Made by a program: the position numbers and the translations under genes | Notes under the pieces: model-generated | The model's input: only the letters and a program-made list of their open reading frames with translations | Database searches by the model: none | Told to the model about the DNA's origin: nothing | Shown here: piece after piece, positions 1 to 36,266 of the stretch | How the letters are laid out: the number at the start of each line of letters is the position of its first letter | Numbering within the stretch: position 1 is the stretch's first letter | DNA from: Acidobacteriota bacterium | Lineage (GTDB): Bacteria; Acidobacteriota; Terriglobia; UBA7540 | Direction: 5' to 3' | DNA: 36,266 nucleotides | Assembly (NCBI GenBank): GCA_902812415.1 | Contig: CADDZJ010000039.1 | Coordinates: forward strand, 1-36,266

Positions 1-1724
1 TGCTTGGAATACATCTTTGTAAAATCCGCCTTCCATTCCCATAGGTCAGAAAGCGACGTGGCATTGTAGCCTTCTCCCCATCCCTGATATCCGGAAATAC
101 TCACGCCGGGCACAAGGCAATTGCGCGAGGCGCGGAAGCCGCAGGCGAACGTCGAGGAATAGGCCCCCGTCTGGATGATCTGCCCGGCGGTATTATTTCC
201 GAATAAGCTACTCGATACTTCGTACCCATAATTGCGGCCAAACTTCACGTCCAGAACGGCGGTAGGGCCGAAAGTGTGCGTCCAGTTCGCGCCGTACTGA
301 TAGGCATGATAGTCGCCCAGGCCGGTGGAATCCAGAAAATTCCCGGGCGTCGTCACCGGCACGTGAATGTGGCTGAACCGGAACCAGAAAGAGTCTTTGG
401 TTCCCAGTTGCTCGTCCCCGCGCAGGTTATATTCATCGCTGTCGGTGATTCGGGCCTTCAGGTTTTCCGCATTGGTTCCGAAAATCCCCGTGTTAATGGG
501 CGCCGGATAAATCATCTTGGCCAAAGCGAGCGTATGGGGGTCCATCAGGCTCACAGGGACCTGGTTGTTTTGAAAAGCGTCGCGCAAAAAGCTCCCGGGC
601 TTGTTGGGGTCAGGGCGGGTGCTGAAAGGGTTATAGATGGGAATCAGGTTTCCGTCCTTGTCCACCCAATCGCTGAAGTCGCCTGCAAGGTTCTGCGGAG
701 TGGCGATGCGATAGGCGTTCTCCTGGCCGGTGCGGATGCGCACCCCTTCGTAGCTGCCAAAAAAGAACGTCCGATTGCGCCCGTTGTAAAGATGCGGAAT
801 CAACACCGGCCCGCCGATGTTGCCGCCAAACTGGTTCTGCCGGAGTTCGTTGGTGGTTTTAAAAAAGAAATTGCGCGCGTCAAAGGCGTTGTTGCGCAGA
901 TACTCCCAGGCCGTGCCATGAAGCTGATTGGTCCCGGATTTGGTGACGACGTTGACGATGCCGCCCAGAACCTCGCCAAATCCCGCCTGGTCGTTATGCG
1001 AGTCCACCTTGAACTCCTCAATGTCGTCGAGAATGGGCGCCACGCTGTAGGTGCTGTTGAACGCTTCCTCGTCGTTCAGGCCATCCAGCAGGAACAGGTT
1101 GCTGCGGTTGGTCTGGCCGTTGACGGCGGGAAATGAATAGGAACCAATCGGGTTGGTGTCAAATCCGCCGCTGTTCTGTGAAACGTTCACCGTGCTGACG
1201 CCCGGAGTCAAGGCCAGCATCTGGGTGAAATTGCGCCCGTTCAGCGGCAGGTCGTTCACTTCCGTGCGCGTCACCACCGTTCCCAGTTCCGCCGAGCCGG
1301 TCTGGAGTTTGGCCGCCGTGGCCTCCACAGTAACTGTCTGCGTCGCCTGCCCGATGGGCAGCGTAAAATCGTAAGTCGTGGTCTGATTCACGTTCAACGT
1401 GAAAGCCGCCTGAGTTCGGGTTTGAAAGCCCGGTTTGCTCACGCTCAGCGTGTAATGGCCCGGCTGGATATCCACAAATGAGTAGTTGCCGACGCTGTTC
1501 GTTGTGCTCGTACGGTCAACATTCGTATCGATGTTGCGCAGCACGACGGACGCGCCGGGGATCACGGCTCCTGAAGTGTCGCGAACCGTCCCGTTGATCG
1601 ACGCGGTATTGACTTGCGCAAGCGCCGATGCTGAAAACACCATCCAAAATGCCAATGCGAGAATTGAAATGGACCCGGAGTATTTTAAAACCTTGACCCA
1701 ATGCCGCCCTCGAAGCTCTTTCAT
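1..1724 (-). CDS. Oar-like TonB-dependent outer-membrane receptor (3' end beyond window)
   Basis: The frame is open from the ATG at 1724 to the left edge, about 574 codons, and continues outside. The N-terminus has basic residues, a hydrophobic stretch and an ALAQ-type signal cleavage site near residue 37. A carboxypeptidase-regulatory-like beta-sandwich follows (about 40-120: INGTVRDTSGAVIPGASV, then GNYSFVDIQPGHYTLSV). Next is a plug-like region with LPLNGRNFTQMLALTPGV, LFLLDGLNDEE and GGIVNVVTKSGTNQLHGT, and the start of the barrel. This order is typical of Oar/'TonB-dependent receptor' proteins, abundant in Acidobacteriota, which sit in the outer membrane and are thought to import large substrates. 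The substrate cannot be told. A GGGGAGG Shine-Dalgarno (1729-1735) supports the start. No partner gene is adjacent. Confidence 0.9.
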   Translation of the reverse strand, partial: MKELRGRHWVKVLKYSGSISILALAFWMVFSASALAQVNTASINGTVRDTSGAVIPGASVVLRNIDTNVDRTSTTNSVGNYSFVDIQPGHYTLSVSKPGFQTRTQAAFTLNVNQTTTYDFTLPIGQATQTVTVEATAAKLQTGSAELGTVVTRTEVNDLPLNGRNFTQMLALTPGVSTVNVSQNSGGFDTNPIGSYSFPAVNGQTNRSNLFLLDGLNDEEAFNSTYSVAPILDDIEEFKVDSHNDQAGFGEVLGGIVNVVTKSGTNQLHGTAWEYLRNNAFDARNFFFKTTNELRQNQFGGNIGGPVLIPHLYNGRNRTFFFGSYEGVRIRTGQENAYRIATPQNLAGDFSDWVDKDGNLIPIYNPFSTRPDPNKPGSFLRDAFQNNQVPVSLMDPHTLALAKMIYPAPINTGIFGTNAENLKARITDSDEYNLRGDEQLGTKDSFWFRFSHIHVPVTTPGNFLDSTGLGDYHAYQYGANWTHTFGPTAVLDVKFGRNYGYEVSSSLFGNNTAGQIIQTGAYSSTFACGFRASRNCLVPGVSISGYQGWGEGYNATSLSDLWEWKADFTKMYSK

Positions 1725-1771
1725 AAAACCTCCCCGAAAGAATAGTTTATGAGGTCTTTCACTGGCTAGTG

Positions 1772-1801
1772 CATATATCATGCAGCAATAATTAAAGTCA
1801 A
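1772..1801 (-). promoter_or_regulatory. Candidate sigma70-type promoter of the TonB-dependent receptor gene
   Basis: On the minus strand, TTGACT (1801-1796) is followed after 18 bases by TATATG (1777-1772); GATATA at 16 bases is an alternative -10. The surrounding DNA is AT-rich and the site lies about 50 bases upstream of the receptor ATG. Assignment is by consensus only. Confidence 0.4.
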
Positions 1802-1880
1802 GTATCATGTTTTTATATGACGAATAAAATTCCAAAATATGAAATAATTTAGCCGTGTCATTTTCAGCTTAACTCCTATT

Positions 1881-1920
1881 CTGTCATTCTGAGCGTAGCG
1901 CAGCGGGCGGAGAATCCCGT
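1881..1920 (+). repeat. Interspersed repeat family A, copy 1
   Basis: Contains CTGTCATTCTGAGCGTAGCG followed by a GAGAATCCC segment. Related segments (TCATTC(C/T)GAG, GCG(A/C)GG, GAATCCC and their complements) recur at about 2696-2853, 8481-8529, 14932-14992, 23485-23631 and 29799-29880, always between genes. Confidence 0.65.
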
Positions 1921-1964
1921 ATTTCAAACTCTGTAAAGCATCTCAATAGAGTGGTGGGTGAAAA

Positions 1965-2034
1965 GTGACGAGTGACGAGCAAAAGCAATCAGAACTTCGT
2001 GTTGATTTTTTGCGCATCACCAATCACTCGTCAC
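1965..2034. repeat. Interspersed inverted repeat family B, copy 1
   Basis: GTGACGAGTGA (1965-1975) pairs perfectly with TCACTCGTCAC (2024-2034). Similar palindromic units lie at 15014-15088 and 35841-35928, each in an intergenic space. Confidence 0.65.
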
Positions 2035-2264
2035 GGATCACGGGTCTTTGGCGACTTTGTCGGAGGTTTTTTGCCTTGCCGAAAACCCGGTTAAACTCTT
2101 GCGGCCAGGCTCGAATTGTGTTAGGCTATATTAGTAGCCTAATATGAAAACAGTCGCCTCTTTCCCTGAGGTCCGTCCGTGCTCGAGAAGAGGGGGGACG
2201 GCGAGGGATCGGAATGAAATCGGGAACGGCGGACACGCAGCCCGTGGCACATCCTCTCAACGGT

Positions 2265-2294
2265 TGTGGCATGGCCATCTTGGCCATGACCACA
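2265..2294. other. Bulged hairpin
   Basis: CATGGCCA and TGGCCATG flank a TCT loop. The stem extends outwards through TGTGG/CCACA with a single bulged base. No T-tract follows, so it is not a classical terminator. Role unknown; it may be the core of another short repeat. Confidence 0.5.
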
Positions 2295-2729
2295 CATTGT
2301 CCAGAAAGGTTGGTGGCGTGGGACCAAAGCTGTGGAAAGCCCAACCAGCGGGATTGCTCCGGAAAAAAGAATGTTTAGGTCTGATGAGCGCAAAAAAGAA
2401 GCTACTTTATTGAAAGCAAGGATGTTATTGGCTTCTTCTTGACTCACCTTTGACCAACAATTTCTAAAATTCTTTGTATCTTAAAGATTCTAAATAACTT
2501 ATGGATTTAATTTGTTCGTTATATACTAACAAACAGAAAAGAATCGACTTAGCTTAGAAACAGAGGAAATTGTTCGTCATTTCGATGACACGAAATGGGC
2601 GTAGGGGGCAGGTGGCATGCGCCTTGGGCGGATGCCGTCCGATCTACATGACAGACCCGTTGCCGGCTATCGAGAAACCTTCCCACCCTGCCACTCGGAG
2701 GAGCGAAGTGGTCCTGAGTGAAACGAAGG

Positions 2730-2808
2730 AAGAATCCCCGCATTTGTTCGACCCGGCACACGCAGGGCACTTCGCGGACTCTACCCTGATCCACATGCAG
2801 GGATTCTT
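2730..2808. repeat. Degenerate family A inverted repeat, copy 2
   Basis: AAGAATCCCCGCAT (2730-2743) is matched at 13 of 14 positions by the reverse complement of 2795-2808. Flanking family A-like pieces (GAGCGAAG near 2701, CTCAGAATGGCAG near 2840) suggest a unit of about 2696-2853. Confidence 0.5.
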
Positions 2809-2863
2809 GGCTGTCGCTCAGCAGGATGGGACGTTACACTCAGAATGGCAGGCCAACGGAAGT

Positions 2864-2893
2864 TTGACGAAGGGGCGTTTCAACTCGTAACAT
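2864..2893 (+). promoter_or_regulatory. Candidate sigma70-type promoter of the gap cluster
   Basis: TTGACG (2864-2869), an 18-base spacer and TAACAT (2888-2893), 45 bases before the gap ATG. The same -10 and spacer length occur in the candidate promoter at 21566-21595. Confidence 0.4.
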
Positions 2894-2911
2894 ACAAGGT
2901 TTGGCTTTTAG

Positions 2912-4005
<1,094 letters not shown>

Positions 4006-4252
4006 GGCGCCAAATGAACATCGCAATCACTGCTTCTGAAAAGATGGCAAACTCCTTTAGAGGAAATAACGGGGAGCATCTGTTGCAGCGATTGCATGAC
4101 AACGGCCCTCAATCTCGAATGGCCGCAGCAGGTGCGCAAGTAACAAAACCGCTCGGGTTAACGAGCAATTTCACTCGGGGCGAAGTTCAATGCAGTGGCG
4201 CGGGGCAGTATTGAGGTAGTTATCAAAGCGAATCGAGTTCCTCCGGTCAGTC

Positions 4253-4630
4253 ATGCTCAGAGGATACAGGGACCTTAAGGTTTATCAATTAGCCTATGAA
4301 CTCGCCATGCAAATCTACGCGCTGTCGAAAACCTTTCCGCAGGAGGAACGATTCGCGCTGACGAGCCAGATTCGAAGGTCATCGCGCAGTGTTGCAGCAA
4401 ACATCGCAGAGGGATTTCGAAAACGGCAATACCCCAACATGCTCGCAAGTAAGCTGGCCGACTCAGACGCCGAAGCGACCGAGACTCAGGTATGGCTTGA
4501 CTTTGCCCAGAGTTGCGGCTACCTGTCAAAACAACAGCACAAGGATTTGATCGCCCGTTACGAAGAGTTGGGCAGAATGATCGGAGCAATGATAAAGCGC
4601 CCTGAGCGCTTCGCTCCTGCCCAAGGTTAA
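4253..4630 (+). CDS. Four-helix-bundle protein (23S rRNA intervening-sequence protein family)
   Basis: The 125-residue protein has the hallmarks of this family (Pfam PF05635): YRDLKVYQLAYELAM at the N-terminus, then FPQEERFALTSQIRRSSRSV and AANIAEGF (about 53-60), and a helical C-terminus with LGRMIGAMIKR. Founding members were found inside insertions of 23S rRNA genes, but many lie free in genomes. Their biochemical role is not settled. Here no rRNA is nearby: the gene sits alone between gap and pgk, bracketed by inverted copies of repeat family C. That points to insertion of a small cassette into the glycolytic cluster (inference). No good ribosome-binding site precedes the ATG. Confidence 0.85.
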   Translation: MLRGYRDLKVYQLAYELAMQIYALSKTFPQEERFALTSQIRRSSRSVAANIAEGFRKRQYPNMLASKLADSDAEATETQVWLDFAQSCGYLSKQQHKDLIARYEELGRMIGAMIKRPERFAPAQG

Positions 4631-4639
4631 CTGGGTACA

Positions 4640-4682
4640 GAAGGCTGTTCGCTGCCTTCTGCCTACTGCTTTCTGCTTACTT
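4640..4682 (-). repeat. Repeat family C, copy 2 (inverted, ahead of pgk)
   Basis: Read on the minus strand this contains GCAGTAGGCAGAAGGCAG, the same core as the copies at gene ends. It ends about 11 bases before the pgk Shine-Dalgarno. RNA from this strand could pair with the copy at 3936-4005. Confidence 0.7.
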
Positions 4683-4705
4683 TTTCGGAAGGAAGGAGCA
4701 AGTCG

Positions 4706-5896
4706 GTGAATAAGCTGTCCATCCGTGATCTCGACCTCGGAAGTAAGCGCATCTTCATGCGCGTGGATTTCAACGTGCCGCTAGATGACGCAGGGTCGAT
4801 TACCGACGACACGCGAATTCGCGCCACTCTGCCTACCATTCAATATGCGCTCAAACAGGGCGCGCGTCTGATTCTTGCCTCGCACCTGGGCCGGCCCAAG
4901 GGGAAGCCCAATCCCAGGATGAGCCTGCGTCCGGCAGCCGCCCGGCTTTCTGAGATGCTGGGCAGGCCGGTTCAGTTTGCGGCGGACTGCGTTGGGCCTG
5001 AAGCTGAGGCGAAAGCGAAGGCGCTCAAGGACGGCGAAGTGTTGCTGCTTGAGAACCTGCGCTTCCATCCCGAGGAGGAGAAGAACGACCGGCAGTTTGC
5101 CGAAAAGCTCGCCGCCCTGGCTGAAGTCTACGTTAATGACGCCTTCGGCGCCGCGCACCGCGCGCACGCTTCCACCGAGGCCATCACCCGCTTCCTGCAT
5201 CCTGCAGTGGCCGGGCTTTTAATGGAGAAGGAACTCGAATATCTCGGCAAAGCCGTTGAAAATCCCGCGCATCCGTATGTGGCGATTGTCGGCGGCGCGA
5301 AAGTCTCGGACAAGATCGATCTGCTGAAGAACTTCATGAAGCAGGCGGATACGATCCTGGTGGGCGGGGCGATGGCCTACACGTTTCTCAAGGCGCAGGG
5401 ATTCGAGGTGGGTCAATCGAAAGTTGAGGATGACAAGCTCGATCTGGCTAAAGAGCTGCTTCAGGAAGCTGGGAAACGCCAGGTGGCGCTGAAGCTTCCG
5501 AAGGATCATGTGGCGACGCCGAAGATCGGCCCGGAGGCGAAGGCGGAGGTGGTGGCCAGCGCAAAGATACCGGCCGAACTTGCGGGAGTCGATATTGGGC
5601 CGGCGACCTGCGCCGAGTACACGGAAGCGATTCAGGGGGCAAAAACCATCGTCTGGAACGGCCCGATGGGGATTTTTGAAATTCCTCAATTCAGCCACGG
5701 CACTCTGGCTGTGGCGCGGGCGGTGGCGAACGCTTCGGCGCTGTCCGTTGTCGGAGGCGGCGATTCCGTCGCGGCGGTCGCCAAGGCAGGCGTGGCCGAT
5801 AAGATTTCCCACATCTCAACCGGCGGCGGCGCTTCGCTCGAATTCCTCTCCGGCATGAAATTACCTGGCGTCGAAGCGCTCACGGAAAGGCAGTAA
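4706..5896 (+). CDS. pgk: Phosphoglycerate kinase
   Basis: Cytoplasmic enzyme transferring phosphate from 1,3-bisphosphoglycerate to ADP, the step after gap. At 396 residues it is full length. Motifs in order: [10 protein letters not shown] (19-28, substrate binding), [65 protein letters not shown], and the nucleotide-binding GGGDSVAAV and [11 protein letters not shown] near the C-terminus. The start is GTG at 4706, with AAGGAG (4693-4698) seven bases upstream. The final codons Glu-Arg-Gln-stop merge into repeat family C. All key residues appear intact. Confidence 0.97.
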
Positions 5897-5923
5897 GCGG
5901 AAAGCAGAAGGCAGAAAGCAGTC
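5884..5923 (+). repeat. Repeat family C, copy 3 (3' end of pgk)
   Basis: GGAAAGGCAGTAAGCGG spans the last pgk codons and the TAA stop, followed by AAAGCAGAAGGCAGAAAGCAG. The inverted partner is at 6141-6170, just before tpiA. Confidence 0.75.
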
Positions 5924-6023
5924 GGCGCAGTAGTGTATGACAAATCGTGAGCGCGTGCTTGAAACATTTAGATGCAAAGTCTGGGCTACTACCTTATTCT
6001 TGATGCGCTTGCGTCGTGTTCTC

Positions 6024-6069
6024 AGCGCTCTCTGTGGTTGGCGCTTTTCACCACAGAGGACACAGAGGA
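6024..6069. repeat. Inverted repeat with CTCTGTGGT / ACCACAGAG arms
   Basis: CTCTGTGGT and ACCACAGAG are separated by a short loop (TGGCGCTTTTC) and followed by GACACAGAGG. The unit lies in the pgk-tpiA spacer between two inverted family C copies, so it is a repeat nested inside a repeat-bounded segment. I believe similar 'cacagagg' units are widespread in environmental genomes, but this cannot be checked here. Confidence 0.55.
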
Positions 6070-6140
6070 ATCGTTGTTTGAAAACAAAATCTTACAGGCT
6101 CGCAATGCCTATTGACGTTGAGTGAACAGTTTCGCTAGAT

Positions 6141-6170
6141 TGCTTTTTGCCTACTGCCTTCTGCTTTCTG
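6141..6170 (-). repeat. Repeat family C, copy 4 (inverted, ahead of tpiA)
   Basis: Minus-strand reading gives CAGAAAGCAGAAGGCAGTAGGC, matching the family core. The copy ends on the first G of GGAG (6170-6173), the tpiA ribosome-binding site, so its boundary touches the translation start region. Confidence 0.7.
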
Positions 6171-6178
6171 GAGATTTC

Positions 6179-6931
6179 ATGCGTCATCCTGTCATCGCTG
6201 GCAACTGGAAGATGTACAAGACGATTGCGGAAGCGGTGCGGTTCATCGACGTTTTGAAACCCAAGGTGGCTTCGGCAAATCATTGTGAAGTCGTGGTGGC
6301 GCCGCCGTTTACGGCGCTCAAAGCGGTGGCGGAAGCCGCCAGAAGCAGCAATATTCAGGTGGCTGCCCAGGACGTTTCCTGGGAAAAGGAAGGCGCGTTT
6401 ACGGGCGACGTTTCCGCGTCAATGCTGCGCGAAGCGGGCTGCACGCACGTAATCATCGGCCATTCGGAGCGCCGCCAGTATCATCACGAGACGGACGAGC
6501 GTGTGAACCGCAAGCTGAAGGCGGCGCTGGCCGGAGACCTGACGCCGATTGTCTGTGTGGGAGAGACGCTCGAAGAGCGGGAGGCCGGAAGAACGCAAGC
6601 GGTTCTCGAGCGGCAATTTACGGAAGGGTTTGCGGCATTGACCGCTCAGGATTTTTCCCGTATCATCATAGCGTACGAGCCGGTTTGGGCCATAGGGACC
6701 GGACGCACCGCCACGCCCGAAATCGCTGCGGAGAGCCATCGCGCCCTGCGGTCACTCATTGTGAAGCAATTCGGCGGAGAAGTTGCGGAACAAACGAGAA
6801 TTCTTTACGGCGGCAGCGTCAAACCTGACAATATTCAAGGCTTGATGGCGCAGGAAGAAATAGACGGCGCGCTGGTGGGCGGCGCGAGCCTGAAAGCGGA
6901 TTCGTTCTCGGCGATTGTGAATTATTTGTAA
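6179..6931 (+). CDS. tpiA: Triose-phosphate isomerase
   Basis: Interconverts dihydroxyacetone phosphate and glyceraldehyde-3-phosphate in the cytoplasm. The 250-residue protein matches the family length. Catalytic residues are visible: Asn9 and Lys11 in AGNWKMYKT, His95 in IIGHSERRQ, and Glu167 in [11 protein letters not shown]. The phosphate-binding YGGSVKPDN and GALVGGASL follow. The ATG at 6179 gives the family's normal N-terminus and has GGAG six bases upstream. A longer GTG frame from 6122 would translate the preceding repeat and is rejected. It belongs to the gap-pgk-tpiA-secG group. Confidence 0.96.
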
Positions 6932-6988
6932 GTGGCGCTGAGAACTGGTATAGGGAAAGTGACTGGCCAGAGAGGTTAGAAAGAGCAG

Positions 6989-7321
6989 ATGACAACCCTG
7001 GTTTTGGCGATTCACATCTTGGTGGCGCTGCTGATTATTCTGGTGGTGCTCATTCAAGGCGGCGAAAATGTGGATATCACGGCGGCCTTTGGCGGAGTAA
7101 GCCAGGCGGCTTTTGGCCCGCGAGGCACCGTCTCGACTCTGGCGAAGATCACCTGGGTGCTGGGCGCCATCTTCCTGGTCACTTCCGTGACGCTTTCTGT
7201 TTGGGCAACGAAGGGTCGCACAAACTCGGTCCTGGGCAACTCGCCGCAACGGTCTGCGCCCGCCACGCCTCAGAAAGCGCCGACTCCCGCCCCTGCGCCT
7301 GCAAACCCATTTCAGAGGTAA
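6989..7321 (+). CDS. secG: Preprotein translocase subunit SecG
   Basis: Small inner-membrane subunit of the SecYEG channel that assists protein export. The 110-residue protein has two predicted membrane helices (about 3-23 and 52-70) joined by a loop with the family signature GGVSQAAFGPRG (the loop is usually written FGGGASQTLFGSRG). A Pro/Ala-rich tail of about 30 residues (TPQKAPTPAPAPANP) extends the C-terminus; such tails vary between species. It starts 57 bases after tpiA on the same strand, and tpiA-secG adjacency is common in bacteria. The ribosome-binding site is weak. Confidence 0.9.
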   Translation: MTTLVLAIHILVALLIILVVLIQGGENVDITAAFGGVSQAAFGPRGTVSTLAKITWVLGAIFLVTSVTLSVWATKGRTNSVLGNSPQRSAPATPQKAPTPAPAPANPFQR

Positions 7322-7354
7322 GTTGAGAGGGCATTGGACTCATCGTGCATGAAG

Positions 7355-7370
7355 CGGCGGTTAACCGCCG
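7355..7370. other. Perfect palindrome after secG
   Basis: CGGCGGTTAACCGCCG is a perfect 16-base palindrome, able to form a six-pair GC stem with a TTAA loop in RNA. It lies between secG and the tRNA gene. There is no T-tract, so it might protect or process the secG 3' end rather than terminate transcription; the role is a guess. Confidence 0.4.
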
Positions 7371-7388
7371 ACCTCAGCGTTTTGCTAG

Positions 7389-7475
7389 GCGGAAGTGGCG
7401 AAATTGGCAGACGCACCAGCTTGAGGGGCTGACGGTCGCAAGACCATGGGGGTTCGAGTCCCCCCTTCCGCACCA
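7389..7475 (+). tRNA. tRNA-Leu (anticodon GAG)
   Basis: Acceptor strands GCGGAAG (7389-7395) and CTTCCGC (7465-7471) pair fully, followed by A and an encoded CCA (7473-7475). The anticodon loop TTGAGGG (7421-7427) gives GAG at 7423-7425, reading CUC and CUU. A long variable arm with GGTC-GCAA-GACC marks a class II tRNA. The T arm is GGGGG-TTCGAGT-CCCCC. The outermost anticodon-stem pair is a C.A mismatch. Confidence 0.95.
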
Positions 7476-7576
7476 TTTGTTTTCAATAACTTACAAAGAC
7501 TCGCCATCCCTGCACACCAGCCGCTGCGCCCGACTGTGACCGGCAAGCTGCGAGTTAGCCACCTCACATCCGTCTC

Positions 7577-8404
7577 TTACCTCATCCAACCTTGGATAAC
7601 CCGAAAGTGCGAGGTGGCAAAGAACAAGCCTACCATCAGGCATGCATTGTACGTGATATGCATCACGACGCTTGGCGCAAGAGACTTGGTCAGGCCCCGG
7701 GTGAGAGAAAAGGCCAGCCCGACCAAGAAGATGAGAAACACATGATCCCATGCGCCCCAGTATTCGGCCACGTGCATGGCCGCGAACAGAATCGCCGTGG
7801 CAGCGATTGCAAAGCGCAACCCTACCCGAAGCTCGAACACCTCAAACAACACGCCGCGGAAGATCAGCTCTTCCATGAACGGCGCGATCACCACGGCGAA
7901 GGCCGCCACCGCATAGGAGGATTCCGGAGAGCTGAACAGGCGCTCAAGCGGAAAGCGGCGCTTATCGGGCAGCAAAATGGGAATCAGTTGCACGCCGATC
8001 GTCACCGCGATGCCGATGGCAATGTAACTCAGGAGTCGGTGTTTTGTGAGGCGGCCCCAGTGAATTCCCTCCCAAAACTTCAGCCGGTAATAAAAGACCA
8101 CCAGCAGGTAAACATAGGCAAAAATCAAGACGTAGAAGATCAGCTGCGCGGCAAGCAGGAAGAAAGCATTTTGGGCGATGGCCTGCGGCGAAAGAGGCCA
8201 TCCCATGATGGGCCTGAGCGCAGCATAGACCGCCAGGGTTACAAAATTTGAGATCACCAGGGCGATGATGGCAAATCCGATGAATAGCAAAAGATCGCGG
8301 AAAGTCCAGGGCTCGCGGGATGAAGGCGGAGATGGCAGGGGGAGCGTTTCCTGCGGGGCAGGCTCCGGTTGCATCGAATGTCCGTCAGGATTCTCAAAGT
8401 GCAT
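7577..8404 (-). CDS. CPBP-family intramembrane metalloprotease
   Basis: The 275-residue protein has a Pro-rich cytoplasmic N-terminus (about 35 residues) and several hydrophobic helices. Family motifs are EELIFRG (EExxxR, motif 1), FAAMHVAEY (His in motif 2) and a later HITYNA (motif 3, Asn). These are the metal-ligand and catalytic positions of the CAAX protease/bacteriocin-processing (CPBP, Abi) family, known from Rce1-type enzymes. The substrate is not evident; neighbours give no hint. The first ATG (8404) is used, but an internal Met11 is also possible. It faces the tRNA gene convergently. Confidence 0.85.
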   Translation of the reverse strand: MHFENPDGHSMQPEPAPQETLPLPSPPSSREPWTFRDLLLFIGFAIIALVISNFVTLAVYAALRPIMGWPLSPQAIAQNAFFLLAAQLIFYVLIFAYVYLLVVFYYRLKFWEGIHWGRLTKHRLLSYIAIGIAVTIGVQLIPILLPDKRRFPLERLFSSPESSYAVAAFAVVIAPFMEELIFRGVLFEVFELRVGLRFAIAATAILFAAMHVAEYWGAWDHVFLIFLVGLAFSLTRGLTKSLAPSVVMHITYNACLMVGLFFATSHFRVIQGWMR

Positions 8405-8480
8405 GCTCAGATTATGATGGACGTTTGCCGGATCGCGCCCGTTTCAGCGGCTGCCTGAGTGCGCAATCTGCCCTAAGACG

Positions 8481-8529
8481 AAATGCCGGGATTCTTCCGC
8501 TTCGCTGCGCTCAGCGTCAGAATGACAAG
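8481..8529 (-). repeat. Interspersed repeat family A, copy 3
   Basis: GGGATTCTTCCGCTTCGCTG continues into CGCTCAGCGTCAGAATGAC, the complement of the GTCATTCTGAGCG/GAATCCC arrangement at 1881-1920. It lies in the spacer between two minus-strand genes. Confidence 0.6.
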
Positions 8530-8557
8530 CGTCCATAATCGTTTTCCAGCAATTTGC

Positions 8558-9565
8558 TTAGGCTTTGGCTTTTCGCACTCTCGCTTTTCGCTGCGCCCCG
8601 CCCAAAGCAGCCGCGAGGAGAGGGATCATCAACTCATGATGTCCGGTCAGTGCATAGCCATGACTCCTCTCGCTGGGGCGCGAGGCGCGACCCGATGCCG
8701 TGGGCCGAATCAGGACATTCTGTTGCGGGCGATAGTGCTGGATGAAATCCAGGTTCACCGTCGTTATGCCGCGCGGAGCGCGACCCAGATTCGCCACCAG
8801 GCTGAAGCACTTGAGGAAGACTTCAGGCAGAATCACGGCTGAGCCGACATTCAGATAGACCCCGCCGCCATCCATTTCTCCAACCAGCGTCGCCAACAAC
8901 AGAAAATCACGATAAGTCGCCGCGCCCAGCGAGCGGGCATCCATGGCTGGGTGCTGGTGAATGATGTCGGCGCCGATCGCTTCATGAACCGTGACCGGGA
9001 TGCGCAGCCGGTAGGCGGAAGCCAGCACGCTGTACTTTCGGAAGCGCGCCTCGCGCGAACGCGCGAGATACTGGCTCACCGCCTCGCCGAGACCTAATTC
9101 CAGTTTATCGCCGGCCCTGGTGGCTTCATGAATGTATCGGCCCGTTTCCTCCGCCATGCCAAACTGTCCCTTGTCGAGAGCCGCAGGAACGTCTTCTGAA
9201 GTGGCCCCCGCCAGAGCGATTTCAAAATCGTGAATCAGCGCGGCGCCGTTCATGGCAAAGGCCGTGATGTAGCCGCGGCGCATAAGATCGATCAGGACAG
9301 GACCCAATCCTACCTTGATCACATGCCCGCCCAGCCCCCAGATGATCGGCTTGCCCTTTTTTCGAGCACGCTCCAGCGCTTCAATCACCGCGCGGAAACT
9401 CCCCCCTGCCAGAATTCGCGGCAGCGATTTCATCCATCGGCTGACGGAAACGTTCGGTCCGCAGGGCTGAGCAAAATCCGCAACCGAGACTTTGCTGGGG
9501 CGGGTTCCAAGCGGGTAAGTGCGAACGCGGTCGAGTTGGAGAGGTTGAATGCGGTAAACAGTCAC
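8558..9565 (-). CDS. Conserved protein of unknown function, tentatively deoxyhypusine-synthase-like
   Basis: A complete 335-residue soluble protein without signal peptide or membrane segment. Its most conserved-looking part runs GLGGHVIKVGLGPVLIDLMR, then GYITAFAMNGAALIHDFEIAL and AGATSEDV. Later come HQHPAMDA and YLNVGSAVILPEVFLKCF. I recall related proteins in deltaproteobacteria and planctomycetes, often labelled deoxyhypusine-synthase family because of the Rossmann-like arrangement. I do not see the lysine-containing active-site block of true deoxyhypusine synthase, so spermidine-dependent eIF5A modification should not be assumed. It lies upstream of a CPBP protease and downstream of uvrA on the same strand, separated by repeats. 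The C-terminus is basic (RKARVRKAKA). Confidence 0.6.
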   Translation of the reverse strand: MTVYRIQPLQLDRVRTYPLGTRPSKVSVADFAQPCGPNVSVSRWMKSLPRILAGGSFRAVIEALERARKKGKPIIWGLGGHVIKVGLGPVLIDLMRRGYITAFAMNGAALIHDFEIALAGATSEDVPAALDKGQFGMAEETGRYIHEATRAGDKLELGLGEAVSQYLARSREARFRKYSVLASAYRLRIPVTVHEAIGADIIHQHPAMDARSLGAATYRDFLLLATLVGEMDGGGVYLNVGSAVILPEVFLKCFSLVANLGRAPRGITTVNLDFIQHYRPQQNVLIRPTASGRASRPSERSHGYALTGHHELMIPLLAAALGGAQRKARVRKAKA

Positions 9566-9572
9566 GGGAAAA

Positions 9573-9602
9573 AGGTGTCGGGGGTCAGGTTTCAGGTGTC
9601 AG
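9573..9602 (+). repeat. GTGTCAGG-type degenerate tandem repeat
   Basis: GGTGTCGGGGGTCAGGTTTC continues with AGGTGTCAGC: three degenerate GGTGTC/GGGTCAGG units in the spacer between two minus-strand genes. A single copy in this window. Confidence 0.4.
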
Positions 9603-9658
9603 CATGTGCTATCTAAACTTCCAATCTTAATGAAGATTGCCCAAACAGATCGAATTGG

Positions 9659-12457
9659 CTACGCGAGCACACCGGCCAGCGCCTGTCCGGTATGAGATTT
9701 AGCATGGCGCGCCACTTCTTCGGGCGGGCCGGCGACCACCACCCGACCGCCTGCTTCTCCGCCTTCGGGCCCCAGATCAATAATCCAGTCCGCCTGCTTG
9801 ATGACATCCAGATGATGCTCGATGATGATGACGGTGTTGCCAAGGTCTGTCAAGCGGTTCAACACGGCCAGCAACTGCTTAACATCATCAAAGTGCAGAC
9901 CCGTGGTCGGCTCGTCCAGGATGTAAAGTGTGCGGCCACTCTGCCGACGGCTCAGTTCGCGCGCCAGCTTGATGCGCTGGGCTTCGCCCCCGGAAAGCGT
10001 CGTGGCAGGCTGGCCCAGATGAATGTATCCCAGCCCCACGTCCACCAGCGTCTGGAGTTTCTGGTGAATCGCGGGGATGTTCTGGAGAATGGGCAGCGCG
10101 TCGCGGACGGTCATTTCCAGCAAGTCCGCAATGGAGATGCCGCGATACTTCACGGCCAGCGTTTCCGAGTTATAACGCCGTCCGCGGCAGACTTCGCAGG
10201 TCACGAAAACGTCGGGTAGGAAGTTCATTTCAATCCGCCGCAGTCCGTCGCCCTGGCAGGCTTCGCATCGTCCGCCTTTTACATTGAAGCTGAACCGCCC
10301 CGCGCGATACCCGCGTTCGCGCGATTCCGGCAGCATGGCGAATAGTTCGCGGATGGGCGTGAAAACGCCGGTGTAGGTGGCCGGATTTGACCGCGGGGTT
10401 CGACCGATCGGCGACTGATCGATTACGATCACTTTGTCGATATGCTCCGCGCCCTGAATCTTGCGGTGCGCGCCGGGCTCCGCGAGCGATCGATAGAGCT
10501 TCTTGGCCATCGCGCGGTAGAGAATATCGTTGACCAACGTCGATTTCCCTGACCCGGAAACGCCCGTCACCACATTGAGAACGCCCAGCGGGAACCGCAC
10601 GTCGATATTCTTGAGATTATTGGCCTCGGCGCCCAACACCGAGAGGTACTTGCCGTTAAGCTTCCGCCGCGTCTCAGGAATGGGAATGGAAGCGCGACCG
10701 GAAAGGTACAGTCCTGTGAGCGATTCGCTTGCCTGGGCTATCTTCTCGGGCGGACCTGAGGCCACCAGATATCCGCCCTGCTGCCCTGCTCCAGGCCCCA
10801 AATCGATCACATAATTTGCCCGCCGAATGGTTTCCTCGTCATGCTCCACTACCAGAACCGTATTGCCCAGGTCGCGGAGGCGCTCCAGCGTGCTCAGGAG
10901 ACGCTGATTATCGCGAGGATGCAAGCCGATGCTCGGCTCATCCAGCACGTAAAGAACTCCCCGCAGCTTTGAGCCAATCTGCGTGGCCAGTCGAATACGC
11001 TGGCTCTCGCCGTTGGAAAGCGTGGCGGCGGAACGATCTAGGCTGAGATATCCCAAACCCACCTGCTCCAGAAATTCCAGGCGCTCGGTCACTTCGTTTA
11101 AAATGCGCCGCGCCAGAAGCTCTTCGCGCGCGGAGAGTTTCATCCCACGCACCACTTCCAGCTCGCGGCTCACGGGCAGACTGGTGAAATCCGCAATGGA
11201 AAGATCGGAAACAGTCACGGCCAGACTTTCAGGGCGCAAGCGCTTGCCCCCGCACTGTGGACAGGGGATGGCGGACATATACTGCTCGAACCACTCGCGG
11301 TAACTTTCCGAAGCGCTCTCCCCATACCAGCGATCCAGAACGGGAATGATGCCTGGGAATGAATACGCAAAACGCGATCCCCCGGAGGCTTTGCCGTAGA
11401 GAATCAGGTTCTGAATTCTTCGCGGAAACTGGTTGAAAGGCGTCTTCAGATCAAATCCGAATTCTTCCGAAGCCCGCATCAGGGCTCGCCGGAGCGCGGC
11501 AGAACCTGAACCCGGGCCTAGCCCTCCAGCCAGCAGTGGACGCGACCAATCGCCAATCACCTTGGCGGGATCAAATGAATAGAGGCTTCCCAGACCATGG
11601 CACGCCGGGCACGCCCCATAAACGCTATTGAATGAAAACGAGCGCGGCTCAAGCACAGGAATGTTAATCCCGCAGTTTACGCAGGCAGACTCCTGGGAAT
11701 AGAGGCGTTCCGGGCCATTCACCAGAGCAACCAGCACCATGCCCTTAGCGAGTTTCATCGCTGTTTCGATGGACGCAGCCAGGCGGCTCTCAATGCCAGG
11801 CTTCAAAAGTAGACGGTCAACCACCAACTCCACCGAATGATTGCGCCGGCGGTCGAGAGCGAGTTCTTCGTCAAGCTGGCGAATCTGGCCGTCCACGCGC
11901 GCCCGCACGAAGCCCTGTTGCAGGAGCTTTTCAAAAAGCTTCTTGAATTCACCCTTTCGCCCTCTCACCATCGGCGCCAGAATCATGACTCGATCGGCGG
12001 CTGAGCCGTTCTCGCCGCTCTGCTTCATCAGATCCATGATGGTTGAAACAATCTGCTCCGTGGTCTGGCGGGAAATAGGCCGGCCACAACGGTGGCAATG
12101 CGGCGCCCCGATGGAGGCATAGAGGAGGCGCAGGAAATCGTAGATTTCCGTGATGGTGCCGACGGTCGAGCGCGGGCTGCGGCTGGTGGTCTTTTGCTCG
12201 ATGGAGATGGCGGGGCTTAAGCCTTCGATCGAATCAACGTCGGGCCGCTCCAGTTGATCCAGAAACTGGCGGGCGTAGGCTGAGAGGGTTTGCACGTAGC
12301 GCCGCTGCCCTTCAGCGTAGATCACATCAAAGGCCAGGCTGGATTTGCCCGAACCACTCAGCCCTGTCACCACGGTAAGAGTGTTGCGGGGAATCTCAAC
12401 GTTAATGTTTTTAAGATTGTGCTGCCGCGCGCCCCGGACGGTAATTCGGTCAATCAT
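9659..12457 (-). CDS. uvrA: Excinuclease ABC subunit A
   Basis: Damage-recognition ATPase of nucleotide-excision repair, acting with UvrB. The 932-residue length is typical. Two ABC ATPase modules are seen: Walker [10 protein letters not shown] (32-40) with signature [17 protein letters not shown], and [13 protein letters not shown] with [16 protein letters not shown] and Walker [15 protein letters not shown]. Zinc-binding CxxC pairs appear in [37 protein letters not shown] and CEVCRGRR. The DNA-damage-binding insertion is present. The ATG start [12 protein letters not shown] is standard. It is the only repair gene in the window, and the 73-base gap to pgl leaves co-transcription uncertain. 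Confidence 0.97.
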
Positions 12458-12530
12458 CAGCCTTATTGGTTACGGAGGGAATTGACACAAAACGCCAAAC
12501 TTCCATGCTAGATGAGTAAAGGAAAGCGCG

Positions 12531-13274
12531 TCAAGCGAGGAATCGTGCTGCGGCTTCATCCAGAAACCATGTCACCGTGCCGTTGGAAGGCCTTACGCGT
12601 TGGGCCGGATATAACGTCGATGCATCAGGGGATCGAAGTATCTGGCGCGCAATTTCGGCCTTTTCCGGACCGGCGACCAGGAAGATGATCCGGGCGGCGG
12701 CGTTGAGCACCGGATAAGTCAGCGTCAGACGCCACATGCCCAGCTTCTCAATCCAGTTGGGGCATACGGCCAGTTTCTCTTCTTCAAGAGCCGCTGAGCC
12801 TGGAAAGAGAGATGCCGTGTGGCCGTCTTCGCCAAGTCCCAGAAAAATGAGGTCCAGCCGAGGCCATTTCACGGACGAATCCGCTGTAACGGTCTGAAGT
12901 TCCGCGGCATAGCTTTGTGAAGCCGCGTCGCGGTCAGGTTCTTCAGCAGCCATGCGATGAAAGTGGCCGCTGGGCAATGCAATTTTATCCAGCATCGCTT
13001 CGCGGATCATTCTGTAATTGCTTTCGGCGCTGGTAGGAGGAACGCACCGTTCATCAACCTGAAACAAGTGAACGCGCGACCATGGAATCCGGCTGGAAAA
13101 TTCCTGCGTCGCCAGGAGTTCGTAAAGACTCTTCGGAGTATGGCCGCCAGAGAGCGCAATGGAGAAAGGTCTGCCGTCGGGTTTGATCGGGCCCGTAATT
13201 TCCGCGAGTTGCGCAGCGGCGGCCCGGCTCAGTTCTTCAAGATTTTTGAATATACGAATTTCAGGCGCGGGCAT
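12531..13274 (-). CDS. pgl: 6-phosphogluconolactonase
   Basis: Hydrolyses 6-phosphogluconolactone to 6-phosphogluconate, second step of the oxidative pentose-phosphate pathway. The 247-residue protein is the DevB/NagB-like type, with LSGGHTPKSLYELL (42-55), VDERCVPPTSAESNY and LGLGEDGHTASLFPG, the three signature blocks that bind the phosphorylated substrate. It starts 29 bases after the zwf stop on the same strand, so zwf and pgl are very likely one operon performing consecutive reactions. Confidence 0.95.
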   Translation of the reverse strand: MPAPEIRIFKNLEELSRAAAAQLAEITGPIKPDGRPFSIALSGGHTPKSLYELLATQEFSSRIPWSRVHLFQVDERCVPPTSAESNYRMIREAMLDKIALPSGHFHRMAAEEPDRDAASQSYAAELQTVTADSSVKWPRLDLIFLGLGEDGHTASLFPGSAALEEEKLAVCPNWIEKLGMWRLTLTYPVLNAAARIIFLVAGPEKAEIARQILRSPDASTLYPAQRVRPSNGTVTWFLDEAAARFLA

Positions 13275-13303
13275 AGATCAGCGATCAGCAGGATAATGCG
13301 GCG

Positions 13304-14857
13304 CTACAGTTCCTGCCATTTGCGCCCATCCCGTTCGATGAAGGCATCGGCCTCCGGAGGGCCCCACGTGCCCGATTCATAGAAGGAAAGCCCTTTCTTG
13401 CCGTCTTCCTTCCAACGGTTGAGCAGCGGCGTGAGCACTTCCCAGGCAAGATCAACAAAATCATCGCGGGTGAAAAGCATGGGATCGCCGAGCATGCAAT
13501 CGAGCAGAAGCGTTTCATACGCGGTGGTGGGCGGCGTCTGGCCAAAAGCATCTTCGTAGTGAAATTCCATGGTCACAGGCCGAATCTGCATTGTGGTGCC
13601 TGGGATTTTGGCGTTGAACATCAAGGACATGCCTTCATCCGGCTGAATGTGGATCGAGAGGTGATTCGGCTCGATGGAAGTGGTTCCCGTGCCTTTAAAC
13701 AGCAGATGAGGCGCCCGACGGAACTTGATGGTGATTTCCGAAATCCGCTTCGGGAGGCGTTTGCCCGAACGCAAATAAAAAGGAACATCAGCCCAGCGCC
13801 AGTTGTCGATGAAAAGCTTCAGCGCTGCGTAGGTTTCGGTGGTGGATTGAGGCGAAACTTTAGGTTCCGAACGATAGGCGGGCAGCTTGTTTCCGTCGGT
13901 CCAACCCTCTACATACTGTCCTCGCACCGCGTACTCGCTCAGCCGGTCAAGCGGGATAGGCCGAATGGCGCGCATCACTTTAGCTTTCTCGTCCCGGACT
14001 GCCCTTGCATCAAAGATGGCCGGAGGCTCCATGGTGATGAGGCTCAGCAGGGAGAGGACATGATTTTGAATCATGTCCCGCACGAGTCCGGCTTCCTCGT
14101 AGTAAGCTCCGCGGTTCTCGACTCCAATCTCTTCAGCCACCGCAATCTGCACGTGATCGATATAACGCCGGTTCCAGAAAGGCTCGAAAATCCCGTTGCC
14201 AAAGCGAAAGACCAGGAGATTCTGCACGGTTTCTTTACCCAGATAGTGGTCAATACGGTAGATTTGATCTTCCTTGAAAACGCTGGTAACGGCCTGGTTC
14301 AGCTCGCGGGCGGATTGCAGGTCTCGTCCGAAAGGCTTTTCAATGACAATGCGCGTCCACGTCTTATTCTGCTCCTTGGGTTCGGCCAGCCCCACGGCTC
14401 CGAGATGATTCACGATGACCGGAAAGAAGCTGGGTGGAGTGGCTAAGTAGAACAGCCGGTTGCCGCTGGTGCCGCGTTGCTGATCCAATTGATCGAGGAG
14501 TTTTTTCAGTTGATCGTAAGCTTTCGCGTCGCCGAAGTCATCGGAGATGTAGTGGACATCCCGGGTGAAAGCATTGACGGCCTCGTGGTCAGAATCCGGA
14601 AGGTCCAGATATTTCTTCACCGCCTTCTGCATCTTGTCGCGGAAACTTTCGTCGGTGTATTGCGTCTTGGCGCAGCCGATCACGGAGAATCCATCGGGCA
14701 GAAGACCAGCCCGCGACAAATAATAAAGCGCGGGCACCAGCTTACGCTCCGTTAAGTCTCCTGAAGCGCCAAAGATCACCATCGCGCAGGGCGCGGGAAC
14801 ACGGTGCTCAGCGGATTTCTCAGCCTGGACGTGTGTCGCTTCCTTCAGTTTAGTCAT
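13304..14857 (-). CDS. zwf: Glucose-6-phosphate 1-dehydrogenase
   Basis: Oxidises glucose-6-phosphate to 6-phosphogluconolactone. Visible motifs are the nucleotide-binding VIFGASGDLTERKLVPALY, EKPFGRDL, and the active-site RIDHYLGKETVQN. The product is 517 residues from the ATG at 14857, which has GAGG upstream; an ATG five codons earlier (14872) lacks a ribosome-binding site. After the second beta strand the sequence is VIGCAKTQYTDESF: many NADP-linked relatives carry Arg where this has Lys, so cofactor choice is not clear-cut. Followed by pgl, preceded by a repeat-filled spacer and tkt. Confidence 0.95.
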   Translation of the reverse strand: MTKLKEATHVQAEKSAEHRVPAPCAMVIFGASGDLTERKLVPALYYLSRAGLLPDGFSVIGCAKTQYTDESFRDKMQKAVKKYLDLPDSDHEAVNAFTRDVHYISDDFGDAKAYDQLKKLLDQLDQQRGTSGNRLFYLATPPSFFPVIVNHLGAVGLAEPKEQNKTWTRIVIEKPFGRDLQSARELNQAVTSVFKEDQIYRIDHYLGKETVQNLLVFRFGNGIFEPFWNRRYIDHVQIAVAEEIGVENRGAYYEEAGLVRDMIQNHVLSLLSLITMEPPAIFDARAVRDEKAKVMRAIRPIPLDRLSEYAVRGQYVEGWTDGNKLPAYRSEPKVSPQSTTETYAALKLFIDNWRWADVPFYLRSGKRLPKRISEITIKFRRAPHLLFKGTGTTSIEPNHLSIHIQPDEGMSLMFNAKIPGTTMQIRPVTMEFHYEDAFGQTPPTTAYETLLLDCMLGDPMLFTRDDFVDLAWEVLTPLLNRWKEDGKKGLSFYESGTWGPPEADAFIERDGRKWQEL

Positions 14858-14931
14858 AGAGGATTTCCTCATTCAGCAGATTGACGATCGGCACGATTAT
14901 TTTGAGTACTGTTATTCCCAATCCTTTACTT

Positions 14932-14992
14932 GTCATCCTGACGCCGGGCGCAGCGAGGCGGAAGGCTCCTCCTCTTTCGCTCAGAATAGACT
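14932..14992 (+). repeat. Interspersed repeat family A, copy 4
   Basis: TTGTCATCCTGACGCCGGGC, then GCAGCGAGGCGGAAGGCTCC and TTTCGCTCAGAATAGA: a diverged unit with the same GTCAT-CCTGA and GCTCAGAAT ends as the other family A copies. It lies in the tkt-zwf spacer. Confidence 0.5.
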
Positions 14993-15013
14993 CTGCGCGA
15001 AATCTGGACGGCG

Positions 15014-15088
15014 GTGATGAATGACAAGCAAAGGCAAATAGAAACTCGAATTAATTCTTTGCTTAACAAATCACTCGTCACTCATCAC
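15014..15088. repeat. Interspersed inverted repeat family B, copy 2
   Basis: GTGATGAATGAC (15014-15025) and TCACTCGTCACTCATCAC (15071-15088) are imperfectly complementary. The GCAAAG/CTTTGC pair lies inside, and a T6 run follows at 15090. It sits just downstream of tkt, on the side of zwf. Confidence 0.55.
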
Positions 15089-15141
15089 TGTTTTTTCTAA
15101 CTTCTCGGACTAACAGCTTGCAGGTGTTTTTCAGCAATCTG

Positions 15142-17187
15142 CTACTGGCCCAGCAGTTCGTGGGCTTTCTCGACCACGTGAGTTTTAGTAAATCCCAGCT
15201 TCTCCGCAATCACCTGGTAAGGCGCGGAAGCGCCGAAGCGATTCAGGCCAATCACAGCGCCCTGAGGCCCCACATAACGCTCCCAACCCAGCGGCGAGGC
15301 GGCCTCAATGGCCAGGCGAGCCGTAAAATGCGCCGGGAAAACTTCGTCCTTGTATTTCTGAGGCTGCTTTTCGAAAAGGTCCCAACTGGGCATGCTCACC
15401 ACTCGCGCGGCCAGCCCTTCATTCCGGAGTTGCTCAAAAGCCTCGATAGCCAGGGAAACCTCGGAACCTGTAGCGATCAGCAGCACACCGCGCCCTTTGC
15501 CGGGCGCATCGGCGAGCACGTAAGCGCCGCGGGCGAGACCCTCTGCGGAGGCGTATCGGCTCCTGTCGATAACCGGAAGTTTCTGACGGGTCAGCACGAG
15601 GGCTACCGGGCCTCCCTTATGTTCGATAGCCACTCTCCAGGCCACGGCCGTTTCATTGGCATCGCCGGGGCGAATCAGGCAGAGATTAGGAATGGCGCGC
15701 AGCGAGGGCAGATGCTCGATGGGTTGATGAGTGGGGCCATCTTCACCGAGAAAAACGCTGTCATGCGTGTAAACAAAAATGGAATGCGCCCCCTCCAGCG
15801 CCGCCAGCCGTATGGTGGGCCGCATGTAGTCGGAGAAATTAAAAAAGGTCGCTCCGTAAGCTATCAGCCCGCTCAAAGCCAACCCGTTCACGATGGATCC
15901 CATCGCGTGCTCGCGGACTCCAAAATGCAGATTGCGACCTCCATAGCTGCCCTTTTGAAAGTCTCCGAATCCTTTCAGGTAGGTGTCGGTTGAGGGGTTC
16001 AAATCCGCCGAGCCGCCCACGAGCGTCGGCAAACTCGAAGCGATCGCATTCAAGACTTGCCCGGACGCCTGACGAGTAGCCAGAGAACCGTCAGAGGGCT
16101 TGAAAGTCGGAATTTTGCTTTGCCAGCCTTCAGGAATCTCTCCGCGCACATATCGATCCCATTCCGCCGCAAGTCGCGGATAAGTCCTCTGGTAAGCCTG
16201 AAGGCGGCTTTCCCATTCTTCCTCCAGTTGCGCACCCCGCTCAATCGCTTTGCGAAAATGGGCGAGGGCCTGAGGTGGAATATAAAACGCGGGTTCCACA
16301 GGCCAGCCTAAATTCTGCTTGGTCAGCTTCACTTCTTCTTCACCTAACGGGCTGCCATGGGCTTGATAAGAATCCTGCTTATGAGGACTGCCATAACCGA
16401 TATGAGTGCGAACGATGATCAGTGAGGGCCGCCCTTTTTCTCCCTCAGCAGCCTGCAAAGCTTTCTCCACCGCTTCGAGATTATTCCCATCGGGAACACT
16501 CTGCACGAACCATCCGTAAGCCTCAAATCGTTTCCCGGCGTCTTCTGTATAGGCCCATTCCGTGGGGCCTTCGAGAGAAACCAGATTGCTGTCGTAAAGG
16601 TAAATCAGATTATCCAGGCCCAGATGACCTGCAAGTGATGCGGCTTCGGAAGAGACTCCTTCCATCAGGTCGCCATCGCTGACTAAAGCATAAACTTTGT
16701 AGTCCACCAAGGTGTGGTCAGGACGATTGAAATGAGCTGCCAGATACTTTTCGGCAATGGCCATGCCAACGCCATTACCAAAGCCCTGGCCAAGAGGGCC
16801 GGTGGTGGTCTCGATTCCGTCATCCAGCGAGTATTCAGGGTGTCCGGGAGTCTTGCTGCCCCATTGGCGGAATTGCTTGATGTCATCCAGAGAAATGTTG
16901 TACCCCGTAAGATGCAACAGGCTGTAAAGCAGCATGCAGCCGTGTCCGGCGGAGAGAACGAAGCGATCGCGATTAGGCCACCTGGGATTGCGGGGATTGT
17001 ATTTCAAAAATTTGGTCCACAGCACATAGGCCATGGCCGCCGCCCCCATGGGTAAGCCCGGATGGCCTGAATTGGCTTTTTGAACCGCGTCCATCGAGAG
17101 GCATCGGATGGTGTTGATCGCGAGTTGATCAAGCTCGCTCTGAGAAAGAACCTCTTTTTGAGAATTGGTTACGATTTCGCTTGGCAA
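15142..17187 (-). CDS. tkt: Transketolase
   Basis: Thiamine-diphosphate enzyme moving two-carbon units between sugar phosphates in the non-oxidative pentose-phosphate branch. The 681-residue protein has [32 protein letters not shown], the cofactor-binding [20 protein letters not shown] (GDG...N type), [10 protein letters not shown], and [13 protein letters not shown] containing the catalytic Glu of the pyrimidine domain. All three domains are present. Minus strand, upstream of zwf-pgl with a 284-base repeat-bearing spacer. It is divergent from gnd. Confidence 0.96.
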
Positions 17188-17549
17188 GGAACTGCTCCTC
17201 CGGCTGAAATTTTAGCTGTGCGTTTGAATCTCTCTCTCACGTCGAGGTCTCGATGCCTGTTACCGACGAGGTGATAAAGACCTCTTATGGTCCGTCCACT
17301 CGGGACCCGTTTTGTAGAACCTAATTCATTAATATACTCCCCTGAGCTAAGCGATAAAAGCTCCCCGCGCTGCTTCGGTTAGGTGAGGCAAATGATGCGG
17401 CTTAGAGCCGGGCTTCCGCCCTTCTTTTCCACCTCCGCTGCGACAGCCAGTCCGCCGTCATGCCTTTTTCCGACTTCTGCTATTGAGATGTTTTGATATG
17501 CTGATAAGGTTCAAAGAGGAACTCTGAAGCGTAAACGGAAGGATAGCTT
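17188..17549. other. Divergent tkt / gnd intergenic region
   Basis: A 362-base spacer that must contain the start signals of both divergent pentose-phosphate genes. GAGGTCT (about 17243) and AGACCTC (about 17278) form an inverted repeat that could be an operator. GGAAGGA (17537-17543) is the gnd Shine-Dalgarno, six bases from its ATG. No well-spaced -35/-10 pair could be assigned with confidence. Confidence 0.4.
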
Positions 17550-18956
17550 ATGAGCAAACAACATCTCGGAGTGATCGGCCTGGGCGTGATGGGGCGCAAT
17601 CTGGCGTTGAACGCGGAAAGCAAAGGTTTCTCAGCGGCAGGTTTTGACGTAAATCAGGAAAAGGTGAAACAGTTTGAGGCGGTGGGTCAGGGGAAGAAGA
17701 TCGTGGCCGCGCGCACGTTGAAAGACTTTGTAGGAGCGCTGGAGACGCCGCGCCGCATCTTGATGATGGTGCCAGCCGGCGCTCCGGTGGATGCGGTTTT
17801 GAAGGATCTCCGTCCATTCCTCGACCGGGACGATATCGTCATCGATGGGGGCAATTCTTATTTCAAAGACACCGAACGACGTGCCAAAGAGTTGGAAACG
17901 GCTGGCCTTCGCTTCTTTGGCATGGGCGTAAGCGGAGGAGAAGAAGGTGCGCTTCACGGTCCGAGCTTGATGCCGGGGGGTCATGAGGAGTCCTACCGGC
18001 ATCTGGAAGCCGTTCTCACGCGCATGGCGGCGCAGACGGAAGATGGCGCCTGCTGCACTTATCTCGGCCCCGGAGGCGCTGGCCACTACGTGAAGATGGT
18101 TCATAACGGAATTGAGTACGGCATCATGCAGGCCATCTGCGAGGCCTACGATCTTCTGAAAAACGCCCTGAACCTGAGCGCCACAGAATTGCGCGATATC
18201 TTTGCGGATTGGAACCGCGCGGAACTCAATTCCTTCCTGGTTGAAATCACCGCGCTCGTTCTCAATAAAATTGACCCGGAAACCCGCAAATCCCTGGTGG
18301 ATCTCATCCTGGATGAGGCGGAACAGAAAGGAACCGGCAAGTGGACCGCTCAAGACGCGATGGATATCGGAGTGGCCGTCCCGACCCTTTCTATCGCAGT
18401 CTCAACACGGACGCTTTCCGCGGAGAAAGACGAGCGGGTAGCGGCCTCGGCGATTCTGAAAGGACCTGATGGCCGATTCTCTGGCGATAAAAACCAGCTC
18501 ATCGACCATGTGCGCAAGGCGCTCTACGTGACCATGATTGTTTGCTACGCACAAGGGTTTGAACAATTGCGCGTGGCTTCATCAGAGTATCAGTACTCTC
18601 TGAAATTGCCCGAAATCGCCCGAATCTGGAAAGGCGGGTGTATTATTCGTTCCAGGATACTGGACCCCATCTCGACGGCTTTCCGCGCCAATGCTTCTTT
18701 GCAGAATCTGATGCTGGATTCTCACTTCAGCCAAATTCTTAATGCTCAACTCGGGAATCTGCGCGAAACCATAAAACTGGCGATTGATCTGGGCGTTTCC
18801 ACTCCGGTCTTCAGCGCATCGCTGGCCTATGTGGATGGATACCGGCAAAAGCGCTTGCCGGCCAACCTGCTCCAGGCGCTGCGGGACTGCTTTGGCGCAC
18901 ACACCTATCGCCGGATTGACCGCGAGGGAATCTTCCATACGGAATGGAAACAATAA
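17550..18956 (+). CDS. gnd: 6-phosphogluconate dehydrogenase (decarboxylating), predicted NAD-preferring
   Basis: Oxidatively decarboxylates 6-phosphogluconate to ribulose-5-phosphate. The 468-residue length is that of the long, E. coli-like class. Motifs: GVIGLGVMGRNLALN (7-21), GMGVSGGEEGALHGPSLMPGG, and the active-site GAGHYVKMVHNGIEYG with catalytic Lys and Glu regions; the C-terminal FGAHTYRRIDREGIFHTEW tail is complete. Unusual: at residues 33-35 it has Asp-Val-Asn after strand two (AAGFDVNQEKV), where E. coli and animal enzymes have Asn-Arg-Ser/Thr that hold the NADP 2'-phosphate. An Asp there favours NAD (inference from Rossmann-fold rules). It faces away from tkt and ends at a strong terminator. 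Confidence 0.95.
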   Translation: MSKQHLGVIGLGVMGRNLALNAESKGFSAAGFDVNQEKVKQFEAVGQGKKIVAARTLKDFVGALETPRRILMMVPAGAPVDAVLKDLRPFLDRDDIVIDGGNSYFKDTERRAKELETAGLRFFGMGVSGGEEGALHGPSLMPGGHEESYRHLEAVLTRMAAQTEDGACCTYLGPGGAGHYVKMVHNGIEYGIMQAICEAYDLLKNALNLSATELRDIFADWNRAELNSFLVEITALVLNKIDPETRKSLVDLILDEAEQKGTGKWTAQDAMDIGVAVPTLSIAVSTRTLSAEKDERVAASAILKGPDGRFSGDKNQLIDHVRKALYVTMIVCYAQGFEQLRVASSEYQYSLKLPEIARIWKGGCIIRSRILDPISTAFRANASLQNLMLDSHFSQILNAQLGNLRETIKLAIDLGVSTPVFSASLAYVDGYRQKRLPANLLQALRDCFGAHTYRRIDREGIFHTEWKQ

Positions 18957-19011
18957 GCCTCGGCCAGGAAAGCCCCTCGTTTTTCTGCTTGAGCTGAGGT
19001 CTCAGAAAAAC

Positions 19012-19045
19012 AAAAAGCCCCCGAACTCAGTTCGGGGGCTTTTTT
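19012..19045. terminator. Strong bidirectional intrinsic terminator
   Basis: A 15-pair stem (19012-19026 with 19030-19044) with core AGCCCCCGAAC/GTTCGGGGGCT and a three-base loop (TCA). It is preceded by A5 and followed by T6. It can stop gnd transcription on the plus strand and the small secreted-protein gene on the minus strand. Confidence 0.92.
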
Positions 19046-19103
19046 GTTGTACTTGCTGACTTACGGAGAAGCTACTTCAGAATGAGCCGAAGCGCCAGCA
19101 TCC

Positions 19104-19289
19104 TTACTGCTGAGGGGTGCTGCTCTTGCTCTTGCTGTGCTTCTTGTGATGATGGGACTTCTTATGCTTCTTCGTGGTGGTCTGGGTCTGACCCTGATCC
19201 TGACCGGGAGCTGCCGCAGCGGCAAACACCGGCATACCCAGCGAAATCGCCAGACCTAAGGTGAAAAGTAAAGTAAGAACCTTCTTCAT
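19104..19289 (-). CDS. Small secreted Lys/His-rich protein
   Basis: The 61-residue product begins MKKVLTLLFTLGLAISLGM and has a PVFA-A signal-peptidase site near residue 23. The mature part, about 38 residues, has a Gln/Thr stretch and then KKHKKSHHHKKHSKSKSS, ending in TPQQ. It resembles small exported basic proteins I associate with Acidobacteriota; function unknown. The His/Lys cluster could bind metals, nucleic acid or cell-surface anions, none of which is shown. GGAGG lies 11 bases before the ATG with a GGTTGCAACC palindrome between them, which could modulate initiation. The gene shares the terminator at 19012-19045 with gnd. Confidence 0.7.
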   Translation of the reverse strand: MKKVLTLLFTLGLAISLGMPVFAAAAAPGQDQGQTQTTTKKHKKSHHHKKHSKSKSSTPQQ

Positions 19290-19661
19290 GTTGGTTGCAA
19301 CCTCCGTAAAATTTGAATTCTCTCAAGGTGGAGCACGTGAGAGACCAAAACGTACTCAATGGGAGGAATTCTAACACAAACTTATTGCTTGTGAGTACTT
19401 TAGAATAGTTTCACAGTTCACTATTTTAGACAAGAGAACAGGATGATGATTCCGGCAAAATATACGATTCGGTGTAGTTGCTGCACCAACTGGGGCGTTC
19501 GCAGGATGCTGAAAAATATCCGCAGCCGGTCATATCAACCTGATTTCTTTTCGCAACCCCGCGAACACTTGCAATCATCTTATGATTTATAGGCCTCACT
19601 ATCTGCTCAAGCCCGTCCTGGTCACTTCAGAGGCAAGCATGAGGGGGAAAAGAGGAATCGA
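19290..19661. other. Divergent intergenic region
   Basis: 372 bases separate the small secreted-protein gene from the PQQ dehydrogenase. The half near 19370-19440 is AT-rich and includes, on the minus strand, an extended -10-like TGTTAGAAT without a clear -35. No ORF or repeat is recognised. Confidence 0.4.
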
Positions 19662-21449
19662 GTGATTTTGCGCGTGCTGTTGGCGGTTCTTGTTGCGGCT
19701 TCGTCGGGCTGGGCATTCCAAACGCCGGATGGGGCTGCCATTTTTCAACAACACTGTGATGTGTGCCATCGGAAGGGCAGCGGGACACGGGCGCCGTCGA
19801 CTGAGGTGCTTCAGCAGATGTCGCGCGACTCGATTGTGCAAACTCTCGAAACCGGCGTTATGAGAGAACAAGGCGCCAAACTGACCCCTGCGGAGCGACA
19901 AGCGGTGGCGGCGTATCTTTCCCATGCTAAAGCTCCCGTCTCAAGCACTCGCCCTGGTTTTTGCGCCGTAAAATCCGATCCCCTGCTTGATGATCCCGGC
20001 TGGAACGGCTGGGGAGTTGATGTTGCGAACAGCCGCTTTCAGCCAGCGGCAGTGGCAGGGCTCAGCCGCAATCAAATCCCGAAACTGAAACTCAAGTGGG
20101 CCTTTGGCTTTCCAGGGGCTTGGGCGACGTTTGGCCAGCCGACGGTGTTTGGAGGACGCGTTTTCGCGGGCAGCGAAGATGGCACGGTTTATTCACTTGA
20201 TGCGCGAACGGGTTGTATCTACTGGACGTTTAGAGCCCCCTCCACCGTCAAGACGGCTGTCACCATCGGGTTCGGAGGCCGCATCGCCTATTTTGGCGAC
20301 GTGAGCGGCAACATCTATGCCGTGGATGCCGCCAACGGCTCGCTCTTGTGGAAAGTTCACGTTGATCCGCACCCCACAGCGCGCATTACAGGATCCCCGG
20401 TCCTTTTCGATGGTCGGCTTTACGTCCCCGTCTCTTCGGGCGAGGAGGGTGCGGCGATGGACCCCAGGTATCCGTGTTGCACTTTCCGCGGCAGCGTCGT
20501 GGCCCTCGATGCGCAGACAGGCAAACAGATTTGGAAGGCCTACACCATTCCGCAGCCGGCTCACCCAACCATGCGCAGCACCGCAGGGGTGCAAATGTGG
20601 GGGCCTTCCGGAGCAGCGGTGTGGTCGCCGCCCACTATTGATCCAAAACGACGCGCGATCTATGTAGCGACCGGCAACGGCTATTCTGACCCCCCTAGCC
20701 CCTATTCGGATGCGGTCATTGCATTTGATCTGGACTCCGGCAAAATGCTTTGGTCACAACAACTTACGCCGAGTGACCGCTGGAATATTGCATGCATCGC
20801 ACCGACCAAGGCGAACTGTCCTGATAATCCGGGGTCTGACTTTGATTTTGGATCGCCACCGATTCTCAAAACGCTGCCAGATGGACGCCGCCTGCTGATT
20901 GCGGGGCAGAAGTCCGGCGTAATCTACGCGCTCGACCCTGACCAGCAAGGCCGGATCGTTTGGCAAACACGGATCGGCAAAGGTGGGCCGCTTGGAGGAA
21001 TTCAATGGGGCGGCGCGGCGGACAAGAAACGGGTTTATTTCCCATTGTCCGATTGGAATGACTCGAATCCGGCCATGGGAGGAGGACTATTTGCTCTGCA
21101 AGCTGCTACAGGAAAGAAAGCCTGGTACGCGCCTCCTCCCAAGCCGGATTGCCTCAAGCAAGTCGGCTGCAACGCCGCACAGATGGCGCCAGTCACCGTC
21201 ATTCCCGGTGTTGTGTTTTCCGGCTCGCAAGATGGCCATTTGCGCGCCTATGATGCTCGAACCGGAAAAGTGATTTGGGATTTTGATACCCTGCAGGAAT
21301 TCAAGACGGTGAACGGAGCGGAGGCCCACGGCGGATCGATGAACGCTACGGGCCCTGCCATCGTTAACGGCATGCTTTATGTGGATGCAGGCTATACGAA
21401 CGGCGTGGCCGGTAACGTCTTGCTTGCATTTTCGGTAGATGGAAAATGA
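19662..21449 (+). CDS. Cytochrome c / PQQ-type beta-propeller dehydrogenase
   Basis: A 595-residue exported protein: signal peptide (MILRVLLAVLVAASSGWA), then a short class I cytochrome c domain with heme motif CDVCH (32-36) and a probable axial Met near 67. The remainder is an eight-bladed quinoprotein-like propeller with repeated W-blade patterns such as GTVYSLDARTG, GNIYAVDAANGSLLWK, GSVVALDAQTGKQIWKAY and GHLRAYDARTGKVIWDF. This arrangement resembles polyvinyl-alcohol dehydrogenase, a periplasmic PQQ enzyme passing electrons to its own heme. The substrate cannot be inferred. The GTG start at 19662 follows AGAGGA. A nearby upstream ATG (19639) runs into a stop. It stands alone as a transcription unit. 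Confidence 0.85.
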   Translation: MILRVLLAVLVAASSGWAFQTPDGAAIFQQHCDVCHRKGSGTRAPSTEVLQQMSRDSIVQTLETGVMREQGAKLTPAERQAVAAYLSHAKAPVSSTRPGFCAVKSDPLLDDPGWNGWGVDVANSRFQPAAVAGLSRNQIPKLKLKWAFGFPGAWATFGQPTVFGGRVFAGSEDGTVYSLDARTGCIYWTFRAPSTVKTAVTIGFGGRIAYFGDVSGNIYAVDAANGSLLWKVHVDPHPTARITGSPVLFDGRLYVPVSSGEEGAAMDPRYPCCTFRGSVVALDAQTGKQIWKAYTIPQPAHPTMRSTAGVQMWGPSGAAVWSPPTIDPKRRAIYVATGNGYSDPPSPYSDAVIAFDLDSGKMLWSQQLTPSDRWNIACIAPTKANCPDNPGSDFDFGSPPILKTLPDGRRLLIAGQKSGVIYALDPDQQGRIVWQTRIGKGGPLGGIQWGGAADKKRVYFPLSDWNDSNPAMGGGLFALQAATGKKAWYAPPPKPDCLKQVGCNAAQMAPVTVIPGVVFSGSQDGHLRAYDARTGKVIWDFDTLQEFKTVNGAEAHGGSMNATGPAIVNGMLYVDAGYTNGVAGNVLLAFSVDGK

Positions 21450-21565
21450 GTTGACTCATTATGACTTCGTCTGATCCCACCGTCATTTCATGAACAATAA
21501 GCGCACATCAAGGTGAGGGCGTGCCGTGGCTGCCTCTTTATAGTAACGCTCAGCCTTCCGATTCC

Positions 21566-21595
21566 TTGACAAAGCCCGAATCGCGTCGATAACAT
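21566..21595 (+). promoter_or_regulatory. Candidate sigma70-type promoter of the lipid gene cluster
   Basis: A perfect -35 TTGACA (21566-21571) and TAACAT (21590-21595) are separated by 18 bases, 205 bases before the first lipid gene. No gene or repeat was found elsewhere in the 21450-21800 spacer. Confidence 0.5.
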
Positions 21596-21800
21596 TCATC
21601 CATCGCGCTCAATACGGAGACGGCAGGGGCGACTCGCTGACGCGCGCAAGGTTATCCTCTGTCATTCGCGCTATGCCTACCTCTCTGCCGCGTTCGGTGG
21701 AGAGAGATTTTTGCGCATGTCGTGGAGCGTTTGATGGATCAGAGACAGGGCCTCGCCGGCGTTTTTCTCGCAGCCTAAAGATAGAGGAGACGCGGAACGA

Positions 21801-23372
21801 TTGACTGACATAGACCAAACATTCCGCGAGCATGAACTCCTTTTCACCGGGGCCAACGGCTTCCTGGGCAAAGTCATCCTCGCGCTTCTTCTGGATCGAT
21901 TTCCAAATTTCAGGCACTTGCACATCCTGTTGCGTCCGAGCGGAGAGTTGCCGCCTGCCGAGCGATTTTTCAAAGACGTACTCAACTCGCCTGCGCTGGC
22001 CTCCGTTACAGAGCACAGGGGCGACGGGTTTCCGCGCAACAGGATCAGCATCTGGTCCGGAGACATCAGCGCGCCTGATTGTGGTCTGGAACCGGAAGAT
22101 ATCGACCGCATGGCTGGCCGCGTAGACCTGATTCTCAACTGCGCTGGCCGTGTGGACTTCTTCCCCGCCATCGATGATTCTTTCAGCTCCAACGTGGACG
22201 GCGTCGAAAACATCGCCGATTTGGCGAAGCGCCTGGGCGCCAAACTGTTGCATGTCTCCACCGCTTTCGTCTGCGGCGAGGCCGACGGGCTGATTGAGGA
22301 GTCCGAACCAATTCTGGGTTACTATCCCCACCGCCGCGGTCCGGACGATCGAAGTTTTGATCACCGCGAGGAATTGCGTCACGTACGCGAATTGATTCGC
22401 CAGATCTACGAATCAAGTGACGCCAATCGCCGTGAGGATCGGGCGCGCCGCTCCCGTGAACTGGTCCAGCGATTGGTCGCTCTGGGAAAGCAGCGGGCCG
22501 CGAATTGGGGATGGGTGAATACTTACACTTACTCCAAGAGCCTGGGAGAGCAGATTATCCAGGCGGCGGAAGGCCTCGATTCTGCCATCGTGCGTCCGGC
22601 CATTGTGGAAAGCGCCTGGCGATTCCCTTTCCCGGGATGGATTGAAGGCGGGCGCACCGCAGCTCCTCTAGTCTTGATGGCGTTGGGCGGGCTGAAAGAT
22701 TGGCCGGTGCGGGAAGACGCTCCGCTTGAAGTCATTCCGGTGGATATGGTCGCATCGGCCATCCTCACAGTTTCAGCGCTCTTGCTTCAAAATCGCCACG
22801 AGCTGGTTTATCAGCTTGGCTCTGCGGACATGAATCCCTTCCCGCTTGGCAGTATCGTGACCCTGCTGGATGCTGAAGCCCGCAAACGCAAGAACGGAGA
22901 AGAAGTCTGGAGTCGCGGCTTGACCGATTGGCTCGCCGGAATGCGTCGCGGCTCCCGCATCCGTTTTGTGTCGTCTGAGGAGGCACAGAATCGACGGCTG
23001 AAATTACGAAGAGATATTGCCCGCGCTGAGCGCTGGCTCTCAGGAGCCGGGCGCGTTCTGGAAAAAATGGGTTTGCCGGGAGAGCGCTGGATGGGAGGCT
23101 TTAACACCGAATTGCGCAAACTCGACCTTCAGGCGAAATTCCGGGAGCAAACCCTGGACCAGTACCTTCCCTTTGTGCTCCAAAATCGATACATTTTTGA
23201 ATGCGAGAATATCCGCATCGCACACTCAATGCTTTCCAAGGCAGATCAGGAGTTGCTGCCGTGGCGCCCGGAAAATATTAACTGGAAGGAGTATTGGACA
23301 AAAAACCAGATCGAAGGCATTGAAAATTGGGTCCAGCCGGAAGCCGTGCGTGAGTGGACTTTCAAAATCTAG
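21801..23372 (+). CDS. Fatty acyl-CoA reductase-like SDR (male-sterility NAD-binding family)
   Basis: The 523-residue protein has an extended-SDR Rossmann start, LLFTGANGFLGKVILALLL (about 13-31). The ILNCAGRVDFFP segment and the active-site YTYSKSLGEQI (Tyr-xxx-Lys) follow, then VRPAIVESAWRFPFPGWIEG, all typical of the NAD_binding_4 family (PF07993) that reduces acyl-thioesters to aldehydes or alcohols. A basic helical C-terminus (about 400-500) has no motif I recognise. The start is TTG at 21801 with GAGGAG about 11 bases upstream; the true start may be a few codons away. First gene of the lipid cluster. It likely reduces the acyl chain loaded by the next gene product (inference). Cofactor NADPH or NADH not determined. 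Confidence 0.8.
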   Translation: MTDIDQTFREHELLFTGANGFLGKVILALLLDRFPNFRHLHILLRPSGELPPAERFFKDVLNSPALASVTEHRGDGFPRNRISIWSGDISAPDCGLEPEDIDRMAGRVDLILNCAGRVDFFPAIDDSFSSNVDGVENIADLAKRLGAKLLHVSTAFVCGEADGLIEESEPILGYYPHRRGPDDRSFDHREELRHVRELIRQIYESSDANRREDRARRSRELVQRLVALGKQRAANWGWVNTYTYSKSLGEQIIQAAEGLDSAIVRPAIVESAWRFPFPGWIEGGRTAAPLVLMALGGLKDWPVREDAPLEVIPVDMVASAILTVSALLLQNRHELVYQLGSADMNPFPLGSIVTLLDAEARKRKNGEEVWSRGLTDWLAGMRRGSRIRFVSSEEAQNRRLKLRRDIARAERWLSGAGRVLEKMGLPGERWMGGFNTELRKLDLQAKFREQTLDQYLPFVLQNRYIFECENIRIAHSMLSKADQELLPWRPENINWKEYWTKNQIEGIENWVQPEAVREWTFKI

Positions 23373-23484
23373 ACGGGCTTTGGAGCCGCGTGGAAGACCA
23401 AAAGATGCGCCCTTCGTTTTATAAAGCGGCTTTATTCGATGAAAGCCGCGTTATTAACAGGTTGCCGAGAAATAATTACGGCCA

Positions 23485-23631
23485 CTGTCATTCCGAGCCC
23501 CTCGCTTGTCATTCTGAGCGCAGGCGAGGAATCCCCGTGTTTCCGCTCAAGGGTAAACTCCGCGAGGAATCTCGCTCTGCAATAAAGATCATGCGAGATT
23601 CCTCTTCGCCTGCAGTTCCTCGGAATGACAG
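23485..23631. repeat. Interspersed repeat family A, copy 5 (large inverted repeat)
   Basis: CTGTCATTCCGAG (23485-23497) and CTCGGAATGACAG (23619-23631) are perfect 13-base inverted arms. Inside, GCAGGCGAGGAATC and GATTCCTCTTCGCCTGC form a second, imperfect inverted pair. The element fills much of the 304-base spacer between the reductase and the ACP-adenylating fusion, so the transcript would carry a long hairpin there. Confidence 0.75.
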
Positions 23632-23676
23632 GATGCAAGGGTTCTTCAGTTTCCTTTCAAATTGTAGTCGTCAGTT

Positions 23677-26529
23677 ATGATGCCAACTCTTCCTAAACAG
23701 GTGGAAGCTGCCTCCGTGGAAGGTCAAATCCTGGAGGTTGTGCGCGAGCTTCTGCTGGAGCTTGGTTCGGTGCGGGCGGCGGAAAGCCTCACGATGGATT
23801 CGTTGCTCGACCGCGACCTGGGGTTGGGCAGCCTTGAGCGTGTTGAGCTTCTGGTGAGGTTGGAAGCGCGCTTCAAAATTCGTCTGCCGGAAGAGGCGGC
23901 GCAAGAGGCTGAGACGCCGGCAGATTGGGCCCGAACGATCTTCGATGGAACCCGGCCCTCCAGCCGAAGCGAGCGTTACCGCATCGTTCAGCCTTCGCGG
24001 GATGCTCCCGAAGCGCCCGCCTCCGCAAAAAGCTGGCCTGAAGCGCTTCGCCACCACGCGCAGATCGAGCCAGACCGTGTGCAGATTCATCTTCTGGAAG
24101 AAGATTCCGGCCGCGACATCACTTACGGACAATTGCTTGAGACGGCCTCAAGGGTGGCAGCCGGGCTGATTGACGCCGGTTTACAGCGGAACGACACCGT
24201 GGCGATCATGCTGCCCACATGCGCCGATTTCTTCTATGCCTTTTTCGGCGTCATGTTGGCGGGCGGCATTGCGGTTCCCATCTATCCTCCGGCGCGGGCC
24301 GATAAGATTGAGGAATACGTTCGCCGCCAGGTCCTGATCCTGAAGAATGCGGAAGTCCGCTTCCTGATCAGTTTTGATCGTGTTCGCGCGGTTTCCCAGA
24401 TCATGCGAGTGAGCATCCCGAGTCTTCTGGAAGTAACCAGCGTCGAGGCTTTGTGCCGGTCTGGTGCGAAGCCGCCCTCCCGTGGCCTTGAACCCTCTGA
24501 AATCGCTTTTATCCAATACACCTCTGGCAGCACGGGTGATCCCAAAGGAGTGGTGCTGACCCATGCAAACGTGCTGGCCAACGTGCGCGGCATTGGCTGG
24601 TCTGTGAACTTTCGCCCGGATGACTACGTGGTCAGTTGGCTGCCTCTCTACCACGATATGGGCCTGATCGGTTCCTGGCTTTTCAGCGTCTATCATGGCG
24701 CGCCGATCACGGTGATGTCGCCGCTCGCATTTTTGAGCCGCCCTGAGCGCTGGCTCTGGGCCATGCACGATTCACGAGGCTCGCTTTGCCCGGCGCCCAA
24801 TTTTTCCTACGAATTGTGCGCCCGGAAAATTCCGGACGAAGCGATTGAAGGACTCGACTTAAGCCGCTGGCGCGTGGCGATTAATGCGGGCGAAGCCGTA
24901 TTGCCTGATACTCTGACGCGCTTTGCCGCCCGCTTCAAACCCTACGGGTTCCGCGCTGAGAGCTTTGTGCCCTGTTACGGGCTGGCCGAATCCTCCGTGG
25001 CGCTCACGTTTACGCCTATGAACCGGGCTCCGGTGATTGACGTCATCCGTCGCGATCTTTTTGAGGCGGAAGGCAAAGCAGAGCCCGCAGGGGAGGGCAA
25101 GAACAACGTGCTGCGATTCGTTGCCAATGGCCGCCCCATGCCCGGCCACGAGGTGAAACTCCTGGATGATCAGGGCCGGGAATTAGGGGAGCGCGTCCAG
25201 GGCCGCATCTTCTTCCGCGGCCTCTCGCGCACTGCCGGCTACTATCGCAATCCTAAGGCCACCGCCGCGGTCATCACGTCGGATGGCTGGATGGATTCCG
25301 GCGATCTGGGTTATTGGGCGAATGGGGAACTTTACGTCACAGGCCGCCTGAAAGATTGCATTATCAAGTCAGGGCGCAACATCATCCCGCAGGAAATTGA
25401 GGCGGCGGCGGCGGAAGTTCCGGGCGTCCGTAAAGGTTGCGTGGCGGCTTTCGGCGCCCTCGACCCGCAAACCGGCACCGAGCGGCTCGTGGTGGTGGCG
25501 GAAACACGCGCGAAGGCGTCGGATGAGCTAGAGCGCATAGAAGAAGGAATTATCAGGAGTGTCGATTCCGTCCTGGGAATTCCGCCAGACAAGGTGGCGC
25601 TGGTTGCCCCGCAAAGCATCCCCAAAACCAGCAGCGGGAAAATTCGCCGAACGGCAACGCGCGCGCTTTACCTTGAGGGCCGGCTTTCGGGACGTAAACG
25701 CCCACCCTGGATGCAGATTGCGCGCCTGTGGCTCGAGAATCTGGGAAACGGGTTCACGCTCTTTCGCCGGAAGGCCGTGGCTTGGGTGCATCGGGCATCC
25801 CGGCATTCCTATTTTGCCGCCTTGGCCTATCTTGGCGGCACGATGGCCCGCGTTGCAGGCGGGAAGGGAGCCTCTGCTTTCATCATCCGGGTCACGGCTC
25901 GTTGTATCTTGCGCTGGGGCAACCATCAGATTCATCTTGTGAAGAGATCGGAAGTCCCCACGGGCAAGCCAGCCATCTTAATGGCCAATCGCGCTGGGCA
26001 TTTGGATCCGCTCGTCGCGGCGGCGCGCATTCCGTTTCCATTTCGTTTTGCGGATGGGGCAGTGCTTGGCGAACTTCCCTCGCCAGCCGCGTTCCTTCTG
26101 CGGACGCTTGTCGCTTCCCCCCTGGGTGAGCATCGAGAGCCGCCAGGTGGAACCATGCGTCAGCGAATTGAGCGTTGCTTGAAGGGGCAATTGAGCGTGG
26201 TAGTGCTTCCGGAAGGGCCGGTCGGCGCTCCTCCGGCGCGCTCACGCTTCCGGCTGGACGCGCTACATGCGGCTCTTGACACAACCAGCCCCATTTATCC
26301 GGTTTTATTCCATGGGACTGAAGGGCTGGCGTGGCCGGATCGGAAATCGGAAGCGAGAACGCATAGCTCTGAGATCGGGATGGACGGTTCGGATGTCGAT
26401 GCCGCCAGTAACAGTCGGTCTCCGCAAGTTATTATCGGTGAAGCGATCCGCCCCTCGGCGCACAGCCATTATGATATGATCCAGCTACGTGAGCGCATCC
26501 GTGAAGCGCTGGCAAAGCTGTCGCGCTAA
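23677..26529 (+). CDS. ACP / fatty-acid-adenylating / PlsC-like acyltransferase fusion
   Basis: The 950-residue protein has three parts. Residues 15-88 are an acyl-carrier domain with Ser52 in DLGLGSLERVEL, the expected phosphopantetheine site (usually DSL, here GSL). Residues 110-690 are an ANL adenylating domain of the fatty-acyl-AMP-ligase type: YTSGSTGDPKGV (281-292), WLPLYHDMGLIG, INAGEAV, CYGLAESS, GDLGYW, and catalytic Lys655 in TSSGKIRR. Residues 760-950 are a PlsC-like acyltransferase with LMANRAGHLDPLV and VVLPEGPVGAPPARSRFR. In motif I the catalytic His of NHx4D is Arg772 (Asp777 is present), a single-base difference (CGC versus CAC). The enzyme could activate a fatty acid onto its own ACP for the upstream reductase. 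No clear Shine-Dalgarno precedes the ATG. Confidence 0.87.
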   Translation: MMPTLPKQVEAASVEGQILEVVRELLLELGSVRAAESLTMDSLLDRDLGLGSLERVELLVRLEARFKIRLPEEAAQEAETPADWARTIFDGTRPSSRSERYRIVQPSRDAPEAPASAKSWPEALRHHAQIEPDRVQIHLLEEDSGRDITYGQLLETASRVAAGLIDAGLQRNDTVAIMLPTCADFFYAFFGVMLAGGIAVPIYPPARADKIEEYVRRQVLILKNAEVRFLISFDRVRAVSQIMRVSIPSLLEVTSVEALCRSGAKPPSRGLEPSEIAFIQYTSGSTGDPKGVVLTHANVLANVRGIGWSVNFRPDDYVVSWLPLYHDMGLIGSWLFSVYHGAPITVMSPLAFLSRPERWLWAMHDSRGSLCPAPNFSYELCARKIPDEAIEGLDLSRWRVAINAGEAVLPDTLTRFAARFKPYGFRAESFVPCYGLAESSVALTFTPMNRAPVIDVIRRDLFEAEGKAEPAGEGKNNVLRFVANGRPMPGHEVKLLDDQGRELGERVQGRIFFRGLSRTAGYYRNPKATAAVITSDGWMDSGDLGYWANGELYVTGRLKDCIIKSGRNIIPQEIEAAAAEVPGVRKGCVAAFGALDPQTGTERLVVVAETRAKASDELERIEEGIIRSVDSVLGIPPDKVALVAPQSIPKTSSGKIRRTATRALYLEGRLSGRKRPPWMQIARLWLENLGNGFTLFRRKAVAWVHRASRHSYFAALAYLGGTMARVAGGKGASAFIIRVTARCILRWGNHQIHLVKRSEVPTGKPAILMANRAGHLDPLVAAARIPFPFRFADGAVLGELPSPAAFLLRTLVASPLGEHREPPGGTMRQRIERCLKGQLSVVVLPEGPVGAPPARSRFRLDALHAALDTTSPIYPVLFHGTEGLAWPDRKSEARTHSSEIGMDGSDVDAASNSRSPQVIIGEAIRPSAHSHYDMIQLRERIREALAKLSR

Positions 26530-26560
26530 ACACATTACTTGCAGCGAGTGGGATGACGAA

Positions 26561-27196
26561 ATGGCCTCTATTTTTTTGCGGATTCTGATCTGTTTTGTTT
26601 TAGGCTCCATCCCCTTTGCTGTATTAGCCATGGCAGGGTCGGGGATCGACATCCGCAAGGTGGGGTCCGGCAATCCGGGATTTAACAATGTCCTTCGCGT
26701 CAGCAAAGGCCGCGCCGTGGTCGCCCTGCTGGGTGATATGGGAAAGGGGATTGTCGCGCTCCTTCTGGCCTACCACACTGCGGATCCCGTCTGGCAGGGA
26801 TGGGTCTTCGGCTTCGCGGCTATTGTGGGACATTGTTATTCTCCTTGGCTGAAGTTCAAAGGGGGAAAGGGCATTGCGACTTCAGCCGGCGTGATGTTGG
26901 TGCTTTATCCGCTCTTCGCGGTGATATCCCTCATTTACTTTGTCGTGGCGCGCGTGTTTGGCAGCAAAGTGATGGAATGGAAAGAGGCCGGGGCGATCGC
27001 GTCGCTCTCTTCCTGGCTCCTCTTTGTGCTGCTCATGATTTTCTTCCGGAGCAATACGGATGCGCTCTGCGCGGCGGGCATCGCAGCGTTTCTCTTCTGG
27101 CGCCATAAAAAAAATCTCCGGCATATTTTTGCTTACAAGATGAGAGCGCCCGTTCCGAGCCAGTCGAGGCGCTCCTCGGTGATGGACCGCGACTGA
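26561..27196 (+). CDS. PlsY-like glycerol-3-phosphate acyltransferase
   Basis: A 211-residue polytopic inner-membrane protein with the two PlsY signatures: KVGSGNPGFNNVLRVSKGR (usual form GSGNxGATNVxR) and GHCYSPWLKFKGGKGIATSAG. At least four hydrophobic helices are visible. PlsY transfers acyl groups from acyl-phosphate to glycerol-3-phosphate. FNN replaces the usual ATN in the first motif, so a specialised donor or acceptor is possible. The ATG at 26561 gives the usual PlsY N-terminus; a longer in-frame start at 26489 overlaps the preceding gene and adds 24 unlikely residues. It follows the ACP-adenylating fusion by 31 bases. Whether the genome has another plsY cannot be seen. Confidence 0.85.
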   Translation: MASIFLRILICFVLGSIPFAVLAMAGSGIDIRKVGSGNPGFNNVLRVSKGRAVVALLGDMGKGIVALLLAYHTADPVWQGWVFGFAAIVGHCYSPWLKFKGGKGIATSAGVMLVLYPLFAVISLIYFVVARVFGSKVMEWKEAGAIASLSSWLLFVLLMIFFRSNTDALCAAGIAAFLFWRHKKNLRHIFAYKMRAPVPSQSRRSSVMDRD

Positions 27197-27364
27197 AGCG
27201 CAACGGCGTTGAGCAGTGATCGAGATTGTTGGCAACTCTGAACGCTTCCGGCTGACGGTTCACAGTTCGCCTTCGACAGCCCTTTCCTTCTGAAATCGAG
27301 GGCTATTGCGATTGAATTCGAGCGCCGGGAATTGTCGGATTGCTGCTGAAGTTCCCTCTTTGCT

Positions 27365-28090
27365 ATGTCTGACTCCAAACGAATCGCGTTTTATGATTTC
27401 GACGGAACGCTGGTTTCAAGCAACATCGTCACCCGATATGCATTTCTTGTTCGTCACCTGCCATCGCGAGCCAGGGTGGTCTGGAAATTTTCCAGGCTGG
27501 TAGCCAGCGTTCCGACCTATCTTCTATTGAATCGATACTCGCGTCGTCTTTTTAATGAAACTTTCTTTCGCGAATATGGCGGAATAAAGAAAGCGTGGCT
27601 CGAAGAGCAGGGTGAGTTGCTGTTTGAAGAAGTGATTCGGCCCAGCATCTATCCGGGTGCGAAAGCGCTGGTGGAGAGAGATCGTGAACAGGGCTTTTAT
27701 CTGGTGTTGGTCACAGGTGAGCTGGACTTTGCGTTGGGTCGGGCAGCCCGTTATTTTGGATTCGACCAACTCGTTTGCAATTCCCTAGTTTTTGAGAACG
27801 GCGTTGCCACGGGAAAGGTGGCCGAGCCGCTGATTGCAGAGGAGGAGAAGGTAAAAGCGATGTCCCGAATCTGCAAAGCCCGGGGAGTGAGCCTGACCAA
27901 AGCCAAAGCATATTCGGACAGCTTTTCGGATGCGTCCATGCTGGAAGCGGTCGGCATGCCTGCGGCGGTGAATCCCGACGGGCGGCTGAGAAAGTTGGCA
28001 ACCCTGCGCGGCTGGCCCGTGCTCGATCTGAAAAATCCGAGCAGTTCTCCCATTGCGACGGTGCGAGGAAACCATGTCCACATATCTTGA
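27365..28090 (+). CDS. HAD-IB family phosphatase (SerB-like)
   Basis: The 241-residue protein has the HAD nucleophile motif FYDFDGTL (Asp11, Asp13), LVTGE as motif II, and YSDSFSDASMLEAVG as the Asp-containing motif IV, the layout of subfamily IB. Members dephosphorylate phosphoserine or lipid-related phosphates, and in actinobacteria HAD-IB domains are fused to PlsC acyltransferases, which fits this neighbourhood. It may dephosphorylate the acylated glycerol-phosphate made upstream (inference). A 168-base gap separates it from plsY. Its 3' end overlaps the next gene by 17 bases, implying translational coupling. Confidence 0.82.
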   Translation: MSDSKRIAFYDFDGTLVSSNIVTRYAFLVRHLPSRARVVWKFSRLVASVPTYLLLNRYSRRLFNETFFREYGGIKKAWLEEQGELLFEEVIRPSIYPGAKALVERDREQGFYLVLVTGELDFALGRAARYFGFDQLVCNSLVFENGVATGKVAEPLIAEEEKVKAMSRICKARGVSLTKAKAYSDSFSDASMLEAVGMPAAVNPDGRLRKLATLRGWPVLDLKNPSSSPIATVRGNHVHIS

Positions 28091-29771
28091 CGCGCCTCAT
28101 GCGGCGCTTGAGCGGCTTCTGGAAGCGGCGGACCCGGCGCCCAATGCGGTGGGCCGCAACGCTTTGGTTTCTTCAGAGGGATGTGTGGTCCATCTCGAAA
28201 AAAACTCTGCGCCGCGACTGATGTGGTACGGCGAGGACCTGTTGCAGGTGAAAATGCCTGCGGGCACCCGCGTGGTTTACCCCAGGCCGACCATCCGTCC
28301 TCTGCGCGACCGGAATGCGGCCATTCGCTTCGCCCTGGCTCATCCGGAAGGTATGGAACCTCTTGAATCTCTGCTCAAGCCCGGCATGAAGGTGACCATT
28401 GCCATCGATGATATCTCGTTGCCGTTGCCTCCCATGAAGCGTCCGGACATCCGCCAGTCGGCGCTGACGATCCTGCTGGAAATGCTCGCCTCCAAGGGAA
28501 TTGAAGATTTCCACATCATTATCGCAACCTCTTTTCACCGGCGGATGACTCCTGCGGAAATCAAGCGCGCTGTCGGCTCGCGCATTTTTCACGCTTATTA
28601 CCCCGATCGCCTTTATAACCATGACGGTGAAGCTCCTGACGGCATGGTGGAGTTGGGAGCGACAGACCACGGCGAACGCGTCCGCATCAACCGCCGCGCA
28701 GCAGAATCCGATCTCCTGATTTATGTGAATATCAATCTGGTGCCGATGGATGGCGGCAACAAGTCCGTGGGCGTGGGCCTTTGCGATTATCCCGCGCTTC
28801 AGGCGCACCACACGCCGCAGACCATTCTGGAATGCGATTCTTATTTTGACCACACGCGTTCGGCGATGAGCCGTTCCTGCGATCGCGTGGGGAAGATCAT
28901 CAATCAGCATCTGAAGGTGTTTCATCTCGAGACCGTGCTGAACAACGCCATGTTCGATCCCCGCATGGCTTTCTTCGTTAAAAATGAAGACCATCATTCG
29001 TCTTACGATCGCATGATGTTTGCGCTGGCGCGGGCGGGCCTGCGCAGTCTTCCCCGCGCAACGAAAAGGAAACTGCTCTTTGCGATTCCGGCTTCCTATG
29101 AAATGATCGCGGTCCATGCCGGAGCTACCTTGCCGGTGCATGAAAAAACTCTGGCTTACTGCTATGCCCAGTATTGCGTGCCGGTCGAGGGACAGTCGGA
29201 CGTTGTCGTCTACGGCATTCCCTTCATCTCGCCCTACAATGTGAACTCCATCCTCAACCCTCTTCTGGTGCAGGTGATGGCGCTCGGCTATTTCCATAAC
29301 ATGTATCGGGGCATGCCGGTGGTGAGGAAAAACGGCGTGCTCATCCTGACTCATCCGCTTTACGATGAGTTTGACCCGCTCCACCATCCGTCTTACATCG
29401 AGTTCTTCCACCGCCTGCTGCCGGAAACACGCGATTCATTTGAATTGCAGCGCAAATACGAGGCTGAGTTTGCCCGGAACCCTGAATACATCCGGATGTA
29501 TCGCACGGGCAACGCCTATCACGGCGTGCATCCGTTTTACATGTGGTACTGGGGCGAAAATGGCCGGGCGCACGTGGGCAAAGTGATTTGCGCGGGGGCG
29601 GAATCAAAGCGCGCTGCGGAGTTGATGGGGTGGGATACGGCGCCCAACATGGAAGAAGCCCTGGCTATGGCCGAATCACACATCGGGCACAAGCCCAGCG
29701 TCACCTTGATGCACTTTGCACCTATTCTGATGGCCGATGTCGGAACTGCGCCGCAGCGCGAGTCTTTGTAA
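28074..29771 (+). CDS. LarA-like (DUF2088) protein, putative nickel-pincer-type racemase
   Basis: The 565-residue protein carries an N-terminal DUF2088 domain (PF09861) like lactate racemase LarA. Visible are IAIDDISLPLPPMKRPDIR, His155 in ATSFHRRMTPAEIK, RLYNHDGEAPDGMVELG, and Lys230 in PMDGGNKSVGVGL, near where LarA Lys184 attaches the pyridinium pincer cofactor. The mid and C-terminal regions (about 260-565) are rich in His, Tyr and Trp and show no family I know. It is longer than LarA (about 420 residues). No larB/C/E cofactor genes are in the window. The ATG at 28074 has GAGGAA four bases upstream and overlaps the HAD gene. The substrate may be a 2-hydroxy-acid-like lipid intermediate, a guess. 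Confidence 0.75.
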   Translation: MSTYLDAPHAALERLLEAADPAPNAVGRNALVSSEGCVVHLEKNSAPRLMWYGEDLLQVKMPAGTRVVYPRPTIRPLRDRNAAIRFALAHPEGMEPLESLLKPGMKVTIAIDDISLPLPPMKRPDIRQSALTILLEMLASKGIEDFHIIIATSFHRRMTPAEIKRAVGSRIFHAYYPDRLYNHDGEAPDGMVELGATDHGERVRINRRAAESDLLIYVNINLVPMDGGNKSVGVGLCDYPALQAHHTPQTILECDSYFDHTRSAMSRSCDRVGKIINQHLKVFHLETVLNNAMFDPRMAFFVKNEDHHSSYDRMMFALARAGLRSLPRATKRKLLFAIPASYEMIAVHAGATLPVHEKTLAYCYAQYCVPVEGQSDVVVYGIPFISPYNVNSILNPLLVQVMALGYFHNMYRGMPVVRKNGVLILTHPLYDEFDPLHHPSYIEFFHRLLPETRDSFELQRKYEAEFARNPEYIRMYRTGNAYHGVHPFYMWYWGENGRAHVGKVICAGAESKRAAELMGWDTAPNMEEALAMAESHIGHKPSVTLMHFAPILMADVGTAPQRESL

Positions 29772-29798
29772 GTTGGTGGAAAACGCGAATGGACGCTA

Positions 29799-29880
29799 TC
29801 ATTCCGAGTGAAGCGAGGGATCTCGCCCTGCAAGTAAAAGACTTGTGAGATTCCTTGTCGCCTTCGGCTCCTCGGAATGA
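29799..29880. repeat. Interspersed repeat family A, copy 6
   Basis: TCATTCCGAG (29799-29808) and CTCGGAATGA (29871-29880) are perfect 10-base inverted arms with GAAGCGAGGGATCTCGCC and GAGATTCCTTGTCGCC between them. It occupies the spacer between the LarA-like gene and the following SDR. Confidence 0.75.
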
Positions 29881-29986
29881 CGGATCGTAAGAGTTTTTCA
29901 GCAAACTATGGGATGTTCAATCGTTGACGGACTGCCGTTTTCCTCGCCGGCCGAAGATGCCGCACGATGACCTGCCGCTCTCATTC

Positions 29987-30976
29987 ATGAAAATCATCCT
30001 CATTACAGGCGCCACGGGTTTTCTGGGTCAACACCTTGTCGAGCAACTGAAAGCGCAGGAACACGAAGTCACCATCAGGCTGTTGTGTCGCGGCGGAACG
30101 CGCTTCGACGGCGAACCGCGCATTGAGATCGCCCGCGGCGACATTACGCGCGCTGAAGACGTGCTGCGCGCGGCGCAGGGAGTGAGCGAGATTTATCATC
30201 TGGCCGGAATCGTCTCCCGAGATTCTGCGGATCAGGAAATCCTCTATCGCACCCATATCGAAGGCACACGCCATACCTGCGAGGCGGCTCAGAAGTGCGG
30301 TGCGAGCAAGGTTGTCATGGTTTCCTCCTCCGGAACCATCGCCGTAGGCCGCGAGCCGATAGCCTATAATGAAGAGTCCGATTATAAGAACGGGATGGTG
30401 GCGGAGTGGCCTTATTACCTGAGCAAGATCTTTGCAGAAAAACTGGCCCTGGATTTTGCTCGCCGATATTCGTTGCCGATTGTCGTCGTTAATCCCAGTC
30501 TGATCCTGGGACCGGGGGATGATCGCCTGTCTTCGACCGGTGACGTGGCCCTGTTCCTGGAGGGCCAGATTCTGGCAATTCCTCGAGGTGGCCTGAATTT
30601 TGTGGACGCGCGCGATGCAGCGAGCGGCCTCATTGCCGCCATGCGCCACGGCCGGCCCGGCGAGCGGTACTTGCTGGGCGGCGCGAATTGGACCTTTCAT
30701 GAATTGATCGAAAATGTGGCGCGACTCTCCCGCCGCCCGGTTCCAAAGTTTGAGCCCTCGCTGAAATTTTCGCTTTGGAGCGCGCGCCTGTTGCGGCGGC
30801 TCTTCCCGCTGGTTGGCAAGTCATTCCGGCTGGATGACGCTTCCATCAAAATGTCGGCTCTGTTCTGGTACTGCGATTCCACCAAAGCCCGCAGAGAGCT
30901 TAGCTTCAGAACGCGCGATCCGTTGGAAACTCTGCGCGACACGGTGGAAGACCTTCGCGCGCGGCTCCGAACATAG
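29987..30976 (+). CDS. NAD-dependent epimerase/dehydratase-like extended SDR
   Basis: A 329-residue protein with a Rossmann start MKIILITGATGFLGQ (TGATGFLG, 7-14), IYHLAGIVSRDS, VSSSGTIAVG and catalytic YYLSK (Tyr-xxx-Lys). VVNPSLILGPGD and NFVDARDAASGLIAAM are the substrate-binding segments seen in dihydroflavonol-reductase/hydroxysteroid-like SDRs. The first in-frame start is TTG at 29924, and ATG 29957 also lies upstream, but Met at 29987 begins the standard fold; none has a strong ribosome-binding site. It probably reduces or oxidises a lipid or hydroxy intermediate in this cluster (inference). Confidence 0.8.
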   Translation: MKIILITGATGFLGQHLVEQLKAQEHEVTIRLLCRGGTRFDGEPRIEIARGDITRAEDVLRAAQGVSEIYHLAGIVSRDSADQEILYRTHIEGTRHTCEAAQKCGASKVVMVSSSGTIAVGREPIAYNEESDYKNGMVAEWPYYLSKIFAEKLALDFARRYSLPIVVVNPSLILGPGDDRLSSTGDVALFLEGQILAIPRGGLNFVDARDAASGLIAAMRHGRPGERYLLGGANWTFHELIENVARLSRRPVPKFEPSLKFSLWSARLLRRLFPLVGKSFRLDDASIKMSALFWYCDSTKARRELSFRTRDPLETLRDTVEDLRARLRT

Positions 30977-31027
30977 CGACAGCCAAACGTTCGAAAACAT
31001 AAATCAGCGCGCTGCATCAATGAATCG

Positions 31028-32008
31028 ATGGCATCAACACGCAAAATCGCGGCTATCGTCAACCCTCATTCGGCGGGCGGCAGGACCGGCAAAAGATGGT
31101 TGTCGATGGCCCGTCGTCTGGAAGATAAATTGGGGCCTATCACGGCGCGGTTTACGGAACGAAGCGGTCACGCCATCGAATTGACCCGCGAACTGCTCGG
31201 ACAGGGATTTGATTTGATTGTTGGAGTAGGCGGGGATGGGACATTTAATGAAATCGCCAACGGCTTTATGGCCGGAGACCGGTTGGCGTGTCCTGCCGCT
31301 TGCATGGGGATTCTCCCCACCGGAACGGGAGGCGATTTTCAGCGCATGTTCGGGTTTTCAGCGCGCCGCGGGCCGGAGGACGCCATCGAAACCCTGATCA
31401 CGGGCGAGCCTGTCTTGATCGACCTCGGCAAGGTGAAGTATACCCGCCACGATGGCGAGCCTGCCGAACGGTACTTCGTGAATCTGGTCAGCTTCGGAAT
31501 GGGTGGAGCGGTGGCGGCGGGGGCGAAGAATTTTCTGGTTCCGCTGGGCGGGAAATTTGCCTTTCTGTGGAGCACGTTTCGCGTGCTTTTAAGTTATCGA
31601 GGGAAAAACGTGCAGCTTGGCATTGACAGAAACAAGCCTGCGGCCTATCGCGTGACTAACGTTGCAATTGGCAACGGGCGTTTCCACGGCGGCGGGATGC
31701 ATCCTTGCCCGACAGCCATGATGGATGACGGCATTCTGGAAGTCACGGTGATCGAATACATGAATATGTTCCAACTTCTCCGCGACATCCGCGTGCTTTA
31801 CTCCGGTGAAATCTATATGCACCCCAAAACGCATCATTTCCAAGGCGCGCGAATCGAAGCCAGGGCTGAATCTCCCACAGCCATAGAAGTGGATGGCGAG
31901 CCGCTCGGCAGATTGCCGGTCGAGATCACGATTTTGCCGCGGAAGTTACCTGTGATGGTGAATCCGTCGAGTTTCCAGAAAGGGTCTTTACTTCGCGCCG
32001 AAGGGTAA
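31028..32008 (+). CDS. Diacylglycerol-kinase-like lipid kinase (YegS/DgkB family)
   Basis: The 326-residue protein has the diacylglycerol-kinase catalytic signature: IVNPHSAGG (10-18), VGVGGDGTFNEIANGF (GGDGT at 68-72), PTGTGGDFQRMFG and the C-terminal EVDGEPLG that contributes to the second domain. Such soluble kinases phosphorylate diacylglycerol, ceramide-like or other membrane lipids with ATP. It ends the seven-gene lipid cluster, 51 bases after the SDR. The gene overlaps the convergent TPR gene by 21 bases at its 3' end, which is unusual without an intervening terminator. The lipid acceptor cannot be determined from sequence. Confidence 0.88.
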   Translation: MASTRKIAAIVNPHSAGGRTGKRWLSMARRLEDKLGPITARFTERSGHAIELTRELLGQGFDLIVGVGGDGTFNEIANGFMAGDRLACPAACMGILPTGTGGDFQRMFGFSARRGPEDAIETLITGEPVLIDLGKVKYTRHDGEPAERYFVNLVSFGMGGAVAAGAKNFLVPLGGKFAFLWSTFRVLLSYRGKNVQLGIDRNKPAAYRVTNVAIGNGRFHGGGMHPCPTAMMDDGILEVTVIEYMNMFQLLRDIRVLYSGEIYMHPKTHHFQGARIEARAESPTAIEVDGEPLGRLPVEITILPRKLPVMVNPSSFQKGSLLRAEG

Positions 32009-33475
32009 ACGCAGGCCGGATTGAACGGCAGCCAGCGCTTCGGGAAATGTCGCTGCCGTCACCGAGGCAGCGCGGTATTGCTTCAGGGCATCATCCCGCC
32101 GATCTTCCAGATCGTAGATCCGTCCCAGGTAGATATGGGACCACGTCACAATCCGCAGGTTGTGAGCGACGGCTAAGGTCTTTTTAAAATACTCCTCTGC
32201 GATATCCGGCTCCTGGGTGTTGCTGGCGGCGATGGCAAACCCGAATAAGGCCCGTTCGCTTTTAGGATCATATTTTTCAAGCACCTGCTTGAAGACTGCC
32301 TTGGCCTGGTCATATTGCCCGAGGTAAATGAAATTGTCTCCCTGATCGAGGAGATGATCCTTTTCACTGGGCGCCGGAGCGGCCGCCACTTTAGGCGCTG
32401 GCTTGGGAAGAGCAAAGTGAACGTCCGCCAGCGTTTTCTCCATCTTCTTCAGATTAATTCCCTGGATCATCTGCTGGTAGTAGACGCTCATCGGGCTGTC
32501 CTGCTTCTCATACTCCTCGAGGGCGCTATAAAAGTAGGGAGTCAGAATCAGGCCGGAGGCGAGGTCATTCGCCGCCTGCTGAGGCGCGTCTTTAGGCTTA
32601 TCCATCCGCAATTCAACGGCGTGGATCAGGCATTCCGTCACCAGCAACGAGTAGTCGTTTTTAAAATCCTGCCCCAGCGCCGGCGCCTTGCGGGCGATAG
32701 CCTGTAAGGGCGCCTTCTGGTGGATGTCTGCCGCGTATTTCACCGCGAGCGGGTCAAGCAGAAAGTGCAGATATTGATGCCGGATTTCCTTGAATCGCGG
32801 CTGGGTTGAAGGCGTGATCACCAGGTAATAGTTTTCACCATAAATGCGGGCCTGCACCTGCTCCGGAACCCCGAGCAGGCACAAATAAATGTGATAAGTT
32901 CTGCCCAGGTAAGTTCCGCTCGGAAAACGCAAGTAGGCGTCGGCCAGCGCAATATCCCTGCGGATGGTTTCTGAATACTGCCCGATTGCTTCCATGTACC
33001 TGGGCCGGAACTGGGCGTAGAGACCCTCAATATCCGCTTCCCGATAAAATGCGCGCAGCAAAGGCACAAGATTGCGGAGGTCGCTGGCGTCGGGCGGAAG
33101 GTCTTCTTTGGGAATCGTAAAGTTGAATTTTGGAGGCGAGTCCAGAAGCAGCGCGAGCGAGACATACTGCCCGAAATCCGCGCCGGGGTCATCCGCGCGA
33201 TGGCCCTCGTAGAATTTCGCAATCTGAGGCAAAACCGGAGTCTGCTTCCTGGCAAGTTCGCTGCGAATTTCCTGCCGGATACTTTCATCGGCCTTGGCGT
33301 AAAGCCCCGTGTTATAACCTGCGGCGTTCAGCGCCGCCATGACCGTGAACAGCGTCTCGCTGGAATCAATGGTTACGCTAGCACTCGATTGCGCAAGACT
33401 GCAAAGGGGCGCCACCGCACACGCAAGCCAGAGTATTCCCGCTGAAATCAGAAGTGATCGAAATGGAAATCGCAT
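31988..33475 (-). CDS. Secreted TPR-containing protein of unknown function
   Basis: Starting at the ATG 33475, the product is 495 residues with a signal peptide (MRFPFRSLLISAGILWLACA, cleavage after LCSLAQ). A large helical region of unknown type follows. Near the C-terminus are at least two TPR-like units, GDNFIYLGQYDQAKAVFKQV and the HIYLGRIYDLEDRRDDALKQY stretch, separated by an IAEEYFKKTLAVA helix. A linker rich in Lys, Pro and Ala (LPKPAPKVAAAPAP) sits before them. A longer frame from TTG 33568 overlaps the anti-sigma stop but would bury the signal peptide. Third gene of the sigma/anti-sigma operon; it may be a target or partner, not shown. Confidence 0.7.
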   Translation of the reverse strand: MRFPFRSLLISAGILWLACAVAPLCSLAQSSASVTIDSSETLFTVMAALNAAGYNTGLYAKADESIRQEIRSELARKQTPVLPQIAKFYEGHRADDPGADFGQYVSLALLLDSPPKFNFTIPKEDLPPDASDLRNLVPLLRAFYREADIEGLYAQFRPRYMEAIGQYSETIRRDIALADAYLRFPSGTYLGRTYHIYLCLLGVPEQVQARIYGENYYLVITPSTQPRFKEIRHQYLHFLLDPLAVKYAADIHQKAPLQAIARKAPALGQDFKNDYSLLVTECLIHAVELRMDKPKDAPQQAANDLASGLILTPYFYSALEEYEKQDSPMSVYYQQMIQGINLKKMEKTLADVHFALPKPAPKVAAAPAPSEKDHLLDQGDNFIYLGQYDQAKAVFKQVLEKYDPKSERALFGFAIAASNTQEPDIAEEYFKKTLAVAHNLRIVTWSHIYLGRIYDLEDRRDDALKQYRAASVTAATFPEALAAVQSGLRLPFGAK

Positions 33476-33564
33476 CCTTTGAAGTCGAAGCGCAAAGAAT
33501 GTTACGAGGCTTTGGAGCGGAGATTCCCGGCAACCTCTGTGACGTGGGATTTTTGAGCGGGCCG

Positions 33565-34215
33565 TCAACCTCGAATGGTGATTTGTCTTAACGCAAGGAC
33601 TACTCTTCCATCCGTCGGCCGGCCAAACGCCATCGCGGGAGCGAAGCGGCTGAAGTAAATCATCCGGTCCAGATGACGCATCAGTTCGGGCGAATGCTGC
33701 CCGGAGAGCACCTTGTAGCTCATCACCTGCCCATCCGCATCAATGTACGTCACCACAATCAGAGGTTTATCGCCCATGCTGAAATCGAGCGGCGCCAGGG
33801 CTACAACCTGAGGCGGCGTGACAAAAGAAAGCGGCACATCCGGGATATTGTTGGGAGGCACAGCCTCCGATCCCATGATCAGACAAAAGCAAAGTATGGC
33901 TGCCGCCAGACCGCCCGTGGCAGGCAACAGCAGGCTGCGAAACTGGTTGTCCAGACGCACCCAAAGCCGGCCCAGTAAATTGCGATTCAGCTCCTGCGAG
34001 ATGCGCACCCTTAACCGCAAATCCGCTTCAGGCGGTACAGGAGAACGGGGCAAGGCGCGAAGCTCGCTTTTGAGCATTTGCGCTCGGTCAAGCTCTTCCT
34101 GGCATGGACCACAGTATCGAAGATGGTAGCGGATCGAGAGCAAAGCTTCCTGCGAGCACAACCCGTCAACATAATCCGAGAAGTGCTCCCGAATTTCGAG
34201 GCATGACTCAAACAT
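33565..34215 (-). CDS. Zinc-finger anti-sigma factor with periplasmic TonB-like tail
   Basis: The 216-residue protein begins MFESCLEIREHFSDYVDGL and has the anti-sigma zinc-finger pattern HLRYCGPC (His31, Cys35, Cys38). One membrane helix follows (LLLPATGGLAAAILCFCLIM, about 108-127). The region after it, with PLIVVTYIDADGQVMSYKVL and RFAPAMAFGRPTDGRVVLAL, resembles the TonB C-terminal fold (tentative). ATG 34215 is preferred: GAGG sits about nine bases upstream and partly overlaps the sigma gene's stop, so the two genes are coupled. An upstream start at 34248 would overlap sigma. It likely sequesters the neighbouring sigma factor at the inner membrane. Confidence 0.75.
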   Translation of the reverse strand: MFESCLEIREHFSDYVDGLCSQEALLSIRYHLRYCGPCQEELDRAQMLKSELRALPRSPVPPEADLRLRVRISQELNRNLLGRLWVRLDNQFRSLLLPATGGLAAAILCFCLIMGSEAVPPNNIPDVPLSFVTPPQVVALAPLDFSMGDKPLIVVTYIDADGQVMSYKVLSGQHSPELMRHLDRMIYFSRFAPAMAFGRPTDGRVVLALRQITIRG

Positions 34216-34226
34216 TTTCGCTGACC

Positions 34227-34856
34227 TCAGTTCTGAGGCGCCAGGCAACCCGCCAACCTTCGCCTCAGAAGTTCGCGTCCTCGTTTCAGGCGGGACTTCA
34301 CTGTTCCTTCCGCCACGCCCAAAATCTCCGCAATTTCTTCATACGAAAGGTCTTCGACCTCCCGCAAAACCACCACGGTGCGATAAGGCTCGGACAGGCT
34401 TCTGAGCGCCTGCGTCACCAATTGTCGCCTTTCAGTTTGCTCCACAAGCTCATAGGGTGTTTCAGAGGCTCGGGCAGCATCGGCCGTCACAGCCGGACGC
34501 TCATCATCCAGAGAACAAACCTCTCGCTGGCGCCGTCGAAACCAGCTTCGCCGGTAATTCAGCGCCTCGTGCACGGCAATACGGTAAATCCACGTCTTCA
34601 GGCTGCTGCCGTTATGGAACTGTTTGATTCCTCGAATAATTTTCACGAAAATGTTTTGCAATACATCCGCCGCATCGGATTCGTCCCGCATGATGTGACA
34701 GGCCATGTTGTAAATCGGGTTCCGGTAGATAGCCAGAAGGTATGCAAAAGCCTCCTCTGAGCCGGCGCGCAACTCTTCGATCAGGGTTGCCTCTTCCGCG
34801 TTCGCCGGAAGAACTCCGTCCAGCGGTACTGCTATCGAGCGAGCAATGTTTCCCAT
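34227..34856 (-). CDS. ECF-type RNA polymerase sigma factor
   Basis: The 209-residue product has the sigma-2 region (about 45-105) with YRNPIYNMACHIMRDESDAA, DVLQNIFVKI and LKTWIYRIAVHEALNYRR, and the sigma-4 helix-turn-helix (about 148-195) with YRTVVVLREVEDLSYEEIAE and VAEGTVKSRLKRGRELLR. It lacks regions 1 and 3, as ECF (RpoE-like) sigma factors do. It precedes the anti-sigma gene by 11 bases and shares transcription with it and a TPR protein. The signal it answers is unknown; the neighbouring RlpA-like gene may or may not be in its regulon. Confidence 0.93.
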   Translation of the reverse strand: MGNIARSIAVPLDGVLPANAEEATLIEELRAGSEEAFAYLLAIYRNPIYNMACHIMRDESDAADVLQNIFVKIIRGIKQFHNGSSLKTWIYRIAVHEALNYRRSWFRRRQREVCSLDDERPAVTADAARASETPYELVEQTERRQLVTQALRSLSEPYRTVVVLREVEDLSYEEIAEILGVAEGTVKSRLKRGRELLRRRLAGCLAPQN

Positions 34857-35339
34857 GCCTTAACGATACCAGTTCCAGGCTCAGCCCGCAATAAGCGCTC
34901 CGCCGCCCGGCTCAGGACGATCACGATCTGTGGAATTCAAACCTTCTACAGGGCTCACTCTATTGCTCCCTGCCCTTATGCAACTTCTGACCTGTACCTA
35001 TAGACACCTGAAGACCCCATCTCGTTCCGGGAAATATGGTTAAACTGCCGGGCATCTCGGTCACAGAGCGGGTCAGCGGCCATAGGACGCGCAAGCACCC
35101 CTACGGGGCGCATCCTGGGCTTCTGTTTTGGGTCGAGCACGGGATACACAAGTCTCCGCGATGCACACCCTGCCGCGACGTAACTTATTGTCTTGATTAG
35201 AGTTTTTTAATTTTTAGCTTGAAATTTTGCCTAAAATCAGATAGGCTTTTGAATATCCCCTCGACAAAATCCCCAAGTTCACGAGAAATGGACAGGCGGT
35301 AATTTGGACCGAGGAGAAGCGTTTTCTAAAGGAGGTTGA
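34857..35339. other. Sigma / rlpA divergent intergenic region
   Basis: 483 bases with no convincing ORF. The left part (34900-35110) is GC-richer and contains the ECF-like promoter candidate (35000-35028). A CCCC-TAC-GGGG mini-hairpin lies near 35097. The right part (35180-35260) is AT-rich and probably holds the rlpA promoter, but no clean -35/-10 pair stands out. Confidence 0.45.
35000..35028 (-). promoter_or_regulatory. Candidate ECF-type autoregulated promoter of the sigma operon
   Basis: On the minus strand GGAACGA (-35-like, from 35028) is followed 17 bases later by TCTAT (35004-35000), resembling RpoE-type GGAACTT/TCTGA promoters. It lies about 144 bases before the sigma ATG. Evidence is motif similarity only. 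Confidence 0.25.
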
Positions 35340-35822
35340 ATGCTAAGATTCTTTGTCGGGCTTGGAGTGGCGGCCTTTGTAGCCATGGCCTCTCCCTCCC
35401 AGGCGAGTCAACCGACTTGCCTTCCGGTTTGCACCCGTGTCGCGGTACATGCCGGTTCCAAGGATGGAGTTGCCACCTGGTATGGGGACGAATTCCAGGG
35501 AGGCCTAACAGCCAGCGGCGAAGTATACGATAAGAATGCTTTAACCGCCGCTCATCCCGATTTGCCTCTTGGGACTCAAATCCGGGTTACTAACCTCAAA
35601 AACCGTCGCTCCCTGATACTCCGCATCAACGACCGAGGGCCTTATGTACGGGGCCGCCTTCTGGACGTCTCGCGCGCAGCCGCGCGACGCCTGGGCTTCC
35701 TCAATTCAGGAAAAGCCTGGGTTCGCATTGAAGTACTCAAACTTGCCAACCACCCTCAATATCACCTGGTCTGTCCAGGCGCGAGACTCTTCGCCCTGAA
35801 CAGATTTTCCCGCTCCATGTAA
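35340..35822 (+). CDS. RlpA-like double-psi beta-barrel protein
   Basis: The 160-residue protein has a signal peptide (MLRFFVGLGVAAFVAMASP, cleavage after QAS). The RlpA-type barrel follows: GVATWYGDEFQGGLTASGE, NALTAAHPDLPLGTQIRV and LRINDRGPYVRGRLLDVS, including the conserved His and the NDRGP motif. RlpA proteins act on peptidoglycan, cutting glycan strands lacking side peptides in some species. There is no lipobox cysteine and no SPOR domain, so it is probably a free periplasmic form. AAAGGAGGT (35328-35336) is a near-perfect Shine-Dalgarno. Two Cys (27, 31) sit just after the signal peptide. Stands alone on the plus strand. Confidence 0.88.
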   Translation: MLRFFVGLGVAAFVAMASPSQASQPTCLPVCTRVAVHAGSKDGVATWYGDEFQGGLTASGEVYDKNALTAAHPDLPLGTQIRVTNLKNRRSLILRINDRGPYVRGRLLDVSRAAARRLGFLNSGKAWVRIEVLKLANHPQYHLVCPGARLFALNRFSRSM

Positions 35823-35840
35823 CTAAGAAAGCAAGAACCA

Positions 35841-35928
35841 ATGACGAGTGATAAGTAGCGAGTAAAAACTACTTTCTACTCCCTTCATCTCATCCCACGG
35901 CCTTCAGCAACTACTTTTCACTCGTCAT
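35841..35928. repeat. Interspersed inverted repeat family B, copy 3
   Basis: ATGACGAGTGA (35841-35851) and TCACTCGTCAT (35918-35928) are perfect 11-base arms, the same as at 1965-2034 apart from the outermost bases. It lies between rlpA and gpmI, next to a family C repeat. Confidence 0.7.
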
Positions 35929-35937
35929 TCCGCTTAA

Positions 35938-36002
35938 GCTGCCTATTGCCTTTGCTTTCTGCCATCTGCTTTCTGCCTACTGTCTTCCGCCTTCGGCCTT
36001 CT
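35938..36002 (-). repeat. Repeat family C, copy 5 (overlaps the 3' end of gpmI)
   Basis: Plus-strand CTTTCTGCCATCTGCTTTCT and TGCCTACTGTCTTCCGCCTT are the complement of the GCAGAAGGCAGAAAGC family. The part from 35977 to 36002 is coding: it specifies the last residues and TAG stop of the phosphoglycerate mutase. Confidence 0.75.
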
Positions 36003-36266
36003 CAACCACCCTCAAATCATGTCCTCCCATTTCTCGAGGCTGCTCGGCTCCCATCACGCCAAGTAGCGTGGGAGCAATATCGGCGAGCGCGCCGCCTTCC
36101 CGAAGTTTGACCGTCTTCCCTTGCTCTGATACCAGGATAAAGGGCACAGGGTTCGTGGTATGGGCAGTATGAGGGCCGCCGGTCTCAGGGTCTACCATCA
36201 ACTCAGCATTGCCGTGGTCTGCGGTTATCAGAATGACGCCGTTCCTGGCGCGGACAGCCCGATAGA
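35977..36266 (-). CDS. gpmI: 2,3-bisphosphoglycerate-independent phosphoglycerate mutase (C-terminal end)
   Basis: The frame is open through the right edge, giving the last 95 or so residues. The sequence [18 protein letters not shown], then [18 protein letters not shown] and [14 protein letters not shown], is the alkaline-phosphatase-fold C-terminus of iPGM, with the metal-binding DHG and the TAHTTNPVP motif. The enzyme interconverts 3- and 2-phosphoglycerate, so this is a fourth glycolytic gene in the window. The final residues EKAEGGRQ and the TAG stop are encoded by a family C repeat, unlike the usual ending of the family at about GHDL. Confidence 0.93.

What the first reader, a model, noticed from the sequence alone, without database searches (positions are those of the whole stretch)
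17550..17670. 6-Phosphogluconate dehydrogenase predicted to use NAD
Seen: residues 33-35 are Asp-Val-Asn (AAGFDVNQEKV), aligning with Asn-Arg-Ser in E. coli Gnd and Asn-Arg-Thr in the sheep enzyme. Known: those residues bind the 2'-phosphate of NADP; an acidic residue at the end of strand two is a mark of NAD specificity. Long-class (468-residue) enzymes are normally NADP-dependent. Zwf here also has Lys where many have Arg. Inference: the oxidative pentose-phosphate branch may feed NADH rather than NADPH.
Basis: partly seen in the sequence, partly recalled or inferred. Interest (0 to 1): 0.55.

Follow-up and report, generated by a model that had tools for sequence, protein, structure and literature searches.

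The report
NAD-type long-chain 6-phosphogluconate dehydrogenase
This sugar-oxidising enzyme, filed in databases as an NADPH maker, carries what looks like a complete pocket for the other coenzyme, NAD, so in this bacterium and a good part of its relatives one step of the pathway probably yields NADH instead, although nobody has yet measured it.

Summary
The 468-residue 6-phosphogluconate dehydrogenase at 17550-18956 (+) has Asp33-Val34-Asn35 where E. coli has Asn-Arg-Ser. It also carries Gly12, Gly31 and Pro75, a set largely shared with short-chain NAD-type relatives and nearly absent from Asn-type long-chain enzymes. In its own family 16 of 18 orthologues keep an acid at 33; the other two, nested inside, carry Thr-Arg-Ser and Thr75, an apparent switch back towards NADP. 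In the phylum sample 40 of 110 long-chain enzymes read are acidic at 33, on several separate branches. Published mutants support the residue logic. NAD preference is likely; no kinetics exist. The wider inference is half supported: Zwf keeps a cation at its NADP site, and its Lys/Arg variation does not follow the Gnd type. Best picture: one NADPH (Zwf) plus one NADH (Gnd), with a membrane transhydrogenase also encoded. NAD-preferring 6PGDHs are known; new here is the full NAD set on the long-chain form, recurrent in one phylum (probably Acidobacteriota) and named NADP-dependent by the library.

The parts
17550..18956 (+). gnd: long-chain 6-phosphogluconate dehydrogenase, 468 aa, the only PF00393 match found in the genome assembly
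17577..17594 (+). codons 10-15, dinucleotide fingerprint GLGVMG with Gly12 (Asn-type long-chain enzymes mostly have Ala12)
   Evidence: Gly12 in 37 of 38 acid rows with a residue there (5 more have none), 12 of 85 Asn rows
17640..17654 (+). codons 31-35, Gly31-Phe32-Asp33-Val34-Asn35: end of strand beta-2 and the loop that in NADP enzymes (Asn-Arg-Thr/Ser) binds the 2'-phosphate
   Evidence: predicted strand 29-32 and helix 36-45 in the model
17772..17774 (+). codon 75, Pro (MVPAG) in place of the Lys of Asn-type enzymes (MVKAG)
   Evidence: Pro in 36 of 43 acid rows, 3 of 85 Asn rows; Pro in 11 of 11 short-chain rows aligned
13304..14872 (-). zwf: glucose-6-phosphate dehydrogenase; Lys69 at the position of E. 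coli Arg50, a cation is kept
12531..13274 (-). pgl: 6-phosphogluconolactonase
15142..17187 (-). tkt: transketolase, between zwf and the divergent gnd; the same order in L379 and L380

Best explanation
The gene encodes a genuine long-chain 6-phosphogluconate dehydrogenase whose coenzyme pocket is of the NAD type. Asp33, at the end of strand beta-2, would accept hydrogen bonds from the adenosine ribose hydroxyls of NAD and repel the 2'-phosphate of NADP. Val34 removes the arginine that clamps that phosphate, and Gly12, Gly31 and Pro75 complete a pocket like that of short-chain NAD enzymes. The enzyme should turn 6-phosphogluconate into ribulose 5-phosphate, CO2 and NADH. Since Zwf keeps an NADP-type cation, the oxidative pentose-phosphate branch would give one NADPH and one NADH per glucose 6-phosphate, and PntAB could make NADPH from NADH. 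Shown: sequence, conservation, intact substrate residues, one PF00393 copy in the assembly, a transhydrogenase locus. Inferred: NAD preference, NADH output in the cell, the role of PntAB.
For: (1) D33-V34-N35 replaces N-R-S without a gap. (2) Positions 12/31/33/34/75 fall into two main states in 130 long-chain rows: G-G-D-notR-P in 29 (plus 5 whose position 12 is missing from the matched stretch) and A-V-N-R-K in 60. (3) The short-chain class shares most of the set: Gly12 and Pro75 in 11 of 11 rows aligned, Asp33 in 8 of 11; Gnd2 of Mycobacterium tuberculosis, named NAD(+)-dependent in one PDB record, reads GLGRMG..YDHD..MVPAG. (4) In the window's family an acid at 33 stands in 16 of 18 rows; the two with Thr33 also have Arg34, Ser35 and Thr75 and lie inside the acidic clade (99/94 and 100/98 support); a partial sequence from a third genome of that genus code reads the same (L369). 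(5) Experiments in print: T. maritima N32D raised Km for NADP 460-fold, N32D/R33I/T34I to 69.5 mM, and the best mutant N32E/R33I/T34I reversed selectivity about 64,000-fold; Moorella A30D/R31I/T32I reversed it 4,278-fold; PMC8900737 says Asp in place of that Asn hinders the 2'-phosphate (passage). (6) Ser128, Gly129, Gly130, Lys182, His185, Asn186, Glu189, Tyr190, Lys260, Arg287, Arg445 and His451 are invariant in 18 of 18 family rows. (7) It is the only PF00393 match in the assembly, and no short-chain 6PGDH passes its cut-off there.
Against: No kinetic data for any Asp-type long-chain enzyme were found. T. maritima N32D alone kept similar Km for both coenzymes (2.3 and 4.0 mM), so Asp by itself need not give strict NAD use, and Asn35 could still hold a phosphate. 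NCBIfam names the protein NADP-dependent, by family score and not by test. The link between PntB and Gnd type is not robust to kinship. Too few independent tree pairs exist to prove that positions 12, 31, 34 and 75 change together with 33 (8 pairs, median sign-test p 0.125 to 0.5). The assembly is 95.9% complete in 261 contigs, so a second 6PGDH could be missing.
Confidence: 0.8

Rival explanations
1. Dual-specificity enzyme: Asp33 weakens NADP binding but both coenzymes are used, and cell levels of NAD and NADP decide.
For: T. maritima N32D has Km 2.3 mM for NADP and 4.0 mM for NAD; some bacterial 6PGDHs are dual (PMC4518329 passage; PMC8900737 passage). Partial types with D-R-E or D-R-D, Val31 and Lys75 exist in the phylum.
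Against: The window enzyme has the whole set (no Arg34, Gly31, Pro75), not the partial one; combined mutants in print switch strongly.
Confidence: 0.15
2. Still an NADP enzyme, with the 2'-phosphate bound by other residues.
For: Library names; Zwf next door keeps an NADP-type cation; Asn35 is polar.
Against: Asp33 at the key position; Arg34 and Lys75 are both absent; the apparent NADP-type reversal inside the family has Arg34 and lacks Asp33.
Confidence: 0.04
3. A 6PGDH paralogue with another substrate.
For: Only the divergence: best identity seen outside the family is about 56-59%.
Against: Substrate residues invariant in 18 of 18; locus shared with zwf, pgl and tkt; the only PF00393 match in the assembly.
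Confidence: 0.01
4. One reading: the whole oxidative branch makes NADH, Zwf included.
For: Zwf Lys69 replaces the usual Arg.
Against: Lys keeps the charge. In the family it occurs with acid-type (7 genomes, the window included), Asn-type (2) and T-R-S-type (2) Gnd, while 5 acid-type genomes have Arg. In the phylum sample the other 30 Zwf rows from genomes with an acid-type Gnd have Arg (2 of the 30 are from G218, which has both Gnd types; the Zwf of G014, G175, G330 and G371 was not read, and six acid-type genomes gave no Zwf match).
Confidence: 0.08

Closest known systems
Long-chain dimeric 6PGDH, NADP-dependent (EC 1.1.1.44; E. coli Gnd 3FWN, Geobacillus stearothermophilus 2W8Z/2W90)
   Same: Length, two-domain make-up, substrate residues, about 53-55% identity, best structural matches
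   Different: Coenzyme pocket: Gly12, Gly31, Asp33, Val34, Pro75; the commonest state of Asn-type rows is Ala, Val, Asn, Arg, Lys
Short-chain tetrameric NAD-preferring 6PGDH (Gluconobacter oxydans 6XEQ/10GW, Gluconacetobacter diazotrophicus 6VPB, M. tuberculosis Gnd2 8IHE)
   Same: GxGxxG, Asp at the end of beta-2, Pro in MVPAG/MLPAG/MLPCG; short-chain rows of the same phylum include VGFDFN, very like AGFDVN
   Different: About 330-360 aa without the long second half; a separate clade (100/100). The two acetic-acid-bacterium enzymes keep Arg after the Asp
B. subtilis NAD-preferring 6PGDH isozymes (Zamboni 2004, as cited in PMC4518329)
   Same: NAD preference in a natural bacterial 6PGDH
   Different: Isozymes beside an NADP-preferring one; from memory the long-chain GntZ has Asn-Tyr-Thr, not Asp, at this place (recalled, not checked)
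Engineered NAD-using T. maritima and Moorella 6PGDH
   Same: Acid plus hydrophobic residue at the same loop positions
   Different: Made in the laboratory; here natural and recurrent

Membership tests
Long-chain 6PGDH (TIGR00873 / NF006765) | Full-length match over the curated cut-off | tested here: met
   630 and 661 bits against cut-offs 427 and 413
Long-chain 6PGDH (TIGR00873 / NF006765) | Substrate and catalytic residues (Ser128, Lys182, His185, Asn186, Glu189, Tyr190, Lys260, Arg287, Arg445, His451; the list is from memory of the family) | tested here: met
   invariant in the window and 17 orthologues
Long-chain 6PGDH (TIGR00873 / NF006765) | Dimer with swapped C-terminal tail | not testable with these tools
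   only a single-chain model; pTM 0.78, several stretches between 126 and 183 weak
NADP-dependent 6PGDH (EC 1.1.1.44) | Asn-Arg-Thr/Ser at 33-35 binding the 2'-phosphate | tested here: not met
   Asp-Val-Asn
NADP-dependent 6PGDH (EC 1.1.1.44) | Lys in the MVKAG stretch of the coenzyme site (probably sheep Lys75; numbering not checked) | tested here: not met
   Pro75
NADP-dependent 6PGDH (EC 1.1.1.44) | Higher kcat/Km with NADP | not testable with these tools
   no kinetics
NAD-dependent short-chain 6PGDH (TIGR00872) | Match over the curated cut-off | tested here: not met
   272 bits on the protein, 223 on the genome; cut-off 297
NAD-dependent short-chain 6PGDH (TIGR00872) | NAD-type pocket (GxG, Asp33, Pro75) | tested here: met
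   this says that it works like one, not that it belongs to the class

The most novel reading that the evidence does not exclude
Coenzyme choice of the long-chain 6PGDH is evolutionarily labile in this phylum (probably Acidobacteriota). A complete NAD set, much like that of short-chain enzymes, sits on several separate branches (retained from an NAD-using ancestor or gained repeatedly), and one genus has switched back to an NADP-like pocket. A large share of the phylum would then run a split-coenzyme oxidative pentose-phosphate branch (NADPH from Zwf, NADH from Gnd) that family-based annotation records as two NADPH.
Probability: 0.5. Interest if true: 0.55.

Novelty: new variant of a known kind. 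Interest (0 to 1): 0.42.

Why it matters
Family-based annotation takes long-chain Gnd to make NADPH. If this reading holds, NADPH budgets drawn from such annotation are wrong by one NADPH per turn of the oxidative branch in many members of the phylum. The family also offers a natural set of Asp-type, Glu-type and Thr-Arg-Ser enzymes for testing how coenzyme specificity switches without loss of activity.

Tried and rejected
Zwf Lys69 as support for NAD: rejected. In the phylum sample the window is the only Lys among 89 Zwf rows (85 Arg, 2 Ala that are one gene read twice as L209 and L280, 1 Ser). In the window's own family 13 of the 25 rows read have Lys and 12 Arg; acid-, Asn- and T-R-S-type Gnd all occur on the Lys side.

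PntB as the partner of NAD-type Gnd: at first sight strong (30 of 39 acid-only genomes against 20 of 65 Asn-only genomes, Fisher p 6e-6; two mixed or other genomes left out). It is carried mainly by two families: without them full-set genomes 8 of 11, partial-acid 2 of 5, Asn/other 18 of 45; full-set against Asn/other p 0.09. Seven independent tree pairs: same way 2.8, other way 1.0 on average, median p 0.625. In the window's family 12 of 16 acid-type, 4 of 5 Asn-type and 2 of 3 T-R-S-type genomes have PntB (my count). Not claimed as evidence.

Independent-pair tests of the linked positions (8 pairs on starred branches), mean same way / other way / tie: Gly12 3.7/0.2/4.1, Gly31 2.0/0/6.0, not-Arg34 3.4/0.1/4.4, Pro75 3.2/0.3/4.5. 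The direction agrees, none is significant, so the linkage is described and not proved free of kinship.

One origin of the NAD set: holding the rows together is disfavoured (AU p 0.00135 on 81 rows; 1.1e-6 on 63 rows with the T-R-S pair added). The groups were defined by residues seen in the same alignment, the loop columns were left out of the trees, and long branches remain. I take several separate branches as likely and the direction (gain or retention) as open: the basal forks with a short-chain outgroup are unresolved.

Entner-Doudoroff dehydratase: three edd-like matches, all far below the cut-off, so no classical Edd was shown. Isocitrate dehydrogenase family: four matches over cut-off; their coenzymes were not analysed. 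Structure model: mean pLDDT 80.2, weak in parts of 126-183, TM about 0.66 to long-chain 6PGDH crystals; only the secondary structure around residue 33 was used. No acidobacterial 6PGDH coenzyme study was seen in the listings (listings only). Searches covered 6PGDH coenzyme preference; no natural Asp-type long-chain enzyme was seen in those listings, several of which were capped below the number of papers found, nor in the passages I read. The paper of Maturana et al. 2021 could not be read.

Full report
Observation. The ORF 17550-18956 (+) encodes 468 residues starting MSKQHLGVIGLGVMGRNLALNAESKGFSAAGFDVNQEKV. It scores 661 bits against NF006765 and 630 against TIGR00873, both named NADP-dependent. 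Asp33-Val34-Asn35 (codons 17646-17654) align without a gap with Asn-Arg-Ser of E. coli (L189). The sheep triplet Asn-Arg-Thr and its contact with the 2'-phosphate are described in PMC8900737 (passages seen).

Whose genome. The tools give the window's genome and its relatives without names. This is an inference.

The gene in its genome. A PF00393 search of the assembly (4.84 Mb, 261 contigs, 95.9% complete) gives one match, this gene. A search for the short-chain NAD-type family (TIGR00872) gives four matches, all below its cut-off, two of them this gene. zwf, pgl and tkt lie next to it on the other strand. In two relatives read at this place zwf, tkt and a divergent gnd keep that order (L379, L380; in L380 about 3 kb separate zwf and tkt).

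A set of residues, not one. I aligned 130 long-chain enzymes: the window, 109 from a sample of 396 genomes of the phylum (loci) and 20 of the 80 loci of a named-genome scan. Residue 33 is Asp or Glu in 43, Asn in 85, Ala and Ser in one each. In the phylum part alone this is 40 acid, 69 Asn and 1 Ala of 110 rows from 106 genomes; acid rows occur in 14 of the 31 family codes. The acid rows carry Gly31 in 35 of 43 (Asn rows 0 of 85), Gly12 in 37 of the 38 that have a residue there (Asn rows 12 of 85), and Pro75 in 36 of 43 (Asn rows 3 of 85). Of 130 rows, 29 read G-G-D-notArg-P at 12/31/33/34/75, five more read the same with position 12 missing, and 60 read A-V-N-R-K. The short-chain class has Gly12 and Pro75 in 11 of 11 aligned rows and Asp33 in 8 of 11; some of it reads VGFDFN, close to the window's AGFDVN. 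Gnd2 of M. tuberculosis, called NAD(+)-dependent in one PDB record, reads GLGRMG, YDHD and MVPAG at these places.

The window's own family. In 61 genomes (60 relatives and the window's own) 17 full-length orthologues at 64-80% identity were read. With the window, 18 rows: Asp 15, Glu 1, Thr 2 at residue 33; Gly12 and Gly31 in 18; Pro75 in 16. Arg34 is absent from the 16 acid rows. The two Thr rows (L328, L329) read AGYTRSAER and MVTAG: Thr33, Arg34, Ser35 and Thr75 together. They are nested among acid rows (99/94 and 100/98 support). A partial sequence from a third genome of the same genus code reads the same (L369). The natural reading is a switch back towards NADP. Other genomes of the family carry instead an Asn-Arg-Thr enzyme at about 48-50% identity (L336-L339; partial L370), one of them in the window's own genus code (G397).

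Evolution. Leaving the loop columns out, a 130-row quick tree needs 11 changes between acid and non-acid, at least 8 on starred branches. A careful 70-row tree needs 8, at least 7. Holding the rows with acid 33 and Gly31 as one clade is disfavoured: AU p 0.00135 on 81 rows with a short-chain outgroup and 1.1e-6 on 63 rows. The basal order is open, so an NAD-using ancestor with several losses and repeated gains both remain possible.

What experiments in print say. In T. maritima 6PGDH, N32D raises the Km for NADP 460-fold to 2.3 mM with Km for NAD 4.0 mM; N32D/R33I/T34I gives 69.5 and 3.9 mM; the best mutant, N32E/R33I/T34I, shifts selectivity about 64,000-fold (PMC5090862, parts 1 and 2 of 4 of the text read). 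That paper says NAD-preferring 6PGDHs are rare and have Asp there. In Moorella, A30D/R31I/T32I shifts selectivity 4,278-fold and brings the Km for NAD to 11.9 uM (PMC5009329, passages). PMC8900737 reports a published tree with a long-chain cluster typically carrying Asn-Arg-X and a mainly tetrameric cluster with the NAD-type fingerprint (passages and one section). PMC4518329 says that B. subtilis has two NAD-preferring isozymes and one NADP-preferring (passages).

Mechanism. Asp33 follows predicted strand 29-32 and precedes helix 36-45, the classical place for an acid that binds the ribose hydroxyls of NAD (established knowledge of Rossmann folds). Val34 and Pro75 stand where the commonest NADP-type state has two cations. 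Substrate and catalytic residues are invariant in 18 of 18. I infer an NAD-preferring 6PGDH; the degree of preference is unknown, and Asp alone in T. maritima gave no strict switch.

Pathway. Zwf keeps a cation at the place of E. coli Arg50, whose role with Lys18 is shown in PMC4807051 (passages): Lys69 here. In the phylum sample the other 88 Zwf rows read have Arg in 85, Ala in 2 (one gene read twice) and Ser in 1. In the family 13 of 25 have Lys, with no visible relation to the Gnd type. So the branch most likely gives one NADPH and one NADH. A transhydrogenase locus is present: PntB, the small membrane part and the C-terminal domain of the alpha part beside it (that ORF runs to near the end of the stretch fetched). 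The association of PntB with acid-type Gnd across the phylum (30 of 39 against 20 of 65) is not robust to kinship and is not seen inside the family.

Verdict. The kind is known. The variant, a long-chain enzyme with the full NAD set as the only 6PGDH found, recurrent in one phylum and with an apparent natural reversal, was not seen in the listings of my paper searches, some of which were capped.

Noticed in passing
L328, L329, L369 (genomes G428, G404, G425, one genus code): Thr-Arg-Ser loop with Thr75 inside an Asp-type family: an apparent natural reversal of coenzyme preference.
   Followed up: partly
L336-L339 and L370, genomes of the window's family: An Asn-Arg-Thr 6PGDH at about 48-50% identity in place of the Asp-type enzyme, in one case in the window's genus code: gene replacement or differential loss.
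   Followed up: no
G049 (L283, L254, L045) and G388 (L284, L255, L048): zwf lies beside a short-chain Gnd with VGFDFN while a long-chain Asn-Arg-Thr Gnd lies elsewhere: two coenzyme types of 6PGDH in one genome.
   Followed up: no
window 19662-21449 (+): PQQ-type beta-propeller protein with an N-terminal cytochrome c domain, downstream of gnd.
   Followed up: no
window 21801-23372 and 23677-26529 (+): Fatty-acyl-reductase-like protein (NAD_binding_4) followed by a protein with PP-binding, AMP-binding and acyltransferase domains: possibly a lipid or wax locus.
   Followed up: no

Follow-up and report, generated by a model that had tools for sequence, protein, structure and literature searches.

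How aerobic bacteria make ether lipids independently of AGPS has been a question since the discovery of the elb genes, and it is debated which enzyme makes the ether bonds of acidobacterial iso-diabolic lipids and of brGDGTs, lipids in wide use as climate proxies (PMC10087280, PMC11868695, PMC13274423). The question is raised here by seven genes in the window (the whole analysed stretch of 36,266 nucleotides, from an uncultured soil Acidobacterium), in which an initial annotation had read a pathway for ether or alkyl glycerolipids. The matches to elb proteins, the conserved gene order and an exchange with AGPS in close relatives, all drawn from sequence comparison, support that reading: the cluster is very probably a rearranged elb-type ether-lipid operon, and the full explanation, in which it makes 1-O-alkyl (ether) glycerolipids by the route given below, is likely.

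The seven open reading frames were verified on the forward strand, and profile searches gave each the family assigned before, which bears out both the co-directional arrangement and the family calls. The first encodes a fatty-acyl (thioester) reductase, FAR (21801–23372; NAD_binding_4 at 1.3e-51, with a Sterile C-terminus), carrying TGANGFLG and YxxxK motifs. The second encodes a fusion (23677–26529; PP-binding, AMP-binding at 5e-68 and a weak Acyltransferase match at 4.9e-6) of an ACP (aa 34–88), a fatty-acyl-AMP ligase, FAAL (aa 122–671), and a PlsC-type acyltransferase (aa 754–877); the nearest profile models and solved structures of its adenylating domain are FAALs, accompanied by the ACP. 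The acyltransferase domain has no HX4D histidine, as the window reads NRAGHLD at the PlsC/GNPAT motif, and it can be seen that this His is replaced by Arg in the rows of the window's family while ElbD and outgroups retain it. Then follow a PlsY-type acyl-phosphate:G3P acyltransferase (ORF 26489–27196, 8e-40, with the true start probably at ATG 26561) and a HAD-IB phosphatase (27365–28090; TIGR01490 above cut-off; DFDGT, VTGE and SDSFSD motifs), which lies immediately upstream of, and overlaps, the gene of a LarA-like protein (28053–29771, the true start probably being ATG 28074, within the HAD gene; NF052592, the LarAH14/15/16 model, scoring 808 bits where the cut-off is 740). The last two are an extended SDR (29924–30976, probably starting at ATG 29987; Epimerase, HpnA/SdmB-like) and a YegS/diacylglycerol-kinase-like lipid kinase, DAGK (31028–32008; TIGR00147 above cut-off). 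FAR and LarA are each followed by an intergenic gap, of about 300 bp and about 215 bp respectively, and these gaps contain two copies of a repeat, 75% identical (23583–23649 and 29835–29901, forward strand).

The TTGACA-18-TAACAT sequence that had been taken for the promoter is present upstream of FAR (21566–21595, forward strand, 10/12 matches) and is the best among five promoter-like sites in the region, but such sites are no more numerous there than in shuffled sequence (4.6 ± 2.2 expected), so that it counts for little as evidence and was rejected as a sign of an operon. Gene order is a different matter. The survey of relatives that the initial annotation had proposed found it conserved across the window's family and many relatives, and a chance juxtaposition of seven genes is thereby ruled out. 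Over the named loci with enough flank, HAD stands upstream of LarA in 44/51, ElbE downstream in 36/44, and FAR or ElbD close by in 23/31.

The elb operon was described as elbA (NAD-epimerase), elbB (HAD), elbC (unknown), elbD (FAR-ACS-ACP-AT) and elbE (NAD-epimerase) (PMC9131029), and the Myxococcus loci that we compared read ElbA-HAD-LarA-[FAR-ACS-ACP-AT]-SDR, ElbA being an SDR as well. Kinship with these genes, suspected earlier, holds at the level of the proteins, in families and in operon positions. Myxococcus ElbC scores 852 bits on the same model on which the window LarA scores 808, and ElbC is 56–61% identical to the latter in most myxobacterial and SD4 rows; the SDR of the window scores 255 bits with the Myxococcus ElbE gene, with best models alike of HpnA/SdmB type. 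An ElbC of LarAH14/15/16 type thus stands beside an ElbB HAD, with an extended SDR, ElbE, downstream, and the LarA-like protein and second SDR, which the initial annotation had left unassigned in known ether-lipid routes, do have a place there as ElbC and ElbE. The likeness of the fusion to ElbD is partial: the domain activities are similar, but ElbD is one protein of 1474 aa, while in the window FAR is separate, and the adenylating domains of the two score only about 50–70 bits. On adenylating subfamily and domain order the fusion was rejected as an ElbD ortholog. Since the remoter homologs that other families of the same class possess (G038, G041, G043, G049, G051, G058) have no FAR, LarA or AGPS nearby, the fusion by itself is no marker of ether lipids.

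The window's family (f1) and one genome of its sister family (f2) provided a natural exchange, which is the strongest of the new evidence. Among 26 fusion-bearing genomes, LarA was found in 22, AGPS in 3 and both in none, while the 12 f1 genomes lacking the fusion had neither (Fisher p 5e-9 for LarA or AGPS with the fusion; 0.0015 for their mutual exclusion, and 0.011 by genus). In one of them (G019) a single contig carries FAR-[ACP-FAAL-AT]-PlsY-AGPS-SDR-DAGK, so that AGPS and a classical SDR stand exactly where HAD-LarA-ElbE otherwise stands; this AGPS can be aligned along its length to the mammalian enzyme, at 557 bits, and keeps SHHHG. The ElbB-type HAD is absent in all three swapped genomes, which are MAGs of 86–94% completeness. 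AGPS rows occupy two places in the fusion tree, which puts the swap in two lineages, a single clade being rejected by a moderate AU test made after the tree was seen (p-AU 0.023); two is also the full number of independent swaps. AGPS was not found in the window's own genome (G000), where the best match is of GlcD-like length and reaches 82 bits, true AGPS scoring 700+. The swap, like the degeneration of the acyltransferase, was absent from the initial annotation. Exclusion of LarA by AGPS holds only inside a shared operon and was rejected as a general rule, because 7/396 genomes of the phylum sample hold both, above chance; Myxococcus also holds both, in separate operons. Because the swap occurs in two lineages, HAD-ElbC-ElbE most likely does the job of AGPS plus a reductase.

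On this basis the following route may be proposed. The FAAL domain would activate a fatty acid and load it onto its own ACP, and FAR would convert the acyl thioester to fatty aldehyde or alcohol, as the families suggest and, for the latter, as ElbD genetics in M. xanthus support. Judging by its repeated replacement, the ElbB-ElbC-ElbE module would couple the alcohol to the glycerol backbone, the work elsewhere of AGPS and a keto-reductase. PlsY and housekeeping acyltransferases could then acylate the alkyl-glycerol phosphate, and the YegS-type kinase may re-phosphorylate any alkyl- or diradylglycerol that has been de-phosphorylated.

Within the module we judge ElbC the most likely to form the ether bond, with a confidence that at best comes to an even chance. 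The window LarA has the catalytic His (H162), the lysine for the nickel-pincer nucleotide, NPN (K237), and the Ni ligand within H252/H253, all invariant in the 18 rows of the LarA alignment, and its genome encodes LarB, LarC and LarE, each above cut-off, as is proper to an NPN enzyme of the LarA superfamily. None of the 18 rows has the second catalytic His or the carboxylate Arg, so that the window LarA does not have the two histidines of a 2-hydroxyacid racemase; the structures nearest to it are likewise single-His LarAs. Characterised LarA enzymes work on 2-hydroxycarboxylates, we know of no LarA that forms an ether, and a literature search on LarA and ether lipids gave nothing relevant. We tentatively propose, somewhat short of even confidence, that ElbC is a nickel-pincer-nucleotide ether synthase, a non-homologous replacement of AGPS acting by hidden-redox substitution. 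In an acyl-glycerol(phosphate), its cofactor would transiently take a hydride from the C2 carbinol and thereby allow exchange at C1, as happens in AGPS catalysis, and the hydride would go back to the same face once the alcohol has displaced the acyl group, a scheme that needs one catalytic histidine, not two.

It is possible, although we lean against it, that ether lipids are made here with ElbB and ElbC in a side step (one that, e.g., isomerises a 2-hydroxy acid or head-group precursor or removes its phosphate), the ether bond being formed by ElbE, FAR or another enzyme and the AGPS operons following another scheme. The LarA relatives of known function are indeed 2-hydroxyacid racemases or epimerases (PMC11770544, PMC7583248), and published knockouts in M. 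xanthus implicate ElbD and ElbE, disruption of ElbE lowering ether lipids (PMC9131029); for elbC no knockout report was found in the literature. A conserved HAD-LarA pair also occurs at 10 loci with no neighbouring FAR, some on short contigs, and f4 genomes retain HAD beside AGPS, so that HAD does not always go with LarA. Against a side step, LarA has lost the residues named above, and FAR, fusion, PlsY and DAGK remain in both lineages when AGPS and SDR replace HAD-LarA-ElbE; since these genes stay, the whole module should supply the AGPS function.

A different fatty-alcohol product, such as a wax ester, glycolipid or storage lipid, is improbable: wax esters or modified lipids would be compatible too with FAR, FAAL-ACP and acyltransferase-like domains, and Pontiella carries ElbD homologs with ethers undetected (PMC11868695), but the ElbB/C/E matches, AGPS standing in the same operon, the degenerate acyltransferase and two glycerolipid enzymes, PlsY and DAGK, oppose it. 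Equally unlikely is that any ether bonds come from an ester-reducing enzyme of Ger/PlsA type elsewhere in the genome, as proposed for S. usitatus (PMC10087280), with another role for the cluster. In its favour, the window's genome encodes a 1235-aa BcrAD_BadFG-DUF2229 protein, which is not distinguishable from ordinary activases; against it, the family of this protein occurs in f1 genomes whether or not they have the cluster, in no visible correlation, and also in controls such as Lactococcus lactis, and DUF2229 is uninformative as a Ger marker.

The module swap singles out one enzyme, ElbC, whose cofactor is known and whose proposed reaction can be tested. If the proposal is true, ElbC would supply the step so far missing when aerobic bacteria make ether lipids without AGPS and would catalyse the first non-isomerase reaction in the LarA superfamily, and a function would be given to a large orphan subfamily that includes LarAH14 of Frankia, for which no activity was detected (PMC7583248). 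Published surveys search for fused ElbD, and Acidobacteria with a split FAR (the window's family, SD18, Sulfopaludibacter) may be under-counted.

Compared with LarA_Sp and LarA_Bw (PDB 9q3k, 9q3j), the window LarA shares the fold, NPN lysine, Ni-ligand His and single catalytic His, but it keeps neither their Asn at the second His position nor their Lys in place of the carboxylate/phosphate Arg, and its context is lipid while theirs is thought to be carbohydrate. The AGPS route (MXAN_1676-1674; peroxisomal FAR1/GNPAT/AGPS) likewise places FAR, acyltransferase and SDR around the ether-forming step, and in operons of close relatives AGPS replaces HAD-LarA-SDR; the window's genome, in contrast, has no AGPS. 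Elb clusters of Acidobacteria subdivision 4 have ElbB-ElbC-ElbE and an ElbD, with counterparts in the window; theirs (L083, L085, L161) is the fused myxobacterial type, whereas in the window's family the variant is split and uses a FAAL. With the elb operon of Myxococcus xanthus, the window has in common the HAD, the LarA-family ElbC, the FAR, ACP, adenylating and acyltransferase domains, the extended SDR and the HAD-LarA-...-SDR order, its FAR corresponding to the N-terminal domain of ElbD; it differs in having no ElbA, in the added PlsY and DAGK, in FAR and fusion lying upstream of HAD, and in an ACP-FAAL-AT fusion with a degenerate AT instead of the fused FAR-ACS-ACP-AT.

The genome of which the window is one contig (G000, 4.84 Mb, Acidobacteriota) has an Acidobacteria subdivision 13 MAG as its closest named relative at the cluster locus. 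The seven ORFs at 21801-32008, all in one direction, match the gene families named in the initial annotation: fatty-acyl reductase (FAR), ACP/adenylating/acyltransferase (AT) fusion, with an adenylating part of FAAL type, PlsY, HAD, LarA, extended SDR and DAGK. Catalytic motifs are legible in FAR (TGANGFLG, YTYSK) and HAD (DFDGT, VTGE, SDSFSD), as are those of the SDR (TGATGFLG, YYLSK), DAGK (GGDGT) and PlsY (GSGNPG, SPWLKFKGGKG). Two intergenic gaps of the cluster (23583-23649 and 29835-29901) hold 75% identical copies of a repeat of about 67 bp with CTCGGAATGAC ends, which looks like a palindromic extragenic element. Directly upstream of FAR (19662-21449) lies a gene for a PQQ-type beta-propeller protein with an N-terminal cytochrome c domain, preceded by pentose-phosphate genes (12531-18956; 6-phosphogluconolactonase, glucose-6-P dehydrogenase and transketolase on the - strand, 6-phosphogluconate dehydrogenase on the + strand), an NADPH source. 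Just 3' of the cluster, a TPR protein and a zinc-finger anti-sigma-like protein are encoded on the opposite strand (31988-34248).

In the myxobacterial elb operon, elbA and elbE encode NAD-dependent epimerase family proteins, elbB a HAD protein, elbC a protein of unknown function and elbD a FAR-ACS-ACP-AT protein, and disruptions of elbD and elbE lower ether lipids (PMC9131029, a review of myxobacterial plasmalogens). The comparison set comprised 80 named loci, each with a gene for a relative of the window LarA; in it, Myxococcus, Corallococcus and Pyxidicoccus have the order SDR-HAD-LarA-[FAR-ACS-ACP-AT]-SDR. Since the LarA of M. vastator reaches 852 bits with model NF052592 (cut-off 740) and is followed by a gene for a 1474-aa FAR-AMP-binding-ACP-AT protein, ElbC is, judging from these close relatives of M. 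xanthus and the described gene order, a LarA-family protein. The LarA-like protein and second SDR, earlier regarded as having no place in known ether-lipid routes, correspond to ElbC and ElbE by the Myxococcus-type order and the LarA model match. The proposed elb relationship holds, and myxobacterial loci also have the HAD-LarA-FAR-SDR core.

These four genes are common to four arrangements: (a) with fused ElbD, in myxobacteria and subdivision 4-like Acidobacteria (L050, L083, L161); (b) FAR-[ACP-FAAL-AT]-PlsY-HAD-LarA-SDR-DAGK, in many genomes of the window's family; (c) HAD-LarA-FAR-SDR-DAGK with PlsY on the other strand, in subdivision 18 and Sulfopaludibacter-type MAGs (L039, L041, L042), loci that lack both the adenylating and the acyltransferase parts; and (d) the window-type cluster without PlsY, in a MAG labelled Acidimicrobiia (L035). 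Because the arrangements differ in their adenylating and acyltransferase parts, gene content indicates that these parts are exchangeable around a common core. The expected conservation of gene order in relatives is evident from arrangement (b) and from the named loci with enough flank, where HAD is immediately 5' of LarA in 44/51, FAR/ElbD is near LarA in 23/31 and ElbE is 3' of LarA in 36/44. In a Bryobacterales locus (L040, OX638379.1, 5791-11623), the HAD-LarA pair adjoins glycosyltransferases, with FAR and ElbE absent nearby. A genome already bearing the full cluster has a second FAR and ACP-FAAL copy (L189, G026:C15:216000-225559, 6046-9559), 70% identical to the window fusion and truncated by the contig end.

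The acyltransferase domain of the window fusion reads NRAGHLD where active relatives read NHxSxxD; in the motif alignment, Arg replaces His in the fusions of the window's family too, and His is kept in ElbD, a cyanobacterial stand-alone enzyme and outgroup fusions. The domain probably lacks acyltransferase activity, in keeping with a PlsY gene being part of the operon. A locus of a Cyanobacteria-labelled MAG (L081, JAQBPE010000412.1, 6122-11686) has, besides a FAAL-like protein and an ElbC-type LarA, a free-standing PlsC-type acyltransferase that keeps HX4D, and a 428-aa ORF for which the Pfam search gave no family match, with a HAD match in an overlapping frame.

The AlphaFold2 model of the window LarA (mean pLDDT 82.5) best matches the single-histidine LarA structures 9q3k and 9q3j. 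In 18 aligned homologs from Acidobacteriota, Myxococcota and Planctomycetota, H162 (first catalytic His), K237 (NPN lysine) and H252/H253 (Ni ligand) are invariant, the second catalytic site never carries His, and the Arg with which Isosphaera LarA contacts both substrate carboxylate and NPN phosphate is replaced by Leu, Val or Met (residue roles per PMC12611868, PMC11851776). LarB, LarC and LarE are encoded in the window's genome above curated cut-offs, so the cofactor can be made.

True AGPS homologs, which score 700+ bits against an AGPS of Myxococcus, are present in G014, G019 and G027 of the window's family; these three genomes also encode the fusion but lack a full-length LarA and an ElbB-type HAD. 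On a single 12.8-kb contig of G019, the order is FAR-[ACP-FAAL-AT]-PlsY-AGPS-classical SDR-DAGK, with AGPS-SDR in exactly the position that HAD-LarA-ElbE has in relatives. The G027 locus places AGPS and SDR close to the fusion, flanked by DAGK and PlsY. AGPS has thus replaced the LarA module at the operon level, and almost the whole protein aligns with the mammalian AGPS of known structure, SHHHGVGK included. Among 26 fusion-bearing genomes (the window's family plus one of the sister family; fragments at contig ends scored as present), 22 have LarA, 3 AGPS, 0 both and 1 neither, the last being 77% complete with contig ends (G001), and 0/12 family genomes without the fusion have LarA or AGPS. 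With relatedness of genomes ignored, LarA-or-AGPS goes with the fusion (Fisher p = 5e-9), and the two exclude each other (p = 0.0015 by genome, 0.011 by genus). On the fusion tree, G019 groups with two LarA-bearing genomes (support 97/94) and G014 and G027 group elsewhere; since a single AGPS clade is rejected (p-AU 0.023), two separate swaps are favoured. As FAR is retained in G019 after the swap, HAD-LarA-SDR and AGPS-SDR probably draw on one and the same FAR-derived fatty alcohol and supply a common set of later enzymes.

In the phylum sample of 396 genomes, LarA of the window type (>=500 bits) was found in 39, AGPS (>=500 bits) in 17 and both in 7, which resemble Myxococcus with its elb operon and separate AGPS-[FAR-AT]-SDR operon (L150); the two are therefore alternatives at the level of the single operon rather than for all genomes. 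In another family of the class, AGPS is accompanied by FAR, ElbB-type HAD and PlsY (L187, G054:C241, which adds a classical SDR; L188, G047:C11), without LarA at these loci, in what looks like another ether-lipid-like arrangement; HAD may accordingly act after the ether step.

Ether formation by ester-reducing Ger/PlsA-type chemistry elsewhere in the window's genome is conceivable, though we consider it improbable. We infer that the cluster product would be an ether lipid and that ElbC may be the ether-forming enzyme. ElbC would borrow and return a hydride on one face, in a substitution like that of AGPS. Racemisation requires acid-base groups on both faces and such a one-face reaction requires one, so the single catalytic His of LarA fits AGPS-like substitution, though it is not proof of it. 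In the literature searched, to which the original elb paper did not belong, no paper linked a LarA/NPN enzyme to ether lipids. Since elb clusters of subdivision 4 Acidobacteria are already known (PMC10087280, PMC11868695), what the window holds is a rearranged cluster of the known elb type with a potentially new enzyme activity in it.
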